Positions 1 to 64,000 of a DNA stretch of 64,000 bases are shown piece after piece. The translations under genes and the position numbers were made by a program. The notes under the pieces are model-generated. The model saw only the letters and a list, made by a program, of their open reading frames with translations, did no database searches and was not told the origin of the DNA. Location: NCBI GenBank assembly GCA_030041495.1, contig JASHNT010000095.1:1-64000 (forward strand). Direction: 5' to 3'. This DNA is from Bryobacteraceae bacterium. GTDB lineage: Bacteria > Acidobacteriota > Terriglobia > Bryobacterales > Bryobacteraceae. The first letter of the stretch is position 1. Every line of letters starts with the position of its first letter.

Positions 1-120
1 GGCGTCGTCCAGAACTTCATTGAGCCGTTTATAGAAAGGGTGACCCGGCGCCGTGGCCAACTCGCCGCCGTACCACAAGCCCTCTTGCCGCTCCCGCATC
101 TTCCGCGTCCCCATCGCCAT
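1..120 (-). CDS. N-terminal fragment of an IS1182-like transposase, cut by the window edge
   Basis: Reading leftward from an ATG at 120, 40 codons stay open to the window edge. The peptide starts MAMGTRKMRERQ and carries APGHPFYKRLNEVL at about residues 24-37. A basic, Gln-rich start followed by APGHPFY.xLN.xL is, from memory, the characteristic N-terminus of IS1182/IS5-group transposases. The rest of the protein, including the DDE catalytic residues, lies outside the window, so intactness cannot be judged. No inverted repeat can be paired from one end. It marks the left border of the polysaccharide locus. Confidence 0.6.
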   Translation of the reverse strand, partial: MAMGTRKMRERQEGLWYGGELATAPGHPFYKRLNEVLDDA

Positions 121-221
121 ACCCAAAGTTTAAAGTCAAAACATTTTCAGGTCCAGCCGTTTTTGGGGTTTAGACACGGGCTGTTAGCACAGGCCGCTCC
201 GGTGCACTGCGGCGTCTGGGC

Positions 222-1694
222 TTACTGGGCTCCGCGGCCTAGCAACATAGTCTTGAAGGTGTGGAAGATAATGAACAAGTCCAGCGAGACCGCCAGGTTC
301 TTGATGTAGTAGAGATCGAACTCGAACTTCATCAGGCTGTCTTCGATGGTGTCGCCGTACTTGTGGTTAATTTGGGCCCAACCGGTGATTCCCGGCTTGA
401 CGCAGTGCCGTTGGGAATAGTAAGGGATTCTTTCCTGCAGGATCTCGACGAATTCCGGCCTTTCCGGCCGCGGTCCCACGAGGGACATCTCGCCGCGAAC
501 CACGTTAAATAGCTGCGGCAGTTCATCCAGGCGCAACCGGCGGAGCCACTTTCCCAGAGGAGTGATACGGGGGTCGTCCGGTGTGGCCCAGACCGCCCCG
601 GTGCGGGCCTCCGCATCTCTGTACATCGACCGAAATTTCCACAGCGAGAAGGTTTTGCCGTTCAAGCCGACTCGTGTCTGGCTGAACAGGCTCGGGCCCG
701 GAGAGGTGATCCGCACCAGCACCGCGACCACGGCCATCACCGGAAGCGTGATGATCAATAGAAGCGCTCCCAGGAACCACGAATACACGCTTTGGAAGGC
801 GACGCTGTGGGGGCGCGGTCCCAACTCAGCCGAGAAGATGAGCTGGGAGGGACGCAACTCCCGCGTCGAAACACGGCGGAAGACGCGTTCAAAGGTGATC
901 GCCGCATCCTCGATGTGGATCCCGGAGAACCGCAAGTGCAGCAAACGTTCCACCGGAAGCTGCTGGCGGCGTTCGGTCATGCCCACGACGATGCGATCCG
1001 GATGTCGCGACGAAATGACGGAGTCCAAATCGTCGAGTGTCCCCAGCGCGGGAACCGCGCTGATTTCGTCCGGCGCGGCCACTGGGGCGAGCGTTCCGCC
1101 GTAGGACCCGGAGTAACCATCGGTTATGCCGGCGCCACGCAACACCGTCTCCGTGTAGTCATCAGGCGCAACCAGATATCCAACGGCATTGAGGCCGAGT
1201 TCCGGCTTCTTGGTAATTTCCGCGATGATCTCGTGGACGGCGGGCGAAGTGCCTAAAAATACCAGCCGCTGCGTCCCCAAAGCCTTCAAGGCAAACTTGG
1301 TGAAGCAGATGCGCCACGCCGGCAGAGTCACCAGCACTAACGCGCTGCCGTCCACCATCACCCATTTGTTGAGCAGAAGGTTGGATCGCCCATAGCTCAA
1401 GACGGCCTGCAGAACAAAGGCCACGCCTAGCAAGACGCTGGTCTGCTGGAACAGCAGAGTCCGTGAACGGATCCGGTAATCCTCGTAAAGATCGCTTAAG
1501 TACAGGCCCAGGATTACAGTAGCGACGACCAAGGCGATGTTCCAGGCGCCGCCGTCGTACAACAGAAAAATTTCAACCGGGTAGTCCAGCGCCCAAAATG
1601 CGGCGCCAAGGTAACAGCAAAAGACCAGGATAGTCTCGGAAACCAACAGCGCGATGACGCTGGTGGGAATCGAAACTTTGAAGAGCCGGACCAC
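222..1694 (-). CDS. Polyprenyl glycosylphosphotransferase (EpsB/WcaJ-like initiating sugar transferase)
   Basis: A 490-residue membrane protein with a GTG start. The first third holds about four hydrophobic segments. A CoA-binding-like central part follows, then one more membrane segment at about 308-332 and the bacterial sugar-transferase domain to the end. Visible signatures are LVGPRPERPEF from about 405 and KPGITGWAQIN at about 433-443, typical of enzymes that transfer a hexose-1-phosphate from UDP-sugar to undecaprenyl phosphate and so start repeat-unit synthesis. The RPERPEF...YYSQRHCVKPG stretch resembles the TIGR03013 subgroup that accompanies XrtA/PEP-CTERM EPS loci. It is transcribed divergently from the GDP-mannose dehydrogenase gene. 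Family assignment is secure; the exact sugar is unknown. Confidence 0.9.
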   Translation of the reverse strand: MVRLFKVSIPTSVIALLVSETILVFCCYLGAAFWALDYPVEIFLLYDGGAWNIALVVATVILGLYLSDLYEDYRIRSRTLLFQQTSVLLGVAFVLQAVLSYGRSNLLLNKWVMVDGSALVLVTLPAWRICFTKFALKALGTQRLVFLGTSPAVHEIIAEITKKPELGLNAVGYLVAPDDYTETVLRGAGITDGYSGSYGGTLAPVAAPDEISAVPALGTLDDLDSVISSRHPDRIVVGMTERRQQLPVERLLHLRFSGIHIEDAAITFERVFRRVSTRELRPSQLIFSAELGPRPHSVAFQSVYSWFLGALLLIITLPVMAVVAVLVRITSPGPSLFSQTRVGLNGKTFSLWKFRSMYRDAEARTGAVWATPDDPRITPLGKWLRRLRLDELPQLFNVVRGEMSLVGPRPERPEFVEILQERIPYYSQRHCVKPGITGWAQINHKYGDTIEDSLMKFEFDLYYIKNLAVSLDLFIIFHTFKTMLLGRGAQ

Positions 1695-1769
1695 GGGACA
1701 TCCGTAGCGCTACGGTGACTAGTCTAGCATGGCTCATGCATTCGCAGGCTGAGACCGCCGCCACGGAGC

Positions 1770-1799
1770 TTGCCCGGGCCCCTGGCTGCGCGCTACCAT
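1770..1799 (+). promoter_or_regulatory. Putative promoter of the GDP-mannose dehydrogenase gene
   Basis: TTGCCC at 1770-1775, an 18-bp spacer and TACCAT at 1794-1799, followed after only 4 bp by the ATG at 1804. The same GCTACCAT -10-like string lies close before two other start codons in this window. A transcript would begin at or beside the start codon. Confidence 0.3.
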
Positions 1800-1803
1800 C
1801 GCA

Positions 1804-3084
1804 ATGCGCATGAGTACAGCACAGGAATCCCAACGAGTCGCGGTGCTCGGGCTGGGATACGTCGGCTGCGTTACCGCAGCCTGTTTGGCCGCGTCCGGCC
1901 ATCACGTTTGCGGCGCAGACCGTGACGAACATAAAATAACCAGCGTTCGCGCCGGTCAGGCGCCGTTCTATGAGCCGGGCTTGGAAGAACTGGTTCGGGA
2001 GGGCAGCTCCGCTGGCCGATTGACGGCAACCACAGCTACGGCACAGGCGCTAGAGAACGCCGACGTAGCTCTCATCTGCGTCGGGACTCCTTCCGAACGG
2101 AACGGGAACCTGGGTCTGGATCAGTTGCGGAGAGTCACCGAAGATATAGCGGCGGCTTGCCGGAGCCGGACCAAGCCGCTGGTGGTGGCGGTTCGCAGCA
2201 CTGTTTTTCCGGGGACGTGCGAACAGGTTGTCATGCCGCTCCTGGCCGGCCAGAATGGCGTTTCCGTCGCGGTCAATCCCGAATTTCTGCGCGAAGGGGC
2301 GGCCGTGAAGGACTTTATCGAACCGGCTTTGATCGTGGTAGGCGGGAACCAACCGGAACCCATGCAGCGCGTGGCCGCGTTGTATTCCGGGCTGAAGCAG
2401 AAGCCGTGCCTCGTGGCGCTGCGCACCGCGGAGATGATCAAGTACGCCTGCAACGCCTTTCACGCCGTGAAAATCGGCTTCGCCAATGAGATTGGCGCTC
2501 TGGCGGAAGTGATGGGCGTAGTGCCGGAGGAAGTCCTTTCCACGCTATGCACCGACGAACGGCTGAATATTTCGGCGGCTTATCTCAAGCCCGGATTTGC
2601 CTTCGGCGGGTCTTGCCTGCCCAAGGACCTTCGCGCCCTGCAATACCGCGCGGCTCGTCTGGACTTGAACCTTCCGATGCTCCAGTCGGTCCTGGCGAGC
2701 AACGATGAGCACTTACATCGCGCCATTCAGGCGGTGCTGGATCAGGGCATGGTGCGCATCGGCGTAGTCGGACTGGCGTTCAAAGAGAACACCGACGACT
2801 TGCGTGAAAGCCCCGTGGTGACGCTGCTGGAGCATTTGATCGGCAAGGGTCGCGACCTTAGAGTTTACGATCCGCACATTCAGATGGAGAAGATCTATGG
2901 CTCCAATCGCAATTACATCCTGAACGCGATTCCGCATATCGGCAGGCTTCTCACCCCTAGCTTTGAGGAACTGGCGGGTTGGGCGGAGCGCCTGGTGGTT
3001 ACGCAGCGGCCTTCGGCTGACTTGGCTCGCCAGATCCGTGCGACAGGTCTTCCGGTGCTGGACGTGGCGCGGGGATTGCGCTGA
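1804..3084 (+). CDS. algD: GDP-mannose 6-dehydrogenase (AlgD-type nucleotide sugar dehydrogenase)
   Basis: A 426-residue protein that oxidises a nucleotide sugar twice at C6 to the uronic acid, probably GDP-mannose to GDP-mannuronate. The NAD-binding GLGYVG lies at 16-21. The catalytic Cys is C271 in FGGSCLPKDLRAL. The surrounding stretches LNISAAYLKPGFAFGGS and FKENTDDLRESPVV fit AlgD better than UDP-glucose dehydrogenases, including the position of the Cys near 270. A second in-frame ATG at 1810 is an alternative start. The gene opens a rightward group with a methyltransferase and a GT2. A UDP-glucose dehydrogenase is the main alternative, so the class is firm and the substrate inferred. 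Confidence 0.85.
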   Translation: MRMSTAQESQRVAVLGLGYVGCVTAACLAASGHHVCGADRDEHKITSVRAGQAPFYEPGLEELVREGSSAGRLTATTATAQALENADVALICVGTPSERNGNLGLDQLRRVTEDIAAACRSRTKPLVVAVRSTVFPGTCEQVVMPLLAGQNGVSVAVNPEFLREGAAVKDFIEPALIVVGGNQPEPMQRVAALYSGLKQKPCLVALRTAEMIKYACNAFHAVKIGFANEIGALAEVMGVVPEEVLSTLCTDERLNISAAYLKPGFAFGGSCLPKDLRALQYRAARLDLNLPMLQSVLASNDEHLHRAIQAVLDQGMVRIGVVGLAFKENTDDLRESPVVTLLEHLIGKGRDLRVYDPHIQMEKIYGSNRNYILNAIPHIGRLLTPSFEELAGWAERLVVTQRPSADLARQIRATGLPVLDVARGLR

Positions 3085-3133
3085 CTCTTCGGAGCTGCCG
3101 CAGCATCGGCGGCAACGCAAAAAATCGTTCCCT

Positions 3134-3139
3134 TATACT
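3134..3139 (+). promoter_or_regulatory. Putative -10 element, leaderless start of methyltransferase gene
   Basis: TATACT at 3134-3139 is followed by 6 bp (GGTGGT) and then the ATG at 3146. No clear -35 hexamer is seen 16-18 bp upstream. The spacing would put transcription start on the start codon. Confidence 0.3.
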
Positions 3140-3145
3140 GGTGGT

Positions 3146-3835
3146 ATGTCCGCCGAGTTCGACCAGTTCTCGGGCGATTACGAGCGTTTGGTGACGGACC
3201 CGGTCCGGACGCGCTTTGGGGGCGGGAACTCAGACTTCTTTCACCAGCGCAAGATTGAACTGCTGCTCGGATTTTTGAAGCGCAAGCGCCTGCAGCCGTC
3301 CGGGATGGCGTGGTTGGATGTGGGATGCGGGCAGGGCGAACTTCTGAAGCTCGGCTCGGGGCATTTCCTGCGGCGCTGTGGGTGCGATCCCTCCGAGGGA
3401 ATGCTGGCATCGGCGGATTCCGGCATCGAGGTGCGTTCCCAGCCGGTCGCGACCAATCTTCCCTACGATTCCGCTGCGTTCGATTTAGTCACGGCGGTAT
3501 GTGTATACCACCACGTGCTTCCTCAAGATCGCGTTGCACTGACTGAGGAAATCCGGCGGGTGTTGAAGCCCGGCGGGACATTCGTCATGATCGAGCACAA
3601 CCCGCTGAATCCGGTGACCAAGCTGGTAGTCAGCCGGGTGCCGCTGGATAGAGACGCACAACTGCTTTCCGCGCGCGCGGCCCGCGCCATCTGTTCCGCG
3701 GCTGGACTCCACCCGTTCTCGACCGAGTATTTCCTGTACTTCCCGAAGTCGCTTTACCAGAAGGTGGGAAGGGTCGAAACCGTGCTGCGCGGGTTCCCCT
3801 TGGGCGGTCAATACGCCTCGTATGCGCTTCGCTAG
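3146..3835 (+). CDS. Class I SAM-dependent methyltransferase
   Basis: A 229-residue soluble protein. Motif I is WLDVGCGQGE at 56-65. A post-I acidic residue in the GCDPS stretch and the later LPYDSAAFDLV and EEIRRVLKPGGTFVMIEHN segments match the Methyltransf_11/UbiE-like fold. I chose the ATG at 3146 because the longer open frame back to 2963 lies inside algD and because the clear N-terminus MSAEFDQFSGDYE begins here. It sits between algD and a GT2 gene, so it may methylate a sugar or lipid-linked intermediate, but the substrate cannot be read from the sequence. Confidence 0.85.
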   Translation: MSAEFDQFSGDYERLVTDPVRTRFGGGNSDFFHQRKIELLLGFLKRKRLQPSGMAWLDVGCGQGELLKLGSGHFLRRCGCDPSEGMLASADSGIEVRSQPVATNLPYDSAAFDLVTAVCVYHHVLPQDRVALTEEIRRVLKPGGTFVMIEHNPLNPVTKLVVSRVPLDRDAQLLSARAARAICSAAGLHPFSTEYFLYFPKSLYQKVGRVETVLRGFPLGGQYASYALR

Positions 3836-3868
3836 CCGCTGGCCGGGGTTGTTTTTCGGAGGGTGCGC

Positions 3869-4855
3869 ATGATCTCAGTGGTTGTCCCGGCCTTTAACGA
3901 GGAAGACGCGATCCACGTGCTCCATCAACGGCTGACCCAGAGCGCTAAGGCCTGGGGAGAGGACTACGAAGTCATCCTAGTCGACGACGGTAGCCACGAC
4001 GGGACGCTGGAGAAATGCCGGCAAATCGCCGCGTCCGATCCGCGGTTCCGTGTGTTGAGCTTCTCCCGGAACTTTGGACACCAGGCTGCCGTTTCCGCTG
4101 GACTCCGCTACGCTTCCGGCGACGTTGTGGCGGTGATCGACGCCGATCTTCAAGACCCTCCGGAGGAATTAATTCGATTCATCCGGAAATGCCGAGAAGG
4201 CTTCGACGTCGTCTACGCGATCCGCACCAAGCGTAAAGAGAATATCTTCAAACGGACAAGTTATTTTCTCTACTACAGGATTCTAAAGCACCTGTCAGCG
4301 CTGGACATCCCGTTGGACGCAGGCGATTTTTGTGTTATGGGCCGGGCCGCGCTCGACGCGCTAAATTCGCTGCCGGAGCGCAACCGGTTTGTCCGTGGAT
4401 TACGAACCTACGTCGGCTACCGTCAAGTCGGCTTGAGCTACGAGCGCCATTCGCGCCAGGCGGGTGAGCCGAAATACACGTTCTCCAAGCTGGTGCGGCT
4501 AGGAGCGGACGGGATCGTGAATTTTTCTTACAAGCCGTTGCACCTGGTAATGTACTTCGGGCTTGTCATTGGATTTTTGACCATCCTGGCGGGCGTCGGC
4601 GTAGCCGTTCTCTACCTTACGGACACAACCCTGCTCGGCTACAACCCACGCCAGGTGCGTGGTTGGACCTCTCTCATTCTGGCCTTGCTTTTTTTCTCGG
4701 GGCTTCAGTTGATATCGCTCGGAATTATCGGCGAATACATCGGCCGCGTGTTCGAAGAGGTCAAAGCCCGGCCGGCGTTCATTATTAGGACCAAACTAAA
4801 TTTCGAGCGTGAACGGCCGGAGGCTCATTTCGCCGCGGAGGGGCCGGCGGAGTAA
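3869..4855 (+). CDS. GT2 glycosyltransferase with C-terminal membrane anchor (GtrB/DPM-like)
   Basis: A 328-residue enzyme of the polyprenyl-phosphate hexosyltransferase type. It begins MISVVVPAFNEED, has the nucleotide-binding DDGSHDGT at 39-46 and the metal-binding DADLQDP at 91-97, and ends with two membrane segments at about 229-251 and 262-285. Such proteins move a sugar from a nucleotide donor to undecaprenyl phosphate on the cytoplasmic face, supplying GT39/GT-C enzymes. That fits the GT39 gene convergent with it. A GGAGGG site at 3858-3863 sits 5 bp before the ATG at 3869; a GTG at 3863 overlaps that site and is unlikely. Its 3' end overlaps the next gene by 31 bp. Confidence 0.9.
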   Translation: MISVVVPAFNEEDAIHVLHQRLTQSAKAWGEDYEVILVDDGSHDGTLEKCRQIAASDPRFRVLSFSRNFGHQAAVSAGLRYASGDVVAVIDADLQDPPEELIRFIRKCREGFDVVYAIRTKRKENIFKRTSYFLYYRILKHLSALDIPLDAGDFCVMGRAALDALNSLPERNRFVRGLRTYVGYRQVGLSYERHSRQAGEPKYTFSKLVRLGADGIVNFSYKPLHLVMYFGLVIGFLTILAGVGVAVLYLTDTTLLGYNPRQVRGWTSLILALLFFSGLQLISLGIIGEYIGRVFEEVKARPAFIIRTKLNFERERPEAHFAAEGPAE

Positions 4856-6375
4856 ATCTGGGTATCCCGATCCGTGTAGATAAGGATGGATTGACGCAGC
4901 ACCCCCTCGGCATGGTTGAAGCTCGGGGGGTTGGAGCGCCGGGTGCTCTGGTGAAGATCCCGGAATTCGGCATCCACGACGAAAACATCAGGGCGCAGGC
5001 CGGTGTAGAAGCCGAGGGTCGGATCGACCAGCACCATGCGGTCTTGCGATAGGCCGAACCAGAATTCGGCCTGCGACATTACTGTGGATCCGGGAACGGA
5101 TTTTTGTTCGATGGCGCGGACCTCCGGCAGGAAATCGCGATGATAGTCGTCCCGCATGGTAAGCGCCGCTGCCCCGCCCAGTTGAATGACGGCAAGAATG
5201 GCGACGGCTGCCAGGATCATAGGCCAGCGAGGCGGCTCAAATACTTTATACAGGAACGTAGCCGCACAGGCAGCCATCATGATGGTGGTATGGGGAAGAT
5301 AATAGTTGAATTTTGACGGCGACGTTTCTGCCAATAGTAGGAATCCTGCAATAAAGGACAGAGAAAGCCATAGCAATCCGCGCGTATTCCTTAGCCTTGT
5401 GATAAGCAGGATTCCAAATACGCCAGCTAGATACACTGCCAATACCACAATCTTCGCTCGTCCCGCCAAGCTCCCTCCGCCCAACAATCCAAAGGGAGCG
5501 GCATAGCGCGTGAGGATCTCCTGCTCCAAATACGCCAGCCAGCGCCAGTGCGAAAGGTGAGAATAGTCGAAACTGTTCTGGTTTACGATTAAGGTTGCGT
5601 TCATCTGCTCGCGGAACGCATGTACATCCTGGGCGATATAGATGCCCCAGCATGCCCCTGCTATCAGGTACGGAAGAGCCCCGAGCGCCAGGAGCTTGAT
5701 TGATAGCAAACGGCCATCCAACATCACCATCGCGAGGAGAATGCCGGCCGCCCACACGATGCCGCCCGGGTGCGTGAGCAAGGCCAGCCCAGCGAGGAGG
5801 TTTCCCCCGAATACAGCGCCAGCCAGATTTTTATCGCGCCAATGAACATAAACAGCCAGACCGGCCGAGCCCAGACCGGCGCACATGATATCCATCCGGC
5901 CGTGAGAGGCGCCCAACAGGAAGAAGTAATCGACCGAAATCAAGGCGGCCGCGAGTAAAGCGGGCGCAACCGATCTGGTCAAGCTTCGAATGATCAAGTA
6001 CCAGGAGCACAGGCACGCCAAGCCGAAGACAACGGACAGGAGCCGCACTTGGGCCAGCCCGAATCCCAGGATCCGAAAAATGCCTGCGGTGAGCAAGAAG
6101 TAAAGCGGCGGCTGTAGGTAAGTCCGCTGGGCTAGTGACAGCGGCAGATAGCCGGGGAGCGAGTACAGCGTGGTCCCCATCTTGCCGCTGTGCACGAGGT
6201 TGTAGCCTGGATTGGCGTAAATGGCCTCGTCATTTTGAGGACGCGCGGTGAAAGCCAGGGCTAATGCCACGCCGAGATAGACGGCAACAATCGCGAGGGC
6301 GATGCTTAGCTGCGCGCGCGTCATCGCTACCACCTGCGCCTTGCCGACGGAGCCCTGGCTGGATCCGTTCGGCAT
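4825..6375 (-). CDS. GT39/ArnT-like membrane glycosyltransferase
   Basis: A 516-residue multipass protein with roughly ten or more hydrophobic segments. The first periplasmic loop has the acidic RPQNDEAIYANPG motif near residue 46, as in ArnT/PMT GT-C enzymes that use polyprenyl-phosphate sugars. It is similar along its length to the protein at 26382-27905: both have an acidic DEAIYxNPG/DEGEFSSAS-like loop, MGTT.., LAQRTYLQPPLYF/IDQRTYWVMPLYL, and R.DIMCAxLGxAGLAxYVxW. A Met at residue 18 (6324) is an alternative start. It is the last gene of a three-gene leftward group and overlaps the convergent GT2 by 31 bp. Confidence 0.8.
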   Translation of the reverse strand: MPNGSSQGSVGKAQVVAMTRAQLSIALAIVAVYLGVALALAFTARPQNDEAIYANPGYNLVHSGKMGTTLYSLPGYLPLSLAQRTYLQPPLYFLLTAGIFRILGFGLAQVRLLSVVFGLACLCSWYLIIRSLTRSVAPALLAAALISVDYFFLLGASHGRMDIMCAGLGSAGLAVYVHWRDKNLAGAVFGGNLLAGLALLTHPGGIVWAAGILLAMVMLDGRLLSIKLLALGALPYLIAGACWGIYIAQDVHAFREQMNATLIVNQNSFDYSHLSHWRWLAYLEQEILTRYAAPFGLLGGGSLAGRAKIVVLAVYLAGVFGILLITRLRNTRGLLWLSLSFIAGFLLLAETSPSKFNYYLPHTTIMMAACAATFLYKVFEPPRWPMILAAVAILAVIQLGGAAALTMRDDYHRDFLPEVRAIEQKSVPGSTVMSQAEFWFGLSQDRMVLVDPTLGFYTGLRPDVFVVDAEFRDLHQSTRRSNPPSFNHAEGVLRQSILIYTDRDTQIYSAGPSAAK

Positions 6376-6379
6376 AACC

Positions 6380-7351
6380 CTAGTGCCGGGCCGCCTGCAG
6401 CATGGCGTCGATCTCGCGGTTTGCCAGCGCGGGATAGACGCCCATGTCGAACCGGAATGCGCCGATGAAGTGCAACAAGGCGGTATCTTCAGGGATTCCG
6501 TTCTTCTGGTAGGTTGCGTAATCGGGTTCGAAGGTCGCGTATTCGGGATACGAAAGCGGTTTGGCGCCCGGGCTGTTGGCGATGGTGAAATTCGACGCTA
6601 TCTGCTCGGTGCCCCATTCGGTCCAACGCGGGCCCAGAACTTTCATTCCGTTCTCATGAAATTTTTCCAGTTCATCGAGCACGGCCGCGCCTCTGGCGAA
6701 TCCCGCAAAACCCGATGACCCGCGGACGTACAGCGATTTGTCCGCGCCGGGAAATTCACGGCCCTGAATTTCGAAAGCCGTCACCACATTATCGGACTTG
6801 CGGGCTACCCCCTTTTCAACCCAGCACGACAAAGGTTGGATTGGAATTCCTTCGGCGAGCAGGAAAGCGCGGTTTTGTTCCACCCCGGCAAGGACTTCGT
6901 CGATCGCGCCGACACACAGCACGTCGCAATCGATCTGTATGACGTATTCGGACGCGGAACGGCTTACACAAAAGACCAGCCTCTCCCAGGTGCCGCCGCG
7001 TTGGCAGCGCCCCGATGACAAGTCTTCGATATGCAGAAATTCCACCGGACCCAGATGCCCGCAGATCAGGTCGCGCTTCCGCTGAGGAAACCCGGTAAGC
7101 ACAATGGCGACGATCCTGCCGCGCCCCAGCCGGCGATAGAGGGACTTTATCGCCAGAAGGTACATTCCCACGTCGCTCTCTTGAACCATGCTGACGATCG
7201 TGAGAGGAGCTTCTTTGTAAGTGAGCGGGGGAGTCTCCAAGATCCGGCTGGTCTGGCGGTCAAAACGCGAGTGCGACAAATACTTCCGCAGTCGGTAGAA
7301 CAGGGTGGCCTCTTGCGAGCTATCGTACCATCGCTCCGGAAGAACCGGCAA
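6380..7351 (-). CDS. Uncharacterised GT-A-like protein with DxD motif
   Basis: A 323-residue protein with no signal peptide or clear membrane segment and a probable TTG start. After about 45 residues it has PLTIVSMVQ and later YVIQIDCDVLCVGAIDE, which looks like the DxD metal site of GT-A nucleotide-sugar transferases. An RGSSGFAGFARG segment and a WTEWGTEQ segment follow. I cannot name a family; a GT8-like or other GT-A transferase is my best guess from the DxD and the position between FkbM methyltransferase and GT39 genes (16-bp and 4-bp gaps). The start is uncertain because no Shine-Dalgarno site is apparent. Confidence 0.6.
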   Translation of the reverse strand: MPVLPERWYDSSQEATLFYRLRKYLSHSRFDRQTSRILETPPLTYKEAPLTIVSMVQESDVGMYLLAIKSLYRRLGRGRIVAIVLTGFPQRKRDLICGHLGPVEFLHIEDLSSGRCQRGGTWERLVFCVSRSASEYVIQIDCDVLCVGAIDEVLAGVEQNRAFLLAEGIPIQPLSCWVEKGVARKSDNVVTAFEIQGREFPGADKSLYVRGSSGFAGFARGAAVLDELEKFHENGMKVLGPRWTEWGTEQIASNFTIANSPGAKPLSYPEYATFEPDYATYQKNGIPEDTALLHFIGAFRFDMGVYPALANREIDAMLQAARH

Positions 7352-7367
7352 GGCGAAATCGGGTGAC

Positions 7368-8111
7368 TCACCCCGCGCCTGAGTAGAATTCGGGGCGATA
7401 CATCACACAATCGATTTCGCGGAGCTTGGGAAACCAATCCAAGTTGTTCGCGAAGAGCGTGCTGAGCACAAACCCAGCATTGCGGTAAGTCGAAAGCGCC
7501 TGCTGCCAGTCGGGCGCTCCCACGTAAAACGGATCCACGGACAGCTCGCTCTGCAAGCCGACGATGGTTTTTACCGCGTCGCCGGCGCCGGCGAATACCT
7601 GGAGATCGAATCCCTGAGTGTCCATTTTCAAGAACGGGCGGGAGAAACCGAACTCACGCTGCAATTCCGGCAGCAGATCCGCCAACCGGCGTACTTCGAC
7701 TTCGATGGGGATGGTCTCCGGCCGGTCCTCCTGCCGCAGTTCGAGGAAGCTGCTCCCCTCGGTGGCGGAAGGCATGGTGCGGAAGGTGGCGCGCCTGTTC
7801 TCATTGCCGAGGGCCACCGCACGGATGTGCCACAAAGGATCGCCGTCTGCTTGCCTTCTTAGCGCCGGCAGCACCGACGGAGTCGGCTCAAAGGAAATGA
7901 TTCGTCCCTTGTAGCCGCTGTATTCGCGCAGCATCAGGGCATATTGTCCGGTGTTGGCCCCCACGTCGAGGACGCAGTCCGCTTTGAGCGCGTCGAGGAT
8001 GCGCCCCACGTAGTCTTCCTCGAACCGGCGGTGAGCGCGCCAGGACTGGGTAAGAGCGCCGCACAGGAGGGACTCCACTCGATACGCGGTCCGCCGGACC
8101 CAGGAATGCAT
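7368..8111 (-). CDS. FkbM-family methyltransferase
   Basis: A 247-residue SAM methyltransferase. Motif I is DCVLDVGANTGQYAL around residues 44-58, followed by ISFEPTPSVLPAL, and later the FkbM hallmark FLKMDTQGFDLQVFAGA. The family O-methylates sugars and other small molecules, and members are common in O-antigen and EPS loci. It is the first gene of the leftward group that ends with the GT39 gene, divergent from the O-antigen ligase gene. ATG start at 8111. Confidence 0.88.
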   Translation of the reverse strand: MHSWVRRTAYRVESLLCGALTQSWRAHRRFEEDYVGRILDALKADCVLDVGANTGQYALMLREYSGYKGRIISFEPTPSVLPALRRQADGDPLWHIRAVALGNENRRATFRTMPSATEGSSFLELRQEDRPETIPIEVEVRRLADLLPELQREFGFSRPFLKMDTQGFDLQVFAGAGDAVKTIVGLQSELSVDPFYVGAPDWQQALSTYRNAGFVLSTLFANNLDWFPKLREIDCVMYRPEFYSGAG

Positions 8112-8231
8112 GCTCGCTCAGGTTAGCAGAAACAACGCGGCATCGAATGAAGGCGAGGGGCAAAACGGCACGCGAGGGACAGCAACCTGTACCCTACGCT
8201 AGAATAGCCGTGAGGAGTTCAGCGACTCGGA

Positions 8232-9767
8232 ATGACGAACCGGCCGCCTCTGACCAGCAACAAAACGGTTCAGACTGCTCCGCAAGTGGTGGGGCGAGGA
8301 CTCTTTCAAACTGGCGCCGTTCCCGTCCGGGCAGGCGCGGATCGATCGGCATTTCTTTGGAACGTGCCGATGTTCGTGCTGAGCCTGCTGGTGCTGAACC
8401 ATTTCGGCCGGCCATTCGAGTTCTTCCTGACCGGCTACAAGATTCCTTTCGGCCTCGCCTGCTTGGGGATCGCAGTCGCTGCTACCACACGCGGGATCAA
8501 AGTCATGACGTCCGGCCCCGGTCTGGCTTTGATTTGCCTCATCGGGTGGATGATGGCCTGCACAGTTTTCAGCACCTGGAGGGGCGGCAGCACAAACTAC
8601 CTTCTGTATTTCATCGGACTGGAAATCGTGCTGTTCATGCTGGCCGGCGGCGCGCCCAGATCGCTCGCGGACGTTCGGAAGGCGAGTTACGTTCTGGTCG
8701 GGGCGTACCTGATCTATTCCGTGTTGGGCGAAGCCAGCCGCTCGATCGGGCGCTTTGACCTGAAAGGCACATTCGGCAACGCCGACGATGTCGCGCTGCT
8801 GGCTGGTTTCGTGCTTCCGTTTGTAATCATGGCTGCGCTTCAGATCAACAACACGCCGGCCAAAATCGCCATCCTCCTGGTGGGGGGCGGATTCCTGGTG
8901 CGAACCGTGGGAATGACGGGAACGCGGGCTGCCTTGCCCGCGCTGGCGGCGATGCTGGCCGTGTATTTTGTGCGCGGAAACGGGACCCAGCGCCTGGCCG
9001 TCATCGTCTTGGCCCTCCTGGGCGGGCTGGCGATGCTAATCATTTTGCCCCACGATATCCTGAGGCGCTTCGAGACCCTTACCAAAGCGTTCAATTCCGA
9101 GACGGTGATGGAGGAGGCGTCAAGTGACGAGGCCATGGCTTCCGTAGCTGAACGCAAAGACCTTTTGCGTGACGCGGTAAAGATCACCATGTCGCATCCG
9201 ATTTTCGGAGTTGGCCCTGGCGAGTACCCGGATTACCGCGCTCAATTTCTAGACACAAATAACGGCGGGCACAAGCGATTTTTCCCCTCCCATAACACGT
9301 ATTTGGAGGTCTCCAGCGAGGACGGCATTCCCGGCCTGCTTTGCTACCTGGCGTTCCTGGCGGCGACGTATTGGACGATTCGGCGTTCGATCAAGCTAAA
9401 CCGTCCCGGATCCCACCCGGATTGGGAGCAGGGCTACCGGCTCGCCGTTACTCTCGAGGCGGCTCTGTTCTACTTTGTGGTGTGCGCAGGGTTCATGACT
9501 TGCGAACGGCACCCCCATCAATACCTGGTTGCGGGCCTTTCGGTTGCGCTGCTTCGGATCTCCAATTTGCGGTCAAGCCGCAGCACGGTGCCGCATACTC
9601 CTCCATCAAAGGGAATTGAGACGAGAAGCGGAATGCAGGCTGGAGTTACAGGGAGTGCCCCGCCGGCGCTTGCTCCAGCGCGTCCGAGATTAACTCCCGT
9701 CTCCGCGGGAGGTGTGCCCGTGGCGGCCGCTGCCCGTCCGCGGGCCCGTTTCAACCGGGCGAAGTGA
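8232..9767 (+). CDS. O-antigen ligase/polymerase family membrane protein (Wzy_C)
   Basis: A 511-residue polytopic protein with about ten hydrophobic helices. The Wzy_C-like region includes SHPIFGVGPGEYPDY and FFPSHNTYLEVSSEDGIPGLLCYLAF around residues 320-375, with the conserved His of the large periplasmic loop. The last 60 residues are Pro/Ala/Arg-rich and probably cytoplasmic and disordered. Members either ligate lipid-linked glycans to an acceptor or polymerise repeat units; sequence alone does not say which. The start is an ATG with a GAGGAG 14 bp upstream, which is far. It overlaps the acyltransferase gene at GTGA. Confidence 0.85.
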   Translation: MTNRPPLTSNKTVQTAPQVVGRGLFQTGAVPVRAGADRSAFLWNVPMFVLSLLVLNHFGRPFEFFLTGYKIPFGLACLGIAVAATTRGIKVMTSGPGLALICLIGWMMACTVFSTWRGGSTNYLLYFIGLEIVLFMLAGGAPRSLADVRKASYVLVGAYLIYSVLGEASRSIGRFDLKGTFGNADDVALLAGFVLPFVIMAALQINNTPAKIAILLVGGGFLVRTVGMTGTRAALPALAAMLAVYFVRGNGTQRLAVIVLALLGGLAMLIILPHDILRRFETLTKAFNSETVMEEASSDEAMASVAERKDLLRDAVKITMSHPIFGVGPGEYPDYRAQFLDTNNGGHKRFFPSHNTYLEVSSEDGIPGLLCYLAFLAATYWTIRRSIKLNRPGSHPDWEQGYRLAVTLEAALFYFVVCAGFMTCERHPHQYLVAGLSVALLRISNLRSSRSTVPHTPPSKGIETRSGMQAGVTGSAPPALAPARPRLTPVSAGGVPVAAAARPRARFNRAK

Positions 9768-11020
9768 CCCCGCATCGCCATCCACTGCCCGCCCTCACGG
9801 GTCTCCGATTCTTCTTGGCTGTTTGGGTGGTCGTTTTCCATGTGATCCCGACCACTTTGACGCTGGAGATCCCCTGGCTCCCGTCAGCTCCCGCGGCCGT
9901 CGATTGCCTGCTGCGGACCGGATACGTGGCGGTGACCATCTTTTTTGTGCTCTCGGGATTTGTCCTGGCCTACAATTACGACCTCGGCAGGGTGTGGACG
10001 CAACGGGAACGCTGGCGGTTTGCCATCGCTCGTTTTTCACGGATCTATCCAGCCTATGTTGCGGGTCTGGCGGCGCTGGTTCCCGTGGCTTTGTACCGCA
10101 TCTGGCAGAGGATTCCCGCGGGTGAGTATTCGCTTTCCAGCGGTGCGCTGAGCGTCCTGCTGATTCAGTCGTGGTTTCCTGAGCGAGCCCTGAGCTGGAA
10201 CTATCCGGGTTGGTCTCTATCCGCGGAAGCTTTTTTCTACGCTTTGTTCCCAATCGCGGGTTATTGGCTGTGGAAGTTGCGAAGCCGCGGCAAGGTGATT
10301 GCGGGCCTGGCGGTGCTCTGGCTCCTGTCCCTGGCGGCCCCGCTGGCCGCTGTTGTCATTCCCATCCCCGGCTTCGGCGACGTTCCGGCCGCGGGTGGTG
10401 TGCCGGGTGCGGCCGGAGAGCCTTGGGGAAGCCTGATCAGCTACCATCCGTTATCGGGATTGCCGGCTTTCGCCACGGGGGTATTGCTGGCGGCGCTGTA
10501 CCGGTCTCTGCCTGAAGATTCACCTTGGTTCCGCAGGGCAGATTGGCTCTCGGTTCCAGCGCTGGCAGTCATCTGCCTGACGCTGGCGAATGCCGATCAA
10601 CTACCGCTGGCGGTGGTGCGCAACGGATTGCTGCTGCCGCTGTATTCGATCCTGATTTTTGGATTGGCTCTGGGGAACGGATTCACGGCGCGTTTTCTCG
10701 GGCTTCCCGCTCTGGTTTTCCTGGGAAATGCAAGCTACGCGATGTACATCCTGCATTTTCCGATCGGCGAATGGCTGCTGCTGGCACGCAGGTGGTTTGA
10801 CATTCGGGCGCCCGAGGGAGCCGGCTGGGAGATCCTGTACGTTCTAAGCGTTATCGCGGCCGCATCCCTTTTCTACAAGCTGATCGAGGAGCCTGTCCAC
10901 AAAACTCTCCGGAGAGTTCTCACCGCAAAACTGGACCGCACCGCGGGTGCGAACACCCCGCTGCACACCGGTGAATCGAGTCCGATTTCGGCCGATTCTA
11001 CTCGCGGCAACCGGTCCTAA
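9764..11020 (+). CDS. Acyltransferase family 3 (OafA/YrhL-like) membrane O-acyltransferase
   Basis: A 418-residue integral membrane protein. It opens with LPALTGLRFFLAVWVVVFHV, whose LTGLRFxxAxxVVxxH is the family signature and catalytic His, followed by about ten membrane helices. An RFSRIYPAY motif lies near 88-96. These enzymes O-acetylate or O-acylate surface polysaccharides from the cytoplasmic acyl donor. GTG start overlaps the stop of the ligase gene by 4 bp (GTGA), so the two are translationally coupled. The modified sugar cannot be predicted. Confidence 0.88.
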   Translation: MTPHRHPLPALTGLRFFLAVWVVVFHVIPTTLTLEIPWLPSAPAAVDCLLRTGYVAVTIFFVLSGFVLAYNYDLGRVWTQRERWRFAIARFSRIYPAYVAGLAALVPVALYRIWQRIPAGEYSLSSGALSVLLIQSWFPERALSWNYPGWSLSAEAFFYALFPIAGYWLWKLRSRGKVIAGLAVLWLLSLAAPLAAVVIPIPGFGDVPAAGGVPGAAGEPWGSLISYHPLSGLPAFATGVLLAALYRSLPEDSPWFRRADWLSVPALAVICLTLANADQLPLAVVRNGLLLPLYSILIFGLALGNGFTARFLGLPALVFLGNASYAMYILHFPIGEWLLLARRWFDIRAPEGAGWEILYVLSVIAAASLFYKLIEEPVHKTLRRVLTAKLDRTAGANTPLHTGESSPISADSTRGNRS

Positions 11021-11136
11021 GGCCGAAAATTCCCGCGTTAAGCGCGCCGCTATAACCTCACGTTCTCGTGATTTAGACGTACGGCCGCGTCTGCGGCTCT
11101 TCCAGGCCACTCCACCATTCGGCCAAAGGAGAGTTT

Positions 11137-12432
11137 ATGAGCAAGCAGTGGCTCGCTTGGTGGATCGTGCTGGGTCTGGGAGTAACCGCGGACGCCCAAA
11201 CGCAGGTCAGCTTGAAAACGCAAGCGAGGTCGGCAGACCTGTCCAACGTCGGTCCGACCAAACCAATGCAGACGGGAACCGCCCTGCCGGTGGCGTGCAC
11301 CACCGGTCAAATGTTCTTTCTGACCACGGCTCCCGCGGGGGCGAACCTGTACGCCTGCGCCGCGACAAACGTTTGGAGCGCGATCGTGGGCAGCGGGGGC
11401 GGCGGCGTCAACGTTGCGGCCGGATCCGGAATTGTGGTCACGCAGAGCGGATCAACAGACACGATCTCGACGGATCCCGCGGTCGTTCCGACCAAGTCCG
11501 TTGTGCAAGCGAGCACGTCAAACATCGTGACGCTGACTTCCGCGTCATCTTCGGCGCTGACCGGGACACAGAATCCGGCGCTGGCGGGCTACAGCGATAA
11601 ACAGTTGGTCGAACTCACCTGGAACGTGGCGTGCGCGGGCGGACCAATGACTCTGGCCGTCGACGGGCTGCCAGCCACAAGCCTGGTGAAAGCCGACGGA
11701 GCAACGGCGCTCTCCGCCGCGGATTGCACAAGCGGTCAGACTAATCTGTTCAGCTACGACGGCACGCTGGGGAAGTTCAAACTCCTGGGCGGAGGAGCCA
11801 TAACCGGGGGTGGTGGGAGTTCTGTCACCTTTGCTCCTCCTTACATCCAGAGCGGCGGCAATAACTACCTTCCGTTCGGATTTCAAGCTACGCTTCCGCC
11901 GACCAGCGGCTGGACCGCTTTGAACTTCAGCGGGGCAACGCTTGTCACCAGCGGAAGAGGGGGCGCGATTGCAATTACCAGTCCTCTTACCGGCAGCCTG
12001 AATTTGTACAGCCAGACCCTGCCGATAGGCTCCACCGCCACTTTGACCGGCGCCGTAGGCTTTCTGTCGGCTACCGGAGGGGGCGGCACTTATTGTGGTG
12101 TCGGTATCCAGAATCCGACCAGCGGGAATCTCTACACCATCGCGCAAGTGGTTGCCGGCGCCGCTGCTTTTGCGACTGCATCGCTGTTCAATTCCCCCAC
12201 CTCCAAGAATTTCGACACAGCGCAAGTCGAAAGTGTGGGCTCATTAACGCTCGTGAGGATGGCCTACTCCGGCGGCACCGCAACAGCCTATGTGAGCACC
12301 GACGGCGGCGCCAGTTGGTTTCAAGTCGATCAGCGAACCTCTCTCACCGGATATACGAACTGGGTGTTCACGTCCTCCGGATCTAGCGGCGGAAATTCCA
12401 ATTGCACACTTTACTCCTGGAGCGCGCAATGA
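11137..12432 (+). CDS. Secreted Gly/Ser/Thr-rich protein with tail-fibre-like segments
   Basis: A 431-residue protein with a signal peptide (MSKQWLAWWIVLGLGVTADA, cleavage near AQT). A good AAGGAG site precedes the ATG. The mature part is low in charge and rich in Gly, Ser, Thr and Ala, with glycine runs. The stretches CTTGQMFFLTTAPAG and GSGIVVTQSGSTDTIS resemble repeats I associate with phage tail/fibre-like acidobacterial proteins. The last third, with TGSLNLYSQ and STDGGASWFQVDQ, looks like a beta-sandwich. No catalytic motif is evident. Its stop overlaps the start of the large beta-helix gene (ATGA), so it is probably a partner in the same surface structure. No known family recognised. 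Confidence 0.7.
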   Translation: MSKQWLAWWIVLGLGVTADAQTQVSLKTQARSADLSNVGPTKPMQTGTALPVACTTGQMFFLTTAPAGANLYACAATNVWSAIVGSGGGGVNVAAGSGIVVTQSGSTDTISTDPAVVPTKSVVQASTSNIVTLTSASSSALTGTQNPALAGYSDKQLVELTWNVACAGGPMTLAVDGLPATSLVKADGATALSAADCTSGQTNLFSYDGTLGKFKLLGGGAITGGGGSSVTFAPPYIQSGGNNYLPFGFQATLPPTSGWTALNFSGATLVTSGRGGAIAITSPLTGSLNLYSQTLPIGSTATLTGAVGFLSATGGGGTYCGVGIQNPTSGNLYTIAQVVAGAAAFATASLFNSPTSKNFDTAQVESVGSLTLVRMAYSGGTATAYVSTDGGASWFQVDQRTSLTGYTNWVFTSSGSSGGNSNCTLYSWSAQ

Positions 12433-15400
12433 AACGCATATTCGCCGCGGCCTTATCCGCCGCATTGCCTCTGGCGGCGCAGACTTTCAGCAACATGAGC
12501 GTCCAATCCCAGGACCTGGACGTCCATTCGGCGACGATCACGGGGAACGTGTCGCCTGACGGTTGGGTGTCGCTCGAGTATGGGGTGACGAGTGGAGGGC
12601 CATACCCCTTTCAGACCACCACCACTTGCACCGCGTCGCCTGAGATCGTGCTCTCGGGCGGGGGCGGGTCCGGCGCGAGAGCTTGGGCGCTCAGTCTGGG
12701 CTCGGGCGGCAGCGCTGGGCTTGCGTTTGTGTCGTACGGAGGATCCGGTTACGGCAGCGTGCCGTCGGTCACCGTGAGCGACACATGCGTACCGGATGGC
12801 GGTGCGGCCGGTTCAGGGATGACTGGAGCGGCGACGATTTCGGGGGGCGCGGTCACCAGCGTAGTGCTCTCCGGTGGCACTGGCTACCATCTTGCGAACG
12901 GCGCGACCTCCGGCGAGTACGGTCCCAACCAGGTTAGCGGCGTTGTGAGGATCGCAGTTGGGGGCTTGGCGGCCGGCACCACGTATTATATTCGTCCGGT
13001 CTTCCGGCCCGATCCCAACAGTTCGACAGGACAGGTCGTCGGCTCTGAGTTCAGCTTTACAACTTTGAATGGGACGACGGCACCCGTCGCTCCGGTTGCG
13101 CCTGCAACCGTCTGGAATCCTGCGTCACCAGCCAATTTTCCCTCCTTCACGACCGGCTACACGCTGGTTTCGATGGCCTCTTCGGGGGGCGATTGCACAG
13201 CGAAGAACAGCGTCACAGGGAGCTACTGGAGCGTCACCGCCGGCGATGCGATGCAGATGGTGCTTAACGAAGTCGGTTACGGCGCGATCATCGAATTGGA
13301 TCAAGGAACCATCTGCAAGATACCTTCAAGCCTTGTCTACTATACCCTTCCGGCCAAGGCAACCGATCCGGCCGCCGCTGGAATAAACGATCCCGCACAC
13401 CGTTACATCGTCATCCGCACTAAGCAAACCGGCTCAGCGGATTTCCCGCCTCCCGGAACCAGATTCGATCCTGCCGGCGACAATGGGACCTGGCTCGCGC
13501 ATCTGGCGCAGATCCAGAGTCAATCCCCGCAAGGTCAGAGCGATGACGCACCCCAGGTGCTGCGCACCGACCCCGGAAACTGCACTGCTCACCATTGGTT
13601 CATCTATAACGTCGAGCTGAGCGTTGCCGGCGTTGGAAACTGGGGCTCGGCGGCGCAGATCGGCACGGACAACGACCCTATCGAGGAGGCGTGCGAGCCG
13701 CCTTATATGGTCTTCGACCGGACCTACTGGCACGGACCGACGCGCGTGGCGAACACGACCACCATGAGCGGCGGACTCTACGGGTCACCCGGCGCCCACT
13801 TCTCGCTCACCAACAGCGTCTTTGACGGATATGACACCAACAATCCACAAACTTTCTCAGTGATCCTGAGCGATTGCGGCGCAGGGCCGGCGATGATCGA
13901 CAACAACCTGTTTGGCGCAGCCTCGGGCCAGGGGTTCTACGTTCAGAGCGATGGCGTTCCTTACTGCGGGTCCGCTCCAGCCTCTCCCTCCGTCCAAAAT
14001 AACCCTACTACGTACGACGATGGGACGTTCACTCACAACGCGCTGTATTGGAATCCCACGACGCTCAACAGCTATAGCCTGTGGGACGGCCTGTCGCGCC
14101 TCCCGGCTCGCAACCAATTTGAGATCAAAGGCGGACGCCGGTGGAGTCTGTCCGGCAACTATTTCAATGGCCAGTGGTGTGCGCAGACTGACGGCAGTCC
14201 AATCCTACTGTCTGCTACCAACGTGGCGGCCGAGTACGGCGAATCGGGCGTGACTGACGTGGCGATGAGTTCGAACGTCTTCGTAAATTCCGCCATTGTG
14301 CTGAACATACAAGGCACCAAAGGAACTTCTCAGACGGGCCCCCCGGATAACTCAATCAATCGCCATTTTAGCTTCACTAACAACATTGGATGGAATCTGG
14401 GCAAGAATCTTTGGCACGATGCCAACACCTGTTCGGGAATCGGCCCCGGTTATTTCGACTTCACCGACGGCCCGCAAGACATTGACGTGGAGAATAACAC
14501 GTTGGCCGATGTTAGTGGAGATACTGGCTCCAATGGAGGGTCCTACTATCCAACGTGGCTGGAAGCCGGCGGAGGCGTAAGTCTGACGGCGGGGTTCACC
14601 CTGAAAAACAACGTATGGCATATGAGTGGCGGCGGCGATTCGCTCTATGGCATCCTCCCGGACAATGAGCCGGGTTGCGCCCCTCTTGGCGATTGCGCCA
14701 ATTTCCCTGCGGTTCCAAATCTGGATAACAGCAACAATCCCGCTTCGACGTTGCAGAGCGCGTACATCTCGAACGGGACTTCCGGCCTGGTTAAATCCGC
14801 GTTCAGTTGGTTGGGCAACATCGACATCGGCGGCTGGTACGCCACGAACCTGACGCCGTGGACCCAGATGACCCCGACGCAGATCAATACGCTCTCGGCC
14901 AATCTCCCTTCGGGCGACACCTGGATAAGTGGGTCAAGCATCGCTGCGCGGCAAGCAAATGCCGGAGTCGCGGGAATCGACAGCGGAAATATGAACTGTT
15001 GGGCCACACCGCAAAACTCCTGCGTGGCTGGCGCAAGCATTCAAGAATTGGAGAGCGTGCTCGGGATCGTGACGAATGTTAGCGTATTTGCCGGAGCAAG
15101 CACGCTGCAGTTCAACTACGTGGCTCCCGATTCACGGTCCTGCGCCGTTGACACGAGCGCAAACGGAACCGTGTGGACGCGGGCCGTTGACGGCGGAGGC
15201 TCCCGGGTACGCATGCTGGCAGTAAACGGTTTAAATGCGTCCAGCCCGTATCAGTACCGATTGATGTGCTACTACTCGCAAACGGCGCCCTGGTTCAGTT
15301 TTCCGAGTGAGCTAAGCAACATGGTCACCGATGGCGCGACAGCCTCAACCGCGGCTGCGGGCACGCGCGGATTGCTGCTCTATTTCAATCTGCCGCCTGG

Positions 15401-15575
15401 AGCTGTTTCCGCCCAATTCACGGCAACCGGGCTAGGGGGCTCACCTCTTACGGCGACTTGTTCAACGTCGCCTTGCGGGATTGCGGATGTTCCTAATGGC
15501 AACGTGTTCGTTGAGGTGCAGTACTTGAACGGCGCGGGCGGTACGGTATCAAGCGGGACCCTTGCCGCTCAATGA
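12429..15575 (+). CDS. Large secreted beta-helix-like protein, paralogue A
   Basis: A 1048-residue protein starting at the ATG coupled to the previous stop, with signal peptide MKRIFAAALSAALPLAAQ. Order as read: a fibronectin-III-like N-terminal module with a Gly-rich insertion; a segment with AGDAMQMVLNEVGYGAIIELDQG; a central region of about 450 residues rich in Asn, Gly, Ser and aromatics with N.F/NxxFxN rungs, typical of right-handed beta-helices; then a C-terminal module with APDSRSCAVDTSANG...YQYRLMCYY. The same order and motifs recur in the protein at 17117-20083. It could be a polysaccharide-acting enzyme or structural fibre; no lyase triad is identifiable by eye. Confidence 0.75.
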   Translation: MKRIFAAALSAALPLAAQTFSNMSVQSQDLDVHSATITGNVSPDGWVSLEYGVTSGGPYPFQTTTTCTASPEIVLSGGGGSGARAWALSLGSGGSAGLAFVSYGGSGYGSVPSVTVSDTCVPDGGAAGSGMTGAATISGGAVTSVVLSGGTGYHLANGATSGEYGPNQVSGVVRIAVGGLAAGTTYYIRPVFRPDPNSSTGQVVGSEFSFTTLNGTTAPVAPVAPATVWNPASPANFPSFTTGYTLVSMASSGGDCTAKNSVTGSYWSVTAGDAMQMVLNEVGYGAIIELDQGTICKIPSSLVYYTLPAKATDPAAAGINDPAHRYIVIRTKQTGSADFPPPGTRFDPAGDNGTWLAHLAQIQSQSPQGQSDDAPQVLRTDPGNCTAHHWFIYNVELSVAGVGNWGSAAQIGTDNDPIEEACEPPYMVFDRTYWHGPTRVANTTTMSGGLYGSPGAHFSLTNSVFDGYDTNNPQTFSVILSDCGAGPAMIDNNLFGAASGQGFYVQSDGVPYCGSAPASPSVQNNPTTYDDGTFTHNALYWNPTTLNSYSLWDGLSRLPARNQFEIKGGRRWSLSGNYFNGQWCAQTDGSPILLSATNVAAEYGESGVTDVAMSSNVFVNSAIVLNIQGTKGTSQTGPPDNSINRHFSFTNNIGWNLGKNLWHDANTCSGIGPGYFDFTDGPQDIDVENNTLADVSGDTGSNGGSYYPTWLEAGGGVSLTAGFTLKNNVWHMSGGGDSLYGILPDNEPGCAPLGDCANFPAVPNLDNSNNPASTLQSAYISNGTSGLVKSAFSWLGNIDIGGWYATNLTPWTQMTPTQINTLSANLPSGDTWISGSSIAARQANAGVAGIDSGNMNCWATPQNSCVAGASIQELESVLGIVTNVSVFAGASTLQFNYVAPDSRSCAVDTSANGTVWTRAVDGGGSRVRMLAVNGLNASSPYQYRLMCYYSQTAPWFSFPSELSNMVTDGATASTAAAGTRGLLLYFNLPPGAVSAQFTATGLGGSPLTATCSTSPCGIADVPNGNVFVEVQYLNGAGGTVSSGTLAAQ

Positions 15576-15798
15576 CGCCGCCGCCGCGATTTGCATCCCG
15601 AGGGCTGCATTGTTAGCGTAAGAGAGGATTGATGGCTGCGGGGGCGTGCGAGAACTTTCCGTTTCATATTTGCCTGGGATATCCGCCGCGCTGCGATTAT
15701 CCGAGCGCAGACGGCCTGTGTGCCGGGCCGGAGCCTAATCCTGGGCGAGGACACGAGAGGGGACCCGATGCGATTTGTGCGATGAGGATTAGAGTGCG

Positions 15799-17037
15799 GT
15801 GAAGAAGATCTCTATCCTGATCTTCGTCCTCAGTCTAGCTACGCGCTGCGCGCTCGTGCGGCTGCATCTCGGCGACGCCTCCGAGTTTTTGCTGGTGGAA
15901 CCTGTCCGGGTTGCGGTTTCGATTGCGGATCATGGCGCTTACGCCGACGCCTACGGCGAGGGTTCCGGCCCGACGGCCCACGAAGCTCCGCTCCACCCAC
16001 TCCTTCTCGCCCTTCTGATCCGGCTGTTCGGTACCGGCTCAGCAGCCGCCCTCGCCATCAATCTCTCCGCGGTTGTGGCAGTCTCCCTGGGCAATACCCT
16101 TCTGCCCTCCTTGAGCGAGGCGTGCGAGCTTGGCGCAGACCCCGGGGCCGCCGCGGGATTGATCAGTGGCCTGTTGCCGCTCAATTACTGGTACCAAACA
16201 GCGGGGTCCTTCGACGCCCCATTTGCGTTCCCAGCGCTCGTAGCGTTGCTGCTAGTGAGCGCGCGGCAATGGAAGACTCCGTCGGACCCGGGCGCCTGCA
16301 AGTCCGGATTCGTCTCGGGGCTGTCCGCGCTCTTGAATCCCGCGACGCTGCAGGTTACGGCCTCCGTTGTCGTCTTAAGCGCAGCCCGCACGCGAGAGAA
16401 CCTGCTGAGAGCGCTAAGACATCAGGCGATCCTGGTTCTCTGCGTCGTCGCCACGCTGAGCCCGTGGGCGATTTTCAACTATTTCCATCTCGGCAAGGCA
16501 ATCTTTACACGATCGAATTTCTGGTTGGAGTTTCAGGTATCAAATAACGATGCTGCCACGCCGCTCCTCGAGCGCAACACCTCGACGCCCGCACTGAAGC
16601 GAATGCATCCCAGTCAGGATCTGGACCAAAGAAATCTGGTGCGGGCGTTGGGCGAACCAGCTTACATGACGCTTAAGCAGCATGAAGCGACGCAGTGGGT
16701 CGCGAGCCATCCGGGCAAGTTCCTGTGGCTCACGCTGCAGCGCGCCGGGCTGTTTTGGTTCCCGGAAATGTCTCGGCCATGGCAGTCCGGGTACGAGGCG
16801 GTCATCACCTTGGCCGGCTTCGCGGGCATGGTTCGGATGTTCCGGAACAGGCATCCTTTTGCGAGCTTTCTTGCGACGTCCGTCGTAAGTTACTCGCTGG
16901 TCTATGCTGTCATCCAGGTCTCGCCGCGCTACCGGTTTCCTATCGAGGGACTGCTTCTGCTGTGTGCCTCCTCCTTCCTGAGCAAGGGCTCGGCCAGCGG
17001 CCGGGCGCCGCTTGCCGCGTCAGCGGCGTCCCGTTAG
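15799..17037 (+). CDS. Polytopic membrane protein, GT39/RgtA-like glycosyltransferase candidate
   Basis: A 412-residue protein with about nine hydrophobic segments and a GTG start. An acidic/His loop GSGPTAHEAPLHPLLLALL at about 54-72 follows the first segment, where GT-C transferases carry their catalytic acid, and SPRYRFPIEGLLLLCAS near the C-terminus is common in this superfamily. It has no close similarity to the two longer GT39 proteins here. It lies between the two large beta-helix genes, suggesting it glycosylates them or builds the same surface polymer, which is inference. The 223 bp before it hold no gene I can support. Confidence 0.65.
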   Translation: MKKISILIFVLSLATRCALVRLHLGDASEFLLVEPVRVAVSIADHGAYADAYGEGSGPTAHEAPLHPLLLALLIRLFGTGSAAALAINLSAVVAVSLGNTLLPSLSEACELGADPGAAAGLISGLLPLNYWYQTAGSFDAPFAFPALVALLLVSARQWKTPSDPGACKSGFVSGLSALLNPATLQVTASVVVLSAARTRENLLRALRHQAILVLCVVATLSPWAIFNYFHLGKAIFTRSNFWLEFQVSNNDAATPLLERNTSTPALKRMHPSQDLDQRNLVRALGEPAYMTLKQHEATQWVASHPGKFLWLTLQRAGLFWFPEMSRPWQSGYEAVITLAGFAGMVRMFRNRHPFASFLATSVVSYSLVYAVIQVSPRYRFPIEGLLLLCASSFLSKGSASGRAPLAASAASR

Positions 17038-17116
17038 AAGGGCAAGCATTGACGGCGAGTGGTTGCTCTTAGGCGCGGATTCATCTCGCGTAGCCTAGTT
17101 TGGGATACTGGATGTG

Positions 17117-20083
17117 ATGCGCCTGACTCGCCGCCCGTTCTACGCGCTGACCGGGGCTGGCGCGGTGTGCTGCGCCCTGATCTGGGCTTGCGCGCTGTGC
17201 TGTGCTCAGACTCCAACCATCACGAACATCAGCATCGATTCGCTCGACACCAGCTCCTTACGCGTATTTTTTACGGTGTCCCAGCCGAGTTGGGTGGAGG
17301 TGTTCTATGGCACCCAATCCGGCATCTATCCCTACAACACGAAGAGCATCAATTGTTTCGATCTCAACTGTTCCTTTACGGCGGGGAAGACGGCGTTGGC
17401 GATCAGCGGCCTGAAACCGGGCACCACTTACTATGTGCTTCCGACGGCGCGCCCCGATCCGAATGACGACACCAACATCTGCAACGCGGCGGCGTGCGGC
17501 GCGGTGGAGCAGATGGTTACGACGGTGCCGGGGCCGGAGCCGTCGCCGGTTGCTGCCCCGCTTTCCTGGCAGCCGGCGGCTCCCGACACTTCCGGCTACA
17601 CGGTGGTGACGATGCAAGTGGGGCCGAGCAAAGAGTGCCAGGCCGCGGCGTCGGTCACCTCGCCTGACGGATGGTCGGTGAGCGCCGGAGACACGGTTCA
17701 GACAGTGCTCCAGGAAGTAAATTATGGGACGGTATTGGAATTTCCGCAGGGCGCGATGTGCCAGGTTCCGACGCCCAAGCCGCCTGCGGGCTCCGGCTAC
17801 ATTCTTCCGTCAAAACCGCCGGATCCGACGGCCTGTGGAGGCACCTGCGGGATGACGGATCCGCGGCATCGTTGGATTGTGCTTCGGACGCAGCAAGTCA
17901 ACTCGGGCGATTTTCCTCCTTTTGGATCACGCATCACGCCGGCGTGGTCCGCAAGGCTGGCGAAGTTCTACAGTTCGGCTCCCAACCTAGCCAGCCAGTT
18001 GTTCGACGCGGAGTCGGGCTCGGCAGGAGCCCACCATTTTTGGTTTCAGAACCTCGAATTTGAAGACGATCCGGCATACGTCAACCCCGCGGACGCGGTC
18101 GATCCGGTTGCTTTCACATTTTTCGCCCGTCTGGGATCCCAGTGGGACACCAGCAATAACCAATTCCTGGTGCTGGATCGAGTTTATGCTCACGGGCCCG
18201 GAGCGCCGGTCAGGCACTATCAGGGATACGAGCTGGGCGGCAACTACATCGCCATGATTGGCTGTTACACCAGTCATGTAGAGACCTGGCGGATGACGGC
18301 GTGGCCCTCCAACGCGGGGACATTGAGCGACAACAACACGGTCTTGAATATTCCGGTAAATAATTTCCGTTTCCAGGCTTCCTCACCGATGCTGGGAATG
18401 AGCTCTCCGGCGACCGCGACGCTGCTCAGCCGAGGCGGCCCAGGGACGGTGATCGGTAACCTGTATAAGGACCATCTTGAGATTCAGTATGCAGCCGCTA
18501 ACGGCCAAATCTCTTGCCAAGGTTGTAACGCCACGGCGGTGAGTTCTCCCTCCACGCCCTCGACCGCCCTAGCGTTATTTTCGGGCACCATTTCCAACGG
18601 TCAATTCAGCTCGATTAATTGGAACACGGCGGAGTGGCAGACCAGCCGGTACGCAATGGCGTTCGGCATTCAATTGTCGGATCTGAAGGCGCCAGGCGGT
18701 CCTTATGATTTCGACAACAACTACATCGATGGAGTGGGCGAGGGGTACTACGTCGATCCTCAATTTTCGAATTTCTCGAGCGACGATGTAACCTATGTTC
18801 GCAATCATCATATCTGGCCTAAGAATTATTTTGTGTCCGACCCGAACTGGATCGGCTGGAGGTATGAGGTCCGGCAGCACTGGGAGATCAAGCGCGGACA
18901 CCGGTACAACGTGGCTGGAAACGTCTTCTCGTATTCCTGGTCTTATCAGAATGATGGGCCTGCCCTTCTGCTGAGCGGGCGGCCCACGTATCAGGCGCAA
19001 ACGCTGAACGACGGCATCAGCGATATTAATGTAACCTCCAACATCGTCCGGCATGGGCGAACCGGCATCGCCTGCTCGGGCGGATCGCCGATGGACAACG
19101 GCGGCAACACGGTCGATGGCGAGATGGTACGCCGGGTCAGCATCACCAATAACCTGATGTATGACCTGGGCCGCTGGAAATATTGCGACCCGGTTAACTG
19201 CCCCTCCTTGGGTTCCTTCTATTTCGAGAACCGGCCGGGGTGCCAGGATCTGACCATCCGGAACAATACAGCTTCTCCGACCTACGGGGACATGCCGGCT
19301 TGGCTCTATGTCGGTGGCGGAGGGCTGCTATCCAACTATCTGGACTTTGAAAATAATGTACTATTCTTCTCCCAGGGTCCGGTGGCCGGGGGAACAGCTT
19401 GGGGAGACTGGCCGCCCAACAATGTTTCAGGGCACGACATTCAACCCTCCGTGAACTATAACAACGGTGGAAACGCGCCTCCTTTTGTCGCAACCTTGAA
19501 TTCAAGTTTTGTCCACACCGCGGCTCAGGTCACTCCGAATTACGTTTGGCAAGACAATATCGCGATCGGCGGGTGGACGGGCCAGCAAGGCTCGGTGGTT
19601 GACCTGACCGAAGCGCAGCTTAGCAGTTACGCGGCAAACGCTCCCTCTGCCGATACCTTCCCGTCCGGCAACTCGATGTGGAATAGGGCCGCGGCGGCGG
19701 GTTTTCCGGGAGCGCAAAACAACGATTTTACGCCCGCGGCCGGAATCACGGCAGGCGTGAATTATTCGCAGTTGACCGCGGAACAGGGCTTGACGACCGG
19801 TATTGCGCCGCCCGTTCCCAGCGAAACTACAGCGCTGTTCGCCTATACCGCGCCCGACGGCCGCGCTTGCGCGGTGGACGTGAGCGCGGACGGCTCGCTC
19901 TGGAATCGCACCATGGATCCAGGCGGCGCGCAAACACGCAGTGTAACGGTTAGCGGCCTGCGGGCATCCACGCAGTATCAGTACCGCGTCCTCTGTTACT
20001 ATGAGCAGGTAAACGATGGGGTTTTATACACGGACTATACTGCCGACCAGACGACCGACGGCAGCTTCATGACGCTACCCTAG
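17117..20083 (+). CDS. Large secreted beta-helix-like protein, paralogue B
   Basis: A 988-residue protein with an N-terminal hydrophobic signal segment. The order matches the protein at 12429: an N-terminal beta module with LKPGTTYYVLPTARPDPN; AGDTVQTVLQEVNYGTVLEF; DPRHRWIVLRTQQ...GDFPPFGSRI; an Asn/Gly-rich middle with NNTVLNI, DFDNNYIDGVGEGYY, NVAGNVFSYSW and ITNNLMYDLG rungs; and a C-terminal APDGRACAVDVSADGSLW...YQYRVLCYY module. Paired Cys residues suggest disulfides outside the cytoplasm. I prefer the ATG at 17117 over the GTG at 17114 because a GATACT hexamer lies 7 bp upstream of it. Function unknown. Confidence 0.75.
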   Translation: MRLTRRPFYALTGAGAVCCALIWACALCCAQTPTITNISIDSLDTSSLRVFFTVSQPSWVEVFYGTQSGIYPYNTKSINCFDLNCSFTAGKTALAISGLKPGTTYYVLPTARPDPNDDTNICNAAACGAVEQMVTTVPGPEPSPVAAPLSWQPAAPDTSGYTVVTMQVGPSKECQAAASVTSPDGWSVSAGDTVQTVLQEVNYGTVLEFPQGAMCQVPTPKPPAGSGYILPSKPPDPTACGGTCGMTDPRHRWIVLRTQQVNSGDFPPFGSRITPAWSARLAKFYSSAPNLASQLFDAESGSAGAHHFWFQNLEFEDDPAYVNPADAVDPVAFTFFARLGSQWDTSNNQFLVLDRVYAHGPGAPVRHYQGYELGGNYIAMIGCYTSHVETWRMTAWPSNAGTLSDNNTVLNIPVNNFRFQASSPMLGMSSPATATLLSRGGPGTVIGNLYKDHLEIQYAAANGQISCQGCNATAVSSPSTPSTALALFSGTISNGQFSSINWNTAEWQTSRYAMAFGIQLSDLKAPGGPYDFDNNYIDGVGEGYYVDPQFSNFSSDDVTYVRNHHIWPKNYFVSDPNWIGWRYEVRQHWEIKRGHRYNVAGNVFSYSWSYQNDGPALLLSGRPTYQAQTLNDGISDINVTSNIVRHGRTGIACSGGSPMDNGGNTVDGEMVRRVSITNNLMYDLGRWKYCDPVNCPSLGSFYFENRPGCQDLTIRNNTASPTYGDMPAWLYVGGGGLLSNYLDFENNVLFFSQGPVAGGTAWGDWPPNNVSGHDIQPSVNYNNGGNAPPFVATLNSSFVHTAAQVTPNYVWQDNIAIGGWTGQQGSVVDLTEAQLSSYAANAPSADTFPSGNSMWNRAAAAGFPGAQNNDFTPAAGITAGVNYSQLTAEQGLTTGIAPPVPSETTALFAYTAPDGRACAVDVSADGSLWNRTMDPGGAQTRSVTVSGLRASTQYQYRVLCYYEQVNDGVLYTDYTADQTTDGSFMTLP

Positions 20084-20111
20084 AAATGGACTTGGAATCG
20101 GGAGGAGCGGC

Positions 20112-20681
20112 ATGATGTTCGCGGAGCAATACCGTTCGCAGTTGATCGAAGCACTCGGCAGGATCGACGTTGGTAAGGTCGGCCAGGCGGTGGAGTGGCT
20201 CAGGGACGCGCGCGATAATGGAAGACATATTTTTGTGTGCGGGAACGGCGGCAGCGCCTCCACGGCGTCGCACTTTGCCTGCGATATCGTTAAAGGCGCC
20301 AGCCACGGGCGGGAGAAGCGGTTCAAGATCATGGCCCTGACCGACTCCCTGCCGACCATTACAGCGTATTCCAACGACGTGAGTTACGAGCAAGTGTTTG
20401 TCGAACAGCTTCGGAACTTCGCGCACCCTGGTGACGTGATCATGGCCCTGAGCGGCTCGGGCAATTCGGCGAACGTTTTGCGGGCGCTCGAATACGGCAA
20501 TGCGATCGGCTGCCGCACCATTGCGTTAAGCGGCCGTGACGGCGGGAAGCTGGGGCCGCTGGCGCAACTCGAGATTCGCGTTGCAGATCCGCACATGGGA
20601 CGCATCGAAGATGCGCACATGGCGATCTGTCACATGATCGGCTACTATTTCATGGACGAAGAATTGCGGGGTCGCGGCTGA
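20112..20681 (+). CDS. gmhA: Sedoheptulose 7-phosphate isomerase
   Basis: A 189-residue SIS-domain protein, the usual GmhA length, that converts sedoheptulose 7-phosphate to D-glycero-D-manno-heptose 7-phosphate in the cytoplasm. Visible are the phosphosugar-binding GNGGSASTASHFACDI at about 44-59, the second site ALSGSGNSANV at about 116-126, and the C-terminal DAHMAICHMIGYYF containing the His expected among the zinc ligands. A GGGAGGAG site precedes ATG codons at 20112 and 20115. It is convergent with, and overlaps by 32 bp, the GT4 gene. Together with gmhB, hddA and hddC on the other strand it completes the GDP-heptose route. Confidence 0.93.
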   Translation: MMFAEQYRSQLIEALGRIDVGKVGQAVEWLRDARDNGRHIFVCGNGGSASTASHFACDIVKGASHGREKRFKIMALTDSLPTITAYSNDVSYEQVFVEQLRNFAHPGDVIMALSGSGNSANVLRALEYGNAIGCRTIALSGRDGGKLGPLAQLEIRVADPHMGRIEDAHMAICHMIGYYFMDEELRGRG

Positions 20682-21804
20682 GCCGCCCGGGCTCGACCAG
20701 AGACGAGTAATAATCCAAATTCCGCTGCACGATTTTGGGTAGAGCATAGCGCTCCATGGCGGTGTGCCGCGCGGCTTTTCCAAGTTGCCGGTTCAAGGCC
20801 GGATCCGCCAGCGCCCGGATGAGTTGGGCGGCGATGGAGGCGGGATCGTAAGGATCGCAGAGTAAGCCGGTAACGCCATCGTCGATTAACTCAGGGCCCG
20901 GTCCGGTCCTGGAGGCGACCACCGCTTTGCCGGCCGCCATTGCCTCAATCCAGGCGATCGGCATGGCTTCGATGTAAGAAGGATAGACGCACACGCTGGC
21001 GCGCCGCAGCGCCTGCGGCAGGACTTCGCGAGGCACGCGGCCTTTCCATTCGATCCGGCGCGCCACCTCCGGCGCCAGCGATGCGCGGAGCTGTGCGGTC
21101 AACGAATTCCGGGGAGGGGGATCGATGGCCTCGCCGCCATAGACCTCAAGCCGGGCGCCCGGCACCGCGGCGACCACGGCCGGCATGGCTTGGATCAATT
21201 CGCGAATGCCTTTACGCGGAATCACGGTTCCCGCAAACACGATCAGCCCCTCTTCGACGGTATCGGGATCGGGCGAGAACTGGTCGGTGTTGACTGGGTT
21301 GGGAATTACCTCGATCGGAACCGGCCCCAGGTGGAGCATGTTGCGGGTCCCCTCCGCCACACAATGACTGACGGCGCACAGGCGGGCGGCGACAGCGAAG
21401 GATCGCCGCTCCTTCCACACCTGAATCCGCTTGCCTGTGTCAAAGAACGTGGGTCCGCCGTGCATGCGAAGGACTTTCACGGCGGGAAACGACTTGTTCA
21501 CCACATAAAGATCGATCTCAGCGCCCTCGATAATATCGATGGGGTCCTGGCGATGCAGCTCACGCAGCGCTGCGTGCAGCCGCCACAGATGCGAGGCGGA
21601 ACGCAGGACGGGTACGCCGCCGCGGGCAATCCGAAGCACGCGGACGCCCTGGTCGTCCTCAGAGCGGAACGACTCCGCATAGAGCCCGACGACGCTGGCG
21701 CGGTGGCCCGATCTGACGACCTCCCTCGCGAGCACCTGGCAGAAGGTCCCGATTCCTCCGTGAGGCGCGGGGGGATACTCGCTGCACAGGTAGCAGACGT
21801 GCAC
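20650..21804 (-). CDS. GT4-family glycosyltransferase
   Basis: A 384-residue GT-B enzyme. The N-terminal acceptor domain starts MHVCYLCSEYPPAPHGGIGTFCQVLA, with the GGIG motif. The C-terminal donor domain has VFAGTVIPRKGIRELIQAM and the E(x7)E-type region SYIEAMPIAWIEAMAAGKAVVAS near 285-307. The GTG start at 21804 has no Shine-Dalgarno site but a promoter-like TTGAGA-N18-TACACT ends 7 bp before it. It is downstream of gmhB on the same strand, so a heptosyl or mannosyl transferase acting on GDP-sugars is plausible but not shown. Confidence 0.88.
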   Translation of the reverse strand: MHVCYLCSEYPPAPHGGIGTFCQVLAREVVRSGHRASVVGLYAESFRSEDDQGVRVLRIARGGVPVLRSASHLWRLHAALRELHRQDPIDIIEGAEIDLYVVNKSFPAVKVLRMHGGPTFFDTGKRIQVWKERRSFAVAARLCAVSHCVAEGTRNMLHLGPVPIEVIPNPVNTDQFSPDPDTVEEGLIVFAGTVIPRKGIRELIQAMPAVVAAVPGARLEVYGGEAIDPPPRNSLTAQLRASLAPEVARRIEWKGRVPREVLPQALRRASVCVYPSYIEAMPIAWIEAMAAGKAVVASRTGPGPELIDDGVTGLLCDPYDPASIAAQLIRALADPALNRQLGKAARHTAMERYALPKIVQRNLDYYSSLVEPGRLSRDPAILRP

Positions 21805-21811
21805 AGAAAAC

Positions 21812-21841
21812 AGTGTAGCGGCCTGTGGCGCAAACTCTCAA
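21812..21841 (-). promoter_or_regulatory. Putative leaderless promoter of the GT4 gene
   Basis: On the minus strand TTGAGA (21841-21836), an 18-bp spacer and TACACT (21817-21812) are followed by 7 bp and the GTG start at 21804. The -35 matches TTGACA at five of six positions. This is one of the best promoter matches in the window and places the transcript start at the start codon. Confidence 0.45.
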
Positions 21842-21844
21842 GCG

Positions 21845-22312
21845 CTAGCGTCGCACCAGATGCCCGTTTTCCGCGAGCAGAAAGCGAATGCCGGTGGCAC
21901 GCGCCAATTGCTCGTCCGCGGAAGAGTCCCCGATCAGAAGAGAGCGGGCGAGGTCGATGTCCCACTTGGCGCGCGCCACCTCGACCAATCCGGGTTTCGG
22001 TTTGCGGCAATTGCACGAATCTTCCTCGTGGGGGCAATAGAGCACGTCGTCGATGCGCGCGCCTTGGGCGGCCAACAAGGCGATCATGTTGCGGTGAATT
22101 TCCTCGAGCCTTTCCACGGGTAACGTGCCGCGCGCGACTCCGCGTTGATTGGTCAGAACGATGACCAGATAATCCACAGCATTGAAGATCCGGATCCAGT
22201 CCGAGATATTAGGCAGAAGCCGGAACTCTTCCCACGAGAGAATGTATTCATGTTCCGGAGGCTTTTCGTTGATGACTCCGTCGCGATCGAGAAAGACGCA
22301 GGGCCGGCCCAT
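21845..22312 (-). CDS. gmhB: D-glycero-D-manno-heptose 1,7-bisphosphate 7-phosphatase
   Basis: A 155-residue HAD-superfamily (IIIA) phosphatase. Motif I is FLDRDGVIN at 7-15, motif II is LTNQRG near 53, and the zinc-binding loop reads CPHEEDSCNCRKPKPG around 92-107, matching the Cys-x-His...Cys-x-Cys arrangement of GmhB. The last acidic motif is IGDSSAD. It removes the 7-phosphate so that the nucleotidyltransferase can activate heptose-1-phosphate. ATG start at 22312, 3 bp after the hddA stop, so it belongs to the hddC-hddA-gmhB operon. Confidence 0.92.
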   Translation of the reverse strand: MGRPCVFLDRDGVINEKPPEHEYILSWEEFRLLPNISDWIRIFNAVDYLVIVLTNQRGVARGTLPVERLEEIHRNMIALLAAQGARIDDVLYCPHEEDSCNCRKPKPGLVEVARAKWDIDLARSLLIGDSSADEQLARATGIRFLLAENGHLVRR

Positions 22313-22315
22313 GTC

Positions 22316-23332
22316 TTAATGCGATGGCAGGCCGTCCCGGAAGCCGGGAGCCGGGGTTTCGTCGCCGACGTAGATGATCTTGGATCCCTGGCGTTCAAAC
22401 CGCACCGGCACATATACCAGGTCGGAGAGCGTGGCGCGCACCTGGTCTTGTAAATGAGGCTCGCAGAAAAACAGAAGGAATCCGCCCCCGCCCGCGCCGA
22501 GCAGTTTACCGCCGATTGCGCCGGCGGCAATCGCGCGGGCGTAGCAATCGTCGATGGTGGAATTGCTGATCTCTTTTTGGAGCGATTTCTTGGCTTCCCA
22601 TGCCTGGTGCAGGAGGTAGCCGAACGCATTCAGGTCTTTGCCACTGGATAGAACGTCGCGCATGGAGCGGGCGATCTCGCACATGCGGCGCACCACGGCG
22701 CGCTTTTCTTCCGCGTTTTCCATTTGGCGGGAGAGGATCTCGGCGGCACTGCGGGTGATGCCGGTATAGAACATCATCAATCTCCGGTTGAGCTCGGTGT
22801 ACGTGGCCGGCGTGCACACCACGGGATCGACGAAGACGCTGCCGTCGGGATTGAACTGGATAAACTGCAGGCCGCCATAGGCCGCAATGTACTGGTCCTG
22901 CTTGCCGATGGGCTCACGCAGTTTCTCGATCTCCAGCATGCAGGCCTCGCGCGCCAGCCGTTCGGCAGAAACCAACTGGCCTTGCATCGCGTACAGCGCG
23001 TGCAGCAGTCCGACGGTAAAGCTGCTGGAGGAGCCCAGACCGGTTTTGGCCGGGATGTTGGCCATGGACACGATCTCGAGTCCGGAGTCGACTCCGGCGT
23101 GTTTCAAACATTCCCGCACGATGCCGTGCTCGATCTGGTCGACAGTGTCCGCCAGTTCGGTCCGGGAGTAACTGATGCGGAAGCCGCTGCCGAACCGGTT
23201 CATCACCGTCAGGAACATGTACTTGTCGATGGTGGTGGAGAGCACGGCGCCGGGTTCCTGGCCGTAGAAGGCCTCCAGGTCGGAGCCGCCTCCGGCGAAG
23301 CTGATGCGAAACGGTGTGCGAGTAATGATCAT
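22316..23332 (-). CDS. hddA: D-glycero-D-manno-heptose 7-phosphate kinase (GHMP family)
   Basis: A 338-residue GHMP kinase. The N-terminus MIITRTPFRISFAGGGSDL is typical of the HddA subgroup. The ATP loop reads PAKTGLGSSSSFTVGLLHAL at about 94-113, and the C-terminal GGKLLGAGGGGFLLFF closes the fold. HddA phosphorylates the anomeric carbon in the GDP route, distinct from the bifunctional HldE of the ADP route, so the presence of HddA with HddC points to GDP-D-alpha-D-heptose for capsule, O-antigen or S-layer glycan. It overlaps the hddC stop by 4 bp. Confidence 0.9.
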   Translation of the reverse strand: MIITRTPFRISFAGGGSDLEAFYGQEPGAVLSTTIDKYMFLTVMNRFGSGFRISYSRTELADTVDQIEHGIVRECLKHAGVDSGLEIVSMANIPAKTGLGSSSSFTVGLLHALYAMQGQLVSAERLAREACMLEIEKLREPIGKQDQYIAAYGGLQFIQFNPDGSVFVDPVVCTPATYTELNRRLMMFYTGITRSAAEILSRQMENAEEKRAVVRRMCEIARSMRDVLSSGKDLNAFGYLLHQAWEAKKSLQKEISNSTIDDCYARAIAAGAIGGKLLGAGGGGFLLFFCEPHLQDQVRATLSDLVYVPVRFERQGSKIIYVGDETPAPGFRDGLPSH

Positions 23333-24018
23333 CGGGCAAATAACTCTTCTATCACCCGGAGACGCTCCGGTGTGCCGATATCGTAAAAGCGCTGCGAAGT
23401 CGGATAACCGAGTAGCTGGCGCTGGGCGATCAATCGCGGAAAAATTTCGGTTTCAAGCGAGACTGCGCTGCTTGCCGGGATGAGATCGAGAACCTCCCGG
23501 CGAAAAGCCAGCACTCCCGCTTCCACGTAGCTCAGATTCTCGCCGCCCTTCTCATAACGGGCCACCAGGCCGGACGCATCCAGATCGACATTGTTCTTGA
23601 CGGACGTGTCGCCGAGGCGGTTGTCGTAGACCACCAGCAGGCCGACCGCTGGAGGAACCAAGGCGCGAAGCGCCGAGGCGTAGTCGATGGGCAGGTAAGA
23701 ATCGCCGTAAATCAGCACGAACGCGTCAGCCAGGAAGGAGCCTGCCAAGCGCAGGGCGCCCGCGGTTCCGAGTGGATGCGGCTCGCGGGAATAGCGGATC
23801 GAGAGCCCAAGGCTTGAACCGTCCCCGAAATATTCTTCGACTTGCTCCCCGAGATATCCGGTCAGCAAAAGAATATCCCGGATGTCCTGGCGTGCCAGTT
23901 CGGCCAGTTGAAAGCGCAGATACGGAACCCCGTGGATCGGAACCATCGGCTTGGGAATGCTGTGGGTGACGGGATACAGGCGCGTGCCTAATCCTCCGGC
24001 CAGGATCACGGCCTGCAT
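23329..24018 (-). CDS. hddC: D-glycero-D-manno-heptose 1-phosphate guanylyltransferase
   Basis: A 229-residue nucleotidyltransferase. The signature LAGGLGTRLYPVTHSIPKPMVPI lies at 6-28, followed by GYLGEQVEEYF and the metal-binding LIYGDSYLPID near 104-114. Length and N-terminus match HddC/RmlA-like short nucleotidyltransferases. Guanylyl specificity is inferred from the flanking hddA and gmhB. ATG start at 24018, overlapping the stop of the epimerase gene by 13 bp, which suggests coupling. Confidence 0.85.
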   Translation of the reverse strand: MQAVILAGGLGTRLYPVTHSIPKPMVPIHGVPYLRFQLAELARQDIRDILLLTGYLGEQVEEYFGDGSSLGLSIRYSREPHPLGTAGALRLAGSFLADAFVLIYGDSYLPIDYASALRALVPPAVGLLVVYDNRLGDTSVKNNVDLDASGLVARYEKGGENLSYVEAGVLAFRREVLDLIPASSAVSLETEIFPRLIAQRQLLGYPTSQRFYDIGTPERLRVIEELFAR

Positions 24019-24992
24019 GCGAGCTCCGAGGCGGGCTGGGAGCCGGAGAAACGTTCGAGGGTGGTTCGGATCGCGATGGCGACGGCTTCCGCGGAACTGT
24101 GACTGGCGCGCCAGCCGAGCTGGTTGATGCGCGATACGTCGAGGCGAAAGCGAGGGACGTCCCCCGGCCAGCCGCCTTCGCCGCCGGTATATTCGAAACG
24201 CACGTTGCGCAAGCCCATGGCCTCCACCACCATGCGAGCAATCTCGTTGACTTCCAGCCAGTCATCACAGCCCAGGTTGAAAATGTTCAGAGGCGCATTG
24301 GCGTGCCGGATTGCCCACAGCATTCCTTCCACGCATTCGCGGCTCAACAGATACGACTTCGCTTGCCGGCCGTCGCCTAGAATCAAAAGCCGGGAGGGAT
24401 CCTCCTTCAGGCGGTGGATAAAGTCGCCGATCACCGTCCGGCCCTTGCTCCGCACCTTGGGGCCGACGATGTTCGCGAACCGAAAAATCCAACTCTGCAT
24501 CCCGAACAGATTTTGAAACGCGCCAATGAGACTTTCACAACCGAGCTTGGTTGCGCCGTACAGCGAGATGGGCTGAGGGAAGAAACCATCCTCCGGGATC
24601 GGCATGCGTGGGACCACTCCGTAAACTGCCGAAGTGGACGAAAAAGCCAGCTTCTGTATGCCGCGCCGGCGCATGGCTTCCAGCAGGGTGTAGGTCGCGA
24701 ACGTATTCTGGCTGAGATCCTTATCAGTGGCGTCGCCGGGCGTGTATTTCACGTCGGGATTCGCCGCCAGATGGTAGACGAATTCGACCCCATCCAGGGG
24801 CCGCATGACGGCGTCGAAATCCAGGAGGTCGCCCTCGACGAATTCGAAACCGGGGCCAAACAACGGCTCGACGTGTTCCCGCTTTCCGCTGCTCAGGTTG
24901 TCGAAGGCGATGACCTGGTGGCCTTCGGCCAGCAACGCTTCACATAAATCGGAGCCGATGCAACCGGCGCCGCCGGTTACCAGAACTCGCAC
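24006..24992 (-). CDS. NAD-dependent sugar epimerase/dehydratase (extended SDR)
   Basis: A 328-residue SDR. The nucleotide-binding GGAGCIGSD lies at 7-15 and the catalytic pair is Y145 and K149 in YGATK, with SSTSAVYG upstream supplying the active-site Ser/Thr. GalE-type or GDP-sugar epimerases are the nearest relatives; I cannot choose the substrate. I place the start at the GTG at 24992. The open frame continues another 319 codons, but that part is antisense to the next gene. A TTGCCG-N18-TATACT promoter ends 6 bp before this GTG. First gene of the hddC-hddA-gmhB operon, so the substrate may be a GDP-heptose. Confidence 0.85.
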   Translation of the reverse strand: MRVLVTGGAGCIGSDLCEALLAEGHQVIAFDNLSSGKREHVEPLFGPGFEFVEGDLLDFDAVMRPLDGVEFVYHLAANPDVKYTPGDATDKDLSQNTFATYTLLEAMRRRGIQKLAFSSTSAVYGVVPRMPIPEDGFFPQPISLYGATKLGCESLIGAFQNLFGMQSWIFRFANIVGPKVRSKGRTVIGDFIHRLKEDPSRLLILGDGRQAKSYLLSRECVEGMLWAIRHANAPLNIFNLGCDDWLEVNEIARMVVEAMGLRNVRFEYTGGEGGWPGDVPRFRLDVSRINQLGWRASHSSAEAVAIAIRTTLERFSGSQPASELACRP

Positions 24993-24998
24993 GCGACC

Positions 24999-25028
24999 AG
25001 TATAGCGGCCCTCCGCCGAGAGCGGCAA
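24999..25028 (-). promoter_or_regulatory. Putative leaderless promoter of the epimerase-hdd operon
   Basis: On the minus strand TTGCCG (25028-25023), an 18-bp spacer and TATACT (25004-24999) are followed by 6 bp and the GTG at 24992. It is back to back with the rightward promoter at 25031-25060, only 2 bp separating the two -35 hexamers. Confidence 0.45.
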
Positions 25029-25030
25029 CT

Positions 25031-25060
25031 TTGTGTTCGTAACGGCGCTGCTGCTACCAT
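25031..25060 (+). promoter_or_regulatory. Putative leaderless promoter of the rightward GT4 gene
   Basis: TTGTGT at 25031-25036, an 18-bp spacer and TACCAT at 25055-25060, followed by 7 bp and the GTG at 25068. This spacing is the reason to consider the GTG rather than the ATG at 25080 as the start. Confidence 0.4.
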
Positions 25061-25067
25061 CGCTTAG

Positions 25068-26324
25068 GTGCTTTCCACGATGCGGGCAGCATTCCTGCTG
25101 AGCCATCACCCTGCGATCAATCATGCGCTTCTGTTGAGGGAAATCCGCGAGCTGCGGGCGTTGGGAATAGAGATTCACACCGTTTCGTTGCGCCCGGCTG
25201 ACCGGCCGGTTGAGCAATTGACCGCCGAGGAGCGCGACGAACAGCAGCGGACCTTCTACGTCAATCCCCTGGGGCTCGGAGGAGCCTGCCGCTACCATCT
25301 TCCCTGGCTGTTCCGGCATCCCGCGCGCTACGCCCGCGGAATCCAGCAGGCCATTGTTCTGGCTGGCTGGAACCTCGCGAAAACGCCGAGGCTGCTGGCA
25401 TATTTTGCGCAGGCGGTGATTACCGGCGTATGGATGGAGCAGCGCGGATTGAAGCATGTCCACGTGCAATACTCTTCGACCGTCGGCCTGCTGCTCAGGC
25501 GCATGTTTGACGTGGACATGTCGATCTCGTTCCACGGACCCGATGAGTTCAACGATCCAGCCGGCTTTTGGCTGAAGGAGAAAATTGAAGCGTCGCAGTT
25601 TGTACGGGCGATTTCCTACTATTCCGGGAGCCAGTTGATGAAGGCCTGCGATCCGCGGCACTGGCACAAAATCGAAGTGGCCTACATGGGAATCGACCCG
25701 GAGGCGTTTCGGGCGCGCCCCTACCGCGCTAATCCTCAGCCGTTTGAAATGTTGTGCGTGGGCCGGTTGGCACCCGTGAAGGCGCAACACATTCTGCTGG
25801 AGTCCGTGGAGTTTCTGCGCTCCGCGGGCCGGAAAGTCCGTCTGCATCTGGCGGGCGGCGGACCGGATCTGGAAAGCCTCAAGCAGGCAGCGCGCCAGAA
25901 GGGCATTGAGGACGCAGTCGTGCTGCACGGATGGGTGGTCCAGACACAACTAGATGCGCTTTATTCCTCGGCTGACGCCTTCGTGCTCGCCAGTTTTGCG
26001 GAGGGCCTTCCCGGTGTGTTGATGGAAGCGATGGCCATGGAGATCCCCTGCATCTCCACCTGGATCACGGGAGTTCCGGAGCTGATTCGGGATGGAATCG
26101 ACGGGCTGCTCGCGCCCCCCGCGGATCCCGAGGGGTTGGCTCGAAAGGTGATGCTGCTGATAGACGATCCCAAGCTGCGGCAGCGAATCGGAGAAGCAGG
26201 CCGCACGCGGGTCATGGAACATTTTCACCTGCGGCGGAACGCCGTCCATCTGTCGAAAATTTTTTCGAAATACCTTGACCAAGGCGCGGCCTCGGCGGAA
26301 TCGGGTAACCTAAAAGACAAGTAA
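25068..26324 (+). CDS. GT4-family glycosyltransferase
   Basis: A 418-residue GT-B glycosyltransferase. The N-terminal domain starts MRAAFLLSHHPAINHALLLREI (from residue 5). The donor domain has MLCVGRLAPVKAQHILLES near 226-244, and the E(x7)E-type signature ASFAEGLPGVLMEAMAMEIPCI around 307-328. It is related to colanic-acid WcaL/AmsK-like enzymes by overall appearance. GTG at 25068 fits the promoter spacing; an ATG at 25080 would give a 414-residue protein. It is divergent from the epimerase-hdd operon and followed by a GT39 gene. Confidence 0.88.
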   Translation: MLSTMRAAFLLSHHPAINHALLLREIRELRALGIEIHTVSLRPADRPVEQLTAEERDEQQRTFYVNPLGLGGACRYHLPWLFRHPARYARGIQQAIVLAGWNLAKTPRLLAYFAQAVITGVWMEQRGLKHVHVQYSSTVGLLLRRMFDVDMSISFHGPDEFNDPAGFWLKEKIEASQFVRAISYYSGSQLMKACDPRHWHKIEVAYMGIDPEAFRARPYRANPQPFEMLCVGRLAPVKAQHILLESVEFLRSAGRKVRLHLAGGGPDLESLKQAARQKGIEDAVVLHGWVVQTQLDALYSSADAFVLASFAEGLPGVLMEAMAMEIPCISTWITGVPELIRDGIDGLLAPPADPEGLARKVMLLIDDPKLRQRIGEAGRTRVMEHFHLRRNAVHLSKIFSKYLDQGAASAESGNLKDK

Positions 26325-26381
26325 CCGTCTGCCGGAGAGCGCTGAATCTCTTCTGTCCGCAAGCGGCCGGGCCTTGCAGCA

Positions 26382-27905
26382 ATGGAATCCGCGGACATTT
26401 CGATAACCAGCCAAGCCTCTGAGCGGCAGGCTTCCGGAAGCAAGGCCCGCTGGTGGCTCGCACTGTCCCTTTTGATTTCGATCGCGACGGGATTGATCGC
26501 GGGATGGAACCGTCTGCCCTGGAGCGACGAGGGCGAATTTTCCAGCGCGTCCTACAACCTGGCCCACCACGGATTCATGGGAACAACGGTGCTGGAGCCA
26601 CAGGGAAGCGGATTGACCCGGATCGATCAGCGGACCTACTGGGTCATGCCCTTGTATCTGGTGACCCAAGCAGCCTGGTACAAGTTTTTCCCCGCCACGA
26701 TCGGCTGGACCCGCGCCTATACGGTGCTGGTGTGGGGGCTGCTAATGCTCGCGGCATTCCGCGCGTTCCTTTCCCGCCTGGAACTCGCACCCGGCGTGGC
26801 GACGCTGGGAACATGCCTGCTGGCGACCAGTTACGTCTTCATCGATAATGCGGCCTTTGCCCGGCCGGACATCATGTGTGCTGCGCTGGGGATTGCCGGG
26901 CTGGCCGCGTATGTTCGTTGGCGGGAGGAACATTTCTACCGCGCGTTGTTTGCCAGCAACCTGCTGGTGGCGGCCAGCGGCCTGACCCATCCCAACGGAG
27001 TGTTTCACTTCGCCGGCCTCGTCGCAGTTGTGCTGTGGTTCGACCGGCGAAGGCTCGATGCGAAAGCGTTGGGCATGGCGGCTCTCCCGTATTTGCTGGC
27101 GGGGGGGCTGTGGGGTTTGTATATCGGCAAGGACACGATTGCGTTTCGCGATCAGTTGGCGGCAAACTCGACCAACCATCGTCTCCCCGACAGTTTCTCC
27201 CCGGTGAAAATTCTTTCCGAGGAAATCCGGCGCTACCTGGTGACTTTCGGGTTGATCACACGCGGTGTGGCGCTCATGAAAGTCTACTCGCTCGCCGCTT
27301 ATCTCGCAGCGGTGGCCGGATGCCTGGCGACTCCCAAACTCCGCCGGACCTCAGGGGTACGTCTGCTGCTGATGTTGCTAGCCGTGTATTTCGTGGCGAT
27401 GTGCCTCTTCAATCAGAAACTGAGTTACTATTTGGTTCACATCTTGCCCTTCTACATCGCTCTGTTGGCCGCCTGGGTCTGCCATCTTTGGGAATCGCGG
27501 AGGCGCTGGCGGCCGCTGCTGGCGTTCGCGGTTTTCGCGCTGGTGGTGGTGGACCCCTCGGGGATCCTGCTGCGAGCTGTAACACGCCGCTATCAAGGCC
27601 CGCAGCGGGCTGCGGTGGCGTTTATTGAGGCGCACTCCAAGCCGGATGACCGGATCGACGGAAGCTCTTCGCTCGTGTATGAGCTCGGATTCGACAACCG
27701 CCTGCGCGACGATCCTTATCTCGGGCTGCAAAGCGGGCGCTTACCGGACATGGTCGTGATCGAAACCTTGTACCGGGTACTGTATGACGCCTGGGACGTG
27801 GAGCGCCCCAGGGAGATGCAGCAGATCCACAACCGCTTGAAGCTGTACCGGCTGGCATACAAAAGCGGCGACTACGAAGTGTATCTGCTTCGGGGTACCT
27901 CGTAA
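26382..27905 (+). CDS. GT39/ArnT-like membrane glycosyltransferase, second copy
   Basis: A 507-residue polytopic protein, clearly homologous to the one at 4825-6375. After the first membrane segment (about 24-43) the acidic loop WSDEGEFSSASYNLAHHGFMGT occurs, followed by RIDQRTYWVMPLYL and ARPDIMCAALGIAGLAAYVRW. About ten further hydrophobic segments and a soluble C-terminal part of about 110 residues follow. The acidic loop matches the position of catalytic Asp/Glu in GT-C enzymes using lipid-linked sugars. It lies 58 bp after the GT4 gene and converges with the flippase gene. Confidence 0.8.
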   Translation: MESADISITSQASERQASGSKARWWLALSLLISIATGLIAGWNRLPWSDEGEFSSASYNLAHHGFMGTTVLEPQGSGLTRIDQRTYWVMPLYLVTQAAWYKFFPATIGWTRAYTVLVWGLLMLAAFRAFLSRLELAPGVATLGTCLLATSYVFIDNAAFARPDIMCAALGIAGLAAYVRWREEHFYRALFASNLLVAASGLTHPNGVFHFAGLVAVVLWFDRRRLDAKALGMAALPYLLAGGLWGLYIGKDTIAFRDQLAANSTNHRLPDSFSPVKILSEEIRRYLVTFGLITRGVALMKVYSLAAYLAAVAGCLATPKLRRTSGVRLLLMLLAVYFVAMCLFNQKLSYYLVHILPFYIALLAAWVCHLWESRRRWRPLLAFAVFALVVVDPSGILLRAVTRRYQGPQRAAVAFIEAHSKPDDRIDGSSSLVYELGFDNRLRDDPYLGLQSGRLPDMVVIETLYRVLYDAWDVERPREMQQIHNRLKLYRLAYKSGDYEVYLLRGTS

Positions 27906-27909
27906 GGGT

Positions 27910-29187
27910 TCAAGGCTGAGGGACGGGCCCGGCTTGCGCCATCGCCTTCTCGGTCTTGAGGAAGAAACGGATGCTGGCGGCGGCGGAAAAGACGTCCATC
28001 AGCGTGGTCGACAAGGCGATGGAGCGCACCATCGGCATGAAGAGCGCCAGCCCGAAAACCGATACGAAATTCAGCACCAGCGTCTGGAGAATGATTCTGG
28101 ACCATGCCTTCTCGTACCCGAAAGCCAGCATGTAGTAAGTTCCGAAGCACATGCTGACCGCGTGGATAAACGGGGTCATACTCATCAGCCGCAACAAAGT
28201 GGCTGTCTCCGCGAATTTCGCGCTGTAGAGAATCTGCACTACCAGCGGGGCGAAGATCAGCAATCCCAGGCTGATCAGGAGAAACGGCGCGGCGGTCCAC
28301 AGAAGCCGCCGCGTGAGGAAAGTAACGGCTTCGCGCCGGGAACGCGAGGCGAGCTGGCTCATATGCGGGTAGATCGCGCTGGCAACCGGGTTCGAAAGCG
28401 CCCGTCCCGCAACGATTAGCCGTGAGCCGGCGTTGAGATACCCGACCTGGTCCGGGGTGCTCGCCATGCCGAGGATCATCGTGTTGCTGGAGCTCATTAC
28501 GTTGCCGCTGGCGAAGGAGAGAAACACCGGCCAGCCCTCGATCATGTATTCGCGCATCTCCCGCAGCGAGGGAACGACCAGCCGCATCCGCAATTGGACG
28601 GCGGCGATCGACAGGCCCAAAACGGCGGCGATGACGTAAGCTCCAGATTGCACCGCCGCAGCCAGCAGGTAGTCCGAGCTGTGCCGCACCAGGACAAAGA
28701 TCAAGGCGACGGAAACGATTTTGCCTCCGTAGTCGGAAATGGCCACCAGCCGCATCCGTTGCATCCCTTGCAGCAGCCAGTTGGGAGACAGGCACCATCC
28801 CACCGGCTGGAGATAACTGACCAGATACAGCACCCAGTGCTCGCGCAACTTGGGGACCACGGCGATCAAGCCCAGCATGAATACAAAGCACAAGGCGGCC
28901 AGCGTCAGCTTACACGCCATGACGTTGCTGTACACGCGCCAGACTTTTTCCGGTTCCTGCTGAAGAATCGCGACGCGGCGTGTGCCGGTGACGGCGAATC
29001 CGTATTCAGTAACCACGGCGAAGTACAGCACCAGCGCGGTCCCCAGGGCAAGCAGGCCGAAGTTGGATGGGCCCAGGACCCGCGTGAGATACGGCAACGT
29101 AATCATGGGCAGCACGTAGGCGCTAATCTGCACGCCGCCAAGGATCATCGAATCCTGGACTAGCTTGTGCTTTAGCAATCGAATCAA
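27910..29187 (-). CDS. Wzx-like oligosaccharide flippase (MOP superfamily)
   Basis: A 425-residue protein with about twelve hydrophobic segments, beginning with the PST-type MIRLLKHKLVQDSMILGGVQISAYVLPM and ALGTALVLYFAVVTEYGFAVTGTRRVA, typical of Wzx translocases that flip undecaprenyl-linked repeat units. The start appears to be TTG at 29187 with AGGAG 10 bp upstream. It is the last gene of the long leftward operon and follows the hexapeptide acyltransferase by 81 bp. Together with the initiating transferase and the Wzy_C protein it gives the core of a Wzx/Wzy-type export route. Confidence 0.88.
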   Translation of the reverse strand: MIRLLKHKLVQDSMILGGVQISAYVLPMITLPYLTRVLGPSNFGLLALGTALVLYFAVVTEYGFAVTGTRRVAILQQEPEKVWRVYSNVMACKLTLAALCFVFMLGLIAVVPKLREHWVLYLVSYLQPVGWCLSPNWLLQGMQRMRLVAISDYGGKIVSVALIFVLVRHSSDYLLAAAVQSGAYVIAAVLGLSIAAVQLRMRLVVPSLREMREYMIEGWPVFLSFASGNVMSSSNTMILGMASTPDQVGYLNAGSRLIVAGRALSNPVASAIYPHMSQLASRSRREAVTFLTRRLLWTAAPFLLISLGLLIFAPLVVQILYSAKFAETATLLRLMSMTPFIHAVSMCFGTYYMLAFGYEKAWSRIILQTLVLNFVSVFGLALFMPMVRSIALSTTLMDVFSAAASIRFFLKTEKAMAQAGPVPQP

Positions 29188-29268
29188 GGGAATAAATCTC
29201 CTGTGCGGCGGCGGACCCGGCGCGCCAGGAAGAGAGACTCGACCCCAGTCCTGTCGACGCGCATGCGG

Positions 29269-29997
29269 CTAATCGCCGGCCCTCGACTTCTTGTCGATAT
29301 TGCGGAAGAACACCTCCGCGGGGTTACCCATGGCAATGCAATAGGGAGGGATGTCGGAAACCACCACACTGTTGGCGCCGATGATCGCGCCCTCTCCGAT
29401 GGTGACGCCCTTCATGATGTGCGTGCATGCACCGATCCAGGCGTAGCGGCCGATATGCACGGGTTTGACTTCGTCGGTCGCGGGCGGGAGGTGCTGCGCG
29501 CGCTTCACAGCGTCGCGGGGATGGCCGTCGGTGTCCGAAATCCGGCAGGACGGCGCAATCAAAACGTCTTCATCGATCACCACTTCGCGGTTCGCCACCA
29601 AGGTCGAATGCCATCCGATCACGGTGCGATCGCCGATAGCCACGCGCGGGCGATCGAAACTGCGGCCGGAAAGTATGCCGACCTCTCCGCCGATTGACAC
29701 GTCGTCGCCGAGGAAGATCTCCACGGGGCCCGCAACGAAGGGGAGCCCTTCCAGGGAAAGATTCCGGCCGACCGACTTGCAGCGCGATTGAAACAGCGGA
29801 TGGTAGTAAAAGATCGCGACCAGCCGGCGGCAGGAAGTGATCACCAGATAGTGTCCGTGATAAAAGATCCTGCCGATTGGTTTGATCCAGGAAGGAATGC
29901 GCGGGCCGGAAGGACGCATTAGCGCGGCGCCCATGCGCTTTAAGCGCCGATAGCCGGGGGTCTCCGCGCGCCTGATTTTGCTCAGAAAATCGTTCAA
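29269..29997 (-). CDS. Left-handed beta-helix (hexapeptide) acyltransferase
   Basis: A 242-residue protein, probable TTG start. Residues from about 75 carry hexapeptide rungs (I/L/V-G-x4) such as VEIFLGDDVSIGGEVGIL, VAIGDRTVIGWHSTLV and VHIGRYAWIGACTHIMKGVTIGEGAIIGANSVV, ending with the typical GNPAEVF. These are CoA- or ACP-dependent O- or N-acyltransferases. The N-terminal 75 residues, basic with one hydrophobic patch, may bind membrane. It follows the KAS III-like gene by 60 bp, so it is a candidate to use an acyl group loaded on the neighbouring ACP. Confidence 0.85.
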   Translation of the reverse strand: MNDFLSKIRRAETPGYRRLKRMGAALMRPSGPRIPSWIKPIGRIFYHGHYLVITSCRRLVAIFYYHPLFQSRCKSVGRNLSLEGLPFVAGPVEIFLGDDVSIGGEVGILSGRSFDRPRVAIGDRTVIGWHSTLVANREVVIDEDVLIAPSCRISDTDGHPRDAVKRAQHLPPATDEVKPVHIGRYAWIGACTHIMKGVTIGEGAIIGANSVVVSDIPPYCIAMGNPAEVFFRNIDKKSRAGD

Positions 29998-30057
29998 ATC
30001 CGCCTCACGCCGAACTTGATCCCCATCGTACCCCGAAACCGGACTTCAAGAATGCGA

Positions 30058-31080
30058 TTAAGCAGCCTGCCAGCGCAGAATGGTGGCTCCCCACGAATAT
30101 CCGACGCCAAAACCGGCCAGCATCACGCGCGAACCGTCGCGGATCCGGCCTTTCCGCATGGCGTCATCCAGCGCGATAGGAATGGTGCACGAAACCGTGT
30201 TGCCGTGCTGCTCCACGCAGATGTGAAACTTGGCTTCCGGAATTCGAATGGACCGGCGCAGATGCTCCAGCATCTGGCGATTCGCCTGATGGAAGATCAC
30301 CAGATCGATGTCGTCCCATCCGAGCGCAGCCTTCTCCATGATGTCGCGGACCAGGCGAGGCACGACGCGCATGGTGAAGGCGAAGATTTCCATGCCGCTC
30401 ATGTACAGATGATCGGCGCTGCGGATGTTGCCGCTCTCATCGGTGGTCTCCACCGAGGTTTCCGCGGAATGGGGTGTGCGGAAAGCGCCGGCCGCCACGA
30501 TGAGGTTGGGGCCGCCCTCGCCGTCAGTCCCGTACACGTAGGGGCCCTGAATCGATCCACCGGGCCCCTCCCGCGGGATCCACGTCGCGGTCGCGCCATC
30601 GCCGAAAATCGTGCGCACGCTGCGGTCCCGCGGATGCAACAGCTTACTATACGTGTCCGCGGTTAGGAAAAGTACATTCGAGGCTTGCCCGGTATCGATC
30701 AAGGCCTGCGCCAGCCCCAGCCCGTAAATATAGCCGGAGCTGCCCAAGTTGAAATCGAAGCTGCCCATGTTCCGGGGCAAACCGAGGCGGTGTTGCAGCA
30801 GGCAGGCTGTCGGCGGAAGAAAATAATCCGGAGTCTGGGTGCAGAAGAGAAGAAAGTCGATTTCCTCGCGCCGGCAGACTCCCGAAGCAAAGAGCTTTTC
30901 CGCAGCGGCCACGGCAAGGTCTGAGGCGCACTGATCCGGAGCGGCGATCCGGCGCTCCCGGATTCCTGTATTACGGTCGATTTTCTCTACTTCCCAGGCC
31001 GGATATTCCTGTGAAAGTTTTTCGGTACTGAGAACGTCTTCCGGGAACGCACACTCAATCGCGCGAAGAATCGCGGTCAT
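30058..31080 (-). CDS. KAS III (FabH)-like protein with Ser replacing the catalytic Cys
   Basis: A 340-residue thiolase-fold protein of normal FabH length. Where FabH has the nucleophilic Cys in C-[AS]-G-F, this protein reads FDFNLGSSGYIYG, placing Ser at 114 (codon AGC, one base from TGC). The other active-site residues are kept: H264 in IFHQANRQ and N294 in EQHGNTVS. Known KAS III-like proteins with Ser (DpsC) act as acyl-selecting or acyl-transferring enzymes. Its start overlaps the stop of the ACP gene (ATGA), so the two are coupled. In this EPS operon a role in acylating a sugar is more likely than fatty acid synthesis; that is inference. Confidence 0.85.
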   Translation of the reverse strand: MTAILRAIECAFPEDVLSTEKLSQEYPAWEVEKIDRNTGIRERRIAAPDQCASDLAVAAAEKLFASGVCRREEIDFLLFCTQTPDYFLPPTACLLQHRLGLPRNMGSFDFNLGSSGYIYGLGLAQALIDTGQASNVLFLTADTYSKLLHPRDRSVRTIFGDGATATWIPREGPGGSIQGPYVYGTDGEGGPNLIVAAGAFRTPHSAETSVETTDESGNIRSADHLYMSGMEIFAFTMRVVPRLVRDIMEKAALGWDDIDLVIFHQANRQMLEHLRRSIRIPEAKFHICVEQHGNTVSCTIPIALDDAMRKGRIRDGSRVMLAGFGVGYSWGATILRWQAA

Positions 31081-31301
31081 GCCGGTTGCGTGAGTTGGTA
31101 GAGATCATGGACGGTCTGGCATCCGGCGATCTTGCGGGGCGACAGTTGCACACCGCATCTTTCCTCGACAACGGACATCAGCGTGACCATGGCGACGGAG
31201 TCCCAGTGCTCCAAATCTTCCAGTTTGGAGCCCTCCTGAAGCGATCCGCCCGGCACCTCCAAGACTTGCTCAAAAGCCAGGATGAACTCCTCGCGGCTCA
31301 T
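31077..31301 (-). CDS. Acyl carrier protein (dedicated, EPS-locus type)
   Basis: A 74-residue acidic protein of typical ACP size. The phosphopantetheine attachment site is S35 in LEHWDSVAMVTLM, with the preceding Asp conserved. It starts MSREEFILAFEQVLEV. It immediately precedes and overlaps the Ser-type KAS III gene, so they very probably work together. It is not next to fabD, fabG or fabF and so is unlikely to be the housekeeping ACP. A TATACT hexamer 7 bp upstream suggests a leaderless transcript; GAGG in the gap is too close for an ordinary ribosome site. Confidence 0.88.
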   Translation of the reverse strand: MSREEFILAFEQVLEVPGGSLQEGSKLEDLEHWDSVAMVTLMSVVEERCGVQLSPRKIAGCQTVHDLYQLTQPA

Positions 31302-31308
31302 ATGCCTC

Positions 31309-31314
31309 AGTATA
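31309..31314 (-). promoter_or_regulatory. Putative -10 element before the ACP gene
   Basis: TATACT on the minus strand (31314-31309), 7 bp before the ATG at 31301. The -35 region is not convincing. If real, ACP and KAS III are transcribed from their own start inside the leftward block. Confidence 0.3.
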
Positions 31315-31348
31315 ACGCATGCCTATGTTTGAGCGAGGACGAACCGGG

Positions 31349-33133
31349 CTATAGAGCCTTCTTCAGCGAGAGCGCGTGAAGCCGGTTTCCCAACTTCTCT
31401 CGCGCCGCGGTTAAGCCGTCCGGGTTGTTGTAGAACGTCAGTACGTTCTGAATGAAATCGTGGGAGACTTCAACGGCGAAGCTGGCTTCTCCCGCCTTGT
31501 CGAGAGCGTGGAGATACTCGTAGTCCTCCATGCCGTCGCGAATGAGCTTCAGCCGGATGCTGGCAACAGGTACCGGACGGCTTCCGCCAATCTTGTCCAC
31601 GGTTCCGGGGTAGAACAGAGCTCCGTCGCCGTCGCCGCCGAAGGCGTACAAATGATCCCAGGGATCGCTGCCCCAGAGATCGGTTTGGTAGTACAGCTCG
31701 CCCTGAATGTGTTCCAGGTAGGCGAGCCACTGGAAAATACGGTTCCGCACGGGCGATGCATCGATCATATAGGACGGCCAGGTGGACGACTTCGGTCCGG
31801 AATAACCGTTGCCACAACTCTCGTGCTGGTTACAGGATTGATACCACCACAACTCTTTTCCTGGAAGCATCAGCCAAGTGTCGTATTTGGATCGCTGATC
31901 GCCGTGGTCCTTCGGAAAAAGTTCGTTCAATACCACTGCCAGAATGTCCAGGTTGTTCAGTACCTTTTCCCGGCGTGCGAAATCGATATTGGTGGTGACT
32001 AGGTTCCGCATGGCCGGCGCCGCGGCACGGAAGGCAGCGGCTTTTTGCGCAAGGCGGGCCCAACTGCACCCGTTGGGAGGCTCGTCACAAACGTAGTCGA
32101 ATAGCGCCGGCAGCCAGCCTTTCTTCTGGAAATGGGTCACGTAGTCGCGGATGTCTCCCGGGTCGTCCTTGCCATAGTTGGGATATTGGAAAGCCGTGAG
32201 CCGCGCGCCTTTTAATTTTGTATCGGCGGAGCCGCTCAGCAGCGGGCCATAGACGCGATCGAACCTCGTCCAGTCGCCGTGAGGCGAAGTCGGCGGGACC
32301 GCAACCGCGGAGATGGAGACTCGATGATCGAGAAAGAACTTCGCGACCTCTGCATGCGCCAGCGCGAGGCCGAGTTCCGAATCGCCGTAGGCTCCAGGGA
32401 AATTGCCCGCGCCCGCGTAGTTCTTATACGCCGCGAATGCCAGCGAGCCGTAGCTCACGCCGAAGGCGCTCTTGAGCGTCGCAGTGGATGGAAGTTCAAA
32501 ATTCCAGACCTTGAGTAGCACCGGAAGGCGCGCCAGTGTGGCCGTCCCGTCTAGGACCGTCACCGTTCCCAAATAGTATCCCGAAGCCGTCTGAGGCGGC
32601 ACGAATACATCGATCCAGGCGCTGCGCGTCTGTCCCGGAGGCACCGTTACGGGAAAGGCGCTCCGGCGCTCGTGAAAGATCGAATCGCGAACCGGAATAA
32701 GGGCGTCCGGAATCAGGCCGGCAGTTCCGTTGAGATCGGAGACTTGTTTCACGTTCGAATAGGATTCTCGGAAGACTTCGATATTGGTGCCGGCCTGGAC
32801 GCGCCGTCCAGAAGGCCCGGTCAAATCGCTCACCACGACTTCGAGCCGGATGGAGTGATCCATCGCGCGCACGTGCACCTGGAAGCTTTCGAATTCGTTG
32901 CGCGCCGCCGAAATTTCCGCCCAGTGCACGGGTCCCGGCATCGCGTCTGGCTGCACCTTTGCTAGCGATCCGGTGATCCAAATGTTCGACGGATAGTCGT
33001 CGGCATTGGTGGAAATCGCGGGGCGGAGCGAAGCGGCTAGAGGGTCGGCCGTCTGCGCGGGAGACAGCGGGGGGATGAGAAGAACTGTCCCCAACAAGAC
33101 CGTTGTCGCCCGAACAGCCCTGGTTTCTTTCAA
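31349..33133 (-). CDS. Secreted DUF4091 protein (GH123-like)
   Basis: A 594-residue protein with signal peptide and cleavage after LSPAQT (about residue 28). A TTG start with AGGAGC 5 bp upstream is the only reasonable one. The N-terminal beta-domain contains VHWAEISAARNEFESFQVHV, and the C-terminal half has ELWWYQSCNQHESC, ELYYQTDLWGSDPWDHLYAFGGDGDGALFYPG and IRLKLIRDGMEDYEYL, the hallmark of DUF4091, related to beta-N-acetylgalactosaminidases of GH123. It is probably a periplasmic or extracellular glycosidase trimming the polymer made here. It precedes the ACP gene and follows a heparinase-like gene. Confidence 0.82.
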   Translation of the reverse strand: MKETRAVRATTVLLGTVLLIPPLSPAQTADPLAASLRPAISTNADDYPSNIWITGSLAKVQPDAMPGPVHWAEISAARNEFESFQVHVRAMDHSIRLEVVVSDLTGPSGRRVQAGTNIEVFRESYSNVKQVSDLNGTAGLIPDALIPVRDSIFHERRSAFPVTVPPGQTRSAWIDVFVPPQTASGYYLGTVTVLDGTATLARLPVLLKVWNFELPSTATLKSAFGVSYGSLAFAAYKNYAGAGNFPGAYGDSELGLALAHAEVAKFFLDHRVSISAVAVPPTSPHGDWTRFDRVYGPLLSGSADTKLKGARLTAFQYPNYGKDDPGDIRDYVTHFQKKGWLPALFDYVCDEPPNGCSWARLAQKAAAFRAAAPAMRNLVTTNIDFARREKVLNNLDILAVVLNELFPKDHGDQRSKYDTWLMLPGKELWWYQSCNQHESCGNGYSGPKSSTWPSYMIDASPVRNRIFQWLAYLEHIQGELYYQTDLWGSDPWDHLYAFGGDGDGALFYPGTVDKIGGSRPVPVASIRLKLIRDGMEDYEYLHALDKAGEASFAVEVSHDFIQNVLTFYNNPDGLTAAREKLGNRLHALSLKKAL

Positions 33134-33172
33134 CGCAGCTCCTATTTTAACGTGCGGCTTCTCACGGCTGGT

Positions 33173-35023
33173 TCACAGACGTAGCTCGCGTTCGCCGAAT
33201 GTGAGCCGGCCGGGTTCAATCCGCAGGCCGGCGGTGGTGGCGCGCGAATCGAATACCGCCGCCAAGCGGCAGGGTAACTCCGCCTCGACGGTGATGCATA
33301 GCACTGGGTGGGCCAGTTTCAGACCGGGAACGGGCGAATGCCAGCCCTCTTCCATCGAGATCACCTGGCCGCCAGAGACATGCATTCGCAGGCCGCCCGG
33401 AAGCAGAATGGACCCGTCGGGAAGCCGTTCGACGGTTCCCGCGACGTGCCAGAACTGCTCGATTCGATGGCGGCCGTTGCCGGAGACGTCATCCACGACC
33501 CAGATGGCGCCGACGGAGAAAGAGATGCGGCGCTCGTGCCGAATGCCGCGCGCCTCGCAGAAGGCGTGCAGACCCCACGGCTGCGCGGACCAATCGAGAA
33601 TCTCCGCCGCAGGCAGATTCAACCAACGGAACGGACCTGCCGGATCAGCCTGATCCAAGCCGTCAATACGGATTGTGTTGTGCGCCGCTGTGCCGCGGAA
33701 GCGCTGGCGCCAGGATGGGTCCGAGACGTAGGTGTAGGTTCCGGGATCGAGGAGCACGTTTTCTCCGCGGTGACGCAAAGTGAAATGGAGCGAATGGCCG
33801 TGGCTGTGGCCCGCGCTGCCCCTTCCGAAGGCCCGCACGGAGGCGATCAATTCGAAGTTATCTTCGGCCAACACCACTGTCCCGGTCGAGCGGAAACATT
33901 CGGAAACGCGTACCGCGCGATCGCGCGTGACAGTACGGTCCCCCAGCCACCAGACGGCGATTTCGTCGAGATCCTCCGGCGCGCCGCAACTCGGAGTATC
34001 GCCCAGGAACGCGGCGCAAGCAGCCAGAGTCGCTCGGGCGAACTGCTTGCGCTCGCCAAAGGGATGGAACAGACGGCCGCCGTCGTCGTCGCCAAAGAAC
34101 GGCAAGCTGCCGGAGCCCGCTAATGCCCACAGATACCGGGCCATCAGCTTCAATTTTTCCCGATACTCCGCACCGGGATCTTCGAGCACGGCATGGAACA
34201 GAAACATGTCGGTTGCGTAGACGTGGTAGTAACTGGACTGCTCGAAATGACCACCGTCGGAATGCACGTGATCGCGAATCATTTCCCGCATCAGGGATGA
34301 GCCGTTCTTGCGCCAGCGTTCGACTCCGAACAGAAGTCCGAGAGCGTGCAAAGCCAGAGCCTCGCCTTGCAGGTGCGTGTTGGGAGAAAAATACACGGAG
34401 AGATTTCGTTCCAGGTAACAGCCGTGGTGAAACAAAGAGAGCTGCCAGCGTGAAGCCAGCTCCGGCGGCATGCGATGGCCCGATAGACGATGGATCCAAA
34501 TCCAGGAAAGCGCGCGGAAGGCGACCTCCAGCGCGCTAGTCCAGTTGATCCCGCGGCATACCGGGTTCTGATCGAGCCAGGACGCAAGTTGCGCGAACGC
34601 CGCATCCGCAAATTCGCCACGGCCACTCAAGAGGCTGGCCTGCGCCAGCGCGACCAGATGCTGGTGCCGGTTCAGCTCCCAAATAATCTTGTGGTCGCCA
34701 GAGCGCGAAAAATCGAGGTACGGGATGCGGCGAAAGTAAACCGGCGGCGTTTCGCGGCCGTGGATGGAGTCGCGCCGCCAGTGAATCTCGCCGCTGCATT
34801 CGAGCTCATAGCCGAGCAATGGGATTGTGCCGGCCAGAATTTTCTCGGCGATGCCGATGAGCTGAGCGGCGTATGCGGAGCCGCGGAGCCGGGCCGCTAC
34901 GATTCGAGGATCCGGAAGCGGTAGAGGCGAAACCTCCGGCGACTTCCGGGGCGGATTCAAGTACAACGACAAGTTTCCGGCCTCTTGTTTAAACCGGAAT
35001 GAGATCTCCGGGAGGGAACGCAT
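33173..35023 (-). CDS. Heparinase II/III-family protein (alginate-lyase-like)
   Basis: A 616-residue protein. The N-terminal alpha-toroid part includes LSGHRMPPELASRW and YFSPNTHLQGEALALHALGLLFG with GGHFEQSSYYHVYATDMFLFH around 225-300, where the catalytic Asn/His/Tyr residues of this family lie. The C-terminal beta-sandwich has SAGHSHGHSLHFTLRHRGENVLLDPGTYTY and FRGTAAHNTIRIDG. Such proteins accompany EPS operons and cleave uronate-containing polymers, which fits the AlgD-type dehydrogenase. No signal peptide is evident in the reading used. The neighbouring GT2 stop lies 3 bp before its ATG. Confidence 0.85.
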   Translation of the reverse strand: MRSLPEISFRFKQEAGNLSLYLNPPRKSPEVSPLPLPDPRIVAARLRGSAYAAQLIGIAEKILAGTIPLLGYELECSGEIHWRRDSIHGRETPPVYFRRIPYLDFSRSGDHKIIWELNRHQHLVALAQASLLSGRGEFADAAFAQLASWLDQNPVCRGINWTSALEVAFRALSWIWIHRLSGHRMPPELASRWQLSLFHHGCYLERNLSVYFSPNTHLQGEALALHALGLLFGVERWRKNGSSLMREMIRDHVHSDGGHFEQSSYYHVYATDMFLFHAVLEDPGAEYREKLKLMARYLWALAGSGSLPFFGDDDGGRLFHPFGERKQFARATLAACAAFLGDTPSCGAPEDLDEIAVWWLGDRTVTRDRAVRVSECFRSTGTVVLAEDNFELIASVRAFGRGSAGHSHGHSLHFTLRHRGENVLLDPGTYTYVSDPSWRQRFRGTAAHNTIRIDGLDQADPAGPFRWLNLPAAEILDWSAQPWGLHAFCEARGIRHERRISFSVGAIWVVDDVSGNGRHRIEQFWHVAGTVERLPDGSILLPGGLRMHVSGGQVISMEEGWHSPVPGLKLAHPVLCITVEAELPCRLAAVFDSRATTAGLRIEPGRLTFGERELRL

Positions 35024-35026
35024 CGG

Positions 35027-36151
35027 CTAAGACGCCTTGGCCCTCCATAGCTTCTGCGGCCGAACAAAGAAATACGAAAGCGCGCAAAGCGCGGCCAGCA
35101 TCAGAACGGAAAAGGTTCGCGACAGCGACGAGATTTTCTTGAGCACGGAGCGGGAGGGTAGGAAAGGATCAATTGCCGCCAGAGCGTAGAAAGCGCCCTG
35201 TCCGGCGAGAAGGATGCCTGCCCATGGCGGGGGCATCCAGGGACTTGCGCAAGCGATGGCGAGGAGGGCGAAGGGCAGCATCAAGCGTCCCATTTTATGC
35301 GACAGGAAATGGATCCACAGCGGATTCCCGGGCCAGAGCAGTTTCGGGAATGCGGCCAAGATCTGGTAGTTGCCGGCCAAGGTCCGAACCTTGCGATAAA
35401 ATTCCGCATCCAGTGCGGCGGGGGAGTCGTAGGCCAACGCCCGCTCCTCCAGGACGATGTGGTATCCCCGGAATACCGCAGCCAAAGGAAGGTACATATC
35501 GTCCAGCAGAGTCTCCGGCGGAAGCGGAACCGCGAGGTCCCTGCGCATCGCGTATAAGGCTCCCGTGGCGCTTTCCATGGAACCGAGCTTACTGAGTTGC
35601 TTCCGAATCCACAGCTCATAACGCCAATACAAGCCGACGTTGGTCTTACCCTCCTGCTCGCCGGATCCCATAGCCAGCTCGCCGCTGACGACACCCACTG
35701 CCGGATCGGCCAGGCATTCAGTGAGGTAGCCGAGGCTACCTGGACGAATCGGCTGGCGCACGTCGGTAAAGACCAGCACATCTCCGGCGGCTTGAGCAAT
35801 GCCGGCATTGATCGCCGCCGCTTTGCCGCCGCGTGGCACGCGAATGAGAGTCACGCCTCGCGATGCGTACGATTCAGCGATGCTATCGGTCGCGTCCGTC
35901 GAGCCGTCCGAGATTACCAGCACGGCGAGTTTATCGCTCGGATATCCAGCAGCGAGGAGAGAATCGAGTTTCGCTCGCAGGAATGCCTCGCCGTTGTGCA
36001 CGGCCAGAATCACCGACACGGACGGAGTATAAGGCCCGCGGCGGATGGGGCGAGGAAACAAGCGCGCCACCACGGCGAGCAGGAGCGGATATCCCAGCAA
36101 TACATACAACATGACCAGGGCGCCGGCGATTGCCGTGATCACAGCGGTCAT
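35027..36151 (-). CDS. GT2 glycosyltransferase (membrane, processive-like)
   Basis: A 374-residue protein starting at the ATG at 36151, which overlaps the preceding GT4 stop as ATGA. The open frame continues upstream, but that part is antisense-like noise inside the GT4 gene. One N-terminal membrane segment (MTAVITAIAGALVMLYVLLGYP) is followed by PSVSVILAVHNGEAFL, VISDGSTDATD and VFTDVRQPI (the DxD-like site), then MESATGALYAMRR, and three membrane segments at the C-terminus. This topology matches HAS/BcsA-like and EpsH-type GT2 enzymes in XrtA-type EPS loci. Confidence 0.88.
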   Translation of the reverse strand: MTAVITAIAGALVMLYVLLGYPLLLAVVARLFPRPIRRGPYTPSVSVILAVHNGEAFLRAKLDSLLAAGYPSDKLAVLVISDGSTDATDSIAESYASRGVTLIRVPRGGKAAAINAGIAQAAGDVLVFTDVRQPIRPGSLGYLTECLADPAVGVVSGELAMGSGEQEGKTNVGLYWRYELWIRKQLSKLGSMESATGALYAMRRDLAVPLPPETLLDDMYLPLAAVFRGYHIVLEERALAYDSPAALDAEFYRKVRTLAGNYQILAAFPKLLWPGNPLWIHFLSHKMGRLMLPFALLAIACASPWMPPPWAGILLAGQGAFYALAAIDPFLPSRSVLKKISSLSRTFSVLMLAALCALSYFFVRPQKLWRAKAS

Positions 36152-37347
36152 GCGGCGAGGGCGTAGCGGGACAGGATCTGCTCCATCCCCAAGGCGACTT
36201 GGTCCCAACCGAATCGCTCTTTCACCAGCCTCTGCGCGGCTTCGGCTTGGCGGCGGCTCTGTTCCGCATCGCTCAACAGGCCGGCACACGCCTGTGCGAA
36301 TGCTTCCGGCGTGTCCGCGAGCAGGATGTGGTCTCCGGGTTGGACGGCGAGGCCCTCCGCGCCAATTGTGGTCGAGACGACCGGCACGCCGGCGGCCATC
36401 GATTCGTAAATCTTGAGTCGTGTCCCGCCCCCGACGCGCAGAGGGACCACGGAAATGGCGCTGTTCCACAAATACGGGCGGATGTCGGGTATTGTGCCGG
36501 TGACCTGAATGCGGCTGTCGGACTTTACCAAATGCCGAATTGCGGGAGCGGGATCGCGTCCGGCGATGATCAGCTCACAGGAAGGATGCGTGCGGCGGAT
36601 GAGCGGCAGGATGGATTCGACGAAGAAGCGCACTCCGTCGATATTCGGCAGCCAGTCCATCGAACCCACAAAAACGATCCCGGAGCGCGGCGAAGCGCCG
36701 GGAGGAGCGAAGAAGTCGGCATCCACTCCCGTAGGTACTTCGCTGACCGGGCCCTCCAAACCGAAAAGCTTTCGGAACTGGCAGGCGTCTTCCGCTGACA
36801 CCGCGATCACGTGGCGGACTTTGCGGCACACCTCGCGCTCATAGGCCAACATCCGGTTGGCTTGCTGCCGGAGATAAGCGCGAGCCACCGGGTTGCGCGC
36901 GGTATCGGCATGCCTGCGCCAAATCGCTGTCTCCACGTTGTGCTGGAACAGAACACACGCGCCGAGATCGGGCACGTTGGGCGCCGTCGCCAGAAAATCG
37001 CACACGATGCTGTCGAAGCGGGTTTCGTGCGTCAGCTCCGCGATCTTTGCGCGCATGGCGGGTGAGACGTAGCGCCGCTGCGAAACCGGCAACGGGTCGG
37101 CCAAGCCCCGCAAAAGCTGTCCTGCGAATCTGAGGGAGCGCCGAGGGGGAGGGGAATGCGGAACGGCGTAAGCTCGGGAGGAGTACTCAGTGCTGCGTGC
37201 GACTCCTTCTCCTGAGGGATCGTTAGAAAACGCCACATAAACGACTTCATTGCGAGCGTGTAGGCGCCGCAGCATCTCCAGCGTGCGAATTTGTCCTCCT
37301 CGCGTAGTCGGGTGCAGGAAGTCGGTCTTGATCCAGAGGATCTTCAT
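36148..37347 (-). CDS. GT4-family glycosyltransferase
   Basis: A 399-residue GT-B enzyme starting at the ATG at 37347, where MKILWIKTDFLHPTTRGGQIRT begins. The further 12 codons upstream lie in the amidotransferase gene. GIVFVGSMDWLPNIDGVRFF marks the donor domain near 221-240, followed by ISVVPLRVGGGTRLKIYESMAAGVPVV near 311-337. It resembles the glycosyltransferases found with XrtA/PEP-CTERM EPS loci. ATGA overlaps on both sides couple it to the amidotransferase and the GT2. Confidence 0.88.
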   Translation of the reverse strand: MKILWIKTDFLHPTTRGGQIRTLEMLRRLHARNEVVYVAFSNDPSGEGVARSTEYSSRAYAVPHSPPPRRSLRFAGQLLRGLADPLPVSQRRYVSPAMRAKIAELTHETRFDSIVCDFLATAPNVPDLGACVLFQHNVETAIWRRHADTARNPVARAYLRQQANRMLAYEREVCRKVRHVIAVSAEDACQFRKLFGLEGPVSEVPTGVDADFFAPPGASPRSGIVFVGSMDWLPNIDGVRFFVESILPLIRRTHPSCELIIAGRDPAPAIRHLVKSDSRIQVTGTIPDIRPYLWNSAISVVPLRVGGGTRLKIYESMAAGVPVVSTTIGAEGLAVQPGDHILLADTPEAFAQACAGLLSDAEQSRRQAEAAQRLVKERFGWDQVALGMEQILSRYALAA

Positions 37348-39290
37348 GCGGGGAGCCCGAGTGAGGGAACATCGGCCATCCAACGATCCCTGCGCCCGGT
37401 CAGAAACAGGTCTCCCCAGATCTGAAGATTCAACAGCCGCCAGATGCGATCGGTGGCGTCCACCGATCCGCTGGTGTGCCGTGCCAGCAGCGCCTCCACC
37501 TGCCGCATATCCAGCACCGACGCGAGAAGGCCGTCATGGTCCGAAAGCGTCTTGAGCAGCGGAGCCGCACTGGGCTGGCTGAGCCACGCGCGCAACGGTG
37601 TCGGGAAACCCATTTTCGTTCGGGTGAGGACTTCGGCGGGTATCAGGTCTCCCACGGCTTGTCTCAAGACGTACTTCCCGGTGCTCCCGTGGAGCTTCAA
37701 TTCATCCGGTATGCGCGCGGCAAATTCAACCAGAGTGTGATCCAGGAACGGCACGCGGCTCTCGATAGAGCAGGCCATGCTCATTTGATCCTGTTTCATC
37801 AACAGCTCCACCAGGTAGGTTTTTTGGTCCGCGTACAGCATGCGGTGGAGGAGCGGCGAATCCCCGCGCCGATTCCAATAATCCATGTAGCCGGCGTAAG
37901 GCGAAGCGTCCGAAGCGCCGAGCAGCGCGCCAATCTCAGACTGAGAAAATGCGCCGTAGAAATTGTCGAGATACAGGGACTCGGTGGTGAGCTCGCGCCC
38001 CAGAATACTGTGTCCGAGCTTCCGGCGCAGCGTGGAAGACAGGAGATTGTTGGTCTCGATGGCCGCCCGGATCTTGCTCCGCACAAAAGCCGGAACGCCG
38101 CAGCGATATGCGTTCGCCCAGGGTTGGTTCAGCAGGTTCCACCGGTAGCGGTGATAGCCGGCGAACAACTCGTCGCTGCCCTCTCCGCTCAGGACTACCT
38201 TGACGTGCTGCGAAGCAAGCCGTGAGACGAAATACAGGGAGACGCTGGACGGCCAGGCGATCGGCTCATCCTCGTGCCAGACCAGGCGCGGCAGCTCGTG
38301 GAAAAACTCGTCGCGAGACAAGGTGATTTCGTGGTGCTCGGTGCCGATGGCTCGGGCACCGGCGGCGGCGTAGCCGAGCTCGCTGTATTGCCGTTCCGCG
38401 TAGCCCACCGCGAAAGTCTTGACGGGTCCGCTGGTCATGCGGCGCATCAGAGCGGCCATCACCGTGGAATCCACGCCGCCACTTAGGAACATACCGAGCG
38501 GAACGTCGCTCATCAGCCGCATCCGGACGGTTTCTTCGATGCGTCGGCGGGTTTCTCGAATCCATTCTTTCGCGGCTAGTTTGGGCCGGCGGCCAGGTTC
38601 CGGAGCGGGCACATTCCAGTAGGATTCGATTTGTAAAGATGGACGCTCAGCCCGCGTGTCCAAAGTCAGCGTGTGGCCCGGCATGAGTTTGCGAATGCCC
38701 GCAAACATGGTCTGGTCGCCGGTGGTGAAGCCGAGAGACAAGCACTCGGGAAGCTGCACCGGATCCAGGCGGGCCGGAATCGAGGGATGCTCCAGAAGCG
38801 CCTTGATTTCGGAAGCGAACGCGAACAGCGTGCCGTCCCAATAGTAGTAGAAGGGCTTAATTCCCAGCCGGTCGCGCACGCAGAAAAGAGTTTGGCGCGC
38901 GCTGTCCCAGATGGCGTACGCAAACATCCCGCGATAAAGCTCGACCGAGCGTGCACCGTGTTGTTCGTAGGCGTGCAGAATGGTCTCGGTATCGCAATCG
39001 GTGGCATAGCGATGGCCAGCGCGTTCCAGGTCCGGGCGCAGGCTGGCGTGGTTGAAGATCTCGCCGTTGTAAATCGCCCATTTGGTCCCGTCTTCGTTCG
39101 ACATGGGCTGGTGGCCGCGGGAAAGATCGATGATGCTGAGACGCCGGTGGCCGAGAAAAGCCCGGTCTCCGTCTGCATAGTATCCGCTGTCGTCCGGCCC
39201 CCGATGCTGAAGGGCTTCGGTCATGCGCCGCAGAACGGATGCACTGCCATGCAGCGGCTTCAGCGTGACAAAGCCAGCGATACCGCACAT
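37344..39290 (-). CDS. asnB: Asparagine synthase (glutamine-hydrolysing)-type amidotransferase
   Basis: A 648-residue protein starting at MCGIAGF, which puts the class II glutaminase nucleophile at C2 after Met removal; the in-frame extension to 39386 would bury it and is rejected. The glutaminase domain has RGPDDSGYY and HRRLSIIDL. The synthetase domain has the ATP/PPi loop MFLSGGVDSTVMAAL near 263-277 and FAVGYAERQYSELGYAA. In EPS loci such proteins (WbpS-like, XrtA-associated) probably amidate sugar acids, which fits an AlgD-derived uronate. First gene of the leftward operon. A TACACT hexamer lies 9 bp upstream. Confidence 0.9.
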   Translation of the reverse strand: MCGIAGFVTLKPLHGSASVLRRMTEALQHRGPDDSGYYADGDRAFLGHRRLSIIDLSRGHQPMSNEDGTKWAIYNGEIFNHASLRPDLERAGHRYATDCDTETILHAYEQHGARSVELYRGMFAYAIWDSARQTLFCVRDRLGIKPFYYYWDGTLFAFASEIKALLEHPSIPARLDPVQLPECLSLGFTTGDQTMFAGIRKLMPGHTLTLDTRAERPSLQIESYWNVPAPEPGRRPKLAAKEWIRETRRRIEETVRMRLMSDVPLGMFLSGGVDSTVMAALMRRMTSGPVKTFAVGYAERQYSELGYAAAGARAIGTEHHEITLSRDEFFHELPRLVWHEDEPIAWPSSVSLYFVSRLASQHVKVVLSGEGSDELFAGYHRYRWNLLNQPWANAYRCGVPAFVRSKIRAAIETNNLLSSTLRRKLGHSILGRELTTESLYLDNFYGAFSQSEIGALLGASDASPYAGYMDYWNRRGDSPLLHRMLYADQKTYLVELLMKQDQMSMACSIESRVPFLDHTLVEFAARIPDELKLHGSTGKYVLRQAVGDLIPAEVLTRTKMGFPTPLRAWLSQPSAAPLLKTLSDHDGLLASVLDMRQVEALLARHTSGSVDATDRIWRLLNLQIWGDLFLTGRRDRWMADVPSLGLPA

Positions 39291-39370
39291 CTTGAACTCA
39301 GTGTACCAGCGCGTCCTATGTGCGCACCCGGCGGGTCGAACCTGCTTCGCTTCGGCCTCGGCGTCCGCCG

Positions 39371-39387
39371 GTTGACGGCGTGTCAAC
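39371..39387. promoter_or_regulatory. Inverted repeat GTTGAC-N5-GTCAAC, possible operator
   Basis: Two perfect 6-bp arms, GTTGAC at 39371-39376 and GTCAAC at 39382-39387, separated by GGCGT. It lies 80 bp upstream of asnB and about 350 bp upstream of the sigma-54-like site. It could be an operator or enhancer-binding site; it is short enough to be chance. Confidence 0.25.
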
Positions 39388-39729
39388 TGAGATTAACCGG
39401 CGATTCCAGGCTGAAGCGCAGGGTCGTCTCAACGGGCAAGCTGACCTGACGTTTTCCGGTGAACAACCGCGCCGACGGTTCCGGCCGCCGCGCCGTGCTT
39501 CCGCGCTGACCAGCGCTCCTGCTCTGCAACCTGCCAACGCCAACAGACCTACGGAACATCCTGCAAACAAGGTTTTGCTCAGGTCCGGTATATCCTTCCT
39601 CGGGGCCATTGCAAGTTCTTCCGGGCGATCTTGCGCTAACCCCTTGCAACGGAATCTCTTGGACCCCTTTCCCAGGTTTGAGTCACGCAAGGTTTGGTTC
39701 CGTGACGTGCGTTCCGAACCTGAGGCGTT

Positions 39730-39745
39730 TGGCACACCTGTTGCT
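39730..39745 (+). promoter_or_regulatory. Sigma-54-type (-24/-12) promoter
   Basis: TTGGCACACCTGTTGCT has the GG of the -24 element at 39731-39732 and the GC of the -12 element at 39743-39744, exactly 10 bp apart. It differs from the usual TGGCACG-N4-TTGCW by one base. A start about 12 bp downstream falls near 39756, inside the GAGGAGG ribosome site, giving a very short leader of about 11 bases. Confidence 0.5.
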
Positions 39746-39766
39746 CAAGAATCGAGGAGGGTTGTT

Positions 39767-40075
39767 ATGACAACGGAGGCTCAGAAGAACCAGATTCACA
39801 CCGAAAAATGCTTCGGAGCAGAGGTGAAAGAATTGACGGACCAGGTTGAGAAGGCGGTCTACCGGGCGAAGGGCGCGATGTCCGGCAAAATGGAAGACGG
39901 ACGGATCGCGGCCGAACGTCTGCTGAAGCGCAGCCGGTACGCGGTCGAAGACGGAGTCGAAACCGCCGTGCGCCAGGTCAAGCGCAACCCGGCCAGCTCC
40001 GTACTGGTCGCGTTCGCGGCCGGAGCGATCGTGGGTTTGCTGGTTACGTACCTTGGCCGGAGAAATCGCTTGTAG
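39767..40075 (+). CDS. DUF883/ElaB-YqjD-like membrane-anchored protein
   Basis: A 102-residue protein. An amphipathic, charged N-terminal part (VKELTDQVEKAVYRAK and later KRSRYAVEDGVETAVRQVKRNP) is followed by a single hydrophobic segment SSVLVAFAAGAIVGLLVTYLG at the C-terminus and a basic tail. This layout matches ElaB/YqjD-type proteins that anchor at the inner membrane by the C-terminal helix and are stationary-phase or stress induced in enterobacteria. The ATG at 39767 is fixed by GAGGAGG 6 bp upstream. A sigma-54-like promoter just upstream suggests stress- or nitrogen-linked control. Confidence 0.8.
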   Translation: MTTEAQKNQIHTEKCFGAEVKELTDQVEKAVYRAKGAMSGKMEDGRIAAERLLKRSRYAVEDGVETAVRQVKRNPASSVLVAFAAGAIVGLLVTYLGRRNRL

Positions 40076-40168
40076 CGATCCCGCGTGCGATCTCCAGGCG
40101 CTTCGCGCTGGTGTATATTGATCGAGGCACGCCCGGATTGTGGGGCGCGCACCGGGAGCGGAGACCGC

Positions 40169-41326
40169 ATGAAGCGCAGCACGGATCGGATTCTGACCAC
40201 GCACGCGGGCCGGCTGGATGGTCCGCCCGAGATGAGGCGGATGGCCATGGAAGTGTTTACCGGCCGCTCCAAAGACCTGAGCGCCGTGCTGCCGTACGTG
40301 CGCGAGGGCATGACTACAATCGTCCGGCAACAAGCGGAGGCCGGCATCGACATCGTCAGCGACGGCGAACTGGGCAAGCTCGGCTTCGGGCTGGCCTACT
40401 ATGGCCGCCGTTTGAGCGGACTGGGCAGCCGCAAGTTGAAGCCGCGGGAATCCGGATGGATGGGCCATGGCTCGGGCGAGCGCGCCGAATTCGCCGACTT
40501 CTACAAGGAACTGGGCTTCATGCCGGAACCCTTCGAGCGGGCGATATGCAACGGGCCGATCACCTACATCGGGCAACAAGAGGTCCGCAACGACATCGAC
40601 ATGTTCAAGGCCGCCCTCGAGGCCTCAAAAGTGGCTCCAACCGAGACGTTCATGACCGTGCTGGCGCCGGGCTGGCTGGAGCATTTCTTCGTCAACGAAT
40701 ATTACAAGACCGACGAAGAGTATCTGTTCGCCTTGGCGGACGCCATCCGGCACGAATACAAGGCGATTGTGGACGCCGGGTTCGTGCTGCAATTGGACGA
40801 TCCCGCTTTGCCCGACACCTACGACATACTTGTGCCAAGGCCGACCATCGAGGAGTATCGCAAGTTCGCCGCCGTGCGCGTCGAGGCGACCAACCACGCG
40901 CTCCGGGGCCTGCCCGAAGACCGCATCCGCTATCACATCTGCTGGGGGAGCTGGCATGGCCCGCACGTGCATGATATGCCGCTCAAGCACCTGGTGGATC
41001 TGATGCTCCGCGTCAATGCCGGCGCGTATTCGGTGGAAGCGGCGAATCCGCGGCATGAGCACGAATGGAAGGTATGGAGGCAGGTCATGCTTCCGGAAGG
41101 GAAGATTCTGATTCCGGGTGTCGTCAGCCACGCCTCGAACGTAGTGGAGCACCCCGAACTGGTGGCGGACCGCATTATCCTCTACGCCGGCTTGGTCGGG
41201 CGTGAAAACGTGATCGCGGGCACCGATTGCGGCATGGGCGCTCGCGTACACCCGCAAATCTGCTGGGCCAAGTTCAAGGCGCTTTCCGAAGGCGCGGCCC
41301 TGGCCAGCCAGGAACTGTGGAAGTAG
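40169..41326 (+). CDS. Cobalamin-independent methionine-synthase-like protein (MetE catalytic-core type), copy 1
   Basis: A 385-residue UROD/MetE-like TIM barrel. The zinc-ligand pattern of the MetE C-terminal domain is visible: H256 and C258 in YHICWGSW, an acidic residue in VEAANPRHEHEW, and C354 in GTDCGMG. It begins MKRSTDRILTTHAGRLDGP; the ATG at 40169 has GGGAGCGGAG just upstream. It lacks the MetE N-terminal barrel. Stand-alone cores of this kind may demethylate or transfer methyl or thiol groups on unknown substrates; homocysteine methylation is not assured. It is only distantly similar to the copy at 52297-53331. Confidence 0.8.
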   Translation: MKRSTDRILTTHAGRLDGPPEMRRMAMEVFTGRSKDLSAVLPYVREGMTTIVRQQAEAGIDIVSDGELGKLGFGLAYYGRRLSGLGSRKLKPRESGWMGHGSGERAEFADFYKELGFMPEPFERAICNGPITYIGQQEVRNDIDMFKAALEASKVAPTETFMTVLAPGWLEHFFVNEYYKTDEEYLFALADAIRHEYKAIVDAGFVLQLDDPALPDTYDILVPRPTIEEYRKFAAVRVEATNHALRGLPEDRIRYHICWGSWHGPHVHDMPLKHLVDLMLRVNAGAYSVEAANPRHEHEWKVWRQVMLPEGKILIPGVVSHASNVVEHPELVADRIILYAGLVGRENVIAGTDCGMGARVHPQICWAKFKALSEGAALASQELWK

Positions 41327-41399
41327 CGGTATGGAAACACCTTCCGCGCTGAAAGTGCAAAATGCGTCTTATCAGCCGGTAATTCTTGCGATCCTCTGC

Positions 41400-41609
41400 T
41401 TAGGAGGGCTTGGCAGGCTCGAAGCCGTCACACCGGCTGATGGAGGACACTTGAAGGTGTAGTCCGAGGTTCCGTGGATGGCCGCAGGCATCGACAAATG
41501 TCTCGGGCGCTTCGTGTTTCGTCCGGATCGTCGCCAACTGCGGGGTTGATCCATGCGTCTCCCCGAAGTGCGTGCAGGTCCCGCATTGGCCATTCTGGAT
41601 ATGCAACAT
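41400..41609 (-). CDS. Small 69-residue cysteine-containing protein, possibly metal-binding
   Basis: Reading leftward from the ATG at 41609 the product is MLHIQNGQCGTCTHFGE... with Cys at 9, 12, 42 and 60. A CGGAGG ribosome site lies 5 bp upstream, strong support for this start against longer or shifted frames in the same place. The C-x2-C plus C-G-H and R-C-D-G suggests a zinc or iron site, and I recall similar short unnamed acidobacterial proteins. It is 20 bp downstream of an ECF sigma gene on the same strand, so it may be co-transcribed and act with it, for example as a redox-sensing partner. Function unknown. Confidence 0.7.
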   Translation of the reverse strand: MLHIQNGQCGTCTHFGETHGSTPQLATIRTKHEAPETFVDACGHPRNLGLHLQVSSISRCDGFEPAKPS

Positions 41610-41629
41610 AACAACCTCCGTCCCCGCTA

Positions 41630-42160
41630 TTAAGCAACTCGAAGGCCGGTTTGGGGCGTCTCGACGCCGGCTGTAAGGCACGTTCTCTGCAGGCGCTGAA
41701 GTCGACGCTTTTCCATTCTCTCCCGCGCCGAGCGGCGGGCGCGCATCAAGCGAATACGGATCGCGGTCTTCGACACACCCCGTTGGCCCGCGATCTCTTC
41801 GGTGGTGATCCCCTGGATTTGAAGTTCCAGCAGGGCTCGCTCCCGCCGATGGCATAGCTGGAGCACAGTTTGGACGTCGATCGGCGTCAGGTCGATCTCA
41901 AATTCGCGGTGGCGTTCGCGCAAAGGAACGCTGAGCCTCTCTTTCCGCCACAGGCCGCGATATACGTTCAAAGCGATCGTATTTACCCAGGTCAGCAGCA
42001 TCTTGTCATCGCGCAACTGGTGCAGCCGTTCCCATCCGCGCACCCAGGCGGCTTGGGCGGCCTCGACCGCGCCATCGCACGCGGCCCCGCGCGAGAGCAG
42101 GAAACGCACTGTCCGATCGAACCCGATCCGATAAGCTTCTCCGTAAGCGTAAGCAGTCAC
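41630..42160 (-). CDS. ECF-type RNA polymerase sigma factor
   Basis: A 176-residue protein, GTG start. Region 2-like sequence (AAQAAWVRGWERLHQLRDDKMLLTWVNTIALNVYRGLWR) lies at about 34-72. A region 4 helix-turn-helix (LELQIQGITTEEIAGQRGVSKTAIRIRLMRARR) spans about 112-144. The spacing fits ECF sigma factors though region 2 is short and poorly conserved. No anti-sigma gene follows; instead a small Cys-rich protein gene does. Its targets are unknown. Confidence 0.75.
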   Translation of the reverse strand: MTAYAYGEAYRIGFDRTVRFLLSRGAACDGAVEAAQAAWVRGWERLHQLRDDKMLLTWVNTIALNVYRGLWRKERLSVPLRERHREFEIDLTPIDVQTVLQLCHRRERALLELQIQGITTEEIAGQRGVSKTAIRIRLMRARRSARERMEKRRLQRLQRTCLTAGVETPQTGLRVA

Positions 42161-42281
42161 GGCAGAGGCTGAAGCACGTGCCAGACCAAAGATTCTGATG
42201 AATCTAAAAGACTTTTACTCAGACTGCGATTGCAGCTTTTGCAAAAGCTCGCGGTCGTCTTACGGGGACGACATGCAGGGT

Positions 42282-43214
42282 CTAACGGCCCACTCGTCCA
42301 CCTCTTCCCGCGGGCGGCGGAAAACCGTGGCCGTAGGGGTAATGGAACTCGTCAAAGCGATGCGGATAGTTTCCGTAGAAGATGAACGGGGACCGGTATA
42401 CTTCAATCGGGGAGTAGAAGCCCCAGCCGAACGGGCCGTAATAGATGCCATCCACCGGAAGGAACGTATACACGCCGAACCACGGATTCCAATACCACCC
42501 CAACCCGGCCCAGCCGGGAGCATACCATTCGGGACCGAGGCCAATGTAACTGCGGGCGGCGGAGACGCTGGCTTCCGACAGGTAACCCGAGCGCAGGCCG
42601 CTCCAGCGGTAAAACTCGTCTTCGAAGGGCCTGGGGTCAAGGCGCAGAGCCTTCAAAGTCTCGCCGCCCAGCTCCGTTTTTTCCTTGCCGCCGAGCTTGA
42701 TCTTGTGGCTCCCTTGAGTCACCTCGGCCAAGCCGCTGAATACGCGAACCTCATTCCGTGCTGCGTCGAAATCGTACAAACCTTGCTTGAGCAGGCGGAT
42801 CTTCGCGCCGTGCAGATCGACTTCGATGTCGTTCTCTTTGCGAACATCGATCCCCTCTACCAAGGCTCGGCCCTGTTGCAGCTCGACTTCCGTCTTGGCC
42901 AGCTCCGGCGAGATCGTCTTGACGGCGCTGTTGTCGGCAACCCGCAGGAACACCCCGGGCGTCAACAAGACCTCGACCTTGCCGGCCTGGGTCGCCAGGA
43001 TTTGATCCCGTTCCATCTCCACGATGCCCACGCAAGTGTTATCCAGCGGGACGTTCGCCAGCGTGGCTTGACCCTCGACGTAGTTGATGCTGCCCGGCCG
43101 CGCAGGATGGGGTGCGGAAGGAGGCGTCGCTGGAGCCTGGCTCCAAGCCGGTAAGGCGAGCATGGCTGCCAGCAGGCCGGTTCGAATGGTTGCGGTCGTC
43201 GGCATTTTAGTCAT
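42282..43214 (-). CDS. FecR-domain secreted protein with Gly/Tyr/Trp/Pro-rich tail
   Basis: A 310-residue protein with signal peptide (TGLLAAMLALPAWSQ). The middle has the FecR-type pattern: GQATLANVPL, ILATQAGKVEVLLTPGVFLRVADNSAV and VELQQGRALVEGIDVRKENDIEVDLHGAKIRLLKQGLYDF. The last 100 residues are rich in Gly, Tyr, Trp, Phe and Pro, with no charged core, like a surface adhesive or low-complexity tail. The GGAG of the ribosome site touches the first ATG, so the second Met (43205) may be the true start. No TonB receptor is adjacent, so classical FecR signalling is unlikely. Confidence 0.75.
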   Translation of the reverse strand: MTKMPTTATIRTGLLAAMLALPAWSQAPATPPSAPHPARPGSINYVEGQATLANVPLDNTCVGIVEMERDQILATQAGKVEVLLTPGVFLRVADNSAVKTISPELAKTEVELQQGRALVEGIDVRKENDIEVDLHGAKIRLLKQGLYDFDAARNEVRVFSGLAEVTQGSHKIKLGGKEKTELGGETLKALRLDPRPFEDEFYRWSGLRSGYLSEASVSAARSYIGLGPEWYAPGWAGLGWYWNPWFGVYTFLPVDGIYYGPFGWGFYSPIEVYRSPFIFYGNYPHRFDEFHYPYGHGFPPPAGRGGRVGR

Positions 43215-43237
43215 CTCCGGCTAAAGGAGGTGCAAAA

Positions 43238-43282
43238 ATGCAGCCAAGCGGTATCTTCTGTGTTCACAATGCGGAAGCGTAG
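43238..43282 (+). CDS. Possible 14-codon leader peptide with strong ribosome site
   Basis: CTAAAGGAGGTG precedes the ATG at 43238 by about 6 bp, one of the strongest Shine-Dalgarno matches in the window, yet the frame closes after 14 codons (MQPSGIFCVHNAEA). It lies 89 bp upstream of eutB on the same strand, between eutB and the divergent FecR gene. It may be an attenuator-like leader, the remnant of a longer gene, or chance. Confidence 0.2.
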   Translation: MQPSGIFCVHNAEA

Positions 43283-43320
43283 TTTCGGCGCGGCGGCGCC
43301 TGCGCGAAAACGCTCATCTG

Positions 43321-43359
43321 CGGTGAGATAGCGATTAAGGCGGTGGGATAGCGATTAAG
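43321..43359 (+). repeat. Two 19-bp direct repeats immediately upstream of eutB
   Basis: CGGTGAGATAGCGATTAAG (43321-43339) and CGGTGGGATAGCGATTAAG (43341-43359) differ at one base and have a 20-bp period, about two helical turns. The second copy ends 11 bp before the eutB start codon, so they lie where an activator or repressor would act, or in the leader. Confidence 0.75.
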
Positions 43360-43370
43360 ATGGATCAACC

Positions 43371-44663
43371 ATGGACCTGCGTGAGCTGTTGGCGAAGGCT
43401 TCTCCGGCGCGATCCGGAGATGAACTGGCCGGAGTGGCGGCTGCAACCGCCGAGGAACGGGTTCGCGCGAAGATGCGGTTGGCGGAGGTTCCTCTCAAGG
43501 ATTTCCTGCGCGAGCCGGTCATCCCTTACGAAAGCGACGAAATCACGCGGCTGATCTGCGACTCTCATGACGCCGCGGCGTTCGCGCCCGTTTCGCACTT
43601 GACCGTCGGCGAGTTCCGCGATTGGCTGCTCTCCGAACAGGCCACCGAAGAGCGGCTGACCCCACTCGCGCCGGGCATCACTCCCGAGATGGCGGCGGCC
43701 GTGTCCAAGCTGATGCGCGTCCAGGACCTGGTGATCGCGGCGTCAAAGTGCCGCGCGGCAACGAGCTTCCGCTCCACAATTGGGCTGGCTGGGCGGTTGT
43801 CAACGAGGCTTCAGCCCAATCATCCCACCGACGATTTGAAGGGCATCGCGGCCAGCGTTCTCGACGGCCTGTGCTACGGGAGCGGGGACGCGGTGATCGG
43901 CGTGAATCCGGTGACCGGCAACGTGGCCAGCGTGGAAGCGATTCTGCGGCTGCTGGACCGGATTCGTGAGCGCTACCAGATCCCCACGCAGATTTGCGTG
44001 CTGGCTCACGTGACCACGCAGATGGAGGCTCTGCGGCGCGGGGCTCCCGTGGATCTGGTGTTTCAATCCATCGCCGGAACCGAGGCGGCGAATGCATCGT
44101 TCGGCGTGAATCTGGCGATGCTCGACGAAGCTTGCCAGGCTGCGCGCGAGCTCAAGCGTGGCGGCGAGCACGTGATGTATTTCGAAACCGGCCAGGGCAG
44201 CGCGCTCTCTGCCAACGCGCATCACGGCGTGGATCAGCAGACCTGCGAGGCTCGGGCTTATGCCGTCGCGCGGCGCTACCGCCCGTTGCTGGTGAATACG
44301 GTGGTGGGCTTCATTGGGCCGGAGTACTTATACGACGGCAAGCAGATTTTGCGCGCCGGTTTGGAGGATCACTTCTGCGGCAAGCTGCTCGGTCTGCCAA
44401 TGGGTTGCGATGTCTGCTACACCAACCACGCCGAAGCCGACCAGGATGACATGGATGCGCTGCTGACCCTGCTGGGCGTGGCCGGATGCAACTACATCAT
44501 GGGCGTTCCCGGCGCCGACGACGTGATGCTGCATTACCAGAGCACCAGCTTTCATGACGCTCTGTATTTACGCTCGGCGCTGAAATTGAAACCCGCGCCG
44601 GAGTTCGAGGCTTGGCTGGAGGAGCACCCGTCGCTGCCGCGTGAGCCCTGGCTCCTGCCGTGA
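43371..44663 (+). CDS. eutB: Ethanolamine ammonia-lyase large subunit
   Basis: A 430-residue TIM-barrel protein, slightly shorter than enterobacterial EutB. Recognised stretches include SFRSTIGLAGRLSTRLQPNHPTDD, IGVNPVTGNVASV, YFETGQGSALSANAHHGVDQQT, LVNTVVGFIGPEYLYDGKQI and GCDVCYTNHAEADQDDMDALL, all characteristic of EutB. With EutC it forms the coenzyme-B12 enzyme that splits ethanolamine into acetaldehyde and ammonia. No microcompartment genes, EutA reactivase or ethanolamine permease occur beside it. Two direct repeats lie just upstream. Coupled to eutC at GTGA. Confidence 0.95.
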   Translation: MDLRELLAKASPARSGDELAGVAAATAEERVRAKMRLAEVPLKDFLREPVIPYESDEITRLICDSHDAAAFAPVSHLTVGEFRDWLLSEQATEERLTPLAPGITPEMAAAVSKLMRVQDLVIAASKCRAATSFRSTIGLAGRLSTRLQPNHPTDDLKGIAASVLDGLCYGSGDAVIGVNPVTGNVASVEAILRLLDRIRERYQIPTQICVLAHVTTQMEALRRGAPVDLVFQSIAGTEAANASFGVNLAMLDEACQAARELKRGGEHVMYFETGQGSALSANAHHGVDQQTCEARAYAVARRYRPLLVNTVVGFIGPEYLYDGKQILRAGLEDHFCGKLLGLPMGCDVCYTNHAEADQDDMDALLTLLGVAGCNYIMGVPGADDVMLHYQSTSFHDALYLRSALKLKPAPEFEAWLEEHPSLPREPWLLP

Positions 44664-45367
44664 TTATGGAACTTGATCTAAGAACGTTCACGCCGGCGAG
44701 GGTCGCGATTGGTCGGACCGGAAATAGTCTGCCCACGTCCGAGCTGCTGCGCTTTGAGCTGGATCACGCCCGCGCCCGCGACGCCGTGTACCGCGAGCTG
44801 GAGCCGGGCTGGCCGCCCGTTCCGCATATCGCTCTGCATAGCGCGGCTCGCGACCGTTCCACGTATCTGCGGCGCCCGGATTTAGGACGCAAGCTGAGTG
44901 AAGAATCGAAGGCGCGGCTTGAGCCCGGAGATTACGGCGCGGCCCTCGTGATTGCGGATGGCCTTTCCGCTTTGGCGGTCCAGCGCCATGCTTTGCCATT
45001 GCTCGAAGAATTGCAGGCTCTGCTGGCCGCGGACCATTGCAGGCTCGCGCCGCTGAGTGTTGCCGCGCAGGGGCGCGTGGCCGTTGGGGACGAAATCGGC
45101 GAAAGGCTGGGAGCCCGGAGCGTGGTGGTGTTGATCGGAGAACGGCCGGGGTTCAGCTCGCCGGACAGTTTGGGAGCGTACATCACTTGGGATCCGCACC
45201 CCGGCCGCACGGATGCAGAGCGCAACTGCGTATCCAACATCCGCGCCGAGGGACTGGGCTACGGTGCCGCGGCTCGGCTCATTCACTTTCTGTTGAGCGA
45301 GGCCCGTCGGCAGAAGCTGTCGGGAGTGCAATTGCGCATCCACGCGTTGGGCGCTCTACCCCGCTGA
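44660..45367 (+). CDS. eutC: Ethanolamine ammonia-lyase small subunit
   Basis: A 235-residue protein, shorter than enterobacterial EutC because of a reduced N-terminus. Signature parts are RIGRTGNSLPTSELLRFELDHARARDAVY near 14-42 (approximate), YLRRPDLGRKLSEES, ALVIADGLSALAVQRHA, VVLIGERPGFSSPDSLGAYITW and DAERNCVSNIRAEGLGY, involved in B12 binding. The GTG at 44660 overlaps the eutB stop; an ATG two codons later (44666) is equally possible. Confidence 0.93.
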   Translation: MIMELDLRTFTPARVAIGRTGNSLPTSELLRFELDHARARDAVYRELEPGWPPVPHIALHSAARDRSTYLRRPDLGRKLSEESKARLEPGDYGAALVIADGLSALAVQRHALPLLEELQALLAADHCRLAPLSVAAQGRVAVGDEIGERLGARSVVVLIGERPGFSSPDSLGAYITWDPHPGRTDAERNCVSNIRAEGLGYGAAARLIHFLLSEARRQKLSGVQLRIHALGALPR

Positions 45368-45516
45368 CCGCGTCTTGCGGTACGCCTCCGGAAGCTGCTC
45401 GCGAGCCAGATGGCCGATGGGCGCAGGCAGCTCCGCCGGCCCTGCAACGGTCTTGCGCAGGCTCTCGGCAAATTCGACGCGCGGGCGCTCCAATCAGGAG
45501 CCTTCGCATGTGCCAC

Positions 45517-47451
45517 CTACTTTTTCAGGATGTCGTTGCTGCGGTCACTATCCGGGAGAGCATGATCCGGGTCAACCACCACAGAAGCAATCGGCTGATG
45601 GCTGGCGAGCGTGAAGGTGTGCGTGCCGCTGGTGAGCCAGGTTTCGGCCGGCAGCTTCACGCGCGTGTTGCTGCCGTCGGCGAAGTTCACCTGCGCGCTG
45701 GAAGGCAGCACCAGTTGCCCGAGATTCGCGACGGTTACGCTCACCCCCTTGCGGTAATCGCCGTCGAGGTATTGCGCATCCTTAACGGCCATATCGAAGG
45801 TCCAGTTATTGAAGAACCAGCCGCGCCAGAAATACGATAGATCCTCGCCGCCCTCGCTTTCCATGGTGCGGAAAAAATCCGAAGGCGAGGGATGCTTGAA
45901 CGCCCAATCGCGAATGTATTTGCGAAACGCACGATCGAAGCGCTCCGGCCCAAGAATCTGCTCGCGCAGCAGCACCAGTCCGTACGCGGTCTTGAAGTAT
46001 GCAACCGGATGCAGGAGGTCCCTGGGAAACGCGTCTGCGCGTGTCATGATCGGCGGGGCAGCGGGGTTATCGAGCACCTTGAGGATGGTGTCGGCCGGCT
46101 CGCCTCCGGCGGAATATTCGGAATCGCGTTTGGGACCGTATACGCCGTGATCGAACTCGTCGGATTCGAAAGTGTCGATGAAGGTGTTGAAGCCTTCGTC
46201 CATGAACGGCCAGCGGCGCTCATTGGAACCGACCAACATGGGGAACCAGCCGTGGCCGATTTCATGCGCGGTCAGCCAGAAAAGACCTTTGCCCTTGTCG
46301 TTGATGCCGTCGAATAGCACGCCGGGATATTCCATGCCGGACGAAAATCCCGCCACGTTGATGGCCTCGGAAAACGGATACGGGAACCATCTGGCGGAAA
46401 AATGTTCGACCGCGTCTTTCAAATATTCGGTCGAACGGCCCCACGCTCCATCGCCTGCGCTTTCGCTAGGGTAAACCGACATCGCCAACGCCTTTGCGCC
46501 ACCCGGCAAATTCATCCGCGCCGCGTCCCAGATAAACGTACTCGACGCGCTGAACACTACGTCACGCGATTTGTCCATGTGAAAATGCCAGGTTTTGGCG
46601 CCTGTGGCCGGCGCGGCAGCGTCGGCTTCCTCGGGAGTCCGGATCGTCACTGTTTTGTCGCTCGACCGCGCCTCCGCCAAGCGGTCAATCTGCGCCTTGC
46701 TCAGCACTTCTTGCGGATTCTTCAGCTCGCCCGAGCCGACCAGGATCATGTTCGAAGGCGCGGTCACGTAATAGTCGAATGCGCCGAACTCCAGATAAAA
46801 CTCCGAGCCGATAAACGGCTGCGTGTCCCAGCCATGCAAGTCGTCATACACGGCCATGCGCGGATACCATTGCGCGATGTCGTAGATTTCGCCGTGTTTG
46901 GCCATGCCCCACGAGGTTCGCCCACCCCAGGTTCCCGGAATGATGTAGTGATACGCGATATGAATCTTCAGTGAGCCGCCCTTGCTTTTGAGCGGCCGCG
47001 CCAAACGGATTTGCATGCGCGTGTCGGAAACCAGGTAATCCGTTTTTGCGGTTTGCCCGCCGGCTTCGATTTCGACTGAATCGAGCACGAATCCGTCGGT
47101 GAAATCGGCGCGCGGACGGGTGCTGATCGCGCTCGAGCGCGAATCCTTGCGGTACATGTTCTGATCGAGCTGGAGCCACAGGCTCTCGAGTGTGTCGGGG
47201 CTATTGTTGGCGTACGCGATGGTCTCTGTCGCGCTGAGAGCCTTCGTCGCCGTATCGAGCTTGGCGTGAATCTCGTAATCGGCCGAATTCTGCCAGTAAT
47301 CCGGTCCGGGAGCGCCACTCGCCGAGCGGTAGCTGTTGACCGGATCGGGCAGCGTCAGAGGGGCGAAAGTTTTTAGGGGATCGAACGGCGCCGTTTGCGC
47401 CGCGGCCACAGCAGCGGAGACCACAAACAGCGTCATCCGCGCGAAGTACAT
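45517..47451 (-). CDS. Secreted M1-family zinc aminopeptidase
   Basis: A 644-residue protein with signal peptide (MTLFVVSAAVAAAQ). The zinc site is HEIGH at 396-400 with the third ligand E419 in FMDEGFNTF. A GMEYPG at 372-377 replaces the usual GAMEN exopeptidase motif, a variant seen in many bacterial M1-like enzymes. The C-terminus (about 540-640) is a beta-sandwich. Probably a periplasmic or outer peptidase acting on peptides. Divergent from the Wzz-like gene; TACCAT lies 6 bp before its ATG. Confidence 0.88.
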   Translation of the reverse strand: MYFARMTLFVVSAAVAAAQTAPFDPLKTFAPLTLPDPVNSYRSASGAPGPDYWQNSADYEIHAKLDTATKALSATETIAYANNSPDTLESLWLQLDQNMYRKDSRSSAISTRPRADFTDGFVLDSVEIEAGGQTAKTDYLVSDTRMQIRLARPLKSKGGSLKIHIAYHYIIPGTWGGRTSWGMAKHGEIYDIAQWYPRMAVYDDLHGWDTQPFIGSEFYLEFGAFDYYVTAPSNMILVGSGELKNPQEVLSKAQIDRLAEARSSDKTVTIRTPEEADAAAPATGAKTWHFHMDKSRDVVFSASSTFIWDAARMNLPGGAKALAMSVYPSESAGDGAWGRSTEYLKDAVEHFSARWFPYPFSEAINVAGFSSGMEYPGVLFDGINDKGKGLFWLTAHEIGHGWFPMLVGSNERRWPFMDEGFNTFIDTFESDEFDHGVYGPKRDSEYSAGGEPADTILKVLDNPAAPPIMTRADAFPRDLLHPVAYFKTAYGLVLLREQILGPERFDRAFRKYIRDWAFKHPSPSDFFRTMESEGGEDLSYFWRGWFFNNWTFDMAVKDAQYLDGDYRKGVSVTVANLGQLVLPSSAQVNFADGSNTRVKLPAETWLTSGTHTFTLASHQPIASVVVDPDHALPDSDRSNDILKK

Positions 47452-47457
47452 AGCGAG

Positions 47458-47463
47458 ATGGTA
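47458..47463 (-). promoter_or_regulatory. Putative -10 element of the M1 peptidase gene
   Basis: GCTACCAT reads leftward with TACCAT at 47463-47458 and 6 bp to the ATG at 47451. No good -35 is seen. The same GCTACCAT precedes the starts at 1804 and 25068. Confidence 0.3.
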
Positions 47464-47517
47464 GCAGATTGATGTAGCATTGTTTTGCGGAACGAACCTC
47501 GTTCAGAACAAGCGAAG

Positions 47518-48081
47518 ATGGGCATCCCGGGCAAGCTGGCGATTGCGGGAATCGTGGGTCTTGTTATCGGTCTGGGAGCCTCGTTCGCCGCACCGCGTTC
47601 CTACGCCTCGCAAGCCATCCTTTCTGTCGAAGGGCCGCCTACAGCGCAAGCGCGAGCCGACCTGATCGACTCTTTAGCCGAGCGCGCCTGGAGCCGGGGA
47701 GTGCTCTACCGCATGATCGAGAGCCTCGATTTGTATCCAGCTTCAGCCAATGCTTCTCCGCAAGATCTGACAACGAAGATGCGGCAGGCGATTTCCGCGA
47801 AGCCTGCGGACTCCGGCAACACCCGCTTTACGGTCCGCTTCGAATACGGCGATCCTCACCTGGCGCACCAGGTGGTGGTCGAGTTGCTGCGGGGGCTGAT
47901 GGAAGAAAACGATCGCGGTGCGCAGCTCGGCATCCCTGGCGCGAATCTTACGGCGGTTTCGCCGCCTACTCTGCCCAATTCACCGGTGCGCTCCCTGCAT
48001 TGGGTCCTACTGGTCGAAGGACTGGCTGGCGGACTGATCGTAGGAGCGCTGCTGTCGTTTCGCAAGCCGCGAATGGCCTAA
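47518..48081 (+). CDS. Wzz-like membrane protein (short chain-length determinant type)
   Basis: A 187-residue protein from the ATG at 47518; a TTG at 47485 would add 11 residues and is preceded by TAGCAT. The first membrane segment (LAIAGIVGLVIGLGASFAA) is followed by the SYASQAILSV strand typical of Wzz proteins, a periplasmic part of about 110 residues, and PPTLPNSPVRSLHWVLLVEGLAGGLIVGALLSF, the Pro-rich second membrane segment of the family. Wzz proteins set polysaccharide chain length, but usual members are over 300 residues with long coiled coils, so function is uncertain. Confidence 0.65.
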   Translation: MGIPGKLAIAGIVGLVIGLGASFAAPRSYASQAILSVEGPPTAQARADLIDSLAERAWSRGVLYRMIESLDLYPASANASPQDLTTKMRQAISAKPADSGNTRFTVRFEYGDPHLAHQVVVELLRGLMEENDRGAQLGIPGANLTAVSPPTLPNSPVRSLHWVLLVEGLAGGLIVGALLSFRKPRMA

Positions 48082-48157
48082 CGCAGCTAGTCATTCGGCG
48101 GTTGTATACTGAAATCCGAGATCCTGCGTAGCCTAAAGACTCGTCAAGGAGGTACGG

Positions 48158-48670
48158 ATGGCAGTCGTTAAATTTACTCTCAACGGGAAAGCCCAGAGCG
48201 TGGACGTCGAGCCGCGGATGCCTTTATTGTGGATCCTGCGCGATGTTCTGGCCATGACCGGCACCAAGTTCGGCTGCGGCGGCGGCTTTTGCGGGGCCTG
48301 CACGGTCCATATTAACGGCTCGCCGGTGCGCTCCTGCCAGACGCTGGCCTCCGGCCTCAACGGCAAATCGGTCACTACCATCGAGGGTCTTTCGGCCGAT
48401 GGCATGAGCCATCCGGTGCAGAGGGCCTGGATCGAAGAGGATGTTCCGCAGTGCGGTTACTGCCAGTCGGGGCAGATCATGACCGCGGCAGCGTTAGTCG
48501 CCAAGGCGCCGAATCCCACCGATGCCGATATCGACGAAGCCCTGCACGGCAACCTCTGCCGTTGTGGGACCTACCAGGACATTCGCAGGGCGGTGCATAC
48601 CGCGGCGCGCTACCGCCGCGCGCAGATCCCGGCCGACGAGAAAGCTCAGGAGAAGGGGGTGCTGGCATGA
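48158..48670 (+). CDS. iorA: (2Fe-2S)-binding small subunit of a molybdenum hydroxylase (isoquinoline 1-oxidoreductase type)
   Basis: A 170-residue protein. The plant-ferredoxin-like cluster ligands are C40, C45, C48 and C60 ([22 protein letters not shown]), and the second cluster is held by C99, C102, C134 and C136. AAGGAGG lies 8 bp before the ATG, and a TATACT hexamer at 48105-48110 could be its -10. It transfers electrons from the molybdopterin subunit encoded next, which it overlaps at ATGA. Symbol follows the IorAB family; the real substrate is unknown. Confidence 0.88.
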
Positions 48671-50805
48671 TCGCGACCCAATTCATTCGCGTGAAGAAAC
48701 TGAATCGCCGCAGCTTCCTGCAGGCGGGCGCCACCGCCGCGGGCGGATTGATGCTCGGGTTCTATTTGCCGGAGAAATCGCCGCTCGCCGCCCAAACCTC
48801 CTCAGCCGCCCCGGCGAAACTGAATGCCTTCGTGCGCATCGGCGCGGACGATAGCGTCACCTTGATGATCCACAAATCGGAAATGGGGCAAGGGACGGTG
48901 ACTTCTCTGTCCATGCTGCTGGCCGAGGAACTCGAATGCGACTGGACGAAAATCCGGAATGAGTTCCCGCTGGTGGACCCAGCCTATGGCGCGATGATGG
49001 GAGCTTACGGCAGCTTGAGTATCCGCACTTCTTGGATGCCTCTGCGCCAGGCCGGCGCCCAGGCCCGCGAGATGCTAATCTCCGCCGCGGCTCAGAAGTG
49101 GGGCGTCGATAAATCGCAGTGCCGCGCGGAGAACAATAACATCGTCAACACCGCCAGCAACGCCAAGTTGAGCTTTGGCAGCCTGGCCGAGGATGCCGCG
49201 AAGCTGCCGCTTCCGCAGGTGAAACTGAAGGACCCCAGCCAGTACCAGCTCATTGGCACCTCGAAGAAGCGCCTGGACACGCCCGCCAAGGTAAACGGCA
49301 CGGCGACCTTCGGGCTCGACATCAAGCGTCCCGGCATGCTGTACGCCAGCCTTCAGCGTTGCCCGGTCTTCGGCGGCAAGGTCGCGAGTTTCGACGCGAC
49401 CAAGGCGAAATCCATGCCCGGCGTGAAGAACGTAGTCCAGATTTCGAACGGCGTCGCCGTCGTGGCCGATAACACCTGGGCCGCGGCCGAGGCGCGCAAG
49501 GCTTTAACCATTCAGTGGGACGAAGGCTCCCGCGCCAACACCTCTTCTGCCAGCCTGCGGCAGATGTTCGCAGACCTCGCGGAGAAGCCTGGAGCGAACG
49601 CCCGCAAATCGGGCGACGCCGCCGCGGCCATGTCCGGCGCGGCTCAAAAGCTCGAAGCCGTCTATGAAGCGCCGTATCTTTCGCACGCTCCCATGGAGCC
49701 TTTGAACTGCACCGCGGTGGTGACGGACGATTCCTGCGAGATCTGGGTCGGCACGCAAATCCAGTCCGTCGCCCAGCAGACTGCGGCGGGCATTACCAAG
49801 CTTCCGCCCTCGAAGATTGCCATTCACACCGAGTTCCTGGGCGGTGGATTCGGACGCCGGGGCGGGGCGGATTTCATCGGTGAAGCGGTCGAGATCGCCA
49901 AAGCCCTGAAGGGCACGCCGGTCAAGCTCACCTGGACTCGCGAGGATGATATCCAGCATGATACTTATCGTCCGGCTTCGTACACCAAGTTCGCCGCCGG
50001 GCTCGACGCCGATGGATGGCCCGTGGCCCTCACCGGCACTGTGGTTTGCCCGTCCTTCGGCGGCCTGCGTAATGGCGTGGATTCCACGGGAGTCGAAGGC
50101 ATCGTGACCCACACCTACGACATCCCCAACCAGGACATTCAATACCATCCGCCCGATGCCGGCATTCCGGTCAGCTACTGGCGTAGCGTCGGCTTCTCGC
50201 AGAACTGCTACTTCATGGAGAGCTTTATCGATGAGATGGCTGCCGCGACCAAGAAAGACCCGGTGGAATTCCGGCGACGCTTGCTGTCCAAGGACCCGAA
50301 AAACTCCCGCTATCTGAACGTGCTGAACGTAGCTGCCGAAAAAGCCGGCTGGGGCAAGCCGCTGCCGGCCGGCCATTATCATGGCGTCGGCATCGTCAAC
50401 AACCTGGGCAGCTTCAACGCGCAGGTGGCCGAAGTCAGCGTCAACCAGGGCAAGGTGAAGGTGCATCGCGTTGTGTGCGCAGTGGATTGCGGCCAGATCG
50501 TCAACAAGGCCGGAGTCACGCAGCAGATCGAGAGCGGCATCGTCTACGGATTGAGCGCCGCGTTGAAGATCGGCATCACGCTCGACCACGGCCGCGTGCA
50601 ACAGACCAACTTCAACACCTATGATCCTCTGCGCATCGACGAGATGCCGGTGGTCGAGGTGTACCTGGTCGAGAATCACGAAAACCCCGGCGGCATCGGC
50701 GAGGCGGCCACGCCCACCATCGTCCCGGCGGTCATCAACGCGGTCTTCGCCGCCACCGGCAAGCGCGTCCGCAGCCTCCCGATCAAGGCCGAGAGCCTGG
50801 CGTAG
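48667..50805 (+). CDS. iorB: Molybdopterin-binding large subunit, Tat-exported (isoquinoline 1-oxidoreductase/aldehyde oxidase type)
   Basis: A 712-residue protein starting at the ATG at 48667 that overlaps the small-subunit stop. A twin-arginine signal ([16 protein letters not shown], about 12-27) indicates folded export to the periplasm. [12 protein letters not shown] and [21 protein letters not shown] match the IorB/XdhB fold; the catalytic Glu is E679 in GGIGEAATP. Typical substrates are N-heterocycles or aldehydes. No FAD subunit is present, so electrons probably go to a cytochrome, as in IorAB. Long open frames on the opposite strand are GC-driven shadows. Confidence 0.9.
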
Positions 50806-50830
50806 ACGGGCGTCGTAGGCAACTTGCCGC

Positions 50831-50859
50831 CTGACCGTTTCCTGGTAAGACGCTATCTT
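50831..50859 (+). promoter_or_regulatory. Putative leaderless promoter of the AbrB-type antitoxin gene
   Basis: CTGACC at 50831-50836, a 17-bp spacer and TATCTT at 50854-50859, then 6 bp and the ATG at 50866. No ribosome site is present. Confidence 0.35.
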
Positions 50860-50865
50860 ACCGGT

Positions 50866-51042
50866 ATGAAGACTACTGTCTCCTCAAAGGGGCAGACCGT
50901 TCTACCTGCCGAGCTCCGGCAGATGGACCGCGTCGAGACTGGGCAGGAATTCGACGTCGAGCGCCTCGATCGCGGCGACTATCGCCTGATCCAGCGTGCT
51001 CCTCGGCCCAATGAAGGCGTCATCGACCGGCTGCTTGCCTAG
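50866..51042 (+). pseudogene. AbrB/SpoVT-fold antitoxin, probably shortened by an early stop
   Basis: A 58-residue product beginning MKTTVSSKGQTVLPAELRQM, the swapped-hairpin DNA-binding fold of AbrB/VapB antitoxins. The frame stops with TAG at 51040, but the next 15 codons stay open in the same frame (WDYFVPVESEMTEEL) to a TGA at 51088 that overlaps the GTG of the toxin remnant, the overlap expected of an intact antitoxin-toxin pair. The C-terminal toxin-binding tail is therefore probably lost. The DNA-binding part may still work. Confidence 0.7.
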
Positions 51043-51086
51043 TGGGATTATTTCGTTCCCGTTGAGTCTGAAATGACGGAGGAGCT

Positions 51087-51167
51087 GTGAAGTATTTGGT
51101 TGACACTAGCGTCCTCACCGGGGGATCTCGCCGCCTACCGCTGGCACCGGCGGGGCATCTGGTATAG
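51087..51167 (+). pseudogene. Remnant of a PIN-domain (VapC-like) toxin
   Basis: A GTG at 51087 with GGAGGAG just upstream opens MKYLVDTSVLTGGSRRLPLAP and closes after 26 codons. MKYLVDTSVL is the classic first strand of PIN-domain ribonucleases including the first catalytic Asp (D6). The remaining 110 or so residues of a normal toxin, including the other acidic residues, are absent; what follows is the leader and gene of a membrane protein. It is therefore a truncated, inactive toxin. Confidence 0.7.
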
Positions 51168-51170
51168 ACT
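51141..51170 (+). promoter_or_regulatory. Putative leaderless promoter of the polytopic membrane protein gene
   Basis: CTGGCA at 51141-51146, an 18-bp spacer and TAGACT at 51165-51170, followed by 7 bp and the ATG at 51178. It lies partly inside the toxin remnant. Confidence 0.3.
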
Positions 51171-51177
51171 CCTTAGG

Positions 51178-52263
51178 ATGCTCAAACAGCCAGCCCTCGG
51201 CCTCGCCGCCTCGATCCTAATCATTGCCATCTCGCTCGGATTCGTCGCGCTGTTTCCGGCGGCGAAATTCCTGGGCAGCGTCAGCTACGCCCTGATCTGC
51301 GTGATCCCGATGGAAATCGTGGTTGGCATCACGTGGGGATGCAAGCAGCCGGCCTTCGCCGCGAACCGCAGCCAACCCGCGAAGGGCGCTCTCCTGGTGT
51401 TGTTCACCGGAGTCGTCGGCATCGTGGTCACCATCGCCTATTTCTTCATCGCCGGCGGAGGCGTGCGGCCCATTTCGCCCATGCTGATGATGTGCTCCAT
51501 CGTGAGCGTGATCATCACGTTTTGGGCAGTTATCATGTGGGGCGGATGGCCGTTCACCAAGCTGCTGCAGAACCCGCTCGAAGCCGGCTTCGCGATGCTG
51601 GTGGCTTGCTACGCCGTGAACCTGGTGTTGTTCAAGCTCTTATTTAATTACGAATTCATGCGCGGAGCCCCCGTATACGTCGAATCGCTCGACCCGCACG
51701 GACTGTTCAACGCGAACCTGGCCATGGTGTTCTACATGTCGGCCATCGGCATCATGTTTTTGATGCTGCATTTCGATCTCTGGCCGCTGACGAAATCCCC
51801 GGCGATCATGAAGCAACCGATGCTGGGCCTGGTGTGGACCGCCATCTGCCTCGTGTTGGGCGGCGCGCTCTTTTATGTCGGCGTGTACACGCTGAAGATG
51901 GACCCGATGCAGTTCATGGTCTGGGTTCCGATTTCCTTTATCTTCGGCACCATCATCGTGCTGAACATGTTGCAGGGATCGTTGTTCGCGAAGTTCACGC
52001 AGCCACTGAGAGGAGTTCTGAACACGGTCGCTGCGGCGATAATCGGCGCGGCGCTAGCGTTGCTGTATGCGAGGCTTGCGCCGTACGTCAGCGGCGAGCT
52101 TACGCCGGGACCCCCGGGGAACGATTTTGAACGCTGGCTCGCGTCCGCGCTGCTGGGCGTGACCTTCCCGTTCCTGATCTTCTACGCCGAGTTCTTCGAG
52201 TACTGGCCTCTGAAGAAGGCCGCCGCGCAGCCGCAAACCGTCGCCTCCGCCGCGACCTCCTAA
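51178..52263 (+). CDS. Polytopic membrane protein of unknown function
   Basis: A 361-residue protein with about ten hydrophobic segments, starting MLKQPALGLAASILIIAISLGFV. Recurrent patterns such as LTKSPAIMKQPMLGLVW and MKQPxLG-like segments repeat the N-terminal MLKQPALGLA, suggesting an internal duplication of a five-helix unit. It has few charged residues and ends with a short Ala/Pro tail. The frame is open to 51100, but those codons overlap the toxin remnant and I start at the ATG at 51178. No family recognised; a transporter or channel is possible. Confidence 0.75.
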   Translation: MLKQPALGLAASILIIAISLGFVALFPAAKFLGSVSYALICVIPMEIVVGITWGCKQPAFAANRSQPAKGALLVLFTGVVGIVVTIAYFFIAGGGVRPISPMLMMCSIVSVIITFWAVIMWGGWPFTKLLQNPLEAGFAMLVACYAVNLVLFKLLFNYEFMRGAPVYVESLDPHGLFNANLAMVFYMSAIGIMFLMLHFDLWPLTKSPAIMKQPMLGLVWTAICLVLGGALFYVGVYTLKMDPMQFMVWVPISFIFGTIIVLNMLQGSLFAKFTQPLRGVLNTVAAAIIGAALALLYARLAPYVSGELTPGPPGNDFERWLASALLGVTFPFLIFYAEFFEYWPLKKAAAQPQTVASAATS

Positions 52264-52296
52264 ACGCCAGCCGCTACGACATCAGGCCGCGCATCG

Positions 52297-53331
52297 TTAC
52301 ATCAGACTCCGCATGAGGGCTGCCCCGTCTACCATCGCCTTCAGTTTTCCGAAGGCGACCTCGCGAGGCAGATACTTCATCCCGCAGTCCGGCGCAAGAT
52401 AGAGCTGTTTGGGAGCGATGTACGGCAGAGCGCGGCGGATGCGCCCGGCGACGATCTCCGCGGTCTCCACCTGATGCGTGGACAAATCGATCACGCCCAG
52501 CATGACGGTCTTGTCCGGCAGCTTCTGAAGCACCGAACAATCCAACGACGACTGCGCCGTCTCAATCGAAATCTGCTTCACCGGCGTATCGGCCAGCTCT
52601 TCGAGGAACGAATAGCGAGCCGGCCGTCCGCTGACCAGCGCGGCATAGCCGAAACAGATGTGCAGGGCCGTGGTTCCGGTGACGTCTTCGAGCGCCCGCC
52701 GCAACGCCATGAGCCCGTATTGCCGCGCCAAGTCCGGATTGGCCTCCATCCACGGCTCGTCGATCTGCACCACGTCCGCGCCGGCAGCGAACAGGTCGCG
52801 AATCTCTTCGTTCACCGCCGCGGCGTAGTCCATCGCCATCTCTTCCACGGTTCCGTAGAAGATATTCTGCGCCTGGCGCGACATCGTGAACGGCCCCGGC
52901 ACTGTAATCTTGATGGCCCGATCGGTGTTGGCGCGCAGAAACTGCACGTCGCGGACCTGCACGGGGTGCTTACGGCGAATCTTGCCCACCACGCGCGGAA
53001 CCGTAACGCGATTGCCGCTGCGGCTGATGATTTCGCCCGGCTTGTCCAGGTCGATGCCATCCAGCGCGGTCGCGAAGCGGTTCGAATAACTTTCGCGGCG
53101 CATCTCGCCGTCGCTCAAAATATCGACACCGGCGCGTTCCTGGTCGCGGATCGCGAGCAGAGTCGCATCGTCCTGCGCCTGTTCCAGGAATTCCGGAGCC
53201 ACGCGCCACAGAGCCTGCTCCCGCACGCGCGGAGGCATCTGGTGGCCGAGCTTGTGACGGTCAATCAACCAATCCGGTTGCGGATAAGAGCCAACTAAAG
53301 TAACGGGAAATAGTTTGTTTGGAAGAGCCAT
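52297..53331 (-). CDS. Cobalamin-independent methionine-synthase-like protein (MetE core type), copy 2
   Basis: A 344-residue TIM barrel of the UROD/MetE group. Zinc ligands of the MetE C-terminal half are at H224 and C226 (ALHICFG), E257 (SIETAQ) and C316 (APDCGMKYL). The start MALPNKLFPVTLVGSYPQPDWL matches the VGSxPRP pattern of the family. It lacks the N-terminal barrel of MetE. It lies directly after the PQQ-cytochrome gene (1-bp spacing), likely co-transcribed. Function may be a methyltransferase on a substrate other than homocysteine. Confidence 0.85.
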   Translation of the reverse strand: MALPNKLFPVTLVGSYPQPDWLIDRHKLGHQMPPRVREQALWRVAPEFLEQAQDDATLLAIRDQERAGVDILSDGEMRRESYSNRFATALDGIDLDKPGEIISRSGNRVTVPRVVGKIRRKHPVQVRDVQFLRANTDRAIKITVPGPFTMSRQAQNIFYGTVEEMAMDYAAAVNEEIRDLFAAGADVVQIDEPWMEANPDLARQYGLMALRRALEDVTGTTALHICFGYAALVSGRPARYSFLEELADTPVKQISIETAQSSLDCSVLQKLPDKTVMLGVIDLSTHQVETAEIVAGRIRRALPYIAPKQLYLAPDCGMKYLPREVAFGKLKAMVDGAALMRSLM

Positions 53332-55230
53332 TTATCGAGCCTCGAATGCCAGCAGCACGTTGCCGGGCATTCCATTTCCGGTTCCGATGTATCCGGAACC
53401 GACGTACAGCGTCCCGCCCACGATGACCGGACCGGGATCGCCGAGCGAGCCGCCCTTGGCGGGAACGCCATTCACTGTAGTGTAATCGTGCGCGGTCGCG
53501 TATTGCCACAACTCCTTGCCGTCGGTGGTGGAAAGAGCATGCAGCACTCCGTCCCATCCGCCCGCGAACACCACGCCGTTAATCAGCGTGACAGCGGCGA
53601 CCAACCCGCGCCTCGGCCTTCCGCCTCCCTCGGGCTGCGCTGGATCGATATGCGCAATCCATGCCTGCTTGCCGTCGGCCAGACGCAGAGCGGCGACAGC
53701 GCCGGTTTGCAGCGGATAGTAGACGTTCTGGCCGTCCGCCGCTCCGCCCCACATGATCTGCGCGCTGGCGCGAGCGCCATCCGTAAGGTCCGCCTTCCAC
53801 AGCAGCGCGCCTTTATTATCGGGATCGATCGCAACAGCAGTTCCGCCCTTGTGCGCGGCCACCAAGACGCGCTTGCCGTTCGCGAGCGTCTTCAGGATCG
53901 GGGAATTGGCGATGTCCCAATCGGGACCTGGATTTTCAGGGCACTGTTCGCCCTTGGGTCCGCGGCCGCCGCAGCCTTGCGGAGACGCGTCGTTTTCGAC
54001 GCCTTGATACCACCACAACATTTTGCCGGTCGCCATATCGAACGCGACAATCGCGTCGGAAGTTTTCGCGGCAGGTTCGGTGAACGCATTGCCGGTGGAA
54101 ACATAGATGGCCTTGTTCTTAGGATCGATCGTAGGTGCGCTCCAGATCGATGCGCCGGCGGGACCCCACAATTGCGTGCCGATGGAATTAATCTTTCTGG
54201 GCTTGGGCTCCTCCGGAATTGTGTAGCTCTTCCAGATGAGCTTGCCGCTGCTGGCGTCGATCGCTGACAGGTTGCCGCGATACGTGCAGCAGGGATAATG
54301 TGGATCGCCGGACGCGACCTCCTCAGAACCGGCGATACCGACGTACACCCGCCCCTCGTAAACCACCGGAGCGCCGGTCACGTGCGACAGCACCCGAGGC
54401 TCTGGATTGTACTTCCACAGCAGCTCGCCATTGTGCGCATCAACAGCGTAGACGTTGCCCTTGCGGTCGCCGAAATAGGCCGCGTATTTCGTGTTGCCGC
54501 GGCCAGTCACCGGACCGATGACCAGCGGCGTGCGCACCTGCGCCTCGGCCTCGAAGGACCAATACACGCAGCCCGTGGAAGCGTTCAAGGCGTAGACGTA
54601 GCTGTTATCGTCGCCGATGAAGAGACGTCCGTCGGCGATGGTGGGCTGGCTGTAAGCCTCCACGCCGCCCGGAAATCCAAACGCCCACTTGAGCTGCAGC
54701 TTGGGCACCTGCGCGGCCGCGAGACCTGCGGTTTGGGCCGTCTCAAAGCGCGTGTTGGCGAGATCCGTGCTCCATCCGAGCCAAGTCGGTCCGGAATTGA
54801 CGGTGCCCATCTGCGGATTCGCCGCGCAGTGGTTGGGCATGTTTTTCGCGTCACCTTGATCGGCCGCGCCCAGGCTCCGGCCGCCAAAGAATTCCGCGAT
54901 GTAGCGCTTCTCTTGATCGCTCAACTTCGCCGCCTGCTGGACCATCGCGCCTGTAGTCAGCGCTGCGTAGATCGCCTCCGGCGTCATCGTGGCGAGAGTG
55001 TCGGTGGAAGGCGCGCTATTTTCTTTGAGCAGTCCCTCATCGGCGCTGGACTTGGTGTTCTTGTGGCAGCTCGCGCAGTTATTGTTGAACGGCGCCTGGG
55101 CGGCAAACCGCTCCATCGGGCCCTGGATGGGTCCCCGGCCTCCGCGTCCGCCGGGGGCTTGGGGCGGGGCTTGCGGCGGCTGGGCCTGGAGGGCCGCGAT
55201 TACGACTAGAAAACAAAACAGTTGTCGCAT
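53332..55230 (-). CDS. PQQ beta-propeller protein with N-terminal cytochrome c domain (PVA-dehydrogenase-like)
   Basis: A 632-residue secreted protein with signal peptide (MRQLFCFLVVIAALQAQ), starting at the ATG at 55230. One haem site, CASCH, lies at 52-56 in a short cytochrome c domain. From about 150 on, repeated W-motif blades occur (WSTDLANTRFE, LKWAFGFPGG, YVYALNASTGCVYWSFEAE, VYAVDAHNGELLWKY, AIDASSGKLIWKS, IVAFDMATGKMLWWYQG). This order matches quinohaemoprotein polyvinyl-alcohol dehydrogenases and related secreted alcohol dehydrogenases. It probably oxidises an alcohol in the periplasm. Pro/Gly-rich linker at 18-38. Confidence 0.85.
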   Translation of the reverse strand: MRQLFCFLVVIAALQAQPPQAPPQAPGGRGGRGPIQGPMERFAAQAPFNNNCASCHKNTKSSADEGLLKENSAPSTDTLATMTPEAIYAALTTGAMVQQAAKLSDQEKRYIAEFFGGRSLGAADQGDAKNMPNHCAANPQMGTVNSGPTWLGWSTDLANTRFETAQTAGLAAAQVPKLQLKWAFGFPGGVEAYSQPTIADGRLFIGDDNSYVYALNASTGCVYWSFEAEAQVRTPLVIGPVTGRGNTKYAAYFGDRKGNVYAVDAHNGELLWKYNPEPRVLSHVTGAPVVYEGRVYVGIAGSEEVASGDPHYPCCTYRGNLSAIDASSGKLIWKSYTIPEEPKPRKINSIGTQLWGPAGASIWSAPTIDPKNKAIYVSTGNAFTEPAAKTSDAIVAFDMATGKMLWWYQGVENDASPQGCGGRGPKGEQCPENPGPDWDIANSPILKTLANGKRVLVAAHKGGTAVAIDPDNKGALLWKADLTDGARASAQIMWGGAADGQNVYYPLQTGAVAALRLADGKQAWIAHIDPAQPEGGGRPRRGLVAAVTLINGVVFAGGWDGVLHALSTTDGKELWQYATAHDYTTVNGVPAKGGSLGDPGPVIVGGTLYVGSGYIGTGNGMPGNVLLAFEAR

Positions 55231-55358
55231 GTTTTTAGACCTATGGGGTGTCACGGGTGGGCGCCTGCGCGGACCTCTGGCAGGGAGAAGTTCGCTTCGT
55301 TGAGTAAGTTGGCCGTTTCAGGCCTTCCGGCCGATCAGGTGTTCGTCGCATGCTCTTA

Positions 55359-55364
55359 TATAAT
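55359..55364 (+). promoter_or_regulatory. Putative -10 element of the aldose epimerase gene
   Basis: A perfect TATAAT at 55359-55364, about 26 bp before the ATG at 55391, where AGGG at 55384-55387 can serve as ribosome site. The -35 region is weak. Unlike the leaderless cases in this window, this gene keeps an ordinary short leader. Confidence 0.35.
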
Positions 55365-55390
55365 GTACCCGATATGCCGAAATAGGGCTT

Positions 55391-56425
55391 ATGAGACACA
55401 TAGCCCTGCTTGTTGCGCTATCTCTCACCGTGGTTGCGCAAAACTATACCGCTAGCCAGTCCACGGACCACGGGGTTCCGGTGGTGCGGCTCACCGATTC
55501 CGACCACGGAGTGGAAGTCGGCATTCTTCCTTCGGTCGGGAACATCGCCTACGAAATGAAGGTACACGGCCAGAATATCCTGTACTTTCCCGCCGATCTC
55601 GACGAGTTCCAACAGAGGCCCACGCTGGCCGGTATTCCTTTTCTTGCGCCGTGGGGAAACCGGCTGGATCAGCCGGCGTTCTGGGCCAATGGCAGGAAGT
55701 ACGTTTTCGACGCGACGCTCAACAACGTCCATGGCGCGAATCCGATTCACGGCATGCTCGCGAGCTCAGCCTACTGGCGCGTCACCGAAGTGAAGGCCGA
55801 TGCGCATTCGGCTCACGTGGTCAGCAAGCTTGAATTCTGGAAGTACCCGGAGTTGATGCGCCAGTGGCCGTTCGCCCACGAATACGAGATGACCTACACC
55901 TTGGCCGAAGGCGGATTGCAGGTCGCTATCACCGTGACCAATCTCAGCTCTGAGCCGATGCCTGTCGCGATCGGATTCCATCCCTTCTTCCGCATCCCCG
56001 GCGTCGCCCGCAACGATTGGGTCGGACGCATCCCGGCCCGCCAGCGCGTGATCACGGACACTCGCTTGATTCCCACCGGCCAGTTTAAGCCCATGGATCT
56101 GGACGATCCGTTCCTTTTGGAGAATCGCACGCTCGACGACGGCTTTGTTGACCTCGTGCGCGATCCCGACGGCCGGGCGCGTTTCTACATCGCCAGCTCC
56201 GGCAAGACCGTGGAGGTGCTGTTCGGTCCCAAGTGGCAAGCCGCCGTGGTGTGGGAGCCTAACGACAGCAAGGGCCAGCCCCAGCCGTTCGTCTGCTTCG
56301 AGCCGATGGCCGGCATCACCGACGCGATCAACCTCTATCACGAAGGCAAGTACGCCGACTTGCAGACGGTCCCACCGGGCGGCAAGTGGAGCGAAAGTTT
56401 CTGGGTCCGCACCAGCGGGCTCTAA
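55391..56425 (+). CDS. Secreted aldose 1-epimerase family protein
   Basis: A 344-residue protein with a short signal peptide (MRHIALLVALSLTVVAQ). Family features are FLAPWGNRLDQP near 83, ANPIHGMLAS with the catalytic His near 119, IGFHPFFRIPG with the second His near 198, and FVCFEPMAGITDAIN with the catalytic Glu near 306. Mutarotases interconvert sugar anomers; export suggests action on free sugars in the periplasm. It has its own promoter-like TATAAT and precedes a HicBA pair. Confidence 0.9.
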   Translation: MRHIALLVALSLTVVAQNYTASQSTDHGVPVVRLTDSDHGVEVGILPSVGNIAYEMKVHGQNILYFPADLDEFQQRPTLAGIPFLAPWGNRLDQPAFWANGRKYVFDATLNNVHGANPIHGMLASSAYWRVTEVKADAHSAHVVSKLEFWKYPELMRQWPFAHEYEMTYTLAEGGLQVAITVTNLSSEPMPVAIGFHPFFRIPGVARNDWVGRIPARQRVITDTRLIPTGQFKPMDLDDPFLLENRTLDDGFVDLVRDPDGRARFYIASSGKTVEVLFGPKWQAAVVWEPNDSKGQPQPFVCFEPMAGITDAINLYHEGKYADLQTVPPGGKWSESFWVRTSGL

Positions 56426-56442
56426 AGCTACGATTGGGACAC

Positions 56443-56652
56443 GTGGTCCATCCAATCCGCGTTGAAGTAGAGCGGGAAGAGGACGGCCGCATCCTGGCTT
56501 CGGTGCCTGAACTGCCCGGCGTGATGGCGTACGGAGCAAACCGGCAAGAGACGGTGCGAAAACTGAAGGCGATCGCCCTCCAGGTACTGGCGGACATGAT
56601 CGAGAGCGGTGAGGAGGTTCCGGAACCGCTGAAAGCCCTGTTCGCCGCGTGA
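56443..56652 (+). CDS. hicB: HicB-family antitoxin
   Basis: About 69 residues from a GTG at 56443; a TTG at 56434 or an ATG at 56386 inside the epimerase gene are alternatives. The core IRVEVEREEDGRILASVPELPGVMAYGANRQETVRKLKAIALQ is the partial RNase H-like HicB fold (split here as IRVEVEREEDGRILASVPEL and PGVMAYGANRQETVRKL). No separate DNA-binding domain follows, as in short HicB proteins. It overlaps the toxin gene at GTGA. Confidence 0.82.
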   Translation: MVHPIRVEVEREEDGRILASVPELPGVMAYGANRQETVRKLKAIALQVLADMIESGEEVPEPLKALFAA

Positions 56653-56861
56653 GCGTCTGGCGCGCCACCAAAGCCAGAAGGGCCTACGCGGCGCTACTCC
56701 GAATCGGCTGGACGCTCAAGAAGCAAGTTGGATCCCACCGCAAGCTGCAACGTCCGGGCTGGCCTAACTTCACTTTCTGCTTCCACGACAGCGAAGAGAT
56801 CGGTCCGCAGCGCTCGCCAAGATCGGGAAAAGATGCAGCCCTTCGTCCTGAGGACCTATAA
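56649..56861 (+). CDS. hicA: HicA-family mRNA-interferase toxin, possibly damaged
   Basis: A 70-residue protein, GTG start overlapping the hicB stop. The double-stranded-RNA-binding-like fold is visible: LLRIGWTLKKQVGSHRKLQR with the catalytic His in GSH (about H29), and FTFCFHDSEEIGP. The next segment reads QRSPRSGKDAAL, whereas the +1 frame over the same bases reads ALAKIGK, the usual HicA sequence, before the original frame resumes with LRPEDL. Two compensating single-base indels may have scrambled this helix. Toxin activity is therefore uncertain. Confidence 0.75.
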   Translation: MSVWRATKARRAYAALLRIGWTLKKQVGSHRKLQRPGWPNFTFCFHDSEEIGPQRSPRSGKDAALRPEDL

Positions 56862-56874
56862 GCGAAGAGCTCGT

Positions 56875-57313
56875 TCAGGTCTCTGGCCCGAGGTCCCCCG
56901 TATCAATGGAGATTTGCCTATAGAAGACCGGCAGCTGGTAGAGGGACCTCAAGCGTGGGAGATGAGCCCTGTCCTTGGCGATTGGAGTCTCCTTGGACAC
57001 AACCCACCACTTTCTTGAGCGGTTCTCATTCGGCCAGTGCGCGTATTCCAGCAGTTGCCCGACGGCCTTGCGCGCAGCCGCGCGAACGCCGGACGCCGGA
57101 CGCGACCTTGATCTCGCAGAAAATCGGGCCTGCGCCTGTCTCAATCACTACGTCAACGCGGGCATCTCGATCGCCTTGGTTGATCTTCCACTCCTCGGTA
57201 ATCTCGCATCCCCCGCGGTTCCTCCCCATCGCTCTGCGAAACTCCTGGATTCCTCCAACGCAGTAATCCTCGGCAGCCTCGTTAACTTCCTTCGCAAGTT
57301 CTGTGATCGTCAC
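56875..57313 (-). pseudogene. Broken PD-(D/E)XK nuclease-like gene, frameshifted by a 7-bp duplication
   Basis: Reading leftward from the GTG at 57313, the product MTITELAKEVNEAAEDY... carries VDVVIETGAGPIFCEIKVASGV, with the Asp and E-x-K of a PD-(D/E)XK nuclease core. It then runs out of register. The continuation, AAARKAVGQLLEYAHWP and later LYQLPVFYRQIS, is in another frame ending at 56875. The break coincides with two tandem copies of a 7-bp unit; removing one copy joins the halves into a protein of about 143 residues. One base separates it from the PQQ gene stop, so they may share a transcript. Confidence 0.7.
57086..57099. repeat. 7-bp tandem duplication (ACGCCGG x2) inside the nuclease-like gene
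   Basis: ACGCCGG occurs at 57086-57092 and again at 57093-57099, followed by ACGC. Deleting one copy restores an uninterrupted reading frame across the nuclease-like gene, so the second copy is the likely cause of the frameshift. Confidence 0.8.
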
Positions 57314-57314
57314 C

Positions 57315-58937
57315 TCATTCCCTCTTCTCCCACAGCGCGAAACTGTAGAGCGTCTTCCCGGCGGCGATGGCGATGAACTGCTTGCCGTCCACCGCGTAGC
57401 TCATGGGCGAGGCCGCGATGCTGGAGCCGGCGGGAAAGCTCCATAGCTCGACGCCCGTGCGAGCGTTGAGCGCAATCAAGCTACCATCGCCGGTGGCAGC
57501 GAATACCAGACCTCCGGCCGTGGCGAGAACGCCCGCGGAAAGTGAGACGCGGTTGAGTTTGTGTTCCCATTGCGTTGCACCGGTCTCGGGATCGATGGCC
57601 TTGATGGCGGCGACGGGCGGGTCTCCCGCTCGTTGGCCGCGGCCGCCCTGGTACTGTTTGCCCTGCTCATAGGCTTGCGGCGTGCGCAGAAAACGCTGGC
57701 CGGAATCGGCGGTCGCCACATATATCCAACCCGTCTCTGGACTGTAGGAAGGCGCTTGAAAATTGGTGCCTCCGATCAGCGATGGATACACCGTGATGCT
57801 CCCTCCGGGCTGCGAATCCCAGCCCTCGACCAATTTCGGCCGGCCGTTCCGATCGAAGCCGGTGTTCCAGGTCTGGCGCACAAATGGAGTGGCGCTCAGA
57901 AATTCGCCGCTCGACCGGTCGAGCACGTAGAACATGCCGTTCCGGTTGGCTTGCAGCAGCAGCTTGCGCGGCTGGCCGTGAAACATGCGGTCCACCAGAA
58001 TAACGTCCTCGGTCGCGTCCCAATCGTGGCTATCGCCGGGAGTGAACTGATAATGCCACTTGCGCCTGCCGGTGGCCGGATCGAGAGCCAGCACGGAGCA
58101 ACTGAAAAGATTGTCGCCGCTGCGAACGTCGGCATCGATATCGGGACCGGGATTGCCGACGGTCCAGAACAAGGTATCGCTTTCCGCATCGTAGCTGCCG
58201 GTGAGCCAGGTGGGGCTGCCTCCGTGCTGCCAGCTATCGCCTTTCCATGTCTCGTGGCCGAACTCGCCGGGAGCGGGCACGGTATCGAGGCGCCACAGGC
58301 GCGCGCCGGTCGCCGGGTCGTACGCCTCGACGAATCCGCGCGCGCCGAATTCGCCGCCTGCCACGCCCACCACGATCCGGTCCTTGAGCGCCAGAGGCGC
58401 GGAGGTGATGCTGTATCCCAGTATGGGGTCGGCAATCTGCGTCTCCCACAAAAGACGGCCGGTCCGCGCGTCCAACGCGACCAGCGCAGCATCCAGAGTG
58501 CCCACGAACAATCGATTTCCCAGCATCGCGACGCCGCGATTGAAGCGATTGATCTGCCCCGGAGGGGTGATTTTTTGCGCGCGCTCATAACGCCAGATCT
58601 GCTGGCCCGTTTTCGCGTCGAGCGCGAACACCTGTCCGGGCTGGCCGGAAGTGTACATCACACCGTCCGCCACCAGCGGCGTCACCTCCAACGCAGAGGC
58701 GCCGGGCATCCCGACGGACCAGCTCACCGCCAGGCGGCTTACATTCGAGGCGTCGACCTGCTTCAGCGCGGAGTAGTGGCGGCCCTGGTAATCGCCCCAG
58801 TAGGTGAGCCAGTTCCGCGGCTCGGCCGGCGCGCTGCGTAGCCGGTCGAACGTGACGTCGAACCTCGATCCGGGCGCGCCCGTAGACTGCGCCAGAGCCA
58901 ACGCGGAACACGCGGCGAGAAACGGCACGAGGCGCAT
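57315..58937 (-). CDS. PQQ-dependent alcohol-dehydrogenase-like protein (8-blade propeller)
   Basis: A 540-residue secreted protein with signal peptide (MRLVPFLAACSALALAQ), ATG at 58937. Blades are visible as WLTYWGDYQGRHYSAL, SRLAVSWSVGMPG, LDAKTGQQIWRYER, LDARTGRLLWETQ, YDPATGARLWRLDT, LDPATGRRKWHYQFTPGDSHDWDATED (active-site Asp region) and LNARTGVELWSFPAG. This is the methanol/ethanol dehydrogenase family; no cytochrome domain is attached, and no adjacent CxxCH protein on this strand. It oxidises alcohols with PQQ and a metal ion, substrate unknown. Confidence 0.85.
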   Translation of the reverse strand: MRLVPFLAACSALALAQSTGAPGSRFDVTFDRLRSAPAEPRNWLTYWGDYQGRHYSALKQVDASNVSRLAVSWSVGMPGASALEVTPLVADGVMYTSGQPGQVFALDAKTGQQIWRYERAQKITPPGQINRFNRGVAMLGNRLFVGTLDAALVALDARTGRLLWETQIADPILGYSITSAPLALKDRIVVGVAGGEFGARGFVEAYDPATGARLWRLDTVPAPGEFGHETWKGDSWQHGGSPTWLTGSYDAESDTLFWTVGNPGPDIDADVRSGDNLFSCSVLALDPATGRRKWHYQFTPGDSHDWDATEDVILVDRMFHGQPRKLLLQANRNGMFYVLDRSSGEFLSATPFVRQTWNTGFDRNGRPKLVEGWDSQPGGSITVYPSLIGGTNFQAPSYSPETGWIYVATADSGQRFLRTPQAYEQGKQYQGGRGQRAGDPPVAAIKAIDPETGATQWEHKLNRVSLSAGVLATAGGLVFAATGDGSLIALNARTGVELWSFPAGSSIAASPMSYAVDGKQFIAIAAGKTLYSFALWEKRE

Positions 58938-58948
58938 AGAGGCCACAG

Positions 58949-58954
58949 TATCAT
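58949..58954 (+). promoter_or_regulatory. Putative -10 element of the D-threonine-aldolase-like gene
   Basis: TATCAT at 58949-58954 is followed by 5 bp and the GTG at 58960. The same stretch read leftward gives GATACT, 9 bp before the PQQ gene start, so divergent transcription may begin from overlapping elements. Confidence 0.25.
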
Positions 58955-58959
58955 GGATC

Positions 58960-60018
58960 GTGATCAAGAAGCCTGAAATTCCCACTCCCGCGCTGCTGCT
59001 GGACTTGGACGCTTTCGAATCCAATCTGCGATTGATGGCAGAGCGCGCGGGCCAATCCGGCAAGCAACTGCGCCCGCACGCCAAGGCTCACAAATGCGTG
59101 GAGATTGCGCGCCGCCAAATCGCCGTGGGCGCCATTGGAGTGTGCGTGGCGACGGTGGATGAAGCCGAGCTGATGGCGTCAGCCGGGATCTCCGGCCTCT
59201 TGCTGACCTCGCCGCTGGCCGATCCGCGCAAAATGGCTCGCGTGGCCGCGGCCGGCGCGATGGTAGTGGTGGACCACGCCATTCAGGTGGAGTGGTATAA
59301 CGCGGTGGCGCGAGCCGCGGATCGCACGATCGATGTGCTGGTGGACCTCGACGTTGGCGACCATCGCACCGGCGCCGCGACCAAGGAGCAGGCGGTCGAA
59401 ATCGCGCAGGCCGTGGATCGCGCCAGCCACCTACGTTTTCGCGGGTTGCAGGGATATTCGGTGAGCGGCTCGCACGGGCCTTCGTTTGAGGAGCGCATGC
59501 GCATCTCGCGCGGCGCGTTCGATACGGCCGTTACGGTGCGCGATACGCTCGCCGCGAAGGGGCTCGCCGTCGAAATTCTCACCGGCGGCAGCACCGGAAC
59601 GTGGGACGTCGACACGCAACTTCCGGAAGTCACGGAGCTGCAAGCCGGGTCCTACGTGCTGATGGACCTGGCTTACGGCAAGCTGAAATTGCCGTTCCGC
59701 CACGCTCTCACAGTGCTGGCCACGGTGGTCAGCGCCAACCATGAAGGCTTTGTGACGGTGGATGGCGGCTTCAAGGCGTTTTCGACCGATCGCGGCTATG
59801 GGCCGGAAGCGGTAGGCCTCGAAGGGGCGCAGTACCGCTGGGGCGGGGACGAATTTGGGTACCTGGATACGCCTGCTAAGCCCAGCCTGGGCAAGAAGAT
59901 CGAGTTCATCCCGCCGCACTGCGATCCCACCGCGAACCTGTACGGCCGGATTTACGTATGCCGAGGAGAAGCGGTGGAAGCGATCTGGCCGGTGAAATCT
60001 TCCACGCTTACCGTGTAA
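58960..60018 (+). CDS. D-threonine-aldolase-like PLP enzyme (alanine racemase fold III)
   Basis: A 352-residue protein from the GTG at 58960 (MIKKPEIPTPALLLDLDAFE). The PLP-binding Lys is K42 in RPHAKAHK. The C-terminal metal site typical of D-threonine aldolases is seen as IPPHCDPTANLY near 321-332. Members cleave D-beta-hydroxy-amino acids to glycine and an aldehyde or dehydrate them. The frame is open upstream to 58804, but that part is antisense to the PQQ gene. It precedes a TIGR03435-like gene. Confidence 0.88.
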   Translation: MIKKPEIPTPALLLDLDAFESNLRLMAERAGQSGKQLRPHAKAHKCVEIARRQIAVGAIGVCVATVDEAELMASAGISGLLLTSPLADPRKMARVAAAGAMVVVDHAIQVEWYNAVARAADRTIDVLVDLDVGDHRTGAATKEQAVEIAQAVDRASHLRFRGLQGYSVSGSHGPSFEERMRISRGAFDTAVTVRDTLAAKGLAVEILTGGSTGTWDVDTQLPEVTELQAGSYVLMDLAYGKLKLPFRHALTVLATVVSANHEGFVTVDGGFKAFSTDRGYGPEAVGLEGAQYRWGGDEFGYLDTPAKPSLGKKIEFIPPHCDPTANLYGRIYVCRGEAVEAIWPVKSSTLTV

Positions 60019-60029
60019 CTTTCCGGCTA

Positions 60030-60058
60030 TTGCCGGATACCTTGACTGGAGCTACAAT
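60030..60058 (+). promoter_or_regulatory. Putative leaderless promoter of the TIGR03435-like gene
   Basis: TTGCCG at 60030-60035, a 17-bp spacer and TACAAT at 60053-60058, then 7 bp and the ATG at 60066. The -35 is identical to that of the epimerase-hdd operon promoter. Confidence 0.4.
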
Positions 60059-60065
60059 CGAGGTT

Positions 60066-61045
60066 ATGTACAGGCAAACTATACAGAGGCTCGCGATCGG
60101 CTTGTCCTTCGCGGCGGGCGTGCTGCTCGGGCAAGCCACTCAGGAGAAGGCTCCGGCTTTCGAAGTCGCCACCATCCGGCCCGCGCCGTCGATTATGGAA
60201 ATCGTACAGCAGCTTCAGTCCGGCAAAGCGAAGATCGGTATGACGGTCGATGGAGCGCGCGTTGACATGGGCTTCCAAGGGCTGAACGATCTGATCCGGA
60301 TTGCCTACAAGGTCAAGCCGTATCAGATTCAGGGGCCGGACTGGATGGGGCAGCAGCGCTTCGAGATTCAGGCCAAGATTCCGGATGGCGTTTCGCAAGA
60401 CCTGGTGCCGGAGATGCTGCAGAGCCTGCTCGCGGACCGGTTCAAAATGACCTTTCACCGCGAAAAGAAGGAATTGCCGGTCTACGCGCTGATTGTCGCC
60501 AAGGGCGGACCGAAGTTGACCGAAGCCGATCCCGGCCCTGAGGCACCGCTCCCGGATAGGCCGGGCGCGGCCAGCATGAGCATCGGGACCGAGAACGGTC
60601 CGATGAAGATCGTTCAGGACGGCAAAGGCGGCTCCATCATGCAAGGCGGCCAGTTCAGCGGAACGCTGCGCACCTCGGTGAGCCAGACCGGCATCCATCT
60701 GGACATAAGCAAGCCAAGATTTCCGAGATGGTGGACTTGCTGAGCGGCTTGGTTGATAAACCCGTACTCGATATGACGGATCTCAAAGGGGCCTATAAAG
60801 TGACCATGGACCTTCCCATGGAGGACGTGGTGCTGATCGCGCAGCGCAACGCGGCGCAGCTTGGCCTGCAACTGCCCACCCCGCCGCAGGCCCCCGGCGC
60901 AAATCCGGCGGATCTGGCATCCACTCCCGGAGGCTCGGCGATCTTCCAAGCTGTTGAGAAGATGGGCTTGAAGCTGGAATCGCGCAAGGCGCCCGTCGAT
61001 ATCATCGTGGTCGATCATCTGGAAAAGACCCCGACCGATAACTGA
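60066..61045 (+). pseudogene. TIGR03435-family secreted protein, split by a frameshift
   Basis: The first frame from the ATG at 60066 gives a signal peptide (LAIGLSFAAGVLLGQA) and the family start FEVATIRPAPS, then DLIRIAYKVKPYQIQGPDWM and LLADRFKMTFHREKKELPVYALIVAKGGPKL. It leaves register after LDISK and stops at 60743. The rest, ISEMVDLLSGLVDKPVLDMTDLKGAYKVTMDL to VDIIVVDHLEKT, is in another frame (60728-61045). Restoring one G in AAG(G)CCAAG near 60713 joins the halves to about 326 residues. The family is greatly expanded in Solibacter-like acidobacteria; function unknown. Either a pseudogene or a sequencing error. Confidence 0.8.
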
Positions 61046-61075
61046 CTTCTCACTCCATCGCGGCGGAGCACAACC

Positions 61076-61579
61076 ATGAGCGCTTCGGGTCTGTCCGCTG
61101 CGACGTTCTCGGATTTGTATCAGCGGCACAGCCGCGATGTCTACCGCTATGCGTTTTACTTGAGCGGGAATGCCGCGTTGGCGGAGGATATTACCGCGGA
61201 GGTGTTTCTGCGCGTGTGGAGCTCCGCGCAGCCGGTTCAGATCCTGACCGTGAAGGCCTACTTGCTGGTGATCGCGCGCAACCTGTATCTGCACGATCTG
61301 CGGCACAGCCAGCGCGGGCGGGAGTTGGACGGGAACCTGGCCGCCGCGGCATCGCTTTCGCGAGAGATGGAATCGCGCCAGGAGTTGCGGCAGGTGCTCG
61401 CCGAATTGCGACAGTTCCCGGAACTCGACCGTTCCGCGCTGCTGCTCCGGGCCGAGCACGGATTGTCCTACGAAGAAATCGCCGCGGCGCTCGACATTTC
61501 GGTTGCCGCAGCTAAAGTCAGAGTCCACCGGGCGCGCGTGCGCCTGGCCGAACGTTTCGGGCGGAGTGCAAACCCATGA
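61076..61579 (+). CDS. ECF-type RNA polymerase sigma factor
   Basis: A 167-residue protein with region 2 (FSDLYQRHSRDVYRYAFYLSGNAALAEDITAEVFLRVW, about 11-48) and region 4 (LRAEHGLSYEEIAAALDISVAAAKVRVHRARVRL, about 124-157), the usual ECF layout. A GGCGGAG site precedes the ATG. Its stop overlaps the ATG of the following membrane protein gene, which is likely its anti-sigma partner. Confidence 0.92.
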   Translation: MSASGLSAATFSDLYQRHSRDVYRYAFYLSGNAALAEDITAEVFLRVWSSAQPVQILTVKAYLLVIARNLYLHDLRHSQRGRELDGNLAAAASLSREMESRQELRQVLAELRQFPELDRSALLLRAEHGLSYEEIAAALDISVAAAKVRVHRARVRLAERFGRSANP

Positions 61580-62220
61580 CCATTTCACGTGCCATCATCG
61601 ACGATCTGTATCCCTTGTACGCGGCGGGCGAAGCCAGCGCGGACTCGCGCGCGCTGATCGAGGAGTATCTGACGGAGCACCCGGACGCAGCGGCGTCGCT
61701 GCGAATTCCGCTGAAGTTGCCGCCGGTTGAGCCTCCTGTGGATCTGGAGGGTCGAGCATTGAGGCGAACGGCGCGCTTGCTCGAGCAGCGAAGCATGCTC
61801 GGCACGGTCGCTCTGAGCCTCAGCTACGCTCCCACGGCTGTCGGCTTCCTGGAACAGGGGAAGCTGCACCTACTGTACTTGGATCTTCCGTGGCTCGCGG
61901 CGGCGCTCTATGCCGCCGCCGTCGGGTTATGGGTTGGCTTTTTTCAGGTATGCAGACTGGTGCAAGCTACCGGGCTAAGGCCGCGGCGGACGTGGACGGC
62001 GCGGTTCGTATGGCTGCTCACGGGGACAATGATCGGGTTCGCCATCGTATTGCCCGTCCAGCACTGGACCGGATGGCAAAGGGCTTATGCCGATCTGCCT
62101 TGGGTTGTGGGAACCCTCGCTTGGGCCTTGGGCGAAAGACTGGGGCAGGTCGCCAAGGTTGAGGAAATAACCCGCCCGACCACAATATTTGGGCCGCACG
62201 ACGACGACGGCTCCGCCTGA
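61576..62220 (+). CDS. Probable membrane anti-sigma factor
   Basis: A 214-residue protein overlapping the sigma gene at ATGA. The cytoplasmic N-terminus (DDLYPLYAAGEASADSRALIEEYLTEHPD) has the zf-HC2-like L.LYLxGELS...xxEEHL pattern but no HxxxCxxC zinc motif, so it would be a zinc-free version. Three or four membrane segments follow (about 105-125, 145-165, 178-195), longer than classical one-helix anti-sigmas. The context decides the call. Confidence 0.72.
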   Translation: MTISRAIIDDLYPLYAAGEASADSRALIEEYLTEHPDAAASLRIPLKLPPVEPPVDLEGRALRRTARLLEQRSMLGTVALSLSYAPTAVGFLEQGKLHLLYLDLPWLAAALYAAAVGLWVGFFQVCRLVQATGLRPRRTWTARFVWLLTGTMIGFAIVLPVQHWTGWQRAYADLPWVVGTLAWALGERLGQVAKVEEITRPTTIFGPHDDDGSA

Positions 62221-62222
62221 GG

Positions 62223-64000
62223 CTATTGGCAACAGGCGGGCGGAGGCTGCGTGGGATCGCCTACGGAGATGGTCACGATGTTGCTCGTGTAAATATTCTG
62301 TGAAATGGTAAGTTGCGCGAAGTTCGAAGGGTTAATATCCGGATTGAGCTGGAGTAGGATCTGGTAGATCCCGACCGTGCCCACCACCAGGCCGGCGGCG
62401 ATCACATCGGCGGTCTTCGCGTCTCCGATCGAGGAGACGCTGACCGTGGCGTTGTTCAAAGCCGGTCCCGGATACGGCTGCCCGTCTTGTGGGCCGATCA
62501 GATTCCCGGCGATATCGTTGGTTAACCCCAGGCCCGTGCCGAACACGTAGAACTGCTCGCCAGGTAGAGCCGGATCGTCCTCAGTGATCGGCGCGCCGGC
62601 CTTGCTGGCACAGCACAGGTTGATATTGTTCACGTCCAGAGCCAGGCTGCCGGTGCCTCCGCTAGCGCTGGTCACATTGGTGCTCAGGGGAATGCCGTCG
62701 CCTTGCGGGCCAGCCACGATGGCGGTAATCACGATGCGGGTGTAAGCCGCCCCGGCGGCGGCGGTCACGTTCCTATCCGGGTCGGCCATAATAACCGCGA
62801 TCAGTGCGTCGCGGATGGATGTCAGCGAGTCGGTGGCCTGCACAGTGTAGCTGTATCCGCGCCCAGCTATGGTGACCGTGCCCACGTCCCCGGCGGCGAT
62901 GGTGCCGGATAAAGTGATGGTGGCGGTTGCGTAGCTGGAGGAGTGATAGGCCAGCGCCGTGCGCGGATCGGGACCTGCCTGCGCAAAAATGCCGGGGTTG
63001 GCGGTGTCGATGGGAATCGCCACGGCGTTAGTCACCGTGATGCTTCCATCAGCGTTCACCGTGCGCACGAAGGCGTTGATGTTGTTGGTATTGGAAACTT
63101 CCCACGGAATCTGGGTATTGATCTGCGTGCCCGAAACCAGGATCAAGGGCGCGCGAATGCCGTCGAAATACACCTCCACGCCGCATAGATCGATGGGCAG
63201 TTGCGAGCCTGTAGGCGCGCTGCACGTGCTGGCGGCCAGATTGTATCCGAAGATGGTGGCCAGCGTGCCCGGCGCCAGAGTACCGGCGAGGTCGCCGCCG
63301 GTGAGGTTCGACGTCGCCGCGATGGCGCTGATCATGGCGTTGGTGGATGTGGTGACGGTAACACTGATACTGTTGCCCGCGGGACCGGGACCGCGCGCGG
63401 TCAGCAGCAATTGCTGCAATTCGGGCGGAATCGATGCATACACATTCGGATCGCCCGATCCGGCGTTGATCAGATTCACCAGCGCTTGCAGGATCGTGGT
63501 CTGTGTATCCGTGGAAAGGATCGTGTACGTGTAGCTGGTGGAGTTGATCTGGATGGTGATCGTATCGCCGGCCTCGATGGTGCCGCTCACGTCAATTTCA
63601 TCGGTCGCGAAGGTCTCCAGGCTCGCTGAATTGCGGATGCCGTCGTTGCCTACGTTGGGCGCCGCCGGGGTGTACACCAGGACCCGCCGGTTGCTCGGGT
63701 CGGCGACGTACAAATTGGTCCCATCCCAGGCAAGCGAGGTCGGCGTCGGATCGACAGCGGCGCCGGACTGGTTCAGCAAAGGATTGAACAGAGACGTCAC
63801 GCTGGTGACCTGGCTGGCGAATTCATCCGGCTGGCCCAGCACAAAGTCCGCCTCCGGCGCGTTCTGCGTGGGAATCTCATTGAAGATCAGAACGCGATCG
63901 TTGCCGCCATCGGCTACAAACAGACGCGTTCCGTCGGAAAGCACGAAGCTGGGGTAGTTCAGCGTCCGGCCGCACATCGAAGGGTAATAACCGGGAGCGG
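62223..64000 (-). CDS. NHL-repeat/TIGR03437-domain secreted protein, N-terminus beyond window
   Basis: The frame reads leftward from the window edge to 62223 with no stop; an ATG at 63977 is internal. NHL-like repeats come first (GTRLFVADGGNDRVLIFNE, VLGQPDEFASQ, NLYVADPSNRRVLVYTP). Two copies of a VxGTIxAGDTxTIxINxxxYTY module follow, at about 130 and 370 from that ATG. Between and after them lies the TIGR03437 module (LAPGTLATIFGYNLA, INTQIPWEV, NPGIFAQAGPDPRTALAY), greatly expanded in Solibacter-like acidobacteria. Probably secreted; role unknown. Convergent with the anti-sigma gene, 2 bp apart. Confidence 0.85.
   Translation of the reverse strand, partial: APGYYPSMCGRTLNYPSFVLSDGTRLFVADGGNDRVLIFNEIPTQNAPEADFVLGQPDEFASQVTSVTSLFNPLLNQSGAAVDPTPTSLAWDGTNLYVADPSNRRVLVYTPAAPNVGNDGIRNSASLETFATDEIDVSGTIEAGDTITIQINSTSYTYTILSTDTQTTILQALVNLINAGSGDPNVYASIPPELQQLLLTARGPGPAGNSISVTVTTSTNAMISAIAATSNLTGGDLAGTLAPGTLATIFGYNLAASTCSAPTGSQLPIDLCGVEVYFDGIRAPLILVSGTQINTQIPWEVSNTNNINAFVRTVNADGSITVTNAVAIPIDTANPGIFAQAGPDPRTALAYHSSSYATATITLSGTIAAGDVGTVTIAGRGYSYTVQATDSLTSIRDALIAVIMADPDRNVTAAAGAAYTRIVITAIVAGPQGDGIPLSTNVTSASGGTGSLALDVNNINLCCASKAGAPITEDDPALPGEQFYVFGTGLGLTNDIAGNLIGPQDGQPYPGPALNNATVSVSSIGDAKTADVIAAGLVVGTVGIYQILLQLNPDINPSNFAQLTISQNIYTSNIVTISVGDPTQPPPACCQ

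Follow-up and report, generated by a model that had tools for sequence, protein, structure and literature searches.

The window, by which we mean the whole 64,000-nucleotide stretch of DNA from a soil acidobacterium (Bryobacteraceae) that was analysed, carries a compact set of three genes for a dedicated ACP, a homologue of the FabH-like KAS III enzymes and a hexapeptide acyltransferase (Table 1). The ACP and KAS III genes are joined by an ATGA overlap (positions 31077–31080), and the acyltransferase start lies 60 bp past the KAS III stop. Coordinates and Pfam/NCBIfam matches agree with an earlier sequence-only reading of the same DNA, which described an overlapping ACP and KAS III pair followed by a hexapeptide acyltransferase. 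The carrier Ser is conserved in all 13 ACPs compared. Judged by the predicted products of its genes, which include a flippase, GT2 and GT4 glycosyltransferases, an amidotransferase, and heparinase-like and GH123-like proteins, the locus is an exopolysaccharide (EPS) region. The amidotransferase, similar in this respect to the GT4 enzyme, comes nearest to a PEP-CTERM/XrtA-type model with a score below the curated cut-off. No VioA-type amino-sugar aminotransferase was found among the subset of window ORFs that was scanned.

Table 1 Features of the three-gene set and its EPS surroundings, with positions in the window
Feature	Position	Strand	Match or remark
Wzx-type polysaccharide flippase	27910-29187	- (same strand as module)	Polysacc_synt 3.6e-48
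Hexapeptide acyltransferase, 242 aa, TTG start	29269-29997	-	Hexapep 9.4e-14
KAS III (FabH-like) homologue, 340 aa	30058-31080	-	ACP_syn_III_C 4.6e-33, ACP_syn_III 7.4e-19
Asn294 codon, catalytic Asn of KAS III, kept	30199-30201	-	Asn in 69/70 rows, 1 gap
His264 codon, catalytic His of KAS III, kept	30289-30291	-	His in 70/70 aligned rows
Ser114 codon AGC	30739-30741	-	replaces nucleophilic Cys
Dedicated ACP, 74 aa	31077-31301	-	carrier Ser in W-D-S; PP-binding 9.3e-8
GH123-like protein, upstream of ACP	31349-33133	-	GH123_cat 5.1e-11
Heparinase II/III-like protein (EPS context)	33173-35023	-	Hepar_II_III_C 2e-31
GT2 glycosyltransferase (EPS context)	35027-36469	-	start codon uncertain; ORF overlaps next gene
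GT4 glycosyltransferase nearest PEP-CTERM/XrtA type	36148-37383	-	TIGR03087 2.5e-71, below cut-off

The window KAS III aligns over nearly its full length with solved FabH-type enzymes, and in an alignment with PDB sequences the Cys of three solved KAS IIIs falls at window residue 114, which is Ser. The closest solved structure (3gwa/3gwe, 52% identical) has the Cys that the window protein lacks, 3gwa reading NLGCSGY where the window protein reads NLGSSGY. An AlphaFold model of the window protein (pLDDT 94.6, pTM 0.93) superimposes on 3gwa with an rmsd of 0.9 Å and a TM score of 0.98, and by this model the protein has the KAS III/thiolase fold. Of the residues expected of a condensing KAS III (FabH), the catalytic His and Asn are thus present and the catalytic Cys is absent. 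The alignments with the three solved enzymes bear out the earlier proposal that Ser114 occupies the nucleophile position while H264 and N294 are retained, and they locate the Cys of those enzymes at residue 114 rather than elsewhere.

To place this replacement among relatives, a scan with one genome per species recovered at least 568 homologues, and among the best 80 of these, which were analysed, residue 114 is Cys in 79 and Ser in one. The sole Ser locus in that set (L032) lies on the same contig as the family genome G019. In a set of 237 Bryobacteraceae genomes, KAS III matches at E ≤ 1e-90 occur in 33 genomes at 38 places, window included, the other 37 places being taken from 36 regions. 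Across these 38 places residue 114 is Cys in 31, Ser in five and His in two. The Ser codons are AGC in the window, AGT in G019, TCA in G064, TCT in G062 and TCG in G136, the His codons are CAC in G108 and CAT in G107, and the reading frame is intact in all seven Cys-less genes. Sequencing error or chance as the origin of Ser114 was rejected, since Ser occurs in five genes and His in two, each in a separate genome, with different codons and intact frames. No genome beyond those of the family scan was found among 257 genomes of the order at E ≤ 1e-105, and in a sample of 396 genomes of the phylum the window genome is joined by just two matches at E ≤ 1e-85, both with Cys. The closest ortholog found (G067, 65% identical) has Cys, together with an ACP, an acyltransferase and a reductase. 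The expectation that Ser114 would be conserved in ACP-linked orthologues therefore fails, because most of them, including G067, keep Cys; the ACP link itself holds.

With residue 114 masked, maximum likelihood gave a tree for 32 of the family's 37 loci (25 Cys and 7 Cys-less) on which this residue must have changed four times, at least three of the changes being imposed by well-supported branches. A quick tree built from 71 rows also requires four. The Ser rows fall into three groups, namely the window with G019, G064 with G062, and G136 by itself, and the two His rows (G108 and G107) form another. G067, with its Cys protein, branches as sister to the window and G019 (100/98), and G136 is sister to those three (91/80), an order that can be explained either by two separate gains of Ser or by a single gain and a reversion to Cys. 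One of the four changes could accordingly be a return to Cys in the G067 row rather than a separate loss; two gains are favoured on this branch by the codons, which are TCG in G136 and AGY in the window and G019. A single origin is disfavoured both for the five Ser rows (p-AU 0.0165) and for all seven Cys-less rows (p-AU 0.0279), groups that were defined by the residue itself, and the grouping of the window, G019 and G136, which was picked after the quick tree, is disfavoured as well (p-AU 0.009). Together with the Ser codons, of which two are AGY and three TCN, these values disfavour the Ser variant as one lineage. The placement of the rows points to three or four losses of Cys as the probable history.

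The Cys-less genes appear to remain under constraint. The dN/dS ratios (NG86), obtained for 8 of 10 pairs, are about 0.07–0.15 in three Cys-less pairs and 0.06–0.13 in five Cys pairs; because dS approaches saturation, only the lowness of the ratio is relied on. Decaying pseudogenes were rejected as an account of these genes, since dN is well below dS in the three Cys-less pairs. Furthermore, Gln265 and Asn267, together with the catalytic His, are invariant in all 70 aligned rows, and Asn294 differs from them only by the one gapped row; these four residues are kept in every one of the seven Cys-less rows. The low ratios and this strict retention indicate that the genes have been kept and that the residues expected to act on malonyl-ACP have been kept strictly.

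Other positions are more variable. Counted over 58 to 61 near-invariant sites, residue 114 excluded, deviations number 1, 3, 5, 6, 2, 6 and 6 in the seven Cys-less rows and 0–2 in the 29 family Cys rows (Mann–Whitney p 1.6e-5, kinship ignored), in a comparison that is biased towards an excess in Cys-less rows because the sites were chosen as invariant among Cys rows, with the tested row left out. The sites changed recurrently in Cys-less rows are K37, Q82, K146, A266 and V326, and K37 is altered in four of the seven. We take K37 to align with a CoA-binding Arg of FabH, and V326 presumably aligns with its oxyanion-hole Gly. Changes at otherwise fixed sites such as K37, V326 and A266 could reflect relaxed constraint on activity.

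The gene set recurs with its partners. An HMM built from six ACPs detected an ACP at 104 of 117 loci, a count that includes duplicates. At all seven Cys-less loci the ACP gene adjoins the KAS III gene, with anything from a 4-base overlap to a gap below 30 bp, and a close homologue of the window acyltransferase lies alongside. The three genes are thus a real and recurrent module, as the sequence-only reading had supposed, with an ACP and the same acyltransferase family linked to every Cys-less KAS III.

A dedicated reductase is missing from all seven Cys-less loci, whereas, of the 25 Cys loci included in the tree, 16 have one and the other nine lack a local one. The association between reductase and Cys gives a Fisher p of 0.0068 with kinship ignored; when kinship is considered, only three independent pairs are left, each showing the same direction or no difference (p 0.25). 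Neither the 64-kb window nor the rest of its genome contains a dedicated 3-oxoacyl-ACP reductase, the best-scoring match being 35% identical. Genome-wide, dedicated reductases (at least 51% identical to the query) are present in G094, G063, G064, G247 and G067. None was found in the Cys-less genomes G000, G019, G062, G136, G107 and G108, where the best-scoring matches are 32–35% identical, or in the Cys-keeping genomes G013, G020, G017 and G018; over all ten of these genomes the best-scoring matches range from 31 to 36% identity. Only one of the seven Cys-less genomes, G064, therefore has a dedicated reductase elsewhere: its Ser module lacks one, and two Cys modules at other places each have one. 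Since G013, G020, G017 and G018 keep Cys without a reductase, reductase loss appears to accompany Cys loss and not to be sufficient for it, and a link between the two losses is not proven by these patterns of gene presence.

The window acyltransferase resembles polysialate and galactoside O-acetyltransferases and has the features of a LacA-like hexapeptide enzyme, including the hexapeptide repeats and the His motif. The His of the SD-x-DGHP motif, which we take to be the catalytic one, is kept in 16 of 17 acyltransferase homologues. Homologues at E ≤ 1e-40 occur in 38 of the 237 family genomes, and 37 loci, covering 38 of 42 places, were searched for partners within 4.5 kb. A KAS III lies within this distance at 19 of the 37, two of these being a more distant Cys enzyme (41–42% identical), and FkbH with a different ACP at nine; six of the nine FkbH proteins were compared with NCBIfam, and all six match TIGR01686 above its cut-off. 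One further locus has an ACP and a reductase near a contig end, and eight, one of them on a short contig, have neither KAS III nor FkbH within 4.5 kb. The two never occur together at any of the 37 loci. From this distribution, the acyl-ACP loading units beside the acyltransferase family look exchangeable. An adjacent ACP occurs with two kinds of loading enzyme, which suggests that the acyltransferase takes its acyl group from the ACP.

The Cys form of the module is of an already described kind, the viosamine-type flagellin glycan set. As outlined in excerpts of PMC3927599, the viosamine island of Pseudomonas syringae comprises vioS (KAS III), acp, vioR (reductase) and vioB (acyltransferase), and its product is N-(3-hydroxy-1-oxobutyl)viosamine. 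The flagellin glycan of a vioR mutant consists of rhamnose only, and the acetoacetyl form is taken there not to reach the glycan without the reductase. On Burkholderia glumae plasmid pBGF3, flagellin genes and vioA are likewise followed by genes annotated as KAS III, ACP, SDR and acetyltransferase. The KAS III encoded there has Cys (DVNLGCSGYVYG) and shares 54.8% identity with that of the window. Both sets resemble the window in combining KAS III, ACP and acyltransferase in a glycan locus, but they include a reductase and act on an amino sugar on flagellin rather than on EPS. The earlier statement that no described EPS system is built this way was thus too strong, although these two precedents concern flagellin glycans. 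In Acinetobacter capsules, QhbA is predicted to attach either an acetyl or a 3-hydroxybutyryl group, and the excerpt consulted names no KAS III or ACP with it. In the open-access PMC literature we found nothing on a combination of EPS, KAS III and ACP, nothing on FabH C112S, and no Cys-less form of the module in searches that were not all aimed at it.

We have good confidence that the three genes together serve the ACP-dependent acylation of an EPS sugar. On the part played by the KAS III we are more tentative. The reading we favour, at somewhat less than even confidence, is that within this module the KAS III has given up condensation and that its most likely activity is the decarboxylation of malonyl-ACP, with acetyl-ACP as the product. 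An enzyme of the Cys form would join a starter to malonyl-ACP by condensation, and its partner reductase would then make 3-hydroxyacyl-ACP for the acyltransferase. The window module would be a collapsed version, with no dedicated reductase and no condensing nucleophile, in which His264 and Asn294 remain. Its KAS III would decarboxylate malonyl-ACP, carried on the dedicated ACP, and the acyltransferase would use the resulting acetyl-ACP to acetylate an EPS sugar. The acyl-ACP donor, the decarboxylation, the acetyl product and the EPS target are parts of this scheme that we infer. Ketosynthases in which the Cys is replaced (KSQ) act as decarboxylases. Counting against this reading are the genomes that keep Cys without a dedicated reductase, the altered sites K37, V326 and A266, and the eight acyltransferase loci with neither KAS III nor FkbH nearby.

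The proposed flow from malonyl-ACP through acetyl-ACP to a sugar acetyltransferase is shared with another system. According to excerpts of PMC8666670, MadA and MadB decarboxylate malonyl-ACP to acetyl-ACP, which the sugar acetyltransferase GlmU uses by preference as its donor; the Mad enzymes are apparently confined to Proteobacteria, and another family may serve elsewhere. The Mad proteins have a hot-dog fold, whereas the modelled window protein has that of KAS III and does not belong to the Mad family. The Mad domain YiiD_C (PF09500) was found in none of the seven Cys-less genomes, with a positive E. coli control.

A rival reading, which takes up the sequence-only one, makes Ser114 a working nucleophile, such that the KAS III would self-acylate from acyl-CoA and pass the acyl group to the ACP without condensation, leaving the acyltransferase to place it on the sugar. 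Ser is found in five of the seven Cys-less genes, with two or three origins, and the adjacent ACP of all seven loci would suit such a transfer. DpsC offers a precedent: in excerpts of PMC12664062 it is a Ser-type KAS III that self-acylates and transfers through Ser118, and it shares with the window protein the fold, a Ser at the nucleophile position and an ACP partner. However, DpsC works in a polyketide context with a Ser118-His297-Asp302 triad, whereas the window protein has Ser-His-Asn. An H-x4-D pair occurs nowhere in the window KAS III, nor does any of the seven Cys-less rows show one over 50 residues counted from the catalytic His. With Asn294 kept and no His-Asp pair, membership of the window protein in the DpsC group was rejected, on the triad as published rather than on an alignment, and the earlier comparison does not extend to the catalytic residues. 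CerJ and ChlB3, which also share the KAS III fold, use Cys-His-Asp for acyl transfer, CerJ acting on a sugar hydroxyl, and CerJ C116S is inactive (excerpts of PMC9573744); acyl transfer therefore need not survive in the window KAS III. The altered K37 of four Cys-less rows also argues against this reading, and because another origin gave His at residue 114 in two relatives, an acyl-Ser intermediate cannot be the general explanation. We consider a working Ser nucleophile unlikely, while still a serious contender. Of the chain envisaged in the sequence-only reading, in which the ACP is loaded with an acyl group, the Ser enzyme moves it and the beta-helix enzyme places it on EPS, the linkage of ACP and acyltransferase recurs at all seven Cys-less loci, and Ser as a general mechanism falls away.

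The KAS III might also be a pseudoenzyme, retained without catalytic activity to dock with or regulate the ACP or the acyltransferase, with acyl-ACP for the latter supplied by the housekeeping pathway. That two kinds of residue replace the nucleophile, that Cys-less rows have more changes at near-invariant sites and that a dedicated reductase is lacking would all fit a non-catalytic protein. The complete retention of His264, Gln265, Asn267 and Asn294, and dN/dS ratios similar to those of Cys pairs, speak against it, and we regard it as unlikely, only slightly more so than a working Ser nucleophile. A slow residual condensation, through Ser or without a covalent step, would deliver a 3-oxoacyl (acetoacetyl) group, or the same group after reduction by a generic FabG. 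The modelled fold and the His and Asn are those of a condensing KAS III, SDRs are plentiful in the window genome (19 matches), and, as a counterpoint to the decarboxylation reading, the KAS III product could be reduced by generic cellular FabG-like enzymes. Against residual condensation stand the presence of Cys in the other 79 of the best 80 of at least 568 relatives and the P. syringae precedent, in which the acetoacetyl form is taken not to reach the glycan; we judge it very improbable.

If the decarboxylation reading is correct, a wider one may follow, which we put forward as possible and somewhat doubtful: KAS IIIs of EPS modules would repeatedly have become malonyl-ACP decarboxylases through loss of nucleophile and reductase, supplying acetyl-ACP for a sugar acetyltransferase where no Mad-type decarboxylase is found, and, with the same acyltransferase family also accompanied by an FkbH unit, acyl-ACP factories would be swapped like cassettes. 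The Cys-less modules amount to an experiment that nature has run more than once: a condensing enzyme drops its nucleophile and keeps its remaining catalytic residues and its partners. Such enzymes may explain where bacteria that lack Mad proteins obtain acetyl-ACP for their envelope sugars, an option considered in excerpts of PMC8666670. Loss of the Cys may alter the acyl group that the module delivers, and the variety of partners suggests that EPS decoration may change by swapping the acyl-ACP loading unit beside one acyltransferase family.

Two relatives of the window KAS III, at the Bryobacteraceae loci L163 (genome G108) and L166 (G107), carry His at the nucleophile position in genes that are otherwise intact, and these are the only such cases among the KAS III loci examined. 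Within the related modules whose KAS III keeps the nucleophilic Cys, the acyltransferase at locus L146 reads DGYP in place of DGHP, and thus lacks the motif His. Flavobacterium loci among L055-L093, as well as L035, L104 and L111, contain two distinct Cys KAS III genes close to each other; these pairs are accompanied by an ACP and an SDR, an arrangement that looks as if it served longer-chain synthesis.

The window itself also holds two very large ORFs. Its acyltransferase-3 family protein is possibly a second glycan acylation gene.

Features of the window and of a related locus
Locus	Coordinates	Feature	Length (aa)	Match
Window	8232-11020	Wzy/O-antigen-ligase-like protein adjoining acyltransferase-3 family protein		
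Window	12402-15575	Very large ORF	1057	Pfam: no match or below cut-off only
Window	17114-20083	Very large ORF	989	Pfam: no match or below cut-off only
L218	6284-6688	Methylmalonyl-CoA epimerase-like/glyoxalase-like ORF		Below cut-off

In the bacterial family to which the window belongs, homologues of the window acyltransferase are also found beside FkbH and a different ACP (loci L210, L211, L215, L216, L218, L222, L224, L225 and L227). The epimerase-like/glyoxalase-like ORF of L218 sits between the ACP and the acyltransferase of such a module. FkbH belongs to a glyceryl-ACP-forming family, and loci combining FkbH, an ACP and the acyltransferase may decorate glycans with glyceroyl groups.
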